Origin: Polytrichum commune
Lineage: Eukaryota; Streptophyta; Polytrichopsida; Polytrichales; Polytrichaceae
Length of the DNA stretch: 64,000 bases
Assembly (NCBI GenBank): GCA_950295325.1
Contig: OX485809.1
Span: forward strand, 28,844,144-28,908,143
Reading direction: 5' to 3'
Position numbers and translations under genes: made by a program. Shown piece by piece: positions 1-64,000 of this stretch. How positions within the stretch are numbered: the first letter of the stretch is position 1; every line of letters begins with the position of its first letter. The notes beneath the pieces were generated by a model. The model did not search any database. It worked only from the letters and a program-made list of their open reading frames with translations, and was not told the DNA's origin.

Positions 1-179
1 AATCCTTCCGAAGGTAAAAACACAATAACAACTCACATCCTAGCCTCTTACAACATGGTACTTCTAAGACTAACATTTCACTCTTTTTATATTTTTGTGA
101 AGTGACATGCTACTTCAAAGTGCATCAACTAACGTTTCAAGGGTCTAAGACTAAATGTGGGCACCCTTTTGGGCTCACA
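1..179 (-). mobile_element. LTR fragment (start of an LTR, cut by window edge)
   Basis: The reverse complement of these 179 bases is identical, base for base, to the first 179 bases of the solo LTR at 11862-13991. It starts with TGTGAGCCC at base 179 and runs leftward out of the window. It is therefore a second, opposite-strand copy of the same LTR family, inserted in the left subterminal part of the CACTA element. Identity over the whole visible stretch indicates that both copies are recent. Whether it is a solo LTR or part of a whole element cannot be seen here. Confidence 0.85.
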
Positions 180-580
180 TCAATAAAACATATTTTATTG
201 TGGCGTTGTTGACTACTTGGTGTATAGTAATTGACTATATTATGGTAGGGTTTATTAGTCAATAAGAACATGGCTTATATGGTTAATTGACTATCGTTTG
301 TGTACGATATATGATGTTGGGCATAATTGACTAGTCGTTTGTCTACTTGGAGTGCAAATAATATCAACATCACAACATCTTACAGTCAAAGAGGAACATA
401 TTGCACTGGGTTCTTTTGCAAATTGACTAAGAAAAGATGGCAAGTTGTGTCTTTTAAACCAATCAAACACATTCATAAGACTATGATTAGTCTTCATTAG
501 AGTCAATAAAACTTGCAACATGAGGCTAGGTAGACAAAAAAAAGTATGTGGACCTTTACTATATATGAAGTCATGACAGT
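180..580. repeat. Left subterminal repeats of the CACTA element
   Basis: About eight copies of TTGACT/AGTCAA in both orientations lie in these 400 bases, alternating with AT-rich spacer. The same word recurs at the right end of the element and near the transposase start (9040-9180). In En/Spm elements such subterminal repeats bind the TNPA protein; that role here is inferred from position and repetition. No gene is seen in this stretch. Confidence 0.6.
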
Positions 581-3500
581 CTACAATGAGTTCCCTAGTC
601 CACCAAGAAGAACTAGATCCTCTTTTCTCCATAAAATTGGTGCAAATTGAGAGTCTTTCATCCGTACTTGTGGAGGATTCCCTGCAAGGTTTGGATATTG
701 CAACTTCGCATCTTGTACCCACACTTTGTGTACCAAAATACTAAAACATCCCTCTGGAATTTCATCTCCGTTGTAGTTGTCACCTGGACAACCTGCAATT
801 TGACCTTGACCAACTAAACCAAAATTCGGATCCATTATATCCATACTTGCACACCGTTTCCACTGCATACATCCACAAACAAATCACATGTTAGTTTCAA
901 GTGACAATGATTTTGCTAAATGATAAGTGAACATTCAAAATCAGTAACATATGTATGAGACACATACATGTACACATACTTACATGATTGCATGATATAT
1001 ACATACACACAAAATCAGTCTTAAAGACATACTTGTAAAGAATGAACCAGTCAAGATGAATAACAGAAGGGCGCAACATCCTTCCAATGCATGTGGTTTG
1101 GTGAAATTCTTGGCTCCCCATCCATCTCATGAGCTCCTGTGTACGTTAGTACATCATCGTATCTATCTAACCCCAATAGGTAGCCTCATACTTTCCTGCT
1201 TAAATAAGTCTTCTCAAAGTCTGTGTCTCCCCATCTCTTAGGGTGCACTACATTACCGGAAGGGATACAAACGGTTTCAAGAACATTGGAGTCTACAAGT
1301 ATGGTGTTCCTCCTAGTGAATGCCATAGGTCCTTTGACCCGTTTGTACACTTTCTCCAAGTCCTTCATAACCAACATGGTCTCTGGGTTCTCAGGATGGG
1401 AAATTTTAGTTTGTACACAGTCTATCCTACTCCAAATGAAAAGAGATCTCTCGGATACGCCACGCAATAAAATATCCACAATCCCAGACATCATATCATA
1501 TGGAAGGGACGAGTAAAAGGCAACCAAAAACTTGGACATACAATTTTTGATGAGTTGATTGCTTGACCACCGCAAAGCCATGATACTATCTTGGACCTTC
1601 TCATAATTCTCACACAGGCTTCCCAAATCCCTTCGTTCATCACCCAAAATCTTACAAAGAACATGTTCCACCTCAAAAACCACCAAGAACTTTTTGGAAG
1701 CTGACCTTGTTCGAATCATAGGGTGATGGAAGGAATCATCTTCTCTCACCTCCTTCACAATTGCAGGCTTTGGAGGTTGTGTAGTTTTTTTTTTGGGTGA
1801 GCTCCGACTACCTCCTACTTTACTAGAAGATGCTTTGCCTCGTGTGGCTCTCCTTGAAGATTGTCCAATCCCGCTTTGTATAGGGCTAGGATTGTTGCTC
1901 AAAATTTGTGGCCCATTGTTTGTTGCTGCTGCAGCAATGCCCAACACAGTCATAGCCTCTGAAGCTTCCTGCGCACATATTCCAATACAAAAGTATCTTA
2001 GCATATATAGGGTTCATATATGTGCTTGTACCATAGAGTTTGCTAGTCAACCAACCAAACAATTGACTACCTCAAGTCACCATCTTCTAGTCACCAACCA
2101 AACAATTTACTACCTCAAGTCTATGCTGAACCCTTAACAACATGTTGCACCGTTAACAACAAAAGTGGACAGTAGGACCCTTAACAACAAAAGTGGATAG
2201 TTGCACCCTTAACAGCAAAAGTGGACAGCTGAACCCTTAACAACCAAAGTGGACAGTAGAAGGATGAAGTTGTTAAGGGTGTTTAACCAAAAAGCATGTT
2301 GAACCCTTAAAAAGCATGTTGAACCCTTAAAAAACATGTTGAACCCATTCATGACTAAGTGTTAAGAAGAAAAAACCGTTCATGACAAAATGCAAAACCC
2401 TTAAAAAACATGTTGAACCCTTAAAAAGCAGGCTGAACCCATTCATGAACAAGTGTTAACAACCATTCATGACTAAGTGTTAACAAGAAAAAACCATTCA
2501 TGACTAAGTGGTTAGGGTATAAAAAACATGCTCAACCCATTCATGACTAAGTGCTGAACCAAAAAGCATGCTGAACCCATGCTGAACTTAAAAACCATGC
2601 TGAACTTAAAAAGCCTGCTTGAAAAAATTACAAGTATATGCAATAAGTATGAAGTTACCAAAGAATATAATACTCGGGTTACTACTACTAGTTAACAATA
2701 GAAATATAGTTTTCTGTTGAACCCTTTACAACAAAAATGGTTCTGAAAAATGACCTAAGTATCACACACCTTCTCTCTTGCCTCAAGGTCCACCTGTATG
2801 ATGGGTGCCTCATGTGTGAAATCCACTTGTTGGTTATCTTCTTCGACTTCAATGGCCCGAGCATCCACAATCTTAGTAGGTGAGACAACAATAGTAGGTG
2901 GGTTAGGGGTTGCTGACTTTATAAAGGCAGTAAACATTGCGTGCATCTCATCCATTTTACTCTCCATTTTTGAGATCCTTCCTTCTAATGCTAGATTAGT
3001 AGAGTCATGAGCATATCCCGAAACCATATTTGAGGCTCCTTCACCTCCACCAACCCCTGAATTTACCTCCTGCAAGTCATCCAGCTCCTCCTAAGTCAGA
3101 ACCTCAGATTATGGTTGATCACATTGCCTTACACATGCCCACTTACCTAACAGTACATACATGTCCTGCAACAAAACCCCTAGTTTACTAGTTTACTTAG
3201 AGACTTTGGTTTGACTTAAATTCTGCTTTACAGCTATCTATAGAAACTTTAACAATCTGTATATATGCAAATAACATAGCTCAGTATATATGTATATATG
3301 TATATATGCAATCTGCGTCTATGCAAATCTGTATACAATCTGTATGCAAATCTGTACAATCTGTATATATGCAAATAACATAAATATTTAAAGCTTAGTC
3401 ATACATCTTTGCAACTCTGAAATTTGTTAAATCATGCCTCCAGCGACCAGCTGAGTCACAGAAGAAAAGATCACTGAAAGTCAAACAATTAAGGTGCAAT

Positions 3501-5433
3501 TACAAACTTCAACAAGTAAGAGAAAAGAATTGAACCTGCAAGATTGTAGAGATCCCTGAGGCAGTTGTTTTCTGTTTTTTGGTTGCCCTCAACCTCTTCA
3601 TTTCATCATTGACTTCGTCACTTGTTGGTATCCTCCCAAGCTCCTCCTCCTACAATGTCACATAATTAGAAGTTTTGTCCAAATAAAAATGTTCAACAAA
3701 TCAACAAAATATAATACATAATCCCTCTCACATACCAAACGCTCTCGAATGGATTCTTCTCCATGAGCTGATGATGTCTGATTGCATCCTCGTACATTCT
3801 TCAACCTCTCAGCCTCAGCTATTTTTTCTGGATGTTTAATTAATAACTTCATGTTCTCCCAATGCTTTGGAGTGCAGGTCTTCGGCCTCTCCTTATTAGC
3901 CTCAATGCGATTCTTTAGGAGATGTCGCTTGTTCTTCAAAATCTGCTTCAAATGCTTCTCAAATGCATGATCATGGAGCTTGTAGTCTACATACTCCCAT
4001 GCCTCATCCAGTCGACGCCTGATGGCTTCAATTGCAGTGTGAGGTTGTTTGTTCAAGTCAACGATGCTGCAATCCAATGCATGGGAATACCCCCGAAGTG
4101 TTGATCCCCACAAATACAACCTAGAGCCTGTGGGGAATCCTTTAACATCACATTTCACCCAATATGGTTTTTGCCCTGCTATTTTTCGCAGGATTGCTTC
4201 AGCTCGTGCATCTGCTTCAATTTTTCGCCTCCGATTTCTCAACCTAACAATTCGTTCTGCCGACGACTCCCCAGGTATGCGAATTCTAAAATCGTGATCC
4301 TCGTCATGGCCAAATTGAATGTTTGGCATGGTTGGTGCAGGTATGGCTGGAGCTGGTGCCTACAAAAATCAATAACTCATTAAGCTGGTGCCTATTTACT
4401 GTAGCCTATTTACTGTAGATGAAGTAGGTCAAAGAAATTTACAATTATTTCAGCAACTTCATTTACAATAAGTATCCTATGACTGACAGCCTAAGGGTCC
4501 TAATCCTCCTTAATTCACTGTCAAATGGGAAAGTTTTCAGTGACCAGAAGTACAAAAAAGACTTGCAGAACCTAACTAAATGTACAAAATCTGAGAGGTC
4601 ACTCTCATATTTAAGCAAACATCATTTACAATTACTTAAGCAAGAGAATATACAAACATACCTGATTTAATAACCCGGCCAACAAGGCTCCTAGGACATT
4701 GCCTTGAGTCTGGCCAACACTAGGGTATGCTATATGTTGGGGTGTAGGTTGTTGTCCCAATGCTTGAAGTAGATACGACAATTGTGGATTTTGAAGATTC
4801 TGAAGTTGATGGAGGGGCAAAAGTTGTGGGGGAGGCTGCACTTGTTGCATCTACTCAAACATAGTTATGATACAGATTGTTAATATAATACTGAATCGCT
4901 CGTTTGTTATTTCACAAAGAGGAGCATCATCCCTGGACAAAGAAAGCATCGAGAGGAATCATCCAGTGATACAATCTGCGTCTACCTGGATTATAAAAGG
5001 ATGGCATTTCCCATTTGGGTGTTACAGTGGACAGGCTGCCCCTACCTTCTTTCTTATTGGACAAGCTCAAAGCTAATTCAATGAATTGGAAGCAAAGGAA
5101 ATTTGATCAAGATGGCTCTAAGGGTTCATCTCATTTTCCAAAGAGTAATTATGTTAAACTTTAAACCTATACAGACTATATACTCTCATTATGCATTAAT
5201 TGTTCAAAACATTAGTTGAAAATGAAGGCGCATACCTGTGGAAGGGGTTGAGGGAGTTGGGCCTCAGCAAATTCCTCATTGTCGTCCTCATCGAGCTCGA
5301 ATTCTCCCAACCACATGTCATCTTCATCTTCACCATCAAGGGGATCCACAGGTGCTTTTCTTTTGTTAGGTGCCATTTTTCCTCTAGGATTCTTCACTTT
5401 GCTCCTCTTTTTCCAAACGTGCAGAAGCTCCTC
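581..5433 (-). CDS. CACTA accessory protein, Transposase_24 (Ptta/En/Spm)-like, multi-exon
   Basis: Several minus-strand open segments end at good GT/AG sites and can be read as one gene: 5433-5236 (acidic and basic linker), 4850-4662 (Gln/Pro/Leu-rich), 4359-3736, 3649-3536, about 3090-2770, about 1972-1191, about 1136-1033 and about 860-581. The 4359-3736 exon resembles the plant Transposase_24 family, with a WVKCDVKGFPTGSRLYLWG stretch, a basic helix-rich middle, and an ending RLKNVRGCNQTSSAHG that corresponds to the family's usual N-R-K...H-T-G-S segment. Exon 1972-1191 has a basic Ser/Lys-rich region (SSPKKKTTQPPKP) and no family I recognise. In this superfamily such proteins bind the element's ends. 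The orientation, divergent from the transposase, is unusual. Exon joins in the 3' half are uncertain, and the start is unclear; the 5433-5236 exon begins after an acceptor-like TTTGTAG, so an upstream exon is likely. Confidence 0.6.
2105..2640. repeat. Degenerate short tandem repeats in an intron of the CACTA accessory gene
   Basis: Repeated words fill this stretch: ACCCTTAACAACAAAAGTGG (about four copies at 2140-2260), AAAAAGCATGTTGAACCC (several) and TTCATGACTAAGTGTTAACA (several). They overlap and grade into each other, as in a decayed minisatellite. It falls between two open segments of the minus-strand gene, so it is probably intronic. A second simple patch, built on TGTATATATGCAAATAACAT, lies at about 3255-3380. 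Confidence 0.7.
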
Positions 5434-6749
5434 CTACAAATCACATACCTATGCTCAATAGATAGTTCATTCAACCACACACCACTCAAATACAGCTGCT
5501 CAATAGATAGCTCATAGAATGGGAGGCTCTCTACATAAACCCAAATATTTTTGTTGCGTACTTAGTGATTTATTCTATCTAAGAGCCCTCTCAACAGCCT
5601 CTCATATTGCAAACTACAGTTGTCAGACATAGTTGAGTAACAGCATGTGCATGACCTACATTGATGTTGTGAGACAAAGTCTGCTAGCTACAATCAATAT
5701 ATAGAAAGCAAATTTAGCTTGGACTCTCAAATTGCAGACACGTATATTCTCCTTCCGACTCCAAAGACTCTCACACTTTGCTAGAAAGGGACGGAAAAAC
5801 ATATTCAAAATACAAATAAACAATTAATACAGTTTCAACAACTCAAGAACTAGAGAGTTGAAGTAACTCATACATAAAAATATATATTTATATATATGTA
5901 TATAAATAGGATGGACTTCTTCATATCCCTGCAGACAGCACCTCCGCTCTACATTTCATCACATGAACTCAGGATGCTTCACATGCAACATTGTAATTAC
6001 TATAGCTCTCTTTGGATCACTTCTGTTTCACCACAATCCTCAGAACCTGAAACTCTTGAGAGGAAGCCACTTGCACATGACGACGATGATGATGATTTCT
6101 AAACATCTACCCCAAATTTGAAGTAGCACTACTTCAGGAACAGAGGATCATGTGCTTGGATGCTCATGAAATTGTGTCACAACAAAAAAAAAGGTAACTC
6201 TAATTTGAGCAAACATCCGAGGATTTCACCCTCAATACTTCAAGAAGTAGAACGGTGTGATTAAATCCCACACATGAAGGGTAAGAGTAGTACTTCTTCA
6301 ATGCGTGACAGCAAATGCCTGCCAGCAGCACAACTCTAAATTTCATCACAATCCTTACAATCTGAACCTCTTGCACATTAAAACTCTACCCAATTTGGAA
6401 TCCACAAGCTCATGAAATTCTGTTACCAAAACAAACACATCTCCAGAAATTGGTCTCTGAAACACTTGAAGAACTACTAGGGGAGATCACATAATATAGA
6501 ATCCTACATGAAGGTAGTGGTGGAGGACCTTGTTGTATGGGTACCTCAAAGCCCATTGGGGGGATTCCATGTCCGGTATCCTCAAGGCACTAGTGGCTAG
6601 CTAGGAACTAGTTTAGTGTGTCACCATAGTGTCTACTCTCGAAAGGGGGGAGTAGATCCTTACTTCCATACCTTTGTCCTGTGGGCATCGGATTGGGGGT
6701 GGATTGAACAGACACTTAATTCACTTCGGTCTCCTCCGGAGACCATAGT

Positions 6750-6752
6750 TTC

Positions 6753-6783
<31 letters not shown>

Positions 6784-6784
6784 A
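6750..6784. repeat. (TTTC)n microsatellite
   Basis: About eight uninterrupted TTTC units. The surrounding 5440-7030 stretch holds no recognised gene; it lies between the accessory gene and the small reading frame at 7033-7425. Confidence 0.95.
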
Positions 6785-7032
6785 GTGGTGGAGTCACACT
6801 TTGTTCAACATGTTCAAATTCCTGACATTTAATTGCTCATACTAGTACTGGTCTCCATTTCATCAAAGAGACTCAAAAACACCAAATATTTCCTAACCTG
6901 GAGGAAAATGACTGATACAAGTGCCCAATTTACACAAGTGCATAATTCACACACGACATTTCATGTAGATACAAGTGCCCAATTGAAAACAAAAGATATT
7001 TTAGTGGTTGAATGTTAATGTTTGACACAAAA

Positions 7033-7425
7033 TTAAGGTTTAGAATGTATTTTTTTCTTGGGAGGAGGAGATGGAGCTGGAGATGTATCCTCTGTAGAGC
7101 TACTAGAACTCTCTAGATCTTCTTCAAAATCTTTGTCTTTGCTCTTGTCGTCTTTTGAAGATTTTATCAACGCACTGGTATTATTTCTAAGAGCATTCAA
7201 GCGCCTACTCCGTCTAGTCGTGTATAGTCCTTCAATAGCACCCTCTGATCGAGGTAAGGTTTGTTGTAGTTCAAAGGTATTCACAAGGTCTGAGGTGGCT
7301 TTCTGAAGGATTGGTTGATGAATAGAAGGAAACCTACTCAATGCCAAGAACACACGTTGTTGGTCAAAATCTGATATGTTAGCCAATCTTCTGATAAGAT
7401 CGTTAGTGTCCATTGCATGCCCCAT
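7033..7425 (-). CDS. Small acidic/basic protein or 5' exon within the CACTA element
   Basis: An open frame of 130 codons from ATG (7425) to stop (7033). The first 75 residues look folded and helical. They are followed by a basic TRRSRRLNALR patch, a Lys/Asp/Glu-rich run, six serines and a proline-rich tail ending PPPKKKIHSKP, which resembles a nuclear localisation signal. I do not recognise the family. It lies on the same strand as and upstream of the Transposase_24-like gene, so it could be that gene's first exon or a separate small gene. Composition is protein-like, but no homology can be claimed by eye. Confidence 0.4.
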   Translation of the reverse strand: MGHAMDTNDLIRRLANISDFDQQRVFLALSRFPSIHQPILQKATSDLVNTFELQQTLPRSEGAIEGLYTTRRSRRLNALRNNTSALIKSSKDDKSKDKDFEEDLESSSSSTEDTSPAPSPPPKKKIHSKP

Positions 7426-7839
7426 TGTGAATCAGAAAGACAAATATTCACATTAGAAAGACTTTAGCAAGCTCTAAAGTCTTTAGCAATGCCCCATTGT
7501 GAATCAGAGTTGGGTATGAGCTTAAATGTAAAGGTTGAGATAAGGTCAAGGTACATCAGCAAATGCTCAAAGGCATCAGCAAAGGCAAATCCTCATTAAT
7601 GTATAGACGGCTCATTAATTAAAAATACTCGAATGTTCTCATTGGGCAACAAATTCACTCATTACCTCATGAACATCAGAGTGGAGCTAAGTTAGTTAGT
7701 TACATACATAAGTTAGTAGTTAGTAATCATAATGTTGGGTTTGGGAAGGGGGGATATTAGGGTTTAGGAACTAAGAACCCTGTTGTAAAAAAAAGGCGGG
7801 AACAGGTTCCTTAGAGGCGGCTAGCAACTACATCTCAGA

Positions 7840-8640
7840 AATCCCCACAAGTGAAACAAGGAATACAAGGATGTGAAGCAAGTGAAGCAAGAAATGCAAG
7901 ATGTAATGCAAGTGAAGCAAGTGAAGCAAGGAATGCAAGAATCGGATACAAGAATCGGATGCAAGAATTGAGGAATGCAAGAGTGCAAGAATGCAGTGAG
8001 GAACAATAAGGGTTGATTGGATTGTGGGTTTCTTACTGAGAGTTTGTAAGTGAGGGTTTCCTACCGAAGGTTTCTAAGTGGTAGTTTGAGGGTTTCAGAC
8101 AAGGGTTTGAGTTTCAACAAGACAACAGAAATCATCTCAAACAAGGGTTTCAGAAATCATCTCAAGCAAACAAGGGTTTGAGTCTAAGGGTTTGAGATTG
8201 TGGGTTTTGAGTCAAACAAGGGCTAGGGTATCAACAAGACAAAGCAGTGACTATCTCAAACAAGAGTTGGACATACAATCATCTTAGAACTCATTTGAGG
8301 CAAGGGTTTGAGTCTAAGACATACAATCAGGGTTTGAGTCTAAGGGTTTGAGATTGTGGGTTTTGAGTCAAACAAGGGCTAGGGTATCAACAAGACAAAG
8401 CAGTGACCATCTCAAACAAGAGTTGGACATACAATCATCTTAGAACTCATTTGAGGCAAGGGTTTGAGTCTAAGACATACAATCAGGGTTTGAGTCTAAG
8501 GGTTTTAGATTGTGGGTTTTGAGTCAAACAAGGGCTAGGGTATCAACAAGACAAAACAGTGACTATCTCAAACAAGAGTTACAATCAGGCAAGGCAGGCA
8601 AGGGTTTGAGTCTTAAGACCAGGGTTTGAGGAGAAGAAGA
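7840..8640. repeat. 156-bp tandem repeat preceded by a GTGAAGCAA-type low-complexity tract
   Basis: At 7840-8000 the word GTGAAGCAAG and variants recur. From about 8180 the unit beginning TTTTGAGTCAAACAAGGGC recurs at 8205, 8361 and 8517, an exact 156-bp period, with nearly identical copies and a truncated last one. The array lies between the two divergent gene groups of the CACTA element, in what should be the promoter region. Each unit contains GAGTCAAACAA, a relative of the subterminal AGTCAA word. Confidence 0.85.
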
Positions 8641-8781
8641 AGAGCAGAAGAACTTGAAGAAGCAACTTCAAGAACTTCAAGAGGCGGCTTCAAGAACCAA
8701 AACACTCATCCCAACCCTCAGCCATCAGCGCGAAACTCGGCCATGTGAAGGGCGCGACACTCAACCTAACAGTTACCTACA
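8610..8781 (+). CDS. Possible 5' exon of the CACTA transposase gene
   Basis: An open plus-strand segment, glutamate/lysine/glutamine-rich (EEEEQKNLKKQLQELQEA) and probably coiled-coil, ends at a good donor CTACAA|GTAAGTACT. It precedes the transposase-associated exon at 9307 by about 0.5 kb. It may simply be a purine-rich by-product of the adjoining repeats. The word CATGTGAAGGGCGCG occurs in it and again near 8993, which argues for repeat origin of at least part of it. Confidence 0.2.
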
Positions 8782-9622
8782 AGTAAGTACTAAAATTGGT
8801 CGCCCTAGGGAGACACGCACCTGGACTTCTCCAAAGTGGGAAGATTCAATGATGCAAGAAATGCATTATTCCTTGCAATCTTTTGCCTTCTCAGATGCTC
8901 ATAAGCATGAACCTCCTCACCTTCTGCTATAGCCAATGACCTAACTCACAAACTGGGTTGGATGAGTTGACAACATCGAACCACAAAAATCGTGCATGTG
9001 AAGGGCGCGTTTTAGGTCACTTTTTGAAATTCAAATTTTAAATACCCTATGTAGTCAATAAGTTACCTTTTGACTCACAATATGTGACATCCAGTCAATA
9101 AAACAATTTTTATAAGCACCTCTGTGACTTATGTAGTCAATTAAGCATCTATTGACTAACCTTAGTCTACATGACAAAGACCTATGTATTGCATATCCTA
9201 CATGGCAAATAGTGTTTTAATAAATTTTGTGGCATACTAATATGTATATTAGCATAATGTATCAATATAATTATTATGGTATTATCTAATAATTGTTACA
9301 ACAAACATGGTGGAAGGGGAACTTGATCCCAACACCATGGAGGCTGCCCTTTGTGCTAGGGAAGAACTACAAGCAAATCGTCTTAAGCTGCATGAATATC
9401 CTTGTCCATGCAACAAATGTTATGGTTCTCAGGTGCTCAACCGAACAACGATACGAGCACATCTCCGAAAGTTCAAGCGTGACGAATTCTTCACACAATC
9501 AATTCTGGTGACTTTTTATTTATTCATGCAATGTTGATAGTTGGATTAATTTCATTATTTGCAACATAATGTACATAACATGGACATCAAAGCTTGATAT
9601 TTTGCATTTATGTATGGTGTAG

Positions 9623-10225
9623 GATAAACATCGTCCACAAGTGAAAAAATCAATGAGCTTGGCATTAAACGTTTTCCTTAGGGAAGGCTTTCCCAAGCAA
9701 GAAATGTCAGCTTCATTTTTGCCTAAGGCCATAACCCAATTGGTCAATTTTGACGTGGGGAAGAACTATGGCCAATGGCCTATTCTACCAATCCCACGGA
9801 TGACCCCCTTCACATGGTGGAACCGTCAATGGGAAATTAGAATATCCACATTTCCGTACATGGGTTGGGGTCTATTTACACTTCAAAATTTGGAACCAGA
9901 AGAAGAATTGATTCCATTTACGGGGCCTTGCTACACAACCAACCAATACAAGAAGATGCAAGGTTATTTTCCAAGAGTAATATGCTATGCATTGAAAGCG
10001 GAAAAAACATTTTGCATTGATGGGGATGTGGAAAAAAGGAATGTTGCAGGCTATATTAATAGCTCTATTGATAGGCGTGAGGAGATTGAGAATGTCATTT
10101 GGGAATATCATGATGTGGATCCTAGACCATGGAACAAGAAAGAATGGGGATATGTAATGACTAGGTCAATTAGGCCTATCAAAGCAGGAGAAGAACTATT
10201 TGCATACTATAAAGTAAATTTTTGA
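9623..10225 (+). CDS. SET-domain exon inside the CACTA transposase gene
   Basis: About 200 residues, uninterrupted. SET motifs in order: GWGLF with a following acidic helix and PFTG (SET-N), YALKAEKTFCIDGD, NVAGYINSS (the N-x-x-x-x-x-N-H-S position, with the histidine replaced by serine), and IRPIKAGEELFAYY (C-terminal GEEL..Y). SET domains transfer methyl groups from SAM to lysines, usually on histones. The exon starts after GTGTAG at 9622 in phase with the preceding transposase exon. It can splice out at AAA|GTAAAT (10213) or read through to a stop at 10223-10225, giving a stand-alone C terminus. The intact frame next to a damaged transposase suggests recent or selected coding. No pre-SET or post-SET cysteine clusters are visible. 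The lack of the histidine recalls PRDM-like or atypical SET proteins, so activity is uncertain. Confidence 0.82.
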   Translation, partial: DKHRPQVKKSMSLALNVFLREGFPKQEMSASFLPKAITQLVNFDVGKNYGQWPILPIPRMTPFTWWNRQWEIRISTFPYMGWGLFTLQNLEPEEELIPFTGPCYTTNQYKKMQGYFPRVICYALKAEKTFCIDGDVEKRNVAGYINSSIDRREEIENVIWEYHDVDPRPWNKKEWGYVMTRSIRPIKAGEELFAYYKVNF

Positions 10226-11861
10226 GACTTTGAGGTTAGCAATGGACCAAATAACATTTTTTTACTATAAATTTCAAAACATTATATTTTTGTCTTGGTT
10301 GACTTGAGAACTTTACACTTTATTATTTAATTTCAAAATTTGGCAAGGACCGGATCCCGAGTTGGCGCCATTGGGTTGTGATCCTTATTCACTGTCAAAT
10401 CGTGAATATCCCCATACATTGGGTCGTCATGGCAATCGAATTCAAGCACCTTGTACATGTTCATTCAATGAAAACATAGATCCTGAAACTGAGTTGCATC
10501 GCATGTGTAATGAAGTATTTATCCGCTATGACGAAGTCCATGGGAATAGCTCACACCAAGATGACATCCCTGATGAGGTGGAAAATGATGAGGATGGGCA
10601 TACATTGGACTCACGAGAAACTATGGTGGACCCCAATTCGGATGAATTACTTAACTGGGCTAACACTCATTTGTATCCAGGGAGTAAGGTGAAGCTCTTA
10701 CAGGCTATGTTGCTTATTCTTAATACATGCACAGTGCATGGTACTACGAATGGCCATGTAGATGAATTATTAACTCTCATTTCTGAGGATATCTTGGAGC
10801 CGGGCAATTTATTGCCGAAATCAAGATATGAAGCCAAATTTTTTTTAAGAAACCTTGGATTGACCTATGACTCTATACACGCTTGCGAAAATGGATGCAT
10901 ATTGTATCAAGGGGAGCACAAGGATCTTGACAAATGCTCAAAGTGCGATTGCAGCCGATATGTAGAAGGGTCGTCCACAGTCCCGCGAAAAGTACTTCGC
11001 CACTTCCCTTTGATCCCAAGATTTAAACGAATGTACCGTTGCAAATCCATAGCTGGGCTTATGCAACATCATGCACATAATCGACCAAAAGATACAGGAT
11101 CTCTTTAAACACGTGCAGAAAATGAGAATTTGGTGCGATCGGTAGCAGATTCCAAGGCTTGGAAGCACATTGACAATATGTGGCCGGATTTCCCGTAACA
11201 TACGATTGGGTTTAGCCACAGATGGGATGAACCCATTTGGTGATTTCAACTTGAAACATTCTACATGGCCAGTGGTACTTTTAAACTATAATCTACCTCC
11301 ATGGCTTGTGACAAAAAGATTTTTCGTCATGTTGGCTCCCATCATTCCTGGGAAAGAAGCTGTGAAGGATCATAACTTTGATGTTTATTTAGCACCTGTC
11401 ATTGAAGAACTTCTCCAGCTATGGCAAGGAGTGTGGGCATATGATGTTGCAGCAATTAATGATAACCATCGCTTCTTGTTGCGAGCTGTTTTGATGTGGA
11501 CCATACATGATTTCCCAGCCCTAGGTCTTGTTTCAGGGTGTGTAACCAAGGGTTACAAGGCTTGTCTAAATTGCGGGCCAAATACAATTGCAAGGTACTC
11601 GAAACCAATGCGGAAAATGATCTATACCGGTCATAGACGCCTACTCGCTCGCCCACATCCTTACCGGAAGAAGAAAAGTTGGTTCAATGGCAAGATAGAA
11701 AAGAGGACAAAACCACGAGCACTCTTGACAGACGAGATTATAAGAAATGCTACTGAACGGGATGAATGGATTGCCAAAGGGGGAAAACCTGGAGCCCGAA
11801 ATGACCCTGTACACAAGCATGGAATGAAAAGAATGTGTGCTCTATGGAAACTCCCTTACTG

Positions 11862-13991
11862 TGTGAGCCCAAAAGGGTGCCCACATTTAGTCTTAGACCC
11901 TTGAAACGTTAGTTGATGCACTTTGAAGTAGCATGTCACTTCACAAAAATATAAAAAGAGTGAAATGTTAGTCTTAGAAGTACCATGTTGTAAGAGGCTA
12001 GGATGTGAGTTGTTATTGTGTTTTTACCTTCGGAAGGATTTGAGTGAATGAGGATAGGTAAGGAGAACTTGGATTGAGTAGTTAGTGAGTAGGCTAGTAC
12101 AAATGGATGGAGACAACCAAAGTGACTCAAGAGGCAAGTGCATTCGAATTGGGATGAATGGAGGATCACATGGAGCGCACAAGTGGACCACCTCATCATG
12201 GCCACTTAATGGGGAAGGCCCAAGGAAGAATGCAAGGTGGAGGATAAGCAAATTCTCAAAGCACCAATCAAATCACGAGTTAAGCATCGTGGTTTGAATT
12301 AAGTGGTGAGCGACGATTTGGGAAAGTAAGGGGAGAAAGTTATGGCGGCGGAAAGCGAAGGAGGCTAAGTTTGGGTTGAAGCATCCCAAGTTTGGTAAAG
12401 TGTGGTAGGTAGAAAGCCAAGGCTAGTTAAATGTTCGAATTAGGATCCTTGTTGATCATTTGAGGGAGGAAGGCTTAGAAGATAGGATTGGCGCCTACTA
12501 AGTAGGAGGAAATCTCAAGGGCTTATCGTGAGCCTTGAGGGTGCTCACCCCCTCAAGCTTACTATATAATCCCTCATTCTTCCCTCACTCATCCTCTCTT
12601 TCCTTTGTGCTCCAAGGCACCCCACGAGTTATAAGTGTGGGTGTGGGAAGCCATATTGGAGCACATGTGTGTGCTTAGTTTTTAGTTTGAGAGCCAAGGC
12701 TTGTTAGCCTTGAAGAGGGCTTGACCTCTTGGTAGAATTAGTGTTGACGTGAAGGATTTTAAAGTTAATTCATGATTCCAATTTGTGGTACTTAAAGTTC
12801 ATGTTTTGAATACACGTGGTTGCAAGTTCCATGTTTAAGAGTTGAGCACTTGATGTTGTGATGAGTGCAAAAATATACTTGTGTGGATTAGTTAGTCTTA
12901 GTGAAGTTAGGAAATTCTCTCTCCCCCTCTCCTCTCTAGGATTTTAGGATTTTAGGATTAGAGAAGAATTGTGTGATTAGAAAGGGGTTGTTAGTAGAAT
13001 TAGGGAAATTAGGTAGGAAGATTAGTTAAGGGCTTGAATAATTAGTGAGGTAGTTGGGGATTACAACTACAAAGTTGTGGGTTTATGAAGGAGCTGGGTT
13101 TGTTTAGTTAGAAAGTAAAGAGCTGGGTTTATGAAGGACCTGGGTTTGTTTAGTTAGAAGCTAAGGAGCTGGGTTCATGAAGGAGCTGGGTTTATGAAGG
13201 AGCTGGGTTTGTTTAGTTAGAAGCTAAGAAGCTGGGTTTATGAAGGAGCTAGGTTTATGTAATTAGAAAGTAAAGAGATGGGTTCATGAAGGAGCTTAGT
13301 AGATAGCCTACCTAATTAGCTCATAGACAAGTAGTTAGTTACATTATGCTAGTTAGTGTTATGGTGGCTTTCACAAGTAAATGTATTTGAGATTGACTAT
13401 AGAGAATAGTGTTTTTTTTAACACTTGCATCCTCTCTTTAAAAATAAACCACGTGCACAACTTAATGGAGAATGTGGAGCACTCTCGCGATGGCAAGACA
13501 AAGGAAGCAAAGACCAAAGGTGCGAGGGAGAGATTGACATAAATCACATAAGTATTTCTTAATACTTAAAGGCTTATGTACGGTATGGAGACACCAAGTG
13601 AGACCTCTTATAGTAGCGATACGGAATACACAAGTGATAGTTCAAGTGGTAGTATAGAGTCAACGGCACGGACTCCATTTAGGAGAGGGATATCCTTAAG
13701 GGCTTGTGTAGCTAAAGCGGCCGGATGGACGTTAGAAGCAAACAAAGACAAAATAGCATCCGAGCATAAGGAGGTTAAAATAACATAGTTAACTTGTGCA
13801 TTCTCCACATACGTATTGAAATTGTACATTGAGTTGTTAAAAGTGAAATTCCAGTTAAATCCAAGACCACTTGAAGGGTGAACCTTGCACTATGGACTCA
13901 TCCAAGTCCAAATCCAATACCGCGGAGGAATGTGAGCCCAAACCCACTACTCGGACCACGGACGCTTAAGGGTGGGGGGTTTGGCCTCACA
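11862..13991 (+). mobile_element. Solo LTR (2130 bp) inside the TNP2 exon
   Basis: It starts TGTGAGCC and ends GGCCTCACA, short inverted LTR termini. It is flanked on both sides by TACTG (11857-11861 and 13992-13996), a 5-bp target-site duplication. No protein domain of a retrotransposon lies between the ends, and only one LTR copy is present, so it is a solo LTR left by recombination. A promoter-like CTATATAAT with a pyrimidine-rich stretch after it lies near 12562. The family of the parent element cannot be told from the LTR alone. Identity with the copy at 1-179 argues for a young family. Confidence 0.92.
13085..13305. repeat. Tandem repeats within the solo LTR
   Basis: The words GGAGCTGGGTTTATGAA and GTTTAGTTAGAAGCTAA alternate five to six times with small changes. 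Such arrays are common in long plant LTRs. Confidence 0.8.
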
Positions 13992-16399
13992 TACTGGAAG
14001 GTTCGTTTATCTGAAACTCTGCTCTTTATGCACAACAAATACTCTAGTCTTAAAGATTGTCAAATAAACCAATTATGAGCTTGTAAATTATTTTAAGACG
14101 CATTATAGTCAAATGTTTAGTGTAGTCTATAGCATTGATTTGTTTTTAGACTAATTATGGTATATATGTATGGCGCAACATTTTAAATGATTGATCCAAC
14201 ATAATCCAATATAGCAGTATGAAGAAGGCTTGTATCCAATCTAAGTATGTAACATAATTGATAATTTATTTTGGTTTTTACAGGATCTTCTTATTCGTCA
14301 CACTTTGGACGTGATGCACTGCGAGAAAAATCTCGTTGAGCACTTAATGAACATTCTTTTTGGTGAAGAAGATACAATGGCTGTAAGGAGAGACATGGTT
14401 GCTATGAACATACGCTCAAATTTGTGGCCCATTCCCCTGGGGAATGGAGAACTAGAGCTACCACCTGCACCTTATGTGATGACCGCAGATGAACGACAAA
14501 CATTTGTGGGTATAATACAGGAGTTGAAGGCCCCCACTTCATACGCGAGTTCTTTGAAAAAAAGAATACACCCTGAGACTAACAAAATGAAGGGCTTAAA
14601 AGCCCATGATTATCACATTCTTATGCAACAGGTCCTACCTTTATGTGTTCGCACTATACTGCCGAAGGGACCAAGGCTTGCAATCATTCGCCTGAGTTGT
14701 GTATTTCAACGGATTTGTGCCAAAACCTTGGATCCAAGCAATATGAAAGAACTAAGAGAAGAGGTTGCAATGACATTGTGTATCCTTGAGAAAGAGTTTC
14801 CGCCTTCTTTGTTCAATGTAATGACACATCTGATGTACCACCTAGTAGAGGAGTTGGACCTATGTGGTCCTGTGCACACCAGATGGATGTACCCTATAGA
14901 AAGGTACATGAAGACATTGAAGAATTTCGTGCGAAATAGGGGAAGGCCGGAAGGGAGCATGGCTGAGGGGTACTCATTCGAAGAATCGCTCGGATTTTGT
15001 ACAGAGTACATAAGAGATCCCAAGAGCACAAAGACGCGAGTATGGGATGACCGTGAAGATCCCAAGATGTATGATGAAATGCCTGAAGGAGAGGGGCATG
15101 ACAGGCTTATGCCTGCTATCTTGAGGGATTGGGCACACTCGTTTGTCTTGAAAAATGCAGCCGCATTACAACCTTGGAAAAAGTAAGATTTCATTTTGTG
15201 TTTTCATTTTGGCATAGGTGGCCCATGTTGTATGGAAGATCGTATGTTGTATTTCATATTGCGTGTAGTGAATAATACACCCTATCATATATGTGATTTC
15301 TTACAATATTGCCAAAATCAAATGCCCTCGTGACTTTTATACCTAACTTTTTGATGGCAGGAGGTACGAAGACGCTGTGGAAGCTCAAGGCATAGCTCGA
15401 TTGCACTATCAGAATAGTCATAGGAGGAGGGGAGGGAGGGCAAGGTTGCAATATCCAGATGAGTTGAGGCCGTTGCCGCCTTATGAAAATTGGATATTAC
15501 CAGCCATTTCCAAAGCAATCAACGACGGAGAGAACATAGAAGAGGAGGTCATTCAATTGAGCATACCTCCTACCATGAAAGCTACTGCATACCGGTCTAT
15601 GTATGCATATGGAAATCACATCCGTGTGAAGAGTGCTGAGACCAATTTGGTTACCATGGATTCTGGAGTTGCAGCTGTATTTGGGACAACGTGTCGCTCA
15701 AGTGTAAATGACAGGAACCCCATTGAAGCAGAGGTTGAATATGTAGGCTATGTGGAGGAGATCTTGGAATTAAACTATGGTACCACGTGTGTGATAGTGT
15801 TGTTGTGCAATTGGGTGAGAGTCAATCATAGAGGAGCAGGGGCTACGATGAAACGTGATGAGTATGGGTTCACTTTGGTGAACTTCAATCATATGTTACC
15901 CATCTCTGAAGATTCTTTTGCATTTCCTATCCACGTTGAGCAAGTTTTTTTCTCAAATGATCTTGGCAATGAACCTGGATGGAAAGTGGTTCTGAAGAAC
16001 GAGCCTCGCAGTCGAAGAGTAGAATGTGCCAATGATAAAATGGTAGAGGTGCTTTGTCTGACCTTAGGGAATGATAGCAACTATTCAGGCTTGGCAGATC
16101 CCACACTAGATGCAGGTGATGTGGAGCATGATGATAGTGCAGATGATAATGATGAGGGGCAAGATATTAATGAGTTTGACTCAGAGGACAATTCAGATTA
16201 CCTTGGAATTTCATCTTCAGATGAAGAATGAATGTCATACTAGCTTGTGTATCTCATACGTACAAAGTAGTTATTACAAGGTGCACATAGCCATGCTTCT
16301 AATTCAATCTGTATTTGATATGCCCAAACTTTATGTAGGATCATGTGCCATGCATGCATACAAATTATTGAGTAAAAAAAACAACATATGCAATAGATA

Positions 16400-16717
16400 G
16401 GTTGCTTGCTACCAATAATGTATGAACCCTCAAGTTTTTAGGACTGTAGTTAGTCTAAATGTGTGATTGGGTCTTAAGTCAAAAAAACATATTCAATGCA
16501 TAGTTTGCTTGCTCCCAATAATGTATGCCTCCTCTGATTTTGTGGACTATATTTAGTCAATAAATGCGATTGGATTGTTGAGTCAAAAAAACCAAGGGTG
16601 GTTTGGGACTATGGTCAGTCACAAAAACCACCCTGACTATGAGGTCGGGCTACCTCAGTTAAATAAACATGAATAGTCAATTGTGCCGAGACATTAAGCC
16701 ATGGTTTTGTTGTAGTG
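16400..16717. repeat. Right subterminal repeats and terminus of the CACTA element
   Basis: Six AGTC-A type words (AGTCAATAAA, AGTCAAAAAA, CAGTCACAAA, AGTCAATTG) fill the last 280 bases before the terminal TTGTAGTG. This mirrors the left subterminal block. Bases 16232-16400 are the short region after the transposase stop and contain nothing else recognised. Confidence 0.75.
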
Positions 16718-19319
16718 CTTAACACATGCATCAGTATTGACCTTACCCAAGTTAGGGGAGCCATTTGAGGTTGTTAGTGATGTTACTTTACTCGGAGCAT
16801 GAGCAATATTACTTCAAGGAGGTAAGCCTATTGCTTTTGAGAGTAAGAAATTTTGTCTAGCTGAGAGGAACTATACTACTGGTGAACAAGAATTAGCAAC
16901 AGTTGTGCACGCCATGCAAACCTGGCGGTGTTACTTAGAGGGAGTCGACTGTACTATTATTACAAATCAAAATCATCTAGTGTATTTGAAAACACAACAG
17001 ACGTAATCAAGGCGTCAAGCTCGATGGTTGGAGTTCATAATTCTGTCTATCGTTGGGTATACCGACCAGGAAAGATTAATATGACCGATCCCCTGAGTCG
17101 AAATCCACTAGGCGCAGGTGACCAAAAAACCTTGATGGCACCTAAGGCAACTCTAAGTAATTCGGTCTTTCAAATGGTGGTTGCAGACGCTATGCGAAGT
17201 GATCCCCAACAATAAGACAACAATATAAAGGGGTATCCGGAGTTCATCAGTAATTAGAAGTTGTATCAAACTATCATTGTCGGGTGTGCTCTTGATCCTT
17301 GGTACTCAAACCCGCACAATTTGAAACATTTTGTTTATGAGAATCACATCTGGTGGTATGATAAGGCGGTAGTGGTTCCAGATGTGTCCTTCAAAGGATC
17401 GAATATCATGTCATTTTATTCCGATAATACCATGATGCTATGTGTAGTGGTCATGTAGGAGTGACTAAGATATATAAGAGGGTGTGAGTAAACTTTTGGT
17501 GGCCTCAGATGCAAGGGTCCATCAGAAGCTATATAAAATCTTGTGAGATTTGCCAAAGGAGTAAGGCCCCTACTCTTAAGTCAGCAGGCTTGTTACAACC
17601 ATTGGAGATTCCTGGTAGTAATTGAGAAGTTGTGAGCATAAATTTCATTTCTAGCTTGACTCCATCTACTAATGGTTATGATGCCATCTTTGTGTGTGTG
17701 GATAAGTTGTCTAAGATGGCTTACTTTATGCCAACCACCACACATGTTACTGCTAAAGGAACGGCAAGATTATTTCGTGATCATGGTTATAAGATTCATG
17801 GTTTACCCAAAGTAATCCTATGCGATATGGACGTTAGATTCACAAATAGGTTTTGGGATGCATTGCATGGTCTTTTGGGGACAAGGTTGGCCACGTCCAC
17901 CGCATTCCATCTTCAAACCGACGGGCAGATGGAACGGGTAAACCGCATCCTATATTATATGTTGCCGCATTATGTTAACCCAATGCAAGATGATTGGGAT
18001 GAATTCATTGCTTTGGTTGAATTTGCATATAATAACTCTTGGCAAAAGTCAGTGCGGAATACTCCGTTTGTCCTGAATTATGGTTAGCAATCATGGACAC
18101 CAATAAGTGAAAACAACATGTGTCAAGTCCCTGCTGCGCATAATTTTGTCGAGCATATGACAAATGTGATTGGTTTGACCAAGAAACATTTGATTGTTGT
18201 GCAACAACGATAGAAGTTTTATGCTGACAAACACAAACGAGAGATCTCATTTGAGGTGGACCAACAAGTACTTGTTAGTACTGCCAACATTAAGTTGAAG
18301 GTCCCAGGAGCTCGAAAGTTTTTACCAAGGTGAATTGGTCCATTTTGGATAATCAAGAGGATTGGGGTCATAGCATACCGCGTGCAACTACCAAATACAT
18401 TTAAGATTTACGACGTTTTTCATGTATCATTTCTTAAGCCGTATGTGGTTGATGGGAGGGTACAACCTCCCCCTTTGCCAATCTTTGAGGAAGATGCATC
18501 CTATGAAGTAGAATGTGTGCTTTCACATGATAATAGAGGGTCTCGTTCTTGCCCCAAGAAATTCTATGTTATCAAATGGCTTGGATATGCACTTGAGCAT
18601 AATTCATGAGAGCCGGAATGCAACTTGAGTGTAGAAGTCCTCAATGAGTATTGGGATGTGGTAGCCAAGTCATAAGACATGCTAACATGTAAAGGTGTCA
18701 AGTGTGACCGCGAAGCCCCAGCTGCGCATAATCAATTGAGGCGGAAGGAATATTAAGGGTAGACGCCTCTCTGTTCTTTCATGCTTGCACAATATCTTGT
18801 AAACGGGGTGTTATTATTAACTTTGTTTCACCCTGCCAATTGGCACGGGTACATATACAGATCCAAGGGCTCACTTCAATTAAGTGGTGGTCTTGACTCA
18901 AAGTTTTGATGCACTACAATTTGGGATAATACATGAACGCATATGTTCATTCCTAAGTGGGGAGGTGTGTAACGTGTATTTACATATTTAATATTTATTT
19001 ATTATTTACAACCTCTAGTTCAACTAAACTCCTTTGCTAGAAGACTATAGGCTCCACCCTAGGTGCTCTAGTAGTTCTACAAGGTAAAGGGAGTCACTAT
19101 TAGTTGAGACTATGGTGTTACACTAGGTTATCACCTTGTAATTAACGACCATGAGTTAATTATACTTAGAGTTATCCTAAAGGCATGGAGGGAGAGCTAG
19201 CGGTATATCTTGCACTACTAGTTGAAGGGAGCCTCAACTCATAATAGTAGCAAGTATATAAGCTCTAAGGTTGGGTGGAACATGCCTCTTGAATCTCATT
19301 ATTTATGAGATACATTACA
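16718..19319 (+). mobile_element. Ty3/gypsy chromovirus fossil, 3' part
   Basis: In order: an RNase H region (about 16745-17000), a spacer, an integrase region (about 17450-18090) and a chromodomain (about 18400-18610, with the FYVIKWLGYA signature), then a purine-rich tract GTGGGGAGGTG and a putative 3' LTR. The chromodomain after integrase places it in the chromovirus branch of Ty3/gypsy. It is a broken copy with several breaks; the upstream half lies beyond the left end of the CACTA element that inserted into it, outside this window. It is therefore older than the CACTA insertion. Confidence 0.9.
18968..19319 (+). repeat. Putative 3' LTR of the chromovirus
   Basis: It begins TGTAACGTG directly after the purine-rich tract and could end at ATTACA (19319), giving about 352 bp with short inverted termini (TGTAA...TTACA). 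The partner LTR is not in the window, so the right boundary is a best guess. Bases 19320-19605 hold nothing recognised. Confidence 0.5.
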
Positions 19320-19605
19320 CCCATGTTTCGGGGGGGCCTGCACCGGCTGGGCTAGCTGGGGCCCGGTGTGGCTTGCCTATTTGTGAGGTTGTTGGACACA
19401 TCTATCAATCTCTTTGAGAAGAGGGGAGGTCAAAATGGCTAACCAGTTTTGTTCTCAAGTGATGGAAGTAGGGTATGTATCAAATTGGAAAAGGGAGTAA
19501 CTCAAGTTGACCCTCTTGAAAAAATATGACTCTTGAACCTAGAGCTATTTCACCATTTGAGAGAAAAAATATGCACAAAGTCAAGAAAACATTTCTTTTG
19601 GTTTC

Positions 19606-19945
19606 CACTACACAAAATATGATATTTAGTGTTTGATAATCTAAATACGAACGCATACACTAAATATCAATAACCCTATGAAAGTAAGTAACATTAAATG
19701 TAAACTCAAACACTAAATATCAACTATGGTAATATGTGAAAGTTACATGTGAAAGTTACATGTTTGAATTTAGTGTTAGTAAGGATATGAAAAAATATAT
19801 ATAATAAGGGAGGTGGCAATAGGGAAGGTAACGACACATTTATGTCTAACACCAATTGTCAAGAATTGAAAATTAGTGTTGAGCATGGTAGGGTGGTGAC
19901 AACACTAAATATAATCAAACAATAAATATCATATTTTGTGTATTG
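19606..19945. mobile_element. Small non-autonomous CACTA-like element (MITE)
   Basis: The left end reads CACTACACAAAATATGATAT; the right end, on the opposite strand, reads CAATACACAAAATATGATAT. That gives about 30-bp inverted ends with few mismatches. Both sides are flanked by TTC, the 3-bp target duplication typical of CACTA. The words ACTAAATATCA and TGATATTTAGT recur inside as subterminal repeats. There is no coding capacity. It does not share terminal sequence with the big CACTA to its left beyond the CACTAC start, so another transposase would mobilise it. Confidence 0.8.
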
Positions 19946-20779
19946 TTCTCCCTCTTTAGTATGACACATTTGGGAAACACAAAAAAGTTGTATTATCAAG
20001 GTGTCGTCTTCTCATTAATATAACAAATGGAGTAAAGTTGTCATATTATTGGGGGAATATGTAAAAATAAGTAATATGAGCTTATAAATAAATATACAAC
20101 GAGTTTAAGCAATATAGATGGTGTGAAATAATAACTTATAACTCCAAACAAATACGAATATTCTCAAGAACTCTTGAAATAGGAGTTCAAAGATCTATGA
20201 TGTTGCCTACCCAAGTTAGCAACTGTCATCCTATCTAAATCCCCTACTAACTTTTGAAAACTAATAATTTCATTAACACCAAAATATAAAGATTTCTCTA
20301 ATAAGAAACTAGACAACAATGATGCATGACGTTTAGCATCAAGATATTGGTGATATTACATCACCCATGTACAAGGCAACATACTAGGCAAGAGGCCACT
20401 CTACCCCTAACCATGTCCATTCTACACTAGTAACCCTAATTATCATTGAGTTCCCAATGATAAGTGAAGTTCCCAAGTAGCTAGTTCCCAAGTGAAAGTG
20501 GATGTATCTTAGATGTACATAACATAGATGAAAGCAATTTTAGCATCAACTACCTCTTTAATATGACAAAACAAAGATTCTAAATGTCGCATTATCGAGT
20601 GTCATAGTCGTAAAAAAGAGGGAGTTTTGAACTAAAAAGGTTGAATGCGCAAAAATGTGTCGTAATATTGAGGGTGTTGTATAAATGAGTGTTGTATTCA
20701 CAAGGTTAGATTGTACTTCCAACTTCCAACACCTTGCCCATGACAAAAAAAATGCATCGGGTTTGTGCTTCACTCGGAT

Positions 20780-21004
20780 CAGTACACTAAATATTGTCTT
20801 TAGTATCACTTACTATTAGGAACCACACAATGCTATAACTATTTACTGTATATCTTGTTTTTCCCCCAACAAAGGTCAAATTGGGTGTTTGGACATTACA
20901 AAACATTAACATCTTTATTTGGTAAAAAACTTACATTAATAGTAAAAGATATAGCATTGTGTAAGTCCAAATAGTAAGTGGCACTAAATATAATATTTAG
21001 TCTA
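20780..21004. mobile_element. Foldback MITE, about 225 bp
   Basis: The left arm (AGTACACTAAATATTGTCTT... through ATAGTTATAGCATTG on the complement) and the right arm (ATAGCATTGTGTAAG... TAATATTTAGTCTAG) are inverted copies of about 70 bases with scattered mismatches. No clear target duplication or coding frame. The preceding 19946-20779 contains two loosely similar patches built on CTCTTTAGTATGACA, but nothing that can be bounded. Confidence 0.6.
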
Positions 21005-21599
21005 GTTTTTAGAAGTTGCCTCCTTATTATGTTTCTAGTTAAGACCTCGTTGTGATTAATGGGACAAAAATTCAAGTCTAATTGTCCAAACCTCCCCATA
21101 ACATTGTGAACATGTACTTGTAGTATTTATTCCAAGTGCATTATAATTACTCGTTGATTAGTGTTACTCCTTCATTTCATATTGACTTTTCCATTTGAAC
21201 CGATAATTTGTTCTAAGTTGATGTCTAGTAGGGTTGTTGTACATCTATCTACAACATCATCTATTGCAATACACCCATTAATGAATTATGATCCTTCAGA
21301 AATGTTGCATATAATATCCAAACAACAATTATTTGGTGCATTGGAATAATCTTCAATCGCCAACAAGAGTAATACATAGAAGAGTTGCCATATCAATAAT
21401 ACTAATCACAACTTCTTTATTGAGTGAATAGTTGCTTATGACCGCTTTTACTATTCTTGTTTGGCATAAGCACCTTATTTTCCACTTGTATGTGTTTATA
21501 CAAAGTTGCAAAGATGCATGCAACACATGTGTTGCATGGGGTACTATTATTTTGTACTTACCACTTGGCAATCATGACGGAGTTGAAGGGGAGAGTCAC

Positions 21600-21905
21600 A
21601 CATGTTTAAGAGTGTCGATTTAAGAACTTGGTTCGGTGGGCCATGGTGAAAGAGTTTTGGCATTGACATGTGTATTGGCTTGGGAGCTTGGTTTCAAGGC
21701 CGACCCTCTTATTTTAAGGTAGAATTGTCCATTTTAAACTCAAATTGGTGACGACACTTTTAAGCCTTACAAACCTCGTTATTGGTTCGTTTTTGAAAGC
21801 AATTACTTTTACCCAAAAAATAGAGAGACCAACCTTGAAACCAAGGCACCTAGACCAAATTCTTACCTTCGTCTATGGAACCTTGTTTCAAGAACGGAAG
21901 TGTGT
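21600..21905. mobile_element. Possible inverted-repeat element
   Basis: The block around GGAGCTTGGTTTCAAGGCCG (about 21675) has its inverted counterpart around ACCTTGAAACCAAGGCACC (about 21832). Weaker similarity extends outward to the flanking AAGAACTTGG / ttcaagaacgg stretches. The ends are not sharp. No genes are recognised between 21005 and 22895 otherwise; a short hairpin at 22578-22612 (TTACTACTGAAT arms) is the only other structure. Confidence 0.4.
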
Positions 21906-22895
21906 AAGGGCGGGTCTACACTAGAGTCTTTGACCAAAGAAACTCCAAAATCAAGCATTCTTATTGGTTAAGAGAAAAAATTCGGACCCATAGACTTACA
22001 AGTGCAACGTATACAGGTGCAACGTATGAAAAATGAAGTGGTGCTAATGTAACATCACGTTCCCACCAAATCTCAAAAATATACTCCTCCTCATTTGAAA
22101 AACCAATCTCTAAGCTTGGGTCCAACTTTGAGTTCGAAAGTAAGGTCCATTGAAGGGTTTTTAGGACCTAAAGTTCATTGGAACAACACCCTAAAGTAAA
22201 CCCACCCAAAAGGCAAGGGCTAGACACCCACCTCTTTGAGTTGGGTCTCACCATTTTACTGAGCTAAAGAACTGTAACGGAAACTTGACCTCCATAGATT
22301 TATGGTTGATTTGTTTCAAGTGAGTTCCTCTAAACTATTTTGGGACCTTTTATGCTGCACCATTTATGGTATTTAGTGTCACATGCGTAATAGTGTCAAT
22401 TACCCTATTTTGAGGTGTATGTTAAGGTAGAATTTAGCATTGTGTTTTAAGTTGTCAAAAATTGACTAGTTGGTCACAAATTGTCAAAAGGGCAAAAAAT
22501 GCTAGTTTACTAGTTGACGTCAAATTTGCCTTTGATGCAATAAATTGTTAGAACGTCCACTAGTTGGTTTTTAGTATTTTACTACTGAATGGTCTATTCA
22601 GTAGTAGTAAGTGTTTGGGGTTAGTAACTTAGGTGATCAAAAAATGACTTGTAGGTCCAAAGTTATTAAAATGGCATTGGGAGTCTTTTACTAGTTGATT
22701 TTTTTTATGACCCCAGTGTGCCAGTTGGTCATGAACTGGACAGAGGGCAGGAACGCGTCAGGACAGCTAGTTGCAGTGTTTTGACATGGTGGCAACCTAC
22801 CAAGTTGATCCACCTAGTGGTAGTTGTTTTGAAGTATATAAGGATGGTCCTAGAGCCTTTTGGCTCTCTTAGTACACATATGCGGAGAGGACTTA

Positions 22896-23426
22896 TGGGG
22901 CATTCCCACCTGACTTTAGTTAAGACCCAAAGTATTTCCTAAAAGCCGGGTAAAGCTCCCTCGGTTATAGCGGAGGCATCCGACTATCCCAATGCACCTA
23001 CAAGAACTTGCTCCGGAGATTTTCAAGTAGGTTTTAGTTAAGTAGCTTTCACACATGTTCATGGTTTTATCTACCAAGCAATGAATGTTGGGTAGTCTTT
23101 GTCCCATCCCCAAATGCCTTACTACTCACCTATCTTACCATCGGTTTTTGTTAATGAAGCTCCTTGTGCCCTCATAGCTAAGACTAAAAAGCAACCAATC
23201 ACAAGGGTGGGAGGTGACACTTTTAAAGTTCCTATATTCTTGCCTCATGTTTAGGTACCGATGGGAGGGTCAGTGGTTGAGGCTTGAAACCTCCACTTTT
23301 AAGCCATGCCACATCATTTGCCACCTAGGTTCGGCACTAAAAAGAGCCGTATGTGTGAACCCTAGATAACTAAAACCGCTTTTAGACTAAAACTACTTCT
23401 AACTAATGTCAGGTGGGAATGCCCCA
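22896..23426. mobile_element. PIF/Harbinger (Tourist-like) MITE, copy 1
   Basis: Perfect 19-bp inverted ends, TGGGGCATTCCCACCTGAC and its complement, flanked on both sides by TTA, the target duplication of PIF/Harbinger elements. It is 531 bp with no coding frame. Two diverged relatives lie in this window, at about 25290-25847 and, inverted and split, at 42013-42349 plus 50443-50576. This is the best preserved of the three. Confidence 0.88.
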
Positions 23427-23763
23427 TTAGACCCTTAGAGAAGATATGTATGTTTGTGAGTTTTTAGATCTGGACGGGTGGCAATCTGGAAGTGTATTGT
23501 AGCCCGAACAAAACCACAGTCCTGGAAAAACAAGCAATAAAGTGTTGAAGGAGGGATTTGAAGAGTAGATTCATTGTTGGTGTTCTACCCTTCTTGGAAG
23601 CTAACATAGTCTTAGTGTTGATAGGACAAAGGGATTCAATGTGTTATCGAAAATGTGTATCGGACAACTTGTGATGTAGTACCAAGGAATGCATTCGAAA
23701 GTAGAAAGGGTGGGTATGCATGGACGCGACGCTTATGGGAGGACGTCCATAGCAAGTAGTTAG

Positions 23764-24030
23764 AATGACCAAAAAAATGTATCATAAGTTGGTAGAAGGT
23801 TAGAGAGGTCAGATCCGGACTTGGTTTGCGAAAACCATCTCCAGAAGTTGCCGGATCTGACTAAAAATGTGAGCTGGTCGAAAATATGAAAGTGGTCAGA
23901 ATGGCCCGAAAACGATACTGTAGGTTGGTAGGAGGTTAGAGATGGCAGATCCAAGCTTATATTGTGGAAACGACCTTCGTAAGTTGGCTGATCGGGCCAA
24001 AAACGTGAGCTGGTAGGTAGTGTCCAGGGC
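23764..24030. repeat. Tandem duplication, about 134-bp unit
   Basis: The block with GTTGGTAGAAGGTTAGAGAG (23789) is repeated 134 bases on as GTTGGTAGGAGGTTAGAGAT, followed in both by CAGATCC, a diverged middle and AAAAA(T/C)GTGAGCTGGT. Flanking 23430-23763 and 24031-25045 show no genes. Confidence 0.7.
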
Positions 24031-25049
24031 ATGTTTCAAGCCTTAATCGAAAGTTGTAGGGGATTGTGCGTCAAAGGAGATGTCTAGGGATGAGGAACTA
24101 GCTTGGGATGTGTTTATGCAAGGCTTGGACGTGACTAGCGGCGAACTAGTTAATGGAGCAAGGAAGGAGTGCGAAAATCCATTAACAGTGTATGCTAGGT
24201 TACAATGATGATCAACAAACTTCACCATTAGTGTCATCTCATGACACTTGGCATTCAAGTGTACTTACTAATATTGGCATGAGTATGTTCAATAATGTTA
24301 TGAGATGTATGCATATGTTACACAATGGGCTACAAGATGACTAGTGTACATAAATGACACTTGGCATTAGTATGCTCAAGAATATCATTCTTGCATACTA
24401 AATTATAAACACATAACACATGTTGTTAGTATGTTCAATAATATTTTCCCCTTGAATACTAAAACGCAAAACTATCGTCTCAAGTACCCCAATACGCTAT
24501 GCTAAATGTAACAATATAAATTATTTTTTACCTTCACATTTACTTATGTTAACTAATAATATCATATTGGCATTTAAGAAATGTGGCAGTTTGAGACCTC
24601 TAGGCATCTAGTTTAGGTCCTTTGCAAATAGTATACATGACACTAAATACCATAAATGATGTGATTCCATTATAGTCAAATTCTCTAAAACTTACATGCT
24701 ACAATATGATTAAATATGCTTTCACATTGGATAATGGTGGGGTCTTCCTCAATTTTTCTTGAGACTCTCAACCAACACCCTACATAAAATCAAATATTCA
24801 TCTCAAATTAAAACCACCCATTCAATTTTCTAGAAAACAATTAATGTGCCTAGGCCCACAATGGTTTATTAAAATTATTATTAAAATGATTATTAATTAA
24901 AAGTTCATGTATATATATATATATATAATTTAGGTGTATGTGTGGGTTGGAATTTAATGCCGTCCACATTAATTCTCATCACGAGAATTAATGTGGGCTC
25001 TAGATAATGAATGTGAACCGTAGTATGAGGACTATTTAGTGTACTTAGG

Positions 25050-25165
25050 ATTAGTTTCCATGTAGGTTGTTTGTTCATCATATTCTAGTGGAAATGTAGC
25101 ATGGTGGCATTTAACTTTACACTAGAATCTGGTGGGCAAGCAACCTACATAAAAACTAACCCTTA
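25050..25165. mobile_element. Short foldback MITE, copy 1
   Basis: The arms TTAGTTTCCATGTAGGTTG... and ...CAACCTACATAAAAACTAA enclose inverted CATATTCTAGTG / CACTAGAATCTGG segments. The same hairpin element recurs, better preserved, at 41318-41425. Confidence 0.7.
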
Positions 25166-25289
25166 GGATGGGAACTACACTACGTGGCATAGCCTCCATG
25201 TACAACAACAATTGCTCATTAGTGTCTTCCACTGATAGTTCAACTACATCAAGCACACAAGTTAGGAGTTGCTTACTTAACTTAACTTA

Positions 25290-25847
25290 AGGCCCTTCTC
25301 CACCCGGCGTACCAAATTAGCAAAGTTTTTCTGAAAAATTGAGTAATGGTCTCTTGGTTATGGTGAAGGCACCTTGGCTATTCTGGTACACCTACAAGAA
25401 CGTGCTCTAGAGATATTCGAGTAGGTATTAGTTAAGTAGTTAAATTCATTTATGTTCATTATTTTATCTACTAAGCAATGACATGTGGGATAGTTTTTGA
25501 AGCAAGGTCAAATGCCTTATCACTCATCTACTTTATCGTTGGTTTTTTTGTTAATGGAGCTCCTCACGCCCTTATAGCTAAAAGTAAGAGCAACTAATCA
25601 CAAGGGCCGGGTGCAACACTTTTAAAGGTCCTAAGTTCTTGCCTTATCTCTAGGTACCGATGGGAGGATCAGTGCTCAAGGCTTAAAACCTTTGTTTTTA
25701 AACCATGCCACGTCCTTTGCCAACTAGGCTCAAGACTAGATAGCATTGATGGTGTGAAGGCTGTGTTTTAAAATGAAATTTTAGGCCCAATGTGATTATG
25801 CTAAAGTCATGTGGGAAAGGGGCATTATTAACCTCATTTGCCAATTT
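25290..25847. mobile_element. PIF/Harbinger-like MITE, copy 2 (diverged)
   Basis: From about 25385 it follows copy 1 base for base with substitutions (CACCTACAAGAACGTGCTC, TTATCTACTAAGCAATGA, TAGGTACCGATGGGAGGATC). It ends in a decayed version of the terminal repeat (CATGTGGGAAAGGGGCAT). The ends are blurred, so it is older than copy 1. Confidence 0.75.
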
Positions 25848-25875
25848 GGTAATGGAGGGGAACAATATTAGAAAC

Positions 25876-26000
25876 GAGGGAAGCTATCTTATGAGCGATG
25901 AGCAGTGAGCGGTGAGTGGTGAGCAGTAACACATGAGCAATGAGCAGTAACATATGAGCAATGAGCAGTAACATATGAGCAATGAATCCAAATTTAGTAA
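25876..26000. repeat. Left terminal inverted repeat of the Mutator-like element
   Basis: It starts GAGGGAAGCTATCTTATGAG and runs into a tandem series of TGAGC(A/G)(A/G)TGAGCAGTAACAT units, three of them almost identical. The inner part is more repetitive than the right end. Confidence 0.75.
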
Positions 26001-26099
26001 AGACACACGGGTTTAGGGTTTACAACCAAAATTTTGACAAATTGATTGCATATTTTCAATTGTAAATTGCCAATATTTTAAATGAAACACAAGTGAAAG

Positions 26100-26355
26100 G
26101 GCCCTATTTCCATGGATCATTTAGAACACTTTCAATCCATTGCTGATTTTTATTATAATAATTAAAACCAATACATGTCATTTATTGACATCCTTATACA
26201 TGTAGCTACAACTAGCACTTGTACAACTACTCACATTCTACAACACCAGCAAATTCAAGTAGGTGCATAACCTCATTATACATATATGTCGGTGCCATAA
26301 TTGTGAGCCACTCAAACTGCTCACGGGTTGAATAAAGGCCCAGAATCTACAAAAG
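26100..26355 (-). pseudogene. Duplicate of the SWIM gene's last exon
   Basis: The minus strand reads APTYMYNEVMHLLEFAGVVE, then C, E and a stop, nearly the same as the end of the SWIM exon at 26803-27192 (APTYTYNEVMRLLELAGIIE). The untranslated sequence after the stop is duplicated too (TTTTTATTATAATAATT, CATGTCATTTATTGACAT at about 26150 and 26740). A short partial tandem duplication of the gene's 3' end explains it. The copies differ by about one base in seven, so the event is not recent. Confidence 0.7.
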
Positions 26356-26404
26356 AAAGAAAATTAGATATTAGAAATAGTGAATATGTAGGTAGCTACT
26401 AGGT

Positions 26405-26612
26405 TTTGAGACATCCGCCTGTGGATGTGAGTTGTGTAAGAGACTGGTATTAGGTCTGGATCAACCCGGGTTCGAATCCGGTTGGTTACATTGATTGGTG
26501 CTATCCCAAATTGAGCTAGTGATAAAGCAAGAATAATCTATAGGCGGATACCAAGAAGACGTTACTACGCGGATGTGCGTAGAATCTTCTTAATTATTTT
26601 TTATTTTTAGAA
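26405..26612 (+). mobile_element. tRNA-derived SINE-like element
   Basis: CCGCCTGTGGATGTGAGTTG resembles a tRNA-type A box region, and GGGTTCGAATCC (about 26469) is a textbook B box about 45 bases on. These are the two internal Pol III promoter elements. The unit ends in a T-rich tail (about 26600). It sits exactly between the two duplicated 3' ends of the SWIM gene. It cannot fold as a real tRNA: no acceptor stem closes and the downstream half is unrelated. Confidence 0.7.
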
Positions 26613-26802
26613 ACGTGTTATTATTTATCCGTGTGAATCAATCAAACCACACATGGTTGGGTCGCAGTCTAAATAAAAATGAAGTTACTGAATCATTTGA
26701 AATACTTTCAGTCCACTGCTAATTTTTATTATAATAATCCAAACCAAAACATGTCATTTATTGACATTCAAATATATGTTGCTTAATAGAACACTTGCAA
26801 TA

Positions 26803-27240
26803 CTATTCACATTCTATAATACCAGCAAGTTCAAGTAGTCGCATGACCTCATTATAGGTATATGTAGGTGCATGAATGAACTTGTCAATCTCGTAATTCA
26901 CCTTGCACAAAAATCTAAACACATAATAAAGATGTTTACAATACACCCATTTTCCTTTCTTTCCCAATGCATGAGAGGACATTTTCGTGAAATCTGGACA
27001 TGTGCAATGCGGGATATCGCCAATTGTGATATGGTAGGTGATATCCTGCTTGGAGACAATGTTGATTATCACTCCAAAGCCCGGATATGGAATGGCAGTG
27101 ACCCCAACCACATAGTAACCTTCCATGAGTCCGGCGCTCTCCCATTTGTTTTTGTGATCCGCCAGAGGTGCTGTTGGATTACTGTGATGCACATTTTTTG
27201 GCGTAGAACACGCAATTCTGGCTTGAGGTACATATTAGTG
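26803..27240 (-). CDS. SWIM zinc-finger C-terminal exon of the MULE transposase
   Basis: The open frame contains DIPHCTCPDF...KGKWVYCKHLYYVF, a C-x-C-x(n)-C-x-H SWIM finger of the kind found at the C terminus of Mutator-like transposases and FAR1/FHY3 relatives. It follows a beta-rich segment (GYYVVGVTAIPYPGFGVIIN) and ends in a helix with a stop at 26803. SWIM fingers bind DNA or mediate protein contacts. The exon lies 2.2 kb downstream of the catalytic part of the same-strand transposase gene. Joining to it is likely but not proven, because the intervening 27.3-29.5 kb has no recognised coding sequence. The 5' edge of the exon is uncertain. Confidence 0.75.
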
Positions 27241-27299
27241 GACAAATTACGCTCAAGACTAGAAAAGTAGTGAAGTAGTAGTGAATTAGTCACTTAGAA

Positions 27300-29480
27300 A
27301 AGGAAAGTAGCTTAGGAGATGTGAATATGTGTGACTGAGCAAAATAGATCCCATCAGACAATGAACATGTGACTATTAGGATGTACATTTCAGAATCCAA
27401 GTTACCATCAGTCACAACTTTTGGATAGGATGAGTAGGGGAAGAAGGAAGAAGACGGAGAGCATAATTTTCTAGCTTCCTCTCGTGAAGAGAGTATTCGT
27501 TTTCAAAGTTTTCCTTGTCTTCTGAACTTAACCGGATGTGAAATCCGCAATACTGTTGTAAATCGAATTTTGAAATATATTAAGTGGCATACTCAAACTA
27601 TGTCCTATCTTCCGAAATTGAGTTTGAATGGAGAATGTTAATCTGTTGAGCACCCTCGTGAAGAGAGTCAGTGGAATTGAGATGTTTTGACTGATTGTTG
27701 TGAATGAGTGTGAAATCCGTAGTTGTCTCGTGAATTCTGTGTGGAGATAAAAGAAGCTGAGCCTCAAATTCCCATCTTTTGATAAATGTGATAGCACCTG
27801 TTGTAATCATGTGTACTGTGAGTGATGAAGAATATGATTCGGGAGAGTGAATCTCATGCAGTCATAAGAGATTTATAAATGGAGTAAAGTTCTAAGTAAG
27901 TGAAGAGTAAATTGTGTAGAAGTGGAATGAGATATTCTCAGGAAGAAATAACTTCTAATTGTCGTGAAGACAGAATGAAGCAAAAATGTCTTTGATAGTA
28001 TTTTAAGGTTCCAATTCTTGAAGAATGAAACCTGTCGATCAAGTGGTCGGGTGAGAAACCTGAGAACTCCCTGTGGAATCCATAGAAGTCTGGAAGTACC
28101 AAAGTCTCACTGAAGTGATAATCTTCTACGGATACTTGGATTGAGTCGAGCCCGTCTCTAAAAGTTGAATTATCTGGAACTGTGGTGAAGGTTTCGGAAG
28201 TTTATGTCATGCCCTGGTTGGCAAATATGAATGGCAATGATAAATTTGAGGATGGTATTCCGAGTGCAAGTCCCCCTAAGGAATCCAATGAACTGAATCT
28301 GGATTCGTTAACAAACTTTGTGTAAGTGTCTTGAGTATGCTTGCAAAAGGAAGTGCTTGATTACTTTGACGTGAGAAGGTGCTCAAATGGCACAGAATAA
28401 CTTTCATACTTGTAAGAAATCTCCACCAGAAACTTGAGAGACAAATATGAGTAAGTCTGGAATGACTTACTTTAATAAAGTATCATTGTAATTATGGAAG
28501 CTCCCCGAGGAGTCAATTGGGAATTACTGATTCAATGAATAAACTCAAGCGATTTATTTATCTTTCCGCGAGCAGGAAAGACATCGACGAAGATCAAGTA
28601 GAGATACCTGGTGAGAATCGGTGAGAAGAACTCCAGAAGAGTTCTATTTAGCGAAGGATTTCTAATTAAATTGGTCGCAGAAGCTGTGCTAGCTAGCAGA
28701 CAAATCTCCTTAAAGATTCACAAGAACCCTTGAGAAAAGGGGAGAAAAAACTCTCTCGAGAAAATCTGTAAACTGTGAGATGAGATGTCAGATCTCGTGA
28801 AGACAGAAATCTATCTCCTCGGTGGGTTGCGTGCACTATGTCGGAATCTGTACCTGAACCGACTTGCGCACGAGAAAGAGTGAAGAATTGCGGAAGGAAG
28901 AGGAAAACAACCAGCCAGTGAAAAGGAGTTCGACGCGAGAAGGGAGCAGCGAAAGCAAGGTGCCTTTATCCCATATCGGTTGGACGAACCCGTAGAGGTA
29001 AGTATATAACCTATCCTCTCTCCTTCGCTGGTGTGACTAGACGATTCTCTATGACACTAAGACTGTTACTCGCTACTGGTTACTAGTTGCTTGAGACTGT
29101 TACTAGACGTTTCTCTGGACACTGGTGACTAGACTGTTACTTGGAACTGGGAACTAGACTGTGAATTTTCTGACCCGATTCGATTCGGACGTTTGTCGCT
29201 TAGTTCCCGTTACTGGTTACTAGACTTTTAGAAAAATTCCTAAGTACAAAATATGAGAGTTAATTTTATATAGTCTCACCATGTCATTATAGTATAATTG
29301 TGAGGTGAGAAAATGACAGTATAAGTCCAATGAACTCTTATTCTTAATGATAATATTGTGACAAATACACTTCATAAGTCTTTAGAACTGTCAACTGACC
29401 TTATTGTGACAAACTCAAACTACATCTGACACTTATTTAGTCTTCCCTGGGTGTTTTTTAAGATTAAACCCCGGTTGAAA
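27300..29480. other. Non-coding 2.2-kb interval with a USE-TATA pair
   Basis: No reading frame looks like protein. It may be a large intron of the transposase gene. It contains ATCCCATATCG (28968-28978), close to the plant snRNA upstream sequence element RTCCCACATCG, and TATATAA (29003-29009), 24 bases downstream. Degenerate repeats of GACTGTTACT / GGTTACTAGACT follow to about 29230. The same USE-like word is also common in plant LTRs, so a decayed LTR is an alternative. Confidence 0.35.
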
Positions 29481-29483
29481 AAG

Positions 29484-32400
29484 CTAACTACAATTACGAC
29501 GCACTGTATTCCCAAATCTAAATGTAGGGTGGGCGTCTGGGTTTGGTGGCATAGAAAAATGCGAGCGAAGAATGGGAAAAGTTGCGATTGTTGAAAGCCT
29601 ACGACGAGGAGACAATGCCTCCCTTTGCTGTAGTTGAAATCCAGCATCTTCAAGTGCCAAAACCTCCTCTCTCGATAGATTGGTACCTATCTTCACTGGC
29701 CACGTGTTGGGTACTGTAGGCCAATCCAACACATATTTATTCTTACTACCACTCACACAACGTTTGATGTCATCAGGACAAAACCAAAATTCATACTCCA
29801 TATTGTTGGGAGAGCGAAATTCCTTCCTGAGCCCTTTGTATATTGGAGCAGGTGTGCCATGTTTCCCAGTCCTGACTTTGGCATTGCACATAGTCCCTAT
29901 AATGGCCTACAGTGCCCAACAACGTTTGGTTGAGTTGGGTGGCAATCTTGCAATGTGCCACTTAGAAGCAAGACAATCAGTCTCTAACACGGATGTAGTA
30001 TAAGCCACACCATTAATTGCAGAACTCAACGATTCCTCTATGCATTGACGAGTTGCTCGGGTGTTGGGACGAGGAATGGAATAGTTCACTTTGTTGGGTC
30101 GATAAGAGTCACAATCAACACCCGGTGGTAGGTTGAGTTTGCGTTTGGTGGAACCAAAGAGCTCTGACCCTTCCAATGCACAATGTCTCGTGTTGACATC
30201 TTCTACCCCTGGATAAGACTTCATGGCATCGGCCAACATTTTTGGATCTCCACACCTGGCAGCCGCTTTGAGTTTCAAGGATGCCGAATCAGGACCTTTA
30301 CCATCAGACCCCCCTTTCAACCATGTCCGGTAATTTGCAATTTGCATGAAGCCACAAATCATGTCGTCCACTGTAGCTTCATATAAACAAGTCATCTTGT
30401 TGCCGGACTGTTGGAGCCATTTGTTATGTACAGTCTCTGCAAGGTTGCATGTTGGCATTTCCGCACGTTCTTCTATTGTCATATCCTATGAACAACATAC
30501 AAATATGAGGATAAGAAAAATAGAAGATATATATGACAGTGGAAGAAAAATGAATGACATTGAAGAATAAAATTTGATATGTACTTACAAATAGCATATG
30601 ACCACCCCATTGTCTGTAACGAAAGTGCCAAAAACCCAACCACTCTGAAAGGCCAAGGATGCCTTCTTCTGAGGCAGCTCCGGATGACAGCCACCAAGAA
30701 CGAATTACATGATACTTAGTCTCAGCGTCGTCCATCGTTTTTGCGTCTTTGTAATCCTTGCATATTTGCTTGTGTTGAAACTGCAAGGATGGTTTGATAT
30801 ACTTTTGGGTCACCTTATCCAAGCTCGCAGACCAATGGAAAAGACATGTACGCTCACGTGCAACCATGGGTAGACTTGGATCACCATCCCCGTAAATCGC
30901 CCTCACCGCATTCCAATTAGCTTGAGCACTATCAGCCATAAACCCTTTGAAGTTTACGTTTGGTACACAATTTTTTGCCATGACAGTATTCAAATTTTCC
31001 CAAAAGAAAATTTATGCTGCACCATCTTCAGATTGCATGTCACAACACGCAATAGTCAACACTTTACAGTATCGACTGTCGTACACATGGCAAGCCATGG
31101 TCGTCCAGTCCTTCAAACGTTTGACATGGTCAAACATAATCCATGAATTCTCCATGTCCCCACCGACTTGCATCCTCTTCACAAGCTCCACACCACTACC
31201 TGGAAGGTCTACAGACATCTTGAAAACAAACACTTTGTCCTTTGACTGCCCTGGAAACCGACTACCATGGACGAACTTGAAAGCAGAGTGGTTTTTGAGT
31301 GCCATAATACTATCCATAGTTCCCATTCCACTACGCAAAAAACGCTTTGATCCGGATACAAAGTTACGACAATTCGGAGACGCAAGAGTGCTGAATTTTT
31401 CCATGACGACCTCTAGGGATGAACCAACCAAGTGATGGCCTTTGACATTTGCATGAGATTTGAGAAGGTAATCGGCCAATAATTGTTTGCTTGCTGCCAT
31501 AACTATGGCTGAATTTTTAGCTGTGGGTGTTTTCAATACTTCATTTGCAACGCACTGGTATGCCATGTCCAATGATTCACGGCATGTGCCATTGGCCACA
31601 GGGTGATCATGTACACCAATATGAATACAACCCTGGACATTCCAACAGATGTGGAGTGGATGTATATGATTCGAGCATGACATAAAGCAATGCACACAGG
31701 TGTGGAACGACATACCTTACACTCGACAATGGACCTAGTAGGAGGAACATTATCCACAGCAAATGGGAGAGGAGTTGAACCGGCCCATTCAGTATTGTTC
31801 CGGAGGCCCCATTGCGATTCATGTAATCACAGTAGTCATTAGGACATTGGAGATGACTAGCACATGTAGAGCGCCGGAAGGACAATCCAAAATCATTTTG
31901 GATATTGGTGGTTTTGGTGGTGCACCAAGGGTGACCGTCGCACATCTTGTCTATGCCGTCCATTGAGCGGCCATACGTACTTGGAGCTTTAAGTGCCACA
32001 GGAGATAAGAAAAACAAAACATCACCATTAAAAGAAGATGGTAAGTACTTGACATCATGAACATCTATACTATCAAAATCAATGGATGCGAGATCTGACT
32101 TTGATCTTTTTCTAGACTTTGTAAGCTTCAAAGCATCAACGATAGTCAATCCTATAAATGAAGGTGAAGGGTGTAGTGGAGGACGTTGAGAAGGTGAGAG
32201 CTGGGGAACCAAATTCTTGTACATAGGACCGCATGGAGATTTGGCTACATATATAGGAAGCTGTGAAGAAGTGAAATGAAGACTTTTAAATGGAAACGGC
32301 GATGTGTTTGAAAGATCAACAGATGCAGAAATGTCATCTTCCGAATCTGATAGCACAAACACACGGTCATCAGTGGGTTCAAATTTAACATGTGCGATAT

Positions 32401-32722
32401 AGGGAATTTGAACGGTGGATGTACCGGATTCGTTTGTCAAAATGACAGTTGAAGCTTGCATCTGAGATTCAGAAAGACCTATTACCCTAAATGAACCAGG
32501 TCCTAAGATCCACATAAAACCAACCTCGGTTCTGTTTTTTTGAACCAAAACCGTCTCATACACCTCTCTATCTGCAGAATACATCTCCTGCTCTAAATAC
32601 ATGGTTCATATCTGGAGGTTGAATCTCAGACTAAGCAAATCCTCTGAGACATTGACATGACCATTATCTTGAAGTGGCAAAATTAAGGGAACAAAAGATC
32701 CGTGAGCTCTAATGGTAGCCAT
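29484..32722 (-). pseudogene. Mutator-like (MULE) transposase, catalytic part
   Basis: The frame starts at ATG 32722 (MATIRAHGSFVPL). An N-terminal region of low complexity is followed by a cysteine/histidine-rich zinc-binding segment (CDGHPWC...CPNDYC and ECKVCRSTPVC), then the catalytic core. The three acidic residues expected of a MULE DDE transposase are visible: VYDS (about 31079), FMADSAQANW (about 30932) and NLAETVHNKW (about 30436). Exon 1 ends at TTT|GTAAGT (30589) and exon 2 begins GAT ATG at 30485, in phase. Three in-frame stops (about 32607, 31013, 29908) and two frame changes (near 31.80 and 31.63 kb) break it. The C terminus at 29484 is basic (PRRRLS). It is divergent from the methyltransferase gene. 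Confidence 0.8.
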
Positions 32723-33361
32723 GGAGAAGAAGGAATAAATGAACAACACATGACAATAATCTTAGATCAACATCGCTTTTGTATTGAATGATGGAGAATA
32801 TAATAATGGATGTAAATTAAAAGAGGTGATACCATAGCATCCAATAATACAAAAGGAGACAGATCATAATAGTAGACAAAGAATATTTGCAAGGAAGGCA
32901 TAGAATCCTAAACCAAATCCTAAAAAATATCTCCTTTAGAAACTAAGCCATAGGAAACTTGAACCCACAAAGGAGTTGTGTAATATAAGATTATCACATG
33001 GGAGAAATGCGGGCACGGATATCATGGAGAAAACGGCGTCAAATAATAAACAAGTTGGCAGAGTTTTAAAATACGACTGTGTAGGCTGGATGTAGATGCA
33101 GGAACAATTAAAATTGGCCAGCAAAGTAAATGATTGGCCATTATAAATAGAACAAAGTCAATGTGGTAGGTTGGGATATCAGAGAAATTTGGCGGATATA
33201 ATAAAAATAGAAGCAGAGTGAAAGACGCGTTAAAACAACTTGAACATTGGACGCCAATTGCAACACTGATGATCGTAATGTACGTCAGGCTTAAGTGAGC
33301 TCTAAACACTAAACAAATGTATGAAAGTGGAGTGGTAGAAGATATATCATAGACAACAATA
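32723..33361. promoter_or_regulatory. Shared divergent promoter region of the Mutator-like element
   Basis: This 640-bp gap separates the start codons of the transposase and the candidate first exon of the ParB-methyltransferase gene. No box is distinctive enough to name. The arrangement predicts co-regulation of the two genes; that is inference from geometry. Confidence 0.35.
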
Positions 33362-36300
33362 ATGGTGGAACATGTAGAGAGAACACTAGTGAGGCGGAAG
33401 AGAAGGCATAGGAAGGCGGAGGACGATGAAGGTGCAAAGAGCAAAGAGCATGCAGACGATGGTATTTCGGAGACGGAAATGAAGACAAGTTCACAAAACA
33501 GAACAAACAAAAGGTAAGTCAACTTCTGAAATTGTTTTATTTGAAATTATTTTACTATATATTCTTTAACAAGATGTTGTTTGTTTATCTTGTTCGAAAT
33601 ATTCATATGGTTGATTGTATAATTTTTATTTGTATTATATTATGTATGTATTTAGTTGGATTATGATGGGTATTAACACATCTATGTTGTCATGTGCTAG
33701 TAATGTGACGTTAGCGATTTTTTTTTTAAGAACCAAAATTTCTAGCAAGTCCATCACTTTCACGAAGCCTCCCTATCTATGCTGAGACCGTGGTTTCTAT
33801 TTGGAGTTCATAAATTTAGTGGCCGAATCATGATTAACATTCATGAAATGCATGTTGTTGAGAGTAACAATGTAGTGCAGAGGGTAGCTGAATGCGTTTA
33901 AATGTAAAAGAACGTCATTTATTCATGTTAACAGTGGTTACTCCAGTGAAGGGTAGGAAAAAAAATAGGCAAAAAAGTAGCTTTCGTTTTTCAAGTAAGA
34001 GACAATTGTCAAGGGCTAGAATGAATAGACGTATTCCTCGAATGAAAGGAGTGGACCTATCAGGTACAACAAGAAATTTGACGTACGAAGATATTATGGC
34101 ATGCGAAATGATAACGGAAGATGTCTTCGAACACCAAACTCCTACATGTGAAGCTCAACCACATATCGTCTCTGAATGCAATGAAGAAGATGAAGATGAG
34201 GAAGATTATGATAAAGGCATCGACGAAGAGCAAGCCATACAATACAAAAAAAAAGAACAATCTTCTGAGGCGGAGTTGGAGGTAAGTTGTACGAACGAAA
34301 TGATAAGAGAAGAAATTTAAAATGAAAATAAATTTAGAGGTATATAATGTATACTATATTGTACACACCGAAAATACGATTCCAATGGTATATAGCATGA
34401 ACAAAATAATTTTGTTTTGCATGTTTTAGAGCCAAAAAACAATTAGAACATCTTAGATTCTTCTAAAATCTTCAAAACATGAAGATTTTACGCAGGAAAT
34501 CTAACCATATTAGTTTTAGTAGACTTTGACGATTTATGTAAAATTAATATTATCTCCAATAATTCTGAAAAAAAAAATGGACTGAATGGCAAGGCTTTAA
34601 TCTATGCACTAAATTTTTTGTGAAAATAAATTAGGATATTTCAAAAAGTTCTAGCAAAGATTCCATAGACTGAAATCTACCAAATTTTTACTTGTTTTTT
34701 AGAGTCCGACTTACCCTAATCTCTTGAAGCCATACTCTTCGTAATGTTTTCAGACATCCTCTTTCGAAGTGCGGCGGCAACAACATACGCAAGAAGCAAG
34801 AGCGTGCACCATGGAGGATGCAGATGCGGGTACAAGTTCCAGGCGGCGACGTGGGCGTATAGACAAAACGAGCAAGAGCGACAAAGAAGCTGCAACTCCG
34901 GAAAACAACTCAAATGAAGGTGTGTTTCTCTTCCAAATGGGTAGCCGTTAACGGCCACCCTTTTTATGATGCCCACTTCTGTGTTGTAGTCTGTTTCATC
35001 TAAAACTGTGGCCGTTAACGGCCACCCTTTGTTGCATCTTATATTTCTGAGTATATGTGTTTCTTTCTTCAAATATACACACATTTCCTTAAAATTTTTG
35101 TCCTTAAAATTTCAGACTCTTCTCCATATGTGTTTTTTTATTCATGTATGCACTCATTTGCTTCATTTTGTTTTCCTCCAACGAGGGTGGCCGTCTAACG
35201 GCCACCCTTATTCATATTTCACATTTTTTTTCATAAGTGTTTCTTTCTACATGTATACACCCATTTCTCTCATTTTCTGTCCTTCAACAAGGGTGGCCGT
35301 TAACGGCCACCTTTATTCACATTTCGGATTTTTGTTCATAAGGGTTTCTTTCTACATGTATACACCCATTTCTCTCATTTTCTGTCCTTCAATAAGGGTG
35401 GCCGCTAACGGCCATCCTTATTCACATTTCAAGTTTTTTTTCATAAGGGTTTCTTTCTACATGTATACACCCATTTCTCTCATTTTTTGTCCTTCAACAA
35501 GGGTGGCCGTTCCTTATTCATATTTCAAATTTTGTTTCTACATGTATACATGCATATGTTTATGCATTCATTTCCTTCATTTTTTTTTTCCAAGAAGAGT
35601 GGCCGTTAATGGCCACCCTTATTCAAAATTCAGACTTTTTGGGAATATGTGATTTTCTCTCTTTATGTATACTCTCACTTTCCTTAATGTTTTTTCATTT
35701 TGTTTTAGTTTGCATATGTGATTTCTTTCATGTGTGTATATATTTTTTGATTTATTTTTGTTTTTCATATGGGTGATATGTTTTGTGCTTTAGATTTGGA
35801 AGTTGTACCTCTTTCTGAAGATCAATTGAAGATTCAATTACATGCATTTTTTAAGAAAGAAACTGTCAACACATCTTCCCGTCTTGAACGGTTGAGGTAT
35901 CAACCAAGGGCAAAATCAAAACTCAACATTCCACTATGTCGAATGATTGTATTACATGTTGTAAGGCCTTTTTTTAAAAATGACGTTATGAACCTGGCTG
36001 CACATGTTGTTGTTTGTGGTTATATAGAGGGCAATGGGGTTTTTTATGTAGCCTTGGAAAACAATGAGGGGAAAACAATAGATGTTACCGATAGTATCAT
36101 TGAATCTTGGACTGAGAATTGGGTGCGGGCTAATGATGCCTTTTAAAAAATATTGCAAGCTGATGAAGACCTCAAAGTTTTCTCTGGCAAAATGTTCATG
36201 GTGTGGGACGGAAATCACCGTTTGCAAGCATGGTTGCCCATTATTAATCGAGATCACACACATGATCCGGTTTGGCATTATGTTGTTGAAAGTATTATTT

Positions 36301-39300
36301 TGGACGTCAAGGGAGATATTGCAAACATGTTGGCAGCTTTACATGAAGTCAATTGGTAATTACTTCATTCTTCTCTTTTTATTTGTTCGGTTCATTTGGG
36401 TTATTTTTTAGTTATTTTTTATTGTATTTTTTTTTTATTTGGCTTATCATTGGTTGTTTTGTTTTGACAGGAAGAACCAAAAATCCCATGTTTGTACCAA
36501 TCTTGTTCATAAGCTTTTCCACATTCAAAGCATTGCTGGGCAACCACTTTCATATTTTGAGAAACTTATTTCCAAAGAAGATCTTACTGCCGCTGATGCC
36601 AAACAAAAATCCAAACATAGGACTTGGTTTACTTTGACTGTTGAGGCTCTTAATGGATTTCTATACCAGGTTATTTTTTTCTGAAGTATTAGTTTTTTTC
36701 GATTTTTGTTTTCTTGTATATTTTTCTTGGTTTCTTTTTATTTGGATTTCTATAACTATATTTTCTATTGCATCTTATTTTTGTTGTATGTGATTATTCA
36801 TACTCGTATATGTTTTTTCCTTGGTGTAGCAAGAGTTGGGAGATGCTGCTGCTACTGCTCAAAGAAAATTTTATGAGAAATATCCTGATCCTGCACATTG
36901 GACTTCAAGTGCAGTGGATGAATTTGTTTCCAAAGTTGTTGAGAAGGTGAGATTGACTTCTCATTCGGAATTGAAGAAACAACTTCCCATTGCGGATCCT
37001 AAACATTCTCCTATGTTCTTAGAGCAGGTGAAGTCTCATTATGAAACTCATGATGAGAACCCTGAGATGACTCAAGAAAAACTTTGGATGTTAGCAACTT
37101 CGGCAATGGACACATCTATGAAGATTAAGTGGCTTGAGAGGTAGAACAGTTCACCTGCTCTTCGTGAGGCTCTCAAGTTTCCGAAACCAAAATTCAATGA
37201 TATAGAGTTTCCTAAGTGGCTTCATAAAGCTACTTGGTGGGCTCATGTGATAATTTTTGTCCTTCTATTATGTTTGGTTCATTTATTTTTGGTCTATGTT
37301 TTAATTTATTTTTAATATTTTTTCAATTCTTTAATTCTTCTAATCTTTATTTTGATTTGGCAGTTGGCTATTGAGACCGAGAAGCTCTTTGATGCTACTG
37401 TGGCTGATATGCATGTGTCCATCAACTACCTTCCAGATGGTATGGATCCTTTGCCCACTATTTTTTATTATGTGGAGGCAATGCGCATATCATTGTGGGA
37501 TACTGCATTTTTTCGTGAATTCGGTGTGGATAAGGGAGTTCACAAAATCATAACATTGACAAGCAACTCAATTTTTATCGAGCCATGCGAAGGGTGTTTT
37601 ATAGGTACTTCAAATATGTCTTATTTCCTGCGAAAGCCATTTCCAAATCTCCCATTTTTTTGGCTAATTATTTGGATATCGAAAGTGAAGAATGCATGTT
37701 CACAGAGGGGATCATAAAATCTTGGGATCATGTGCATTTTGAAAAATGTGGGTGGTATTTGGATTGTCCTCTTAAATCACCTCCCACTTTTGATATTGCC
37801 CTTCGAGATTCCATTCAACCCGCCCTCAAGGGTACAACTAAAATTGTTCCCTCTATAATGGATGAGGATGCAACCAAGATGCCAAAAAAAAGACCAATCA
37901 TCCTCATTCATGATAGTGATGGGGATGCTCCAATTCAAAGCAGTCTCAACAACCTTGTAGTTACTGAACCTTCTTCTTCAAATCTAGAGGCAACGTTTCA
38001 TACTTCAAAGCGGCAAAAAACAACCCCTTCTCCTACCTTGGATATGCCTCCCAAGCTTAGAGGTATGATGAATATCTTGCCTCCTTTACCTGCAAATCAT
38101 ACATCTTCGGATTTAATCTTGAATGATTTTTTTGTGAGGATTATCGAAGATAAGAAGCAAACATGTATATTTTGTGCACCATATGACGACATTGTGGCTT
38201 TTCTATCGAAGGTGAGTTCATTTTATTTTACAGTTTTTACTTTATTCAAGTTTTATAAAGTTTCACTCATATTTTGTCACGTTATTTCATTTTTTACTTT
38301 TAATTGTCGTCTTTATTCATGAATTGTAATATTTATATTTTATCTTTGTAGGTTGGTGAAGATAGACAATTTTTTTTTGATGGCCAATTGCAAAAGAAAC
38401 CTGCTGTGGACCTCATTATTGCGGATTACCCATATGGTCTTCGGGTTCCAGATGTCTCGGATCCGCCATCTCAAATTCCCCCTTGGAATGCCAACATTCC
38501 AAGTTTTTTCAACATATTGATGGCATTTGCTCTTACCTATCTTCATGATGATGGAGCATTCCTTTTGTTTTATCCTGACAGTTCTGCCGTGAAGAGAGAA
38601 GTGGCAGGATTCTTCAAGAACTATAAGTTCAAAATCAAGGATGAGTGGACTATCGTTAATTTCTTGCACTTGGCAAATCCTATGAATCCGTCCAAAAATG
38701 TAAGTAGCAATTATGACATTTCATTTTGATTGGTTCATATTTGAATTTGTTTTTATGTGTTGTATATTTTTTAATTTCAATTTTATATTGACTTTCAGAC
38801 TTTGAAGTTCAAGGCTTTGTTATTGGTTCGATCATTTTCAATTCCCATTGCGAGGCAACCTCAAGAACTTCTGATCACCATGCATCCTTCAATTTCTGAG
38901 GTCGATTTAGCCACAAATGACGTTCTCTTCAACTCTATTACTATGGAAACTCAATTATATAGACAAAGAGATGGCAAGCCATGGAGGGGTGCAAAGGAGA
39001 AGTCTGAAGTTTTAATGGAGTTATTTGTTCATGGTTTGAGTCCTGTAGGCGGTATTGTGGCAGACATGACTGTTTCTACAGGTATTGTATATTACAGTAT
39101 CCAATTATTGGTTCATATGTTTTTAATTCATACTTCAATGTTCGTATTTTCCTAATTAATGTTCTGCTTCATCCAGGTTCTTCTATTAGAGCGGTTCATT
39201 CATCCAATCGTCATATTCTAGCATTAGAAAGTGATGCCGAACTCTTTGATGAGGTACTAAAGCCTCTTCAAACACCTACAAATGATACCTCATGCAATGG

Positions 39301-39694
39301 TATGGACTTTGATGATGATACTCCAATAGAAGACGCCGCACTTCTTAACTTATGTGAGTAAGTTTTTTCATTGTTTTTTTCTCAACAACTTCAATTGCAA
39401 ATTCTAGATTTTGTATTCTAATTTGTTGTTACATATTCTAATACATGGTTTGTTGTTTGTAGTTGGATGAATCCATCGCCGATACAAATCTCGTCATTTT
39501 ATCGGCACCGTGGATTATTGAAAAGCCCCTCTCTTAGTCCTCAGAGCCTCCCTGTGTATGCTGAGGCTTTAGCTGAAGCTTATGCTAATGCTTCATCTAC
39601 TTCATCTTCAATTTCACCTTCACCTCGTAGATATTACGATACTAGAGTATGTGCTTATTTTGAACTCAGTGCATCTGAGTCCGACGATATTTAA
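33362..39694 (+). pseudogene. ParB-like domain fused to beta-class DNA (N6-A/N4-C) methyltransferase-like domain
   Basis: Exons by frame-consistent GT/AG sites: 33362-33513 (candidate basic first exon), about 33892-34281, 34754-34919, 35794-36355, 36471-36669, 36830-37246, 37364-38211, 38352-38699, 38799-39081, 39177-39357, 39463-39694. The 35794 exon has WDGNHRLQAW, the ParB/sulfiredoxin-fold signature. Exon 38352 has VDLIIADYPYG, the D-P-P-Y catalytic motif IV with Y at the second position. Exons 38799-39357 have KSEVLMELF..GLSPVGGIVADMTVSTGSS and ALESD, matching motif X and the SAM-binding motif I of N4/N6 methylases. The order IV before I is the beta class. The C terminus is Ser-rich. ParB-plus-methylase pairings are familiar in phages and bacteria; finding one in a spliced plant-transposon gene is unexpected. 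Breaks: in-frame stops at 36144 and 37142, and one frame change near 37.55 kb. The start is uncertain. Confidence 0.78.
34940..35620. repeat. About 105-bp tandem repeats each centred on a palindrome, in an intron
   Basis: Units start at about 35186, 35292, 35397, 35502 and 35598 (105-106 bp apart, last one shorter), with two outlying copies at 34940 and 35007. The core is the perfect 20-bp palindrome GGTGGCCGTTAACGGCCACC at 35292-35311. Other copies differ by one to three bases, and one is a half site. Between the palindromes runs a T-rich TTTCTACATGTATACACCC segment. The array lies in the intron (34920-35793) just before the ParB-domain exon. Confidence 0.88.
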
Positions 39695-40319
39695 GTTTGT
39701 ATTCATGATTTGATTTTTGATTTTTGAAATTTGATTTCCAAGAACTTCAACAATTTTAATCTACTACCCGATTTATATCTACAATCCACTTTTGTTGTTC
39801 TTTATGTTTTGGACTTCGTAAATGTCACCCTCATGATGGTGTTATGATGTATTCAAATTTTACATTGATGTGTATTATAGTGAGACATTCTAACATGCTA
39901 CACTTGTTTTCAACATGAGTTTGCTTACACATTGTCTCCAATTACATTATTATTATCTCAACAGTTGAATGTATATTAGTTCATTTTTAGTACAAAATTG
40001 TTATAGCAACATTCTCATTTGTTGTTCATTTGGACTATAGACCCTTACATGTAATTCCACAATCATAGGCCCCCAACGGATTTTCAAACCATAACCGGGA
40101 ATAAATTGAAGGCTCACATGTTCACGCTCGCATGCTCACATACTAGCAACCCCGAGTCGTGTACATATTGGTCTTTTTCATTGCTCACTACTTGCAATCT
40201 AGCATTCATATTATTTGTCCTCTCCAATCTTCTTATTATTGAACCCTAAACAATTATTTCTTTAGGCCACGGTTATAGGATACTCGGGGTCCTATTACCA
40301 AATATTTTGTTTTCTTCAC

Positions 40320-40386
40320 CGCTCACAAATTACCGCTCATCGCTCACCGCTCACTGCTCACCGCTCACAAGATAGCACTCCCCTCC
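40320..40386. repeat. Right terminal inverted repeat of the Mutator-like element
   Basis: Read on the minus strand it begins GGAGGGGAGTGCTATCTTGT and continues in TGAGCGGTGAGCAG units, the mirror of the left end. Bases 39695-40319, between the methyltransferase stop and this repeat, hold no gene. Confidence 0.75.
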
Positions 40387-40649
40387 TAGAAACTTGAGTC
40401 CTTCCAAGTTCAATCCAACTTTTGGGGCTAGGGATTCATGGTGTCTACATAAACTCATTAAATGTATAGGTGAAAACTCTATGAATTATAGCATGTAAGA
40501 CTAATTTTAAAACAATGACTAGGAAAATAGCATTCGAGACCCTACATTAGTGGAGTTGAGTGTGGTTGGAATGAATCAACCCTTAATATTATAGGGGAGT
40601 TACTTTTAACGGAACCCTTTCATCCACGTTGCACGAGCCCACATAGGTG

Positions 40650-41260
40650 CCACAAATGCCAAGCCGTTTTCCGGCAGCTAGGGCTAGACGCCCACCTCTT
40701 TGGAGAAAAAGAACTATCGAATGAGAATGAGAGGTATGCTCATATATGATAATTCTTTCTCGATAATTTGGGATACTTGAGATGATAGTTTTGTGTTTGT
40801 GTATGGACAAACGCTAAATTTAGTTACAATAATTCCAAAATAGTCTACTCAAGGTCATTTGAGATTACTTAATAACAAACTTGTAAGAAGGGGGGGGGGG
40901 GTTGGTCAAGTTTTTATGTTGGATGGATGAGAGGTACTCTCGTATATAATAATTGCCTCTCTCCCACCTATTTGAGTTGGGCTCCCACCACTATTACCAA
41001 GGTAAAGGAGGTCTAGAAAAAAAAATGACCTCCATAAGTTTGTAGTTTATTCATCTCAAGTGTTTCCCTCCACATTAATTATGGATCTCTGATGCTAATT
41101 TTGGGATCAACTTGTCCAAAAGAAACCTACATGTTATATGCGTAGAATTGCATTGTTTTTCTCCTTGATTACTATAATTAATGTGGTGGGTTATTAGTGG
41201 TAGGGTCCCAACTTAAATAGGTGGGCATCTAGCCCTAGCCCTTTTTGGCATTGTAAGAGA
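40650..41260. mobile_element. Inverted-repeat element family with GGGCTAGAYGCCCACCT ends
   Basis: ATGCCAA...CAGCTAGGGCTAGACGCCCACCT (40656-40700) has an inverted partner at 41200-41255 (AGGTGGGCATCTAGCCCTAGCCC...TTGGCAT). An inner pair CACCTATTTGAGTTGGG / CCCAACTTAAATAGGTG (40970 / 41205) suggests a nested or duplicated copy. A single related copy occurs near 22210-22320 (GGGCTAGACACCCACCTC). A run of 12 G at about 40891 sits inside. Confidence 0.45.
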
Positions 41261-41317
41261 AAGTCGTTGAAATATTGAGTAGTCGGTCGCTCATGAGATT
41301 GTAAGTGTGTAAGCTAG

Positions 41318-41425
41318 GGTTAGTTTTCATGTAGGCCGCTCGCCCATCATATTCTAGTGCAAACCCACCATATTTCCACTAGAATATGATGGGCAAGTGG
41401 CCTACATGAAAATGGACCCTTAGAG
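41318..41425. mobile_element. Short foldback MITE, copy 2
   Basis: TTAGTTTTCATGTAGGCC and GGCCTACATGAAAA mark the arms, and CATATTCTAGTG / CACTAGAATATG (with TCCACTAG) the inner stem. It is the same family as 25050-25165. Confidence 0.75.
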
Positions 41426-41813
41426 CATCCTGACCATAATGCACAAACGCCAAACATGATTTATGGTATTATATATGTTTGGGGACACCACCAACTTAGG
41501 CAGGTCTGCTCATCATGAGTCAAAGTCCACTAATAGTTGGGCATGCCTTGCCATAATGAGAGCTTAACCAATATTATGTTGCCACAAGAGGATAAAGTAG
41601 TGAAAAATAATATCTACTATTAAACAAGTTCCTTGGAGGGCTAGGGGAGGCATGCCATATAAGCCATTTATGACGGAGGTTTGCTCCCATTGTACCTGCA
41701 ACGATACAAATTTATGATGGGGCAACCATTGGCAGGCCTCAATATTTGGCAATACATGTACCTACATGCCCGGAATACTGTTGATTCTTCCCTTGATGTG
41801 TCTAGTGGGGTTG

Positions 41814-41817
41814 CAAG

Positions 41818-41848
<31 letters not shown>

Positions 41849-41849
41849 T
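41814..41849. repeat. (GAA)n microsatellite
   Basis: About eleven GAA/AGA triplets without interruption. The rest of 41426-42010 contains no recognised feature. Confidence 0.95.
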
Positions 41850-42012
41850 GCTTTGGACCCCAAAGCTTCTTACCTTTGCATCATGCAAATATATCCTAGA
41901 TTTTGGCATTTTTTTGGTTTCTGAAACATTTTAGACTTGTTAGAGTCTCAAGTTGACTTTGTGTTTTCAAAGATCGAGAGGGCCATACTCAACTGCACAC
42001 AACTTAACCTTA

Positions 42013-42349
42013 TGCTCCCTTCTCACTTGACTTTAGCTAAAGTTTGTTCTAAGAACATGGGCTTCACACCATTGATGTTATCCAGTCATGAGCCTAGTTG
42101 ATGAAGGACGTGGCATGGTTCAAAAATGGAAGTTGTCAATCTTAAGCACCCACCCTCCCAATGGTATCTAGAGATGAGGCAAGAGTGCATGACCTTAAAA
42201 ATGTCGCTTTCAACGCTTGTGATTGGTGGCTTGTAGTTCTAACTATGAGGGCACAAGGAGCTTCATGAACAAAAACCAGTGCTAAGATAGATGAGTGATA
42301 AGACATTTGACCTTACTTCAAAAACTATCCAACATCTCATTGCTCAGTA
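42013..42349 (-). mobile_element. PIF/Harbinger-like MITE, copy 3, first part
   Basis: The minus strand follows copy 1 of this family (GATAGTTTTTGAAGTAAGGTC, TTATCACTCATCTATCTTAG, AGCTCCTTGTGCCCTCATAG) and stops abruptly at 42349. The rest of the element resumes at 50443, on the far side of the Helentron. Confidence 0.82.
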
Positions 42350-42358
42350 AACAAGCGG

Positions 42359-45300
42359 CTAGTCGCGTGGTCTCTGCCTTAGTATTTGAGCAAAAAAATT
42401 AATTAACATGACGATATTGTGGAACATAATTTGGAAGTTTAAATGCAAAATATATTGGTTTATGATCTGTCCAATATGCTTCAAGAACTCCAGAGATGCA
42501 TTGTTGAGTTGGAGCATTTGTCCATACATGATCAATTTGGAATCATATATGGTTGTACTTTCTTGAAATTGAAGATACATGTTATAAAATTTCATGAAAT
42601 GTTGGAGTTCTTTGACATTAGATGAATTTTGGTTGAGCATGTTGATGTTAAAATCACTTAATATTGTTGTAGGACAAGAGGTTGGTATTGTACTCAAAAA
42701 GTGTCGAAGGTGGTTCAAGAAAGTTGTGACAGGGAGTGTTGAAGGTCTATACAAAGCTATTATATGAATGGATTTTCTCGTATTTGTGTTGAACGATGCT
42801 ACAATGAATTATGCTCCTAAAGTAAAATGTGTTTCATGGAAAAATAATTTGGTATGATTATCGTAAACTATCATTGTGCCATTACAGTCGTATATACTTA
42901 AAATTGAATGTTTCGACGTATCAATTAAAAAAAAATCTGAAGTTTTAGGGTCAAAATGTGTTTCCATGAGACACAAAATGTGAGAAACTTGTAAATTATA
43001 ATCAGAATAAATATCATCTTTGTGAAGAGATAATGATCTAGTGTTAAGTGAACAAATAACAATGTGAGAATCCCTAAATTATGCTAATATAGGCACATTA
43101 GGGACCGAACGAGTTGTCGTTCGTAGGCGATTCATCTCTATTGACACATTTTGATCAACTTGGAAATTCTTCATTTGTAAAGGTTGAAGTAAATATAACT
43201 TTTTTTGATGTGGGATAGTGCAGTATAAGTTAAACCATGTCTATAAACACCAATAGGATCAAACGCCAAATAATCTAACGACAGTCCCTGTGCGCGATGT
43301 ATAATACAAGCAACAACTAATTGAATAGGAAATTGAGTCCGTGTTATGATGTGATTAGAACTTGAACCAATTTGAATTTCTTTAGAAATCGGTTCAATTG
43401 GTGTCTATGTAGGGTGTATTTCTTGTGTATACAAGTGATTGTTTTTAATTCTTGTTAAATGCCCAGTTTTGGAGTTGTTAAATAAAATCCAAATGATAGT
43501 TTGAGAATTTGGTAAAATACTCGATCCCTTAAATAATCCATCGGCCCCATTTACCAAACCGTCATGAGTTGCATAATTACCAGCACAAAGTTCAACTAAC
43601 ATGTTTTTTTTTTTAATGCGGATTTCAACATGCAAGCTTGCTATTTCATTTGAATCATCTCGAAGTTGATATGATTTTGGACATAAATCATGATGTTTAT
43701 CTTTTTTGTACAAAACATAAACACTACCTTCAGTACGTTGAAAAACATATTCATTGTGTTACAGTCTTGGTTCATTTTTGTAAAACAAGTATGGAAATTT
43801 GGGGTCACGGGGAGGGTTTCAAACACATTGACTATTGACAATATCAATGTCATTTTGTGTTTGTGTGGCGGTTCTAAATCGGTTTAATATATCTATGAAT
43901 TGTTGATCACTTTGTCGCATGACTTGATTCAGTTCATAACATTTAATTTTGTCCAACCAAAAATCTTCCGCTAAGTCATCCATAGATTCATTGGTATTTC
44001 TAAAAACTCCGGAATCCCGAAAAGGTTGGACTTGGAAAAAATCTCTTGTAATAATGACATCAAGATTTCCAAAGAATTTTGTATGGAGTCGTTTAATTGA
44101 TCTCAAACGGAGGTCGGTAATTTTAATATCCTCTTACCTATTAAAGATATTTCATCTAAAAAAAGTAATTGTAGTTGATCATATTTTTTAACCAAAGTGT
44201 CGAGCCGCTCAGAACTCAAAGATGAAAGGTTTTTGTAATTAAGGGGCAATGAAAGGCTAGAATGTATTGTTGTCCAATCTATATTGTATGTTGTTTTTTT
44301 CATGTATACGCCATAAGCAAGGCTTTCTTTTTAAAAGCATCTGAGTCAGGGTGCCTATTATAAAAACGAAGAAGAACTTGAATCAAAAGCATTAATGTAA
44401 AAGTTTTACCTGTGCCGGCTCCTCCTGTAATGAATAAATGAATTGGTTCATATGGCTTTTGTTTTTTTTATGTATATTACATCATCAAATACGTTTTGTT
44501 GTTCTTTATTCATTTTTCTCAGTAATGAGTAGTATTCTTGTAATAATAATATATGATCTTGTGCGATAGAATCATTTGAATCAGGAATAGTCGAAACACC
44601 TGATTGTGACGAAACAAAATATTCATGATTGATGTTGTAAGACTCAACGTTCGTACAATCCGTTATTGGTTGAGGTGACAACGGACTATCTGCATCTGTA
44701 AATTTATCCATCCACATATTTGAATCATTTACACTTGCTAATTCATGAGCTCGTGATTCTATATCAACCCAATTCATGGTGTGATCATTTTCATTTTGAA
44801 AAGTATATACAAAGATTTTTTAATTATTAGAATGTCTTCTTCATGTGCAATGTATGCATCATGCCACGTTGGATGGTGTTTCTTGAGAGATTTTTTACTT
44901 TCAACAAATGGAAAAAATAATAATAATTGTTCCCTATAATAATTTTCGGGATCTCAATATTGATTATAATGAACATAACGAACTACGTGTGATTTTTTCC
45001 TCCTCTTATTTCTATTGTAATTGGCGACATATTCAATTAAACTATTGTTATGGATAACTCTTGGTCTTTCAATGTATTTGTCAATTTCTAACTTGCACAT
45101 TACAATTGTAGAATACAAGCTTAATTCTTTCAAAGATTTTATATTTTTTAAAACAAATGTTCATTCTCGAGGAGGCGAAGTGTTAATAAATTTAAATGAT
45201 CTAGATGCATGGTATAATGAAATAGAAAACACTACATATATAGCTAGTTGTGCGGACATTTGTTAAGCATAAAAGAAGACATTACTCATTTTTCGTATTC

Positions 45301-48061
45301 GAATGTTTGCTTCAATATTTTTTTGAATATAATTAGCAATGATTTTATTTAATTCTTGGGTCACGGTTTTATCTATTTTTTAAAAATAAGAAATACAATA
45401 ATTTGCTGTTGCATATGAATTAAGTATAAATTTAAGATATGTATTAGCTTGCCAAATATTCCCAGCATGTATACCAAATGGATTTCTACGTTTATCTCTA
45501 TATGCTCATTGCAAAAAAACATTTGGTTTCTTAAATTTTATTCTTAGCGAGCCGATGTATATTTGTTTATCTATAGATAATGAATATAAAAATGTTGAAA
45601 AAAACATTGTTGTCTCTATGTTCATATTATTTAAAACATTGAAAACTTGTGTATTTATATTATTAAAGTAGGTCTTATTAATAAATGATATCGACTCCGA
45701 TAATGAGTTTAAATTTTTAGTTTCTTCCATAGGAGGTCATGGATAATTGAAGCGACAAATAACTTGATTATTTTTCCGCCATGTTTTCTTATGATGATGT
45801 ATGTGTGTTTCACGAAAATTTGGTATTAAAATATGATTATCACATAAAATGTATTTATCTATAAATTTTTCAATGATTGCATTAGATGCAATGCCATAAA
45901 TTGGTGCATTTTCAATCTACAATAATCCATGGTCGTGTTCGTTTTCTCAGTGTTCAAATTCTGTAATAAAAAGTAATCAACAAGATGACCAAATATTGAT
46001 TTATCTTTTGAACAATTTTTTCAAAATGACTTCATACGATGATGGTAATAGCGTGCACATGTTACAAGGTCACACCGTATGAGGTCTACTATGTGTTTAG
46101 ATCAAATGACACCTTTAATGCTAATTTTTTATAATTTAAATCATACAAACATTGCAATAAAGGTGGCCATTTACTTTCTGCACTAGTAAATGTGACAAAA
46201 AACGTAGGAGGGCCTAATTGTCGAATCATAGCAAATACATTTTTCTACAATTGACTTAAATAATCGGGTGACGTACGTAATTTTGAAAGATCCATATATC
46301 CTGTATCGGATTTCAAAATATTATCTAGGTTTGGTTTTTTTATGACATGTTTTGCTTGAAGTGTTTTATTAAGAAGTTTTTCATTACAAATGTGTATCCA
46401 AGACGATGCCATCACGCCATGGATCAATACTTTCATAGCCTTGAAGAATAAATTTGGTATAGAGATTGCAAAATTGTGATTTTTATATAGCAATTCCCAT
46501 TGAGCAAGTTTTTGGTATGAGAATTTTGTATTTCCTTTATAACGAGGTTGACCAAAAAATAATGTTGGAAAATTTAATTCTTCATTATACTCATCACGGA
46601 AGAGACCTGATGGTTTTAAGTCTTGTCTATGAGCAACAACTATTGTTTTTCAAAATAGTCATATATTTGTTCAGAAGATAAAAGATTTTGCACCATTGTA
46701 TCAGTTGCAACATTTTGATGTTGTTCTTCAAATCCATCTTCATTGTTAGTTTCACAACTATGATTGTCATCATTATCATCTTCATATGTATCATCCACAT
46801 TTTTAGCAATATTGGCATTTTAGATTTATTGTGATAATACAAACATGCTATTCCATTGAGGTTGAATGCTTACTTCAATATTTTTGTACAAAGGTGTATC
46901 TAGAAGAGTATGCAATACTGACATTACATAACTTGGACGTACAAATCTTGTTAAATATGAAGATTTGTACTCCAATCATAGTTTCTTCGTGTGGAAGACA
47001 AGGCAGTACAGATTGTATAGAATTTATATTTGAAGGGATATTAATTATGTTTCCTTTAATGCTATATTGTCCATAACCTTGAAGTTGCCATATTTGTGTA
47101 AAAACCAATCTAGGTGAAACCAATCATTCTTCTAGTTCGTTAAGCTTTTGTACACATTCAATACTTTCATTTAATTTTACATTGTTAGGTACCAAGAATT
47201 TAGGAGTTTTGTTTTTGGAAATGTAAAAATGACAATTGCTACATAAAATAGGTTTTATGCCAATTTGTAAATCGGAAATGTATACCAATAATTTTTCAAA
47301 GGTTTTCTTACTTATTGATGTTTGTGTTTTAAACCATATTCTATGACAACAAATACATGGATGACTTGGAGTGTCTAGAATTTCTGGAGAATATAAATGT
47401 TTTATCTATATTTAAATTTTGCATTTCACTATCAGATCCATTTGTACTTGTACTTTCAATGTCTCCTTCATCTTCTCTTTGACCTTTACCTTTACCTTCA
47501 CCTTCACCTTCATCTTCACTTTCATTTTCACCTTCATTTTCACCTTCATCTTCACCTTCATCTTCACCCTCACCTTCGCCTTCATTTTCAATTACCATTC
47601 CCTTTTGACCTATCATCGTGATAGAGCAATTGAAATGGTTGGGATGAAATAAATTCTTTACCGACGGATAAACAAATATTCATATTTGTTTTGGACCATA
47701 TGTAAATGGTCTATTCAAATAAAATGCCAAACAATATATAGCACGATTATCGCCCCATAACCCTCTGTCATTTGCACTTATAGACATTTTTGGATGTATG
47801 CTTGTATAGATGTAATTTTATGATCTTCAAATAAAAAGGTTGGGTTAAAATGAATGGATAACATTTCTTGCAACGAATGACTTGGATTTTGAGTAGATAT
47901 AGAAAAGTGATTCATGCATTGTTGACGTAGTTGTATGGATATTTGAGAATAATGCAATAAATATGCTATGGAGTCAAATAAACAATCATCTGGTTTATAA
48001 TAATATTTTTGAACATGTTGAAGGTGATGTGCATAAAAAACTACATCAATATCCATAATGA
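42359..48061 (-). pseudogene. Helentron replicase: OTU - Rep - PIF1-type helicase - endonuclease
   Basis: Reading from 48061 leftward, these are the domains in order. An OTU-like cysteine protease has DDCLFDSIAYLL (catalytic Cys in the usual D-x-C-L-F setting). An acidic Glu/Gly repeat lies at 47600-47430. A Helitron N-terminal region has LEEWLVSPRLVFTQIWQL and later KNVFAMIRQLGPPTFFVTFT. A Rep region near 45.9 kb has HDHGLL, part of the HUH signature. A PIF1-type SF1B helicase has FITGGAGTGKTFT (Walker A, about 44.43 kb), LLFLDEISLIG (about 44.17 kb) and IHRAQGLSLDYLAFDP (about 43.27 kb). A C-terminal exonuclease-endonuclease-phosphatase domain has ILCLMETHFD, IIALYRPS and TTILSDFNINML (42.4-43.1 kb). 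Rolling-circle replication and insertion is the known role. Multiple stops and frame changes disrupt it. Codon use is very AT-rich. Confidence 0.82.
47430..47600. repeat. Low-complexity acidic-repeat coding tract
   Basis: TTCACCTTCATCTTCACC-type hexamer repeats encode alternating Glu/Gly/Asp on the minus strand, a linker between the OTU and Rep parts of the Helentron protein. The plus-strand frames here (47397-47652) are shadows of it. Confidence 0.85.
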
Positions 48062-48175
48062 AGATTGTTTGTGTGATGTAAAAAGTAAAACTCAAAATGA
48101 AGAATGTATGAACGTGATAAGTAAATAAAATTGATCCTAATCGATTAAAAAAATGTAACCATGAAATATCAATAA

Positions 48176-48545
48176 TTTAATAATGTTTGATGACTGTGAA
48201 AATATAATTAGTAATAAAGAAATGTGAAAAAAATAGTGGCCAACTAATGAATGTGAAAATGCAATGAGGAAATAGGAAAAATAAAAATGTATTAAGCAAG
48301 AAAAGTGAAAATGCAGTGAGTAATAGAAAAAGTAAAAATACAGTGAATAAAAAACGGATGGGTGTGATTATGCAGTGAGTAAGAAACGGATGGATGTGAA
48401 AATGCAATAAATGAGTAGGCACAATGAAAATGCAATGATGAAAAGGGTAATGTAAAATGCACTGAATAATTAGGTAACGTGAAAATACATCGAGTAACAA
48501 TTGAACATGAAAATGCAATGAGTAACTAAAGAATGCCAAAATAAA
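48176..48545. repeat. Degenerate minisatellite between the two Helentron genes
   Basis: The word GTGAAAATGCAATGAGTAA and variants recur about ten times with a spacing near 33-36 bp. A shorter patch, TATAACACACTATAACACAC, follows at about 48700-48745. No coding sequence is seen from 48096 to 48850. Confidence 0.8.
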
Positions 48546-48850
48546 ATTTGAATACGACGATATGAATATGATGGTATAAATATGATGATATGTTATTGTT
48601 TCCACAATGTAGATGTTATCGCTTTTGGTCAAAATGCCAAACTCAATACACATATGTAGAATTTAAAGTTCAAATCAATTTTGAACTTGCTATATAGTAT
48701 AACATAGTATAACACACAACCAATATAACACACTATAACACACTATGACATATGTATCAAGGCAGATTTTTGTAAACTATATCAAACAGAAGAAGTAACT
48801 ATAATCACACCAAAATTATCATTGGATTCATTGAATCCAATAAGGACACC

Positions 48851-50095
48851 TTAAGGACTCAAATAAAACTCACCTCTTGCAACTAGGGGTCCTAGTGCTT
48901 CAATTGCTACAATGCGGTCGGTTGCATAAAAATCAAGAAAATCAGATTCAGACTTGTGCAACATGGCCTGAATCGATGGGGCACTCACAAATGTAGCAAC
49001 AAAAGGTGCATCCTCGATGACAATATTAGCATTGATATGAATCACAAAAGAGCACGAAGCATCCAGCTTGCAAAGGTAATTACCACACACCTGCTTGTAT
49101 GGTAATGCGGATGGGTTGACCATAGTCATACACCTCGTAATCTGTAATAATCCAACAAAAAATGCACGTTTATATTTGCACTTAATTTATAAAAATGAAT
49201 GAAAGAATAATACCAATAAAAAAGAATAGTGTCATTACCTTTCGTGCAACAATTTGGCCCTGATTTTTGATGTGTGTGTTGAAAACAACGGTAAGCTTGG
49301 ATTTCAATGTGTTAGAATGAACTGGTGCTAGAATAGATGACCCAATTGTAAGAAGCTGAACATCTCTTTTTGTTGGAGCGTGCTACGTTTTTTATGATGA
49401 TATGGGTAGGTTTACCTTTGCGGAATTGTTCCGCAAGTGAATGAAAATCATTTTGAAAAGTTGGTAAAAAACTCACCTACATATGCAAACTAAAATTAGA
49501 AAAGATGAAGGTGATTTTCAAAATGACAATAATCAAAATAAGGTACTGGAAGTACTTACAACTTGAATGTCTTCAGCATCATGTCCATCAGCAACTAGAA
49601 GCTCAAATTTTTGATCGACTTCTCCTTTCACGCCAATGACAGTAACAACAAGTGTGGAAGTGACAAACGGTTGGAGCATTCGCCGTGCAAAGGAACGGAT
49701 CGTATTTGATATGTGGAAGAAAAATTTAATTGGAGGATCAAATGGCGGAATCTCATAGACCTTTGTGGCAGTAGAGATATCTATTGTCCAGTCCGAATCT
49801 CCCTTGTCATAATCTGACCGGCCTCTCACACTAAAATTCTCCAACCGCAAAAACTTCTCCCTCTTCAGTTTATCCATGTGCGTTTTCATGAAATTTTCCT
49901 TCACGGTTACGGTTATAATCGTTGTACCAACTGTGTCCGTAACATCTGCGTGGAAAAACTAGTGAGTTGGAGATTTCGATGGTGACATGGTGCTCCCATA
50001 ACAAGACAGTACAAAACACTCAAAAACCACATCCCGAATAGCATTATCTATCTCTTCCAACAATACAGTGGGGCGCTCAGCTCGTTTCGTCATGA
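48851..50095 (-). CDS. RPA-like single-strand DNA-binding protein of the Helentron
   Basis: It starts at MTKRAERPTVLLEE (about 50095). Open segments lie at about 50095-49960, about 49945-49533 and about 49146-48851, with a further open piece at about 49480-49240. The middle segment has the beta-strand pattern of an RPA/OB-fold subunit (TLVVTVIGVKGEVDQKFELL, VADGHDAEDIQV). The last has FVIHINANIVIEDAPFVATF with a C-x(3)-C pair (CGNYLCKLDASC) reminiscent of the RPA C-terminal zinc ribbon. RPA-like proteins are known companions of plant and animal Helitrons and are thought to coat the displaced strand. One stop (about 49971) lies between the first segments unless it is spliced out at TTCCACGCAG|. 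The gene lies upstream of the replicase on the same strand. Confidence 0.6.
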
Positions 50096-50395
50096 TACCT
50101 CCAAAAGAACGATGACACATAAGGTAGCAACAAGTAGAGGAAAACAAAGCCAGAGAGAGCAGGGAAGAATGAGGAGCTCGAAGAAGAATGGGGAAGAAGA
50201 TGAAGGACGAGATTCGCATTGAAGCTCTTAGGATGCGGCTCTACAGTTCTAGTAAGAGTTTTTACTAGTTCTAGTTTTAATTCTACAGTTCTAGTCAGAG
50301 TTTTTACTAGTACTACAGTTCTAGTCAGTTTACTTTTTACTTTTTACTTTTACACCATAGTTTCACTGTTCAGCACTGTAGAGCAGCGTAACTCC

Positions 50396-50413
50396 TGAAA
50401 ACGCAGCGTTTTC
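50396..50413. repeat. Hairpin near the 5' end of the Helentron
   Basis: GAAAACGC-A-GCGTTTTC is a perfect 8-bp-arm inverted repeat about 30 bases inside the 5' (minus-strand) terminus. Confidence 0.6.
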
Positions 50414-50442
50414 GTGGTCTCTCCCCTTTAGACACAGAGACA

Positions 50443-50576
50443 ATAAAACAATGAACATGTGTGAAAACCATTTACTTGAGCAAATTATTGTATGTCCACC
50501 GCCATAACCGAGAGAGCTTTACCCGGCGTTTGCGAAAGACTTTGGTTATTTGTTGAAGCCATGTGGAGATGGGCCT
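50443..50576 (-). mobile_element. PIF/Harbinger-like MITE, copy 3, second part
   Basis: It continues the family sequence where 42349 left off (ATAAAACAATGAACATGTGT, CATAACCGAGAGAGCTTTAC) and ends in a decayed terminal repeat (GCCATGTGGAGATGGGCC). It ends 230 bp before the start codon of the phytyl ester synthase gene. Confidence 0.82.
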
Positions 50577-50703
50577 CTAGTCGCGTGCTAACTTAGAATG
50601 AAGTAACTTAGCTGGGGCCGGTTCTAGATGTTTGATGATTTTTGTTTTTCCTCTTTGAGATCAAGACTACAAGGAGGATCGCATCACATCCGATCCGATC
50701 GCA

Positions 50704-50745
50704 ATGCAGTTCGCCGCTCTGCTTGTGGCTTCTGTGTCACATTGA
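50704..50745 (+). CDS. Possible uORF of the phytyl ester synthase gene
   Basis: ATG to TGA, 13 codons (MQFAALLVASVSH), 61 bases before the main ATG at 50807. It matters only if transcription starts upstream of 50704, which cannot be seen. Confidence 0.25.
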   Translation: MQFAALLVASVSH

Positions 50746-50806
50746 GCGAGTGGTGAATTCGGTCGAGGGGGTGAGGAATGTAGGAACTGTTGTGGTAGGT
50801 TGAGAA

Positions 50807-53800
50807 ATGCAGGCGTTTTGTAAGCCCAGATTGTCCTCTGTGGTTGCGAGTGGGATTAAGGTCGGATATGGTGATCCAGCAGAACCCGATGGGCGGAAAG
50901 CATATTCACGTTGGACGCCATTAGTACCCCTGCAAGTATTGCGGTGCAATGTGCAAATATCACGAGATGAATCTTCGCCCGAGGCCAAAACTTCCGAGGT
51001 GTCGAAGATTACTAAGAAGAGAAGGATTCAGAAAGAAAATGCAAGCTCCGTGGACGGGAAGCATCATCGTGGAAACAATCACCGAAAAACTGTCCGCGAT
51101 TACTTGGATGAGGTATTCACATATCCTAGCATTCAGCCTGCAAAAATGTGGCATTGATTTCAAACTCACTCATTCTGTTGGGGAGAAAAGCACCGAGAGG
51201 ATGAGGAGAGACAATGATTTCCAGGTTTCGTGATCGACATGAGTCAGTCTAGCCATGGCAAGGAATCATTGTGATTCGTAGCATGAAAAAAACTATCATG
51301 TGAGCTGTGTACAGACTAGGTTAACATGGCACCAATTCCATCTAGAGATTGCGGGATCTATATCAATACGTATATTTTAGGTAGTTGGAATTCCTCAGCT
51401 GTACGATGAAGTGCTTGCTCTTGGATCTCTACTGATTCATCGAGACAGGCCATGGCTCTAATCAGTAACTCATTCAAGATGATGGTATTGGAGGGAGAGA
51501 CAGAAGATTATATTTACTTGTTTGTCGGAGAATCAGCTAACCCCTAAACTCTTATGAATCTGGCACCTTTCTCCAGCCCTCCAGTCCTCCGAGGTTCTAA
51601 ATAAAAATGCATTTTTCTCTAGTCCCTACATAATTAATTCCTACTCGTTAACCCTCCATTGGAACATGTGAATCTGATCTACTGAAAAGCTGACAACTTT
51701 CAAGAGAGTCTGGGAGTAGTAGATCAAAGTGATTCCCATAATTGTAGGGCCCAGCAGGCTTGTCTAAAAGGAATCCGAGGAGATGCTGAAATTTTCTTGC
51801 AATTATGGTCTTGTCAAGGTACCTAACCCCGAGCCGCTACTTTGTCGAATGCGTGTCTGTACGAAGGCTGTAACGTGTCAAATTGTCTCTGAGATGCTAA
51901 AACCCGTGCCATTTCCATGACTCACTAAAACTGAAACTGCAAAGATTAAACCTGGCTTATCTGAAATCTAAAACCTCGAGAAGAAATAACAAAAATATCA
52001 CTGCACACACCTTGTAATTGTACACAGCGCAGTACGTTCGCTAAGCTCTTTGCCAAGGACAGGCTGGGATAATGTAAACTTACCTTGGGTTTGTACGAGT
52101 TTTTTGTTACTTTAAAGCGCATTGGATCAAACTGGAATTTGGACAATGGAATGTCAAATTGATAAATCTCGATAATCTTTGTATTTGCAGGTACCTTTTT
52201 TTCTTACGGATGACGGAGGGCCACCTCGATGGTTCTCACCTCTGATTCCAGAACCACCCGAAAGAGCTCCACTCATGCTCTTTCTGCCAGGTTTGAGAAT
52301 CAAAACTCGTGTAGTGGATGGCAAATGCCCATATATCTCTAAAGTGGTTTGAAATATACAAATTGGGATAAACATGCTAATCTTTGAAATTTCAACGGTA
52401 TTGTATTGTGATAAGAAGTGTCCAAGGTTATTATAGTTTGACAATCTATCTTTCTCTTTGCAGGCCTGGATGGCACAGGCTGGGGATTACTATTACACCA
52501 TGAATCATTGGGGAGGTATACAGATTTTGTGATTTTTGTGGGCAAATTGTTTGGGGTGTGAACAGCATTGTTGTGATTCTTGCAAAATTGCTTAGGGTTC
52601 AGGGTTTAGGATTTTGCATGTAATGAAATAATATGAGCATTTGGTGTTTACAGGTTCTTCGAACTGCGATGCCTCCATATTCCTGTGCATGATCGAACAT
52701 CCTACATAGGTGCATCTACCTGAGTAGTCGCCATCTTTTCCAATCTCACAAGTTAAAAAAAAATTGCCACCCTGCAAAAACATTTGTCTTCCTCTAAATA
52801 GTTTTTGCTGTATCAGATTTGAGTTGTATATAAAGAGTTGGTTGTGGGTCATATATTGAGAGTCTAGGTAATGATTAGATTTGATCTGTATTCTTGACTA
52901 CATTATACTTTGTGACATTCAGGTTTAGTGAAATTGGTGGAAGAGGTCGTCCTTGAAGAAACAAAACTGCGGCCATCAGCTCCTATTTACCTAGTTGGAG
53001 ATTCAATTGGGAGTGCTCTAGCACTTTCTGTGGCAGCTCGAAACCCTGAAGTAGACCTAATTCTAATACTTGCAAATCCTGGTACTTCAACTGCAATTCA
53101 GAGCATCCCCTGAACTGTTGTTCATACAATGGAAATTTTGTTAATTTTTGAGTGTAATAATAATATTTTCCAATCTGGGTTGTTTTTGCAGCAACTTCAT
53201 TTCCAAATTCGCAGTTGCAGCCTCTGGTTCCCTTGCTGGGATCTTTAACCTCAGATCTCTTCACGGCTGTCCCACATATTCTAAACTTCACTTTGGGTAT
53301 CTCATTTCTTCCATCTGCTGCCATTGAGGATTTTATTTGAAAAACTCTGCAAACAACGGCTAGAAACTATTGTGTTTATTGCATAATGAAGTTTAAGATA
53401 GGTGCAAGCATGTATTTGTTTATATGGGAAAAACCATTAAGTTGTCACTCCTATGAGGTGGTGACCAGTGTTGGTCTGGTATCATTCTTTTAATTTTTTA
53501 AAATAATTTTATGTTGATACCATTCGGGTGTCTACGATGAGGATTTTACTCTTTTTTTTGATACCACCAGGGTATGGGTATTTGACAGTATTGTTGTATC
53601 AATTCCATTCGGGTCTATATACCATGCAAGAACCTTCATACATAGGAAAAATCACCCTAGTATCAGTATGGTTAAGAATGGTACCGACTCAAACATTGAT
53701 TTGGGCATACGTAGCTTCTCTCACTTTGGGATACCCACCAAGTATCAATATTTGATTGGTATTACAAAATTGATTCGATGGGAAGGTTCTTTGATACCAT

Positions 53801-56800
53801 AATTGATGTTGATTATTGATGCCATGCATTCACATACCTATATACCATACCAACATTGGTGGTGACCTATCTTGATAGGAAGAATGCCACCTACTCGTGT
53901 GACTTTGTGCTCTGATGACAAGGAAGACAATTTTGTTGATGGTGAAATATTGGGTCTGTATAATTAAATGCAGGAAATCCCTTAAGTCTGCCACAGACTA
54001 AAGGTGGAGACTCTAATTCTTGGCTTTTAGAGCAAGCTGAGCTGCTTCGGACTTCCCTCATGACTCTTCTCCCGACCCTTCCGGTACATCCCTATCAAAA
54101 AATGAATCTTCTCAAATAAATGTGTGCTTCAAAACATTGTTGTCTAAATTGCTAAATATAACCTTGTGAGAACAATGACTTTCATGTAGTTCTGTATAAA
54201 CTTACTGAAATAATAAATTTCAAATATTGGCCAGTTTTAACTTTCCATCTTTTAACTTTTTCTGTAGTTCTTATTTTCTAGTAGGTGTTGCTACCAAAAT
54301 TTCTATGTTCCTCTATTTCAATGTCCTGAGCTAATTGTAAATTTCATGACTTTTATCTTGACTTCCTTGTTTCAGTTTCAGGCTTAAAAAGCGATTTCAT
54401 ACATGTTACAGCACAAGTGATCCACATTAATTTTTGCAATTTGTTGTGGTACAGGATAAGGCAGATGTGTTGCGGAGGGACACATTACTTTGGAGGTTGA
54501 AGATGCTACAAATATCAGCTCTGGATGCGAATTCTCGACTCCGCAATGTGAAAGCTGAAGTACTAATTCTTGCAAGGTTTTAAAAAATTCTCACATACTG
54601 ATGTGTCTGCACAGCGATTGTAATCTCACCAAATTATAATAGAGCCACCAAATTCATGTCTAATCAAAGTTACCTTAAACAACACACACCCCAGTCCCTA
54701 AAGACGGGATTTTGTAACCATTGAATGCTCTATGTTTCTATCATAGCTCCCCTAATGACCTATCTTAAAAGTGGGTTTTCATCTAGTTTCTCATAGCTTG
54801 GTTTAGCTCTTGACATGGAGTTCTAGCCAGATTTAGTTAACTAGGTCCCCTATACATATTATAATATTTTGTAAGGGCTACCGTTCAAAACAGATTGAAG
54901 ATGAATGTGTTCCACCCCTATTTTATTTAAGGTATGCAGGTGCTATTTGGTTACTTTTCTTAATCGGACAACTATAATTGATTGGTGTGCGGTTAGGTAA
55001 GGATCAAAGTGAAAACACCATAAAGACACATGCTTAAATAGGACTGGACTGCATCGTCATAGTTAATCAACTACTCCACACTCATTAGTGTACATAATTG
55101 GAAGGACCTTTGTATTCTATTAAGGAATCAACAAACATGCACTTCTGATAACCATAACTAAAATCTGGGGGGGTCCAATTTTCAAACTGATTTTTGCTGA
55201 TACTTCATTGTAGGTATTTGCTAACAGAACACAAGTTTTGTTGTGTAAATCAAATTGGTAGAAGGTGGAGAACATGAAAAACGAATCGAATAACACCCAC
55301 ATACCTCACTAGAGTGCAACTATTGTCTGGTGTGTCCTTGCAGTGGTAAGGACCACATGTTACCAAGTTCAGATGAGGCTAATAGACTGAGAAAGATTAT
55401 CTCTGGATGCCGGGCTCGCCATTTCAAGGATAGTGACCACACTCTTTTTCTGGTACATTCAATTCTCCACTTCAGTTCAACATTGATTCAGTTACCTACC
55501 CTACTATTGAACACTTTCCAATCACTTCTTCAATGCTTGATTGTGGAATGTTGGCTGTGCTTCTGTTTCAGGATGGGTCCTTTGATTTAGCGACTGTGGT
55601 CAGAGCTGCCGGAAGCTATCGACGTTCGCATCAATATGAGCCTGTGCATGATTATGTTCAGCTTACAAATCAAGAATTTGAGCATTACTGTGAAAATAAT
55701 CTTAAGTATGTCTTCCTCTTGAATCAATCGCAGAACCTAATAGGTATACCAGGTTTCATCACTAGATTAATCTTCAATAACTGCATATTATTAAGAGTCT
55801 TCAAGAAAATACCTAGCCAGTGCAATGAGAACCATAATGTGGAGTGCAAATTGAGGGTTTAGAGGGGATATATTGCTTTTAGCTGCATTCTTTTCTGGCA
55901 ATGGTCTATACACTACTCACACAGGAGAGATTGCCAACTCAAAATGGCAACCAACACGTAATTAATGTTTGCCTCTTTTTGTTACTGGCCAAGGATGACC
56001 ATTTCGAGTTGGTCACCCTCGAATAAGCTTCTTCTAATATGGGGTTGACCAAGTCGAAATGGTCACCACTGAAAAAGCTTCTATACGTGGGTGACCAAGT
56101 TGAAATGGTCGCTGTTGGCTAAAACAAGGAGATGAACATTAATGACATTGTATAACAACAAAGAAGAGACGAACTTTAATTACCTGTTGGTCACCATTTC
56201 AAGTTTGCTAGTCCTCCTGTGGAGTATAAGTGTGGAGTATAAGAGACTTTGAGGTGGAGGTCACAATGTCATCTGATTTTCAGTTCAAGTATAAAAGATT
56301 GTTGTTTTTTAACACAATCTGATTAAAAAAAGGATCCTTGCAGAGTAGAATATTTGTGCATAAATGTGACATAAACGTGGAAGTCACTATGAATTGAATT
56401 AAATTTTGCATGGCTTAATGCAGATGGAATCGACAACTTTATAGTCCTGTGTACTTTTCAACTTCAGAGAATGGCAAAGTGGTGCAAGGCCTTTCAAACA
56501 TACCCACAGATAGGCCGGTGTTGCTTGTCGGCAACCATATGTTCTTGGGCCTAGAACTGGGTTGTCTCGTCACTGAATTTGTCAAACAGAAAAATTTACT
56601 CCTCCGAGGACTTGCGCACCCCGTTATTCTTGGAAAGTATGAAGGTGAAGGTCAACCTGATGTATCCACCGGTGACGGTGCTCGATTATTTGGTGCTGTG
56701 CCTGTGTCTGGGAAGTATATGTTTCAGCTTATGCAACATGGGCATTCCACCTTACTTTACCCAGGAGGTGTTCGGGAAGCCCTCCATCGCAAGGTTTGAA

Positions 56801-59800
56801 TGATCCTTTTGCAACACAATCTAGTGTAGTTTGCAAAAGATCACTAGAGGTATCCTTGAAATCAACGGGAGTTTTCGTTGGGAGTTGGTCCCTTATAATT
56901 TCCTATTTGTTGTTTTGCATACAATATCAATAATCTCTTCCCACTTGTGGTTCATGCTTGGAGGTAGTGTTAGATTTGAATGAAGAGCAGCCAATTTCTG
57001 TTCATTCAGGGCCAGACTCAATTTAGCACCTCTGGGCATGCCAAAATGAGTTTGACCCTTAATGAACCAATATAGAATGCTCTTTGCCTAAACCTCCTGA
57101 CTACCTTCAAGCATGCTCTGAAAACGTACCGGACATGGAAGTGTTGTATGCAAAACAACCAACTTTCGACAAACAGTCCCTTTGAATCAAAGGATAATGC
57201 TATTATAGTTATCCTTAATCTCCACAGGACTCTTGGTCGGGAGTTGGTTGTTTTGCATACAACACTTCCATGTCCGGTATGTTTTCAGAGCATGCTTGGA
57301 GGGGGTTATGGAGGTTTAAAGAGGGACATTTTATATTAGTTCAGTAAAGGTCAAACTCATTTTGGTGGTGCCAAGAGGTGCTAATATGAGTTTGGCCCTG
57401 AATGAACTGAAATAGGTTGCTCTTCATTCAAACTCAAACACTACCTTCAAGCATGGACCACAAATGGAAAGAAATTAATGATATTATATGCAAAACAACC
57501 AATAGGAAATTGTAGGTGACTAATTCCCGAGGAAAACTGCCATTGAACTAAAGGATAATGCTTGTTTTCTTGCATCTTAAACCGTAAACCCACCAGAACT
57601 CAGTGCTCCCTCCTCCATTGGGCTTTCCCACTGGGCTTCTTATCTTTTAGTGTGTATGGCAACTTCTGTTTTGAAGGAGGAAGCGTATAAGCTATTCTGG
57701 CCAGAGCAGTCAGAGTTTGTGAGAATGGCAGTGCGGCATGGGGTCACAATCATACCTTTTGGTGTAATTGGAGAAGATGAAACTTTCAATGTAATTCCCT
57801 TCACCTCCAATTGCAAGTCATCCATACTTAAGTTAAAACGATTTACACATTAGGAGAAGTGGAGATCTAGACTTCCATCGACAATGATAAGTAGGGTTGA
57901 ATCTGCTCAATGCTGCTGCTTGTTTTTCTCTCTGACGCATATCTTGTACAGAAATTGTAAAGAGCGTGTCTACCTTGGTTTGCATGACAAAGTATTTCAC
58001 TGATTCTCATTGTGGGTACAGATATTGCTAGACTTGGATGATCTACGGAAAGTTCCTTTTCTGCAGAATATGCTTACTGCAAAGGGCATACCACAGCTGC
58101 GGTACATTACATCCTTTCCTTTTGTTTGCTCAATTTCAGTTTTTGCAGTCGCTGTTCCTCTATCTTAGTTACCTTAGAGGTGCTAATAACCATAGTAAAT
58201 GGCATTTAGTGTGCTGTCTTTTGGAGGTCATCCTTCTAATAATTGATTTTTGGGTCAATTATTGTAGGTGGCTTGTTTCCAGGAAGCATAGAGTGAGCCT
58301 GTTTCATGTTTCTTATTCAGTATCAATGCAATCACTAGATTTCCAACAAAGCTCGTTTTCAGCAGAGCTTTTTTTCTCAAACAGTGAAAATTATTTAAAA
58401 ATGATATGTTCAATTCTGCTGTGATTCATCAGTTTTCAATGATTCACTTCTCTAAGGAGTTGGAGTGGGGTTCATGGTGGCAGTGCAAATGCAGTGGGTG
58501 AAATAGCAGACCAACCGTTGACTCTTCCAATTGTCGTTCCAAAGGGCATAGGGAGAATATATTTTCAGTTCCAGAAACCGATAATTACTGCAGGTTAGCT
58601 CCTGATTCCTCCTTCCCATGCATCGTAGCAATATATGTGTATATTAGAGTTATCATTTAGTTCAATGGGACTCTTCATCGGGAGTTGGTCCCCTATGATT
58701 TTCCATTGCCTGTTTTGCGTACAATATCAATAGTTTCTTTCCGCTTGTGGTGCATGCTTGGAGGTAGTGTTTCAGTTCGAGCGAAGAGCAACCTATTACA
58801 GTTCATTGAGGGCCAAAATCATTTTAGCACCTGTTGGCATGCCAAAATGAGTTTGACCCATAATGAACCAATATAGAATGATCTTTGCTCAAACCTCCAC
58901 ACAACCTCCAAACACGGAAGGTGTTGTATGCAAAACAACCATTTCCTGACCAAAAGTCCCATTGAATCAAAGGATGACTCTATTATTATACCTTTCTGAT
59001 CTGAACCATGTTCTAATGGTAATAAGTTAATTCTGTTGGTCTTCATCTTGAGCATGAAGCCCTGGAGAATTGTCGTAGTATTGTTGTTATACCTAACTTG
59101 CCGCTATTGAGGTAGGTATTGGGTGCCTACTACAGCCAATCACATGGTGACATATCTCCATTTCTAGTTGTAGTGGTCGTGCCATTGTGAGGTCATGAAT
59201 TATGGCTGATGAAGGACTAGGTAACCCTCTGAGCTCAAACCACCAATCCGTATTCATTGTGAGCGTCTTCTAATTGCCATTGTTGATGTGCCTAGAATTT
59301 CCTTGTGTCCACACCAGTGTTGGTCTGGTATCATGTTTTTATGAAACCATTTTGGGTATCTATAATGAGAATTTCCCTTTTTTTGTTACAAATAGGTATT
59401 TGATGGTATTCGATACCATTCGGGTCTGTATACCATGCAAGAACATTCATACCTATGCAAAATCGCTCTAGTATCAATATGGTTTGGAATGGTATTGACC
59501 CAAATAGTAATACGGGTATACAAAGATTCTCTCACCTTGAGACACCCACTGAATATCAGTATTTGACTGGTATTAAAAATTGGATACCTACAGGTAGGTT
59601 CTTTGATACCATTATTGATGTTGGTCATTGATTCCATGCATTCACCGACCTATATACTGGACCGATATCGGCCCACACCTCCTGATTTAGCAATATGTTT
59701 CACAGGGCAAGAAGAGGAGTTCAGAGACAAGAAGAAGATGGATGCTCTTTACTTGCATGTGAAAAGTGAGGTGGAGGATGCACTACAATATCTGCAAGTA

Positions 59801-60096
59801 AGAGTTACAGCTTCCTCTCTTGCATTGTTCCCAATACCATACTTCCATTTTGAGTCATTTTTCTGCATATGTTATCAAAGCTGACTGCAATTTATGTTTA
59901 ATAAACTGTCCATGTAGATCTCTTAATTGTCAGGGTTCATGTTCAACAGAGTAGAATTTTGAGTACTTCCCTTTCTCACTTAGATCACTCTGACCAGAAA
60001 AAGCGACCTGAGGATCCATACCGAGACTTACTGCCGAGGTTGGTGTATGAGTCATCTTGGGGACAACAGCGTCAAGCACCCACGTTCAAACCTTAG
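50807..60096 (+). CDS. Phytyl ester synthase / ELT-family acyltransferase, chloroplastic
   Basis: Sixteen exons with frame-consistent GT/AG junctions: 50807-51112, 52191-52290, 52464-52515, 52654-52709, 52923-53081, 53192-53296, 53974-54083, 54455-54576, 55344-55452, 55572-55705, 56424-56793, 57677-57790, 58022-58101, 58457-58593, 59706-59797, 59998-60096. The sum is 2145 nt, 714 residues, close to the 704 of Arabidopsis PES1. Residues 1-100 are basic and Ser/Arg-rich, like a plastid transit peptide. An alpha/beta hydrolase half follows, with GGPPRWFSPL, LPGLDGTG and GDSIG (Ser199), and likely Asp340 and His369 of the triad. The acyltransferase half has NHMFLGLE (455-462) and YPGG (530-533). 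The C terminus has EDPYRDLL. The family makes phytyl esters and triacylglycerol in plastoglobules during chlorophyll breakdown. No break is seen; introns 6, 10, 11 and 14 hold MITEs. It is PES1/PES2-like; orthology to either is not resolved. Confidence 0.95.
53457..53867. mobile_element. Intronic MITE family A, copy 1
   Basis: The ends GGTGACCAGTGTTGGTCTGG and, inverted, GGTCACCACCAATGTTGG enclose many GATACCATT / GGTATC words and the segment ATATACCATGCAAGAACCTT. A relative occurs in intron 14 at 59308-59690. It lies in intron 6 of the phytyl ester synthase gene. Confidence 0.7.
55917..56222. mobile_element. Intronic MITE family B, about 305 bp
   Basis: The inverted ends of about 70 bases (CACACAGGAGAGATTGCCAA at the left; TCCACAGGAGGACTAGCAAA on the complement of the right) both continue into AACTYRAAATGG...ACCAACA.GTAATTAA. 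Three internal copies of GACCAAGTYGAAATGGTC lie in the middle. It is in intron 10 of the host gene. Confidence 0.75.
56851..57196 (+). mobile_element. Intronic MITE family C, copy 1
   Basis: About 346 bp, with TATCCTT at the left and AAGGATA at the right as part of a longer imperfect inverted repeat (TTGTTTTGCATACAA near both ends). Its neighbour at 57211 is the same element inverted. It lies in intron 11. Confidence 0.75.
57211..57561 (-). mobile_element. Intronic MITE family C, copy 2 (inverted)
   Basis: The reverse complement follows copy 1 through AGCATGCTCTGAAAAC, ACCGGACATGGAAGTGTTG and GTATGCAAAACAACCAAC, among others. Together copies 1 and 2 form a 0.7-kb inverted repeat inside intron 11. 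Confidence 0.75.
58650..58978 (+). mobile_element. Intronic MITE family C, copy 3
   Basis: It starts TTATCATTTAGTTCAATGGG and ends CCCATTGAATCAAAGGATGA, with terminal inverted repeats of at least 20 bp and weaker similarity to about 80. It lies in intron 14 of the phytyl ester synthase gene. Confidence 0.78.
59308..59690. mobile_element. Intronic MITE family A, copy 2
   Basis: It matches 53457-53867 over its length (ACCAGTGTTGGTCTGGTATC, TATACCATGCAAGAAC, GGTTCTTTGATACCAT). Its right end is shorter and more decayed. Confidence 0.7.
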
Positions 60097-62402
60097 TAAT
60101 GGTTTATATGAATGGTAATGTGTAGAAGAATTATGATTTCCAGTAGATCAGGACAAGGAGTGGATTTCCATTCCTTGCAGACATCCAGGACCAAAATTCT
60201 TATGGTGAAGCAGGGGAAGTAGTCATAGACAATTATTTGTCACATGTACAAGTGATCTTCATCAACAAAGTGAATTGGGAACAAAGAAGTGTTCTTAGTG
60301 TGCTTAGTACATCTACCCACATTGTTTACCATAAGCAGAGTAGCATATGTGGTCCAAACGTTGCAAACACAACATATTGCAATGTGATGGAAAACACAAT
60401 CATGATGAGTAAAACCATATTTTCTAACCAACCCATACGATGGAGAAGTACAACAAAAGCAATGGAGAAGGAGTGCATGTGCTCATGGAATTGCCAATGA
60501 AACATTGAATCATATTGTACAAAATGTCTCCCAGGTTGTGTACTTAAAAGATTAAGCTTAAATATGAATCGGAGTAGTGCTACAGCAGAGTGATGTCTGG
60601 TTCAACACTTTTGAGTGTTGAACACTAATTCCCACATGGGATTCAACAAGGTTTTGATCAGTGTGAAATTGATTTGTGGCAAACTTCTTCCCCAAAAAGT
60701 TTGTCTTGTGTCAATCCATACAACACCCCTAAGGTAGTTGTGTCTAGTACTGTACATTGAAAATGCTTCTCTTAAACAAAAACTAACATGTCTACTAGAT
60801 AGTGATGCAGCTAGCACTATAGTAACCCTTAGTCTTCCTCCTTCACAAAGATCAATATATGTCTTCACTCTCGTCTAGTATGTCAAATTCAAAGGAGAAA
60901 ATTATGTGACATCCTTCTCTACAAATGTACCCTCCAAAACCTTGTATTAGTGGGCTGCTACTTGCAAATCATGGCAAGCGCAACCCTATTCCTTAGGTCA
61001 AGTCCGCAAAGCCTCAATGCCATCAACAGACCATCAATGTTAAAGACTTGTTTGTAACTTGGTATGTGACCCGGAGATCCCAAGAATATACCCCCAAGAA
61101 TATACCCCAACATGTTAACAACATCAAGACTTTGCTATTCACCTACAAGCATGCCAAGGGTTGCCCATACTCCTATTTTGTCACAAAGGCTTGCAAACAC
61201 TAACAACTCGCTCATCGCAAGGCTTACGGCGGCCTCCTTATTGTTGGCAAGGAATCATCTTCACTTAGCTTATATGTTGGAGGTTAGTGCAACCTATCCT
61301 AGGTGCCAAATACTTGTTCGCATGCACAAGAAGGGGAATCACCGCACTTTAATCATAAGGCTGATCTTTTCCCCATGTAGTCCTCCATGTCATGCATTCC
61401 CTCGGACATTAGATCCAACATGATATCAATTATGTTGTGTGGTTTATCAACAACAAAAGTGCAAACCCCAAGGCCCTAACCCTTAACAAATGTTTACATG
61501 AAATAGATTAAAAATTATGTCATCACTCACCCTCCCTTTCAAACAATGCTTTTGCACATGCAGCCAAACAACACGCCCATAGAGATATGGACCTTTAGAA
61601 TGCTCTCCCTTAGAAACTAATGTTGTAAAATATTCTTCTGTATATATAGGTAAGGGTGTCATAGTGCAGGTGGGAAGCTTATCACATTTGAGCCAAATGT
61701 TGTTGTAAAGGTCAAGAGATTATCATCTACTGATAAGATAGTAAGGAAGCACAACATACATTAAGCACGTGCCATCAATGCTATTTAAAAAGAAGTGTGT
61801 GAGGGCCTATGCCTCCAAATATGGGCCTTCCAACCAAACAACAACTTGAATTCATTGGGCTATGGTAATGGAACTCTAGGGACATTACCTTGGAGGGTTT
61901 AGGAATGAAACTTGACATGGCATAGCCTCATAAAATTTTGTGGGATGGTTCTAGGAGGATATTTGTTTATGATTAATTGCCTCCCACATGGACTACATGT
62001 AGAAGGTGTTATCCTTTTTGCCTTGCAATTAATTATAATGAAATTATAGTTCATGTTTAAATACTAGGTTGTACTTATATTGTTTACCTTGCACAATGCT
62101 TCATTTAGATAAACAAAACAAAATAGGTACAAGTGTGGGTATTTCTATCTCATTATGTGTAATATTATTCAAATGTGCACTTCTATGCTATGGGCTCATA
62201 CCAACAATGTGCAAACACTTTTGTGTTGTTTTTGCAATGATTTGAGGATATTCTTGGGCTCCAAAATGGGCACATTTAGAAGAATTGTGTTGTCTTGCCC
62301 ATCAAAAGTTGGTGCAAATTCATTTGGAAGGCACTAGTTAGGACCAAGTGCAGTGAAGTGTATGAAAATAGTGCCCTGGTATACTCAAGCATAATCAACC
62401 CT
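60097..62402. other. Region with no recognised gene
   Basis: This is the 3' flank of the phytyl ester synthase gene and intergenic DNA. The only structures noticed are a short inverted repeat GTTCAACACTTTTGAGTGTTGAAC (60600-60623) and a doubled CCAAGAATATACCCC (about 61080-61108). The plus-strand frame at 61112-61423 has no recognisable protein features. Confidence 0.6.
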
Positions 62403-62494
62403 AAAAATCCAATTTAAACAATACTTTGCTACAACTTTTGGCGTTTGATCAAACGCCAAAAGTTGTAGCAAAGTATTGTTTAAATTGGATTTTT
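62403..62494. repeat. Perfect 92-bp palindrome with no spacer
   Basis: The left arm runs from AAAAATCCAATTTAAACAAT to ...GGCGTTTGA and the right arm is its exact reverse complement. The centre is TTTGA|TCAAA at 62448/62449. All 46 base pairs match. Confidence 0.97.
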
Positions 62495-64000
62495 TTCATG
62501 GCGACCTCTATTATTGTGTTAGATACTCAATATAGAATATCAAGATGAGATCTTCAAAACTTATCATTAAAAGTGATGCTCAAAAGGTAATAGCTAAATT
62601 TGGTTTTGGACATAAATTTTATGACCTTGAATATATTGAAGTTGGATTTTTCTTTTTCTTTTCATATTCCTTGAACTCATTATAAACTTGAGGGCACCAT
62701 GACATAAATCTATAGGAAAGGTCAATTTAATGTAATTTTATCATATTTAAATCAAATTTAAAAAATTACTTATTCAATACCACTTACTTGCACACCACTT
62801 GCACATCTTTTAGAATATGTAGAATTTTCTTAAATTTTTTTTGTCAACATTTTTTGCTTGGCTTTGTAGATCGTTGTGTTTTAAAAATGTTTATGATTTT
62901 TTTCCTTCACAAAATTCAAAGTTAGTATGTAGTTTTGAATCAATTTCACTTAGGTATTGGAGTTGTGCACTCGACCGTGCTTGCTCCCAACTAAACAAGC
63001 AAACACATTTTGTTTTAAAATATGTTGCAAATGTCTCTTTTAATACAAATTAAGACCTACTATCAAAAGAACTTAGATACTTTGGCAATGGATTTTACAC
63101 TTGTGCAAATGTTTTGGAACAACTTTTGCATGAACATGTTCACACGAGTATTAGAGTTTATTCATATTTTATTTGGATGTTACATTGTTTAGTTTATAAG
63201 AGTAGATCTCTATCCTATTTGTGATCTAATTTGCATCTAAGTCAAAAGCACAACATTGTAAAGAGGTCACCTCCCTTCATATTTGTATACACGTGTAATA
63301 ATCATGTATTTAATGGGGTTATTATGTTGGATTGCAAGATTATTTGACCCCTTGACTTATGAATAAGTGCATTGTGACCCATTTTTTTTAACACCCTTTG
63401 ATTACAACTATTAACCCTAGAGCCTTTACTTTTCCAACATTTTACATCACTTAGAAAGACTAGAAAAAACAAGGTTGACCCCAAATGTGCAAGTAATTCA
63501 ATAACAAAAGATACAAAATAGCAAAGTAGTTGGCATAAGTATTCACCTATACTCACAAAACATTTAGACATAGACAAAAACAATCAAATGACAAAAGATT
63601 TTAACCTGTACTTTTAAAGTGTTGAAAAACACTAGCAACTTTGAAACACTATGACCACACCACATCACATTCACATCATACAACAACTCATTTTAAATAT
63701 GAGGTATCTTGAGATTGTTCTATACTCCTAATATCAACCTGAAAGTAAGGACAAGACGGGCTACTAGAGGTGTTTAGGAACAGTTATTAACCTTATATAC
63801 TACATTAACAATAAATAAATCAATAAATCAATACACCTCATTATATATAATGGAAATTTGTGCATTTACTTGATGCTTTGTTATTTCAACTTCAAGTAAC
63901 TATTAGGTCTCAAGAAAGTTTTTTTCTAGGTTAATACATATGCCCATATGAATGGACGTATCTAGTGTCTAGATAAGGAGACATATTAAACCGATCACAA
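62495..64000. other. Region with no recognised gene
   Basis: AT-rich. Short open frames on both strands show no protein-like composition. No terminal repeats or domains were recognised. Confidence 0.6.

Follow-up and report, generated by a model that had tools for sequence, protein, structure and literature searches.

ParB–methyltransferase proteins are already known as transposon cargo from algae. According to the portion of PMC12477816 that describes it, the giant DNA transposon Sola1-1_Ec32 of Ectocarpus encodes, opposite its transposase, a 1104-aa protein with ParB-like and N4C/N6A methyltransferase domains, which has red and green algal relatives and for which a role in binding and marking the transposon that encodes it was put forward; the same portion cites Iyer 2011 and Petroll 2025. 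By description, Sola1-1_Ec32 is a Sola1 element, whereas the element of Polytrichum commune studied here has Mutator-like ends and a 10-bp duplication, and that portion of PMC12477816 does not mention for it the palindrome arrays, module exchange and loss of the catalytic motif that we describe below. We found no report of paired palindromes or module exchange for such cargo.

The VANC proteins of Arabidopsis VANDAL transposons are also element-encoded, the motifs they recognise pile up in tandem within introns and in noncoding DNA upstream, and related VANC proteins have switched to different motifs, for which coevolution was proposed (sections of PMC5735166 and PMC10398659 on these motifs). 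Those motifs are 8-9 bp long compared to palindromes of 18-36 bp here, the same sections describe neither a ParB-like nor a methyltransferase-fold part in VANC, which sets the two apart by description, and here whole modules are replaced, unlike the motif switching of VANC. The same two-domain combination is found on mobile elements in the ParB–N6_N4 methyltransferase fusions of phages and prophages, as far as the relevant part of PMC12704722 goes; these are bacterial and phage proteins, whereas ours belongs to a eukaryotic transposon and has a degenerate catalytic motif. With the methyltransferase part of our element, tblastn gave no match in phage records, and neither that part nor the ParB part had a relative in IMG/VR.

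Boundaries, transposase and copies

The window, a stretch of 64,000 nucleotides, holds a MULE-like element at 25876-40383, a dead copy with matching ends and two divergent genes, which confirms the gene arrangement given by an earlier, sequence-only reading. Its inverted ends are borne out as well: 42 of 47 positions match (89.4% over 47 bp by BLAST), and their local alignment scores 41, compared to a maximum of 20 among 2000 random pairs from the window. The features of this part are:

25866..25875: left target-site duplication TATTAGAAAC, 10 bp, 8/10 against the right copy
25876..25943, + strand: left terminal inverted repeat, a series of GTGAGC(G/A) heptamers
26806..27123, - strand: transposase C-terminal exon, SWIM-like CxC...CxH
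27183..29492, no strand: nested 2.3-kb insertion with GTACA at both edges, LTR-like on visual inspection
29910..30482, - strand: transposase exon after the core, stop at 29907 in the window copy
30589..31635, - strand: transposase core (ADSAQANW ... CLFHW), stop at 31012 inside
31802..32602, - strand: transposase N-terminal exon, 82-92% identical in c1-c10, d1 and d3
40316..40383, - strand: right terminal inverted repeat
40384..40393: right target-site duplication TCCTAGAAAC, 10 bp

The terminal inverted repeats measure about 68 bp, with 82% identity over 61 bp and 89% over 47 bp, and their end core GCTATCTTRTGAGCG has 579 exact matches (285 + 294) in the host genome (408 Mb), compared to 0 for a reversed-pattern control. 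The flanking duplication had been given as 7 bp (TAGAAAC), a length that other copies bounded by these repeats correct to 10 bp. Among 12 of them (10 of 10.5-13.6 kb and two of about 6.5 kb), the flanks agree at 10/10 positions in nine, at 9/10 in c8 and s2 and at 2/10 in c9, with a mismatched-pair control reaching at most 7/10 (n=156); as the 8/10 of the window barely exceeds this control, the argument rests on the other copies. The duplication being 10 bp and not 7, the element is therefore 25876-40383: it is a single one, as first read, but its right boundary lies at 40383, 3 bp short of the earlier 40386. MULE target-site duplications are 8-11 bp long (PMC6446971), and this element has both a duplication in that range (10 bp) and terminal inverted repeats.

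Both genes of the window copy are broken by in-frame stops and frame breaks, at 31012, 29907 and near 31650 in the transposase, and at 36144, 37142 and near 37550 in the accessory gene. The 2.3-kb insertion is private to this copy, being absent from 14/14 compared (c1-c10, d1, d3, s1, s2). This damage was missing from the sequence-only reading. Pieces of the transposase exon at 29910..30482 are mostly 87-98% identical in c1-c10, d1 and d3, and lower in s1 and s2, and dN/dS is 0.16 for the C-terminal exon of the transposase (13 copies). The assignment to a MULE transposase is weaker than was claimed, since a Pfam profile search of the core gave no match to MULE or any other transposase, for the window or a cleaner copy. 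A C-terminal SWIM or other zinc finger is frequent among MULEs, though not general. Likewise, the SWIM finger is visible here as the Cys/His pattern CxC...CxH but stays below the curated Pfam cut-off, with E values of 0.18 and 0.086 for the window and 0.019 for c2; only an edited query passed it. A CxxH behind a conserved D was read by eye in the core.

The transposase and the ParB-methyltransferase-like gene occur together in 10/10 full-length copies read, so that the latter is regular cargo; shorter derivatives without the methyltransferase part of the accessory gene exist. The gene is not, however, bound to this transposon: the genome holds at least three further clades of the gene, in many copies and 42-70% identical over the exon searched, and within this family the block that carries it was replaced as a whole. 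There are also elements of 0.5-0.7 kb with the end core (at least 12 pairs among the matches listed for C1); the one read has outermost bases unlike those of the long copies, and its mobilisation by this transposase is an assumption.

The two-part accessory protein

Two module types were compared, that of the window and that of ten other copies (the ten-copy type). In the window, the module comprises:

33522..40204, + strand: exchanged module (palindrome array and ParB-methyltransferase-like gene), 93-95% identical in d1 and d3
33892..34281, + strand: candidate 5' exon, uninterrupted in the window; one stop each in d3 (88%) and d1 (85%, part 69%)
34754..34918, + strand: candidate second 5' exon, 89-93% in d1 and d3, no stops
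34937..35620, no strand: intronic array of AAGGGTGGCCGTTAACGGCCACCCTT, five copies within 4 mismatches
35793..36356, + strand: ParB-like exon with WDGNHRLQAW box, stop at 36144 in the window copy
36830..37141, + strand: middle region exon, 92-97% in d1 and d3
37546..38211, + strand: middle region exon after the frame break
38352..38699, + strand: methyltransferase-fold exon 1, motif IV, DYPY in the window and DYPD in d1 and d3
38799..39083, + strand: methyltransferase-fold exon 2, motif I (VADMTVSTG)
39179..39358, + strand: methyltransferase-fold exon 3
39500..39691, + strand: candidate last exon, 95-98% in d1 (one stop) and d3

The label 'ParB-like' derives from the motif WDGNHRxxAW. Its GNHR, with the Box II arginine conserved in the ParB/CTPase fold (in the part of PMC12704722 on that fold), is invariant in 6/6 aligned copies, and the pattern is present in 9/10 ten-copy-type elements, c6 being the exception. 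The ParB-like domain first proposed is nevertheless less well supported than claimed: there was no ParB-type Pfam match, a PDB profile search with this part gave chance-level matches only (E 0.09 or worse), hhalign against four ParBs gave a profile-profile probability of 0.1 with only the GxxR box aligned, the one PHROGs match to a 'ParB-like partition protein' (E 0.23) fell outside the ParB-like exon, and an AlphaFold model from the single sequence had a pLDDT of 34.

The beta-class methyltransferase-like domain is, on the other hand, better supported than claimed. In the window it matches Pfam N6_N4_Mtase (PF01555) with an E value of 5.5e-4 and 20.4 bits over positions 1-218 of 221 (cut-off 26.7), a related k4 copy passes that cut-off (27.6 bits, E 3.4e-6, best stretch in the C-terminal part), and among solved structures a family profile finds DpnA at E 6e-6 and CcrM at E 0.005. 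The motif order (IV then I) is the same in CcrM, which aligns over the whole domain, and in DpnA, which aligns over the C-terminal part; these have DPPY and a motif I of the form FxGxG, whereas here DPPY is replaced and motif I is TxSTG-like. The [DNS]PP[YFW] of an active N6A/N4C methyltransferase was not found in the 22 copies: in 21, from five clades, D or E replaces the aromatic residue (DYPD, QFPD, QFLD, EYPD, AYPD or DIPE), the window's DYPY, the only one with Y, is itself without the first P, and in 18/22 the motif begins with Q, E or A. What had been called the element's own DNA methyltransferase therefore has the fold but a degenerate catalytic motif in 21/22 copies, and because the motif IV aromatic is missing in these, DNA methylation by the protein is doubtful. 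Pooled over non-independent pairs of the ten copies, dN/dS is 0.25-0.31 for the three regions covered (ParB, middle and methyltransferase exon 1), and three window-type copies give 0.36 to 1.72, with one value undefined and no clear signal.

Palindrome arrays and the exchanged block

Between the window and the ten copies, DNA identity is mostly 88-95% up to 32897 and 72-83% up to 33521 at most; across the module (33522-40204) no similarity was detected, and it resumes at the right end from 40205. The module proteins are 24-49% identical between the two sets. By comparison, transposase p-distance is 5.8% between module types and 4.9% within the ten-copy type, and the unrooted transposase tree has no deep split between them. 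As the transposases differ by about 6% while the module DNA has no detected similarity, the comparison shows, at the level of sequence, that the accessory gene block was replaced wholesale between elements with near-identical transposases.

Each module type has its own palindrome array, of AAGGGTGGCCGTTAACGGCCACCCTT in window-type elements and of AAACCCTGTGCGTTAACGCACAGGGTTT in the ten copies, two palindromes that share the centre CGTTAACG; the arrays are located in the accessory gene's own intron or between the two divergent genes. The window array also holds one copy with an inserted base and one half site, and its spacing is 67-180 bp, about 105 bp in the middle. Within 4 mismatches, the window-type palindrome is present in 5/5 window-type elements and 0/10 others, and the ten-copy-type palindrome in 10/10 of that type and 0/5 of the window type; module and palindrome are thus paired without exception in the 15 elements as read. 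Within this transposon family such pairing could be linkage alone, because gene and palindromes share the exchanged block.

The genome has 332 window-type and 941 ten-copy-type sites at up to one mismatch, and 259 exact sites of a third palindrome, GGTGCCGTTAACGGCACC. In a gene search independent of the palindromes, a window-type palindrome lies within 8 kb of 13/20 window-type gene hits compared to 0/113 hits of three other clades, counting the 50 sites listed (all exact) of 332 and leaving out 17/150 gene hits on contigs or positions outside that list; of the 7/20 without an exact palindrome within 8 kb, exact sites only being compared, four are truncated. All 5 loci with GGTGCCGTTAACGGCACC among the 50 sites listed of 259 have a k3-clade gene no more than 8 kb away, and GGTGCCGTTAACGGCACC lies near 5/6 k3 hits compared to 0/4 others in the listed range (Fisher p 0.048, a small test). 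No full palindrome was found in 2/5 k3-group copies (one has a partial site, the other none in the stretch read), and such a palindrome is present in 0/3 k2 copies. Palindrome columns are more conserved than their flanks (0.89 compared to 0.52 and 0.58 in 45 units; 0.88 compared to 0.53 and 0.54 in 145 units), values inflated by choosing units by resemblance (up to 6 mismatches). The array is still there in two deletion derivatives from which the methyltransferase part and some of the transposase are gone. At the level of sequence, an element-encoded protein is thus paired with a noncoding tandem motif of its own, as in VANC systems, and that gene and palindromes are swapped between copies as one block suggests self-recognition rather than simple DNA methylation.

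Proposed self-recognition and its alternatives

Our main reading, to which we give a probability of about 0.48, is that the window holds a dead Mutator-like copy with an exchangeable module, whose accessory protein is a VANC-like self-recognition regulator or anti-silencer. The protein, with a ParB-like N-terminal part and a beta-class N6/N4-methyltransferase fold of degenerate catalytic motif, would bind its cognate palindromes in a ParB-parS-like manner, through outer arms around the common CGTTAACG centre; it may in this way recognise the element's own DNA and, by analogy with VANC in VANDAL transposons, act there as regulator or anti-silencer. By swapping the module, an element would acquire a different recognition specificity and so evade host small RNAs or competing relatives. 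A tentative, narrower version, for which the odds are clearly below even, has a catalytically dead ParB-methyltransferase repurposed as a self-recognition factor, with its own palindrome per version and an identity changed by module swap, comparable to the change of specificity in bacterial restriction-modification or partition systems. The earlier idea that the protein acts on its element's own DNA stands, with new support because the palindromes co-segregate with the gene, but methylation as its action is doubtful. VirB of Shigella, in the description we draw on, is a ParB-family transcriptional anti-silencer on specific sites. It is bacterial, counters H-NS and is not known to have a methyltransferase part, a conceptual parallel only.

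If the palindromes are binding sites, the VANC strategy would have been invented a second time, independently and with a bacterial-type protein, and one genome would provide several natural protein-site pairs with hundreds of sites, a comparison set for testing how selfish DNA identifies itself, evades silencing and shifts its specificity. The recurrence of ParB-methyltransferase proteins in transposons of distant eukaryotes might find an explanation here too, and the case cautions that a 'methyltransferase' annotation in such elements need not imply DNA methylation.

An active self-marking enzyme, as the earlier reading had suggested, that binds the palindromes and puts N6-methyladenine or N4-methylcytosine on its element, for protection or anti-silencing, would fit the confirmed fold, the partly kept motif I region (TAGTG in clade k3), the purifying selection seen for methyltransferase exon 1 among the ten copies and the N4mC or N6mA predicted for a similar protein in the portion of PMC12477816 cited above; D or E for the motif IV aromatic in 21/22 copies and Q, E or A at its first position in 18/22, in a motif that lines up with DPPY of CcrM, make it rather unlikely. 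Less likely still is a protein that binds the arrays and helps assemble or regulate the transposase complex, with no role in silencing. MURB and the Spm TnpA protein are parallels, cargo is kept in 10/10 full-length copies read, and arrays are retained in the two deletion derivatives, which bear target duplications, but the 0.5-0.7 kb elements share the end core, and the one read has no perfect palindrome of at least 14 bp. We consider it very improbable that, as in plasmid partition, the palindromes are loading sites for the ParB-like part, which would aid the persistence or segregation of an extrachromosomal copy: the box and the palindromic arrays resemble parS clusters, and mobile elements often carry ParB-CTPase fold proteins (as covered in part of PMC12704722), but no ParA-like gene was noticed among the window's reading frames and the ParB assignment is weak (hhalign probability 0.1).

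The strongest competitor to self-recognition, though itself unlikely, is that the arrays are ordinary intron-born minisatellites that follow the gene through block linkage only. They are indeed tandem, homogenised and linked to it, and some related genes have none; but the palindromes differ among three modules of diverged coding sequence and yet have the same CGTTAACG centre, two copies in the window array have little beyond the palindrome in common with the other units, k3 palindromes lie at several positions apart from one another within a single locus, and perfect palindromes of at least 18 bp, numbering 2-12 per element in 13 elements, are far above shuffles (means at most 0.25, maximum 1).

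Cargo association and module exchange

Across copies of this transposon, the ParB-methyltransferase-like cargo gene is associated with the transposase gene and has been exchanged as a module. The inverted ends reported by the sequence-only reading are real, with 42 of 47 bp matching and an alignment score of 41, when 2000 random pairs scored no higher than 20. Their core occurs 579 times in the 408-Mb host genome (control 0), where the window lies at C7:28844144-28908143. Among the first 100 places listed on contig C1, most cores are paired, mainly with spacings of 0.5-0.7 kb, 6-7 kb or 10-14 kb; longer pairs and single cores also occur. The listed part of C1 holds 13 pairs spaced 10-14 kb, the first 10 of which we read as copies c1-c10. 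The transposase and the ParB-methyltransferase-like gene do travel together, being found in 10/10 of these copies, with c3 lacking part of the middle region of the latter.

The flanking duplication, originally read as 7 bp, is corrected to 10 bp: a 10-bp target duplication is present in 11 of 12 further copies with one mismatch allowed (c9 is without any). For the window element 8 of 10 positions match, which places the element at 25876-40383. A larger element extending beyond these ends was rejected, as the flanking inverted repeats belong to a dispersed repeat of roughly 400 bp that occurs three times in the window (22928-23332, 25321-25784 and 42037-42349), with about 90 bp between one copy and the left end of the element.

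We compared the window with the ten copies at the DNA level using same-strand pieces of at least 80 bp at E 1e-10. As far as 32897, identity is mostly in the range 88-95% (83% in one c3 stretch). It then drops to 72-83% in a stretch reaching no further than 33521 (33417 in c5 and c10), and between 33521 and the return of the right end at 40205 no DNA similarity was detected. At the protein level, identity is mostly 91-96% for the transposase (71% in a damaged c7 stretch, 89% in c4) and only 24-49% for the ParB-methyltransferase. Among the pieces listed, c1 shares about 91-98% identity with the other nine copies across the gene region. For two further window-type copies, d1 (C1) and d3 (C3), the sequence read runs from the final transposase exon to beyond the right end; they match the window at 93-95% DNA identity through the module, with protein exons mostly 83-97% identical (64-80% for the frame-broken d1 ParB exon). 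An unrooted transposase tree does not separate the two types deeply (mean distances are 5.8% between types and 4.9% within), and the three window-type copies cluster with c5 and c10 (support 0.997). A diverged block beside near-identical transposases, with no deep split in their tree, shows that 33522-40204, on the right-hand side, has been exchanged as a module.

Shorter derivatives also exist. Eight core pairs of about 6.5 kb were noted on C1, and the two that we read (s1 and s2) are window-type deletion derivatives, lacking the methyltransferase part and some of the transposase while retaining ends, target duplications and palindromes. Among the exact sites listed, three of the eight pairs contain a window-type palindrome.

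Pairing of palindrome arrays with module type

The window module has an array of AAGGGTGGCCGTTAACGGCCACCCTT in an intron (34937-35620), two copies of which resemble the rest in little beyond the palindrome (identity 0.85-0.88, flanks 0.30-0.62). This palindrome was found in none of c1-c10, which carry 8-22 copies each of AAACCCTGTGCGTTAACGCACAGGGTTT. Eight of these ten additionally have GTTTGGGTCGGTCGACCCAAAC, which occurs in neither c5, c10 nor the window-type elements. It constitutes a second palindrome family, in 32-bp arrays that in c1 lie at L010 1510-1887 and L009 2556-2739, in the transposase gene as well as upstream of the ParB-like exon.

Palindrome type equals module type in 15/15 elements (window, c1-c10, d1, d3, s1 and s2). 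As d1, d3, s1 and s2 were selected through the window palindrome, a genome-wide test is fairer. A protein search with the window methyltransferase exon gave 1077 first-look candidates, of which 150 were scored. These included ParB-methyltransferase-like genes of at least three other clades (k2, k3 and k4; stretches L037, L038 and L039) that are 42-70% identical in the exon and have open frames in many members. The window palindrome has 332 genome sites with at most one mismatch, and 50 listed sites, all exact, were used for comparison; 133 of the 150 gene matches fall on contigs and positions covered by that list. Window-type gene matches lie within 8 kb of a window-type palindrome in 13 of 20 cases, compared to 0/113 for the three other clades (0/17, 0/51 and 0/45; Fisher p 2e-13, relatedness ignored).

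A third palindrome, GGTGCCGTTAACGGCACC, comes from the k3 clade and has 259 exact sites in the genome (control 0). The 50 sites listed form five loci, each with a k3 gene within 8 kb; in the listed range it is near 5/6 k3 matches compared to 0/4 others (p 0.048). For the ten-copy palindrome, 941 sites with at most one mismatch were counted. Among 50 listed sites (exact, all on C1), 39 are inside a core pair (in 33 cases a pair spanning no more than 28 kb), and the other 11 all fall in C1:4875629-4879276, with the nearest listed core about 9-13 kb away. All three palindromes have CGTTAACG in common and differ in their arms. The palindromes have a column identity of 0.88-0.89 and the flanks one of 0.52-0.58, at sites that were picked by resemblance. 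Counting against the pairing, none of these palindromes was found in three k2 copies, and of five k3-group copies two have, in the sequence examined, either no site or a single partial one. On these sequence comparisons, site type is paired with module type.

We propose that the accessory protein would bind the palindromes, with anti-silencing, autoregulation or help in transposition as the possible outcome. The transposase is unlikely to be their reader, since it hardly changes between the two types and the palindromes do; the GTGAGCG heptamers of the terminal inverted repeats, common to both module types, are more plausible as transposase sites.

The listed part of C1 also contains 12 core pairs of 0.5-0.7 kb. 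One 0.6-kb element (L001 1480-2140) has the end core of the long copies, GTGAGCG-type heptamers and no palindrome. Because its outermost bases are unlike theirs, it may be a member of another family, and we withdrew it as a sign of the transposase acting without palindromes; this shifts a little weight from the self-recognition reading to that of a transposition cofactor.

Coding capacity and decay

The methyltransferase fold is well supported by profile evidence, which bears out the domain call of the sequence-only reading. Pfam PF01555 scores 27.6 bits in k4 (cut-off 26.7) and, below the cut-off, 25.5 in k3, 20.4 in the window and one ten-type copy, and 13.1 in k2, with the best stretch in k4 and k3 being the C-terminal part. 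Against solved structures, the family profile matches DpnA (E 6e-6, C-terminal part) and CcrM (E 0.005, whole domain), the latter aligning DPPY over DYPD. The window methyltransferase sequence alone had no match in the PDB, an NCBIfam search and a phage tblastn gave no match, and PHROGs matches were weak (methyltransferase 2e-4).

Catalysis is predicted to be lost. Motif IV reads DYPY in the window, DYPD in d1 and d3, QFPD in 9/10 type-B copies, QFLD in c5, EYPD in three k2 and four k3 copies, AYPD in one k3 and DIPE in one k4; the fourth residue is thus aromatic in 1/22 copies, the decayed window copy. We had considered DYPY a near-DPPY motif with plausible catalysis, and dropped this as d1 and d3 read DYPD. 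Motif I is TVSTG in the window, TASTG in d1, TASTS in d3, TAGTG in k3, TASTG in k4 and, among the ten copies, TCSTG in seven and TCSTE in one, with c3 and c6 outside the pattern. Pooled dN/dS in the ten copies is 0.25 for the ParB part, 0.31 for the middle and 0.31 for methyltransferase exon 1; in the three window-type copies the values scatter (ParB 0.52, middle 0.36, exon 2 1.72, exon 3 0.47, exon 1 undefined).

The ParB-like domain stands as a motif-level call: a GNHR box is invariant in six aligned copies, and profile searches lent the label no support. The PHROGs match to a ParB-like partition protein (E 0.23) lies outside the ParB-like exon, and an AlphaFold model of the window ParB exon alone was unusable (pLDDT 34). 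An IMG/VR scan found no relatives of the ParB, methyltransferase or transposase parts.

The transposase has a pooled dN/dS of 0.16-0.43 (13 copies). Membership of the KDZ/Zisupton superfamily was rejected, as a Pfam search gave neither a KDZ nor a CxC match. The window copy of the transposon is dead. Two in-frame stops (36144 and 37142) and a frame break (near 37550) disrupt the methyltransferase-like gene, and the transposase gene is disrupted in the same way, by two stops (31012 and 29907) and one frame break (near 31650). The copy also contains a 2.3-kb insertion (27183-29492) that is absent from all 14 other copies compared. The 3' end of the transposase is duplicated 576 bp apart (26113-26295 and 26689-26871) with a tRNA-like box, CCGGGTTCGAATCCGG, in between; box and repeat are also present in c1, c9 and c10 and so predate the spread of those copies.

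A DUF7869 match adjoins one k3 gene (E 1.7e-36), and two other k3 copies have none at the corresponding position. A DUF7869 transposon, possibly Sola-like, is therefore no more than a possible vehicle of the clade. At the k4 locus, L039 6480-6650 contains GAAAGAGGCCTCGGATCCGAGGCCTCTTTC, whose 26-bp core is present a second time, and a nearby fragment (L039 6902-7173) has pieces about 90% identical to the window transposase.

Precedents and other features of the window

VANC is the nearest precedent. Its motifs are repeated in tandem within VANC21 and VANB21 introns as well as upstream of VANA21, and joint evolution of motif and protein has been proposed (PMC5735166; PMC10398659). A ParB and N4C/N6A-methyltransferase cargo has been published for the Ectocarpus Sola1 element, with red and green algal relatives cited there; this paper was the sole direct prior art recognised in our literature search on transposons with ParB or this methyltransferase (PMC12477816). 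A survey of Mutator-like elements nowhere has 'methyltransferase' in its main text (PMC6446971). The search, whose coverage excluded most subscription papers, recognised no report of this cargo in a Mutator-like element or of paired palindromes. The kind of cargo is already published; its pairing of protein with site is unusual and can be tested.

An Rfam search gave no match at gathering score. Elsewhere the window contains a further coding feature:

9623-10225, + strand, SET-domain reading frame (Pfam E 1.6e-9)

This frame lies upstream of CACTA-like transposase remains (DUF4218, 14245-15186, E 1.3e-38), and the two are possibly another transposon with a chromatin gene. Inverted arms of 179 bp (1-179 and 11862-12040), 100% identical and 11.7 kb apart, form a young inverted pair, and an AT-rich stretch holds a perfect 92-bp palindrome (62403-62494).
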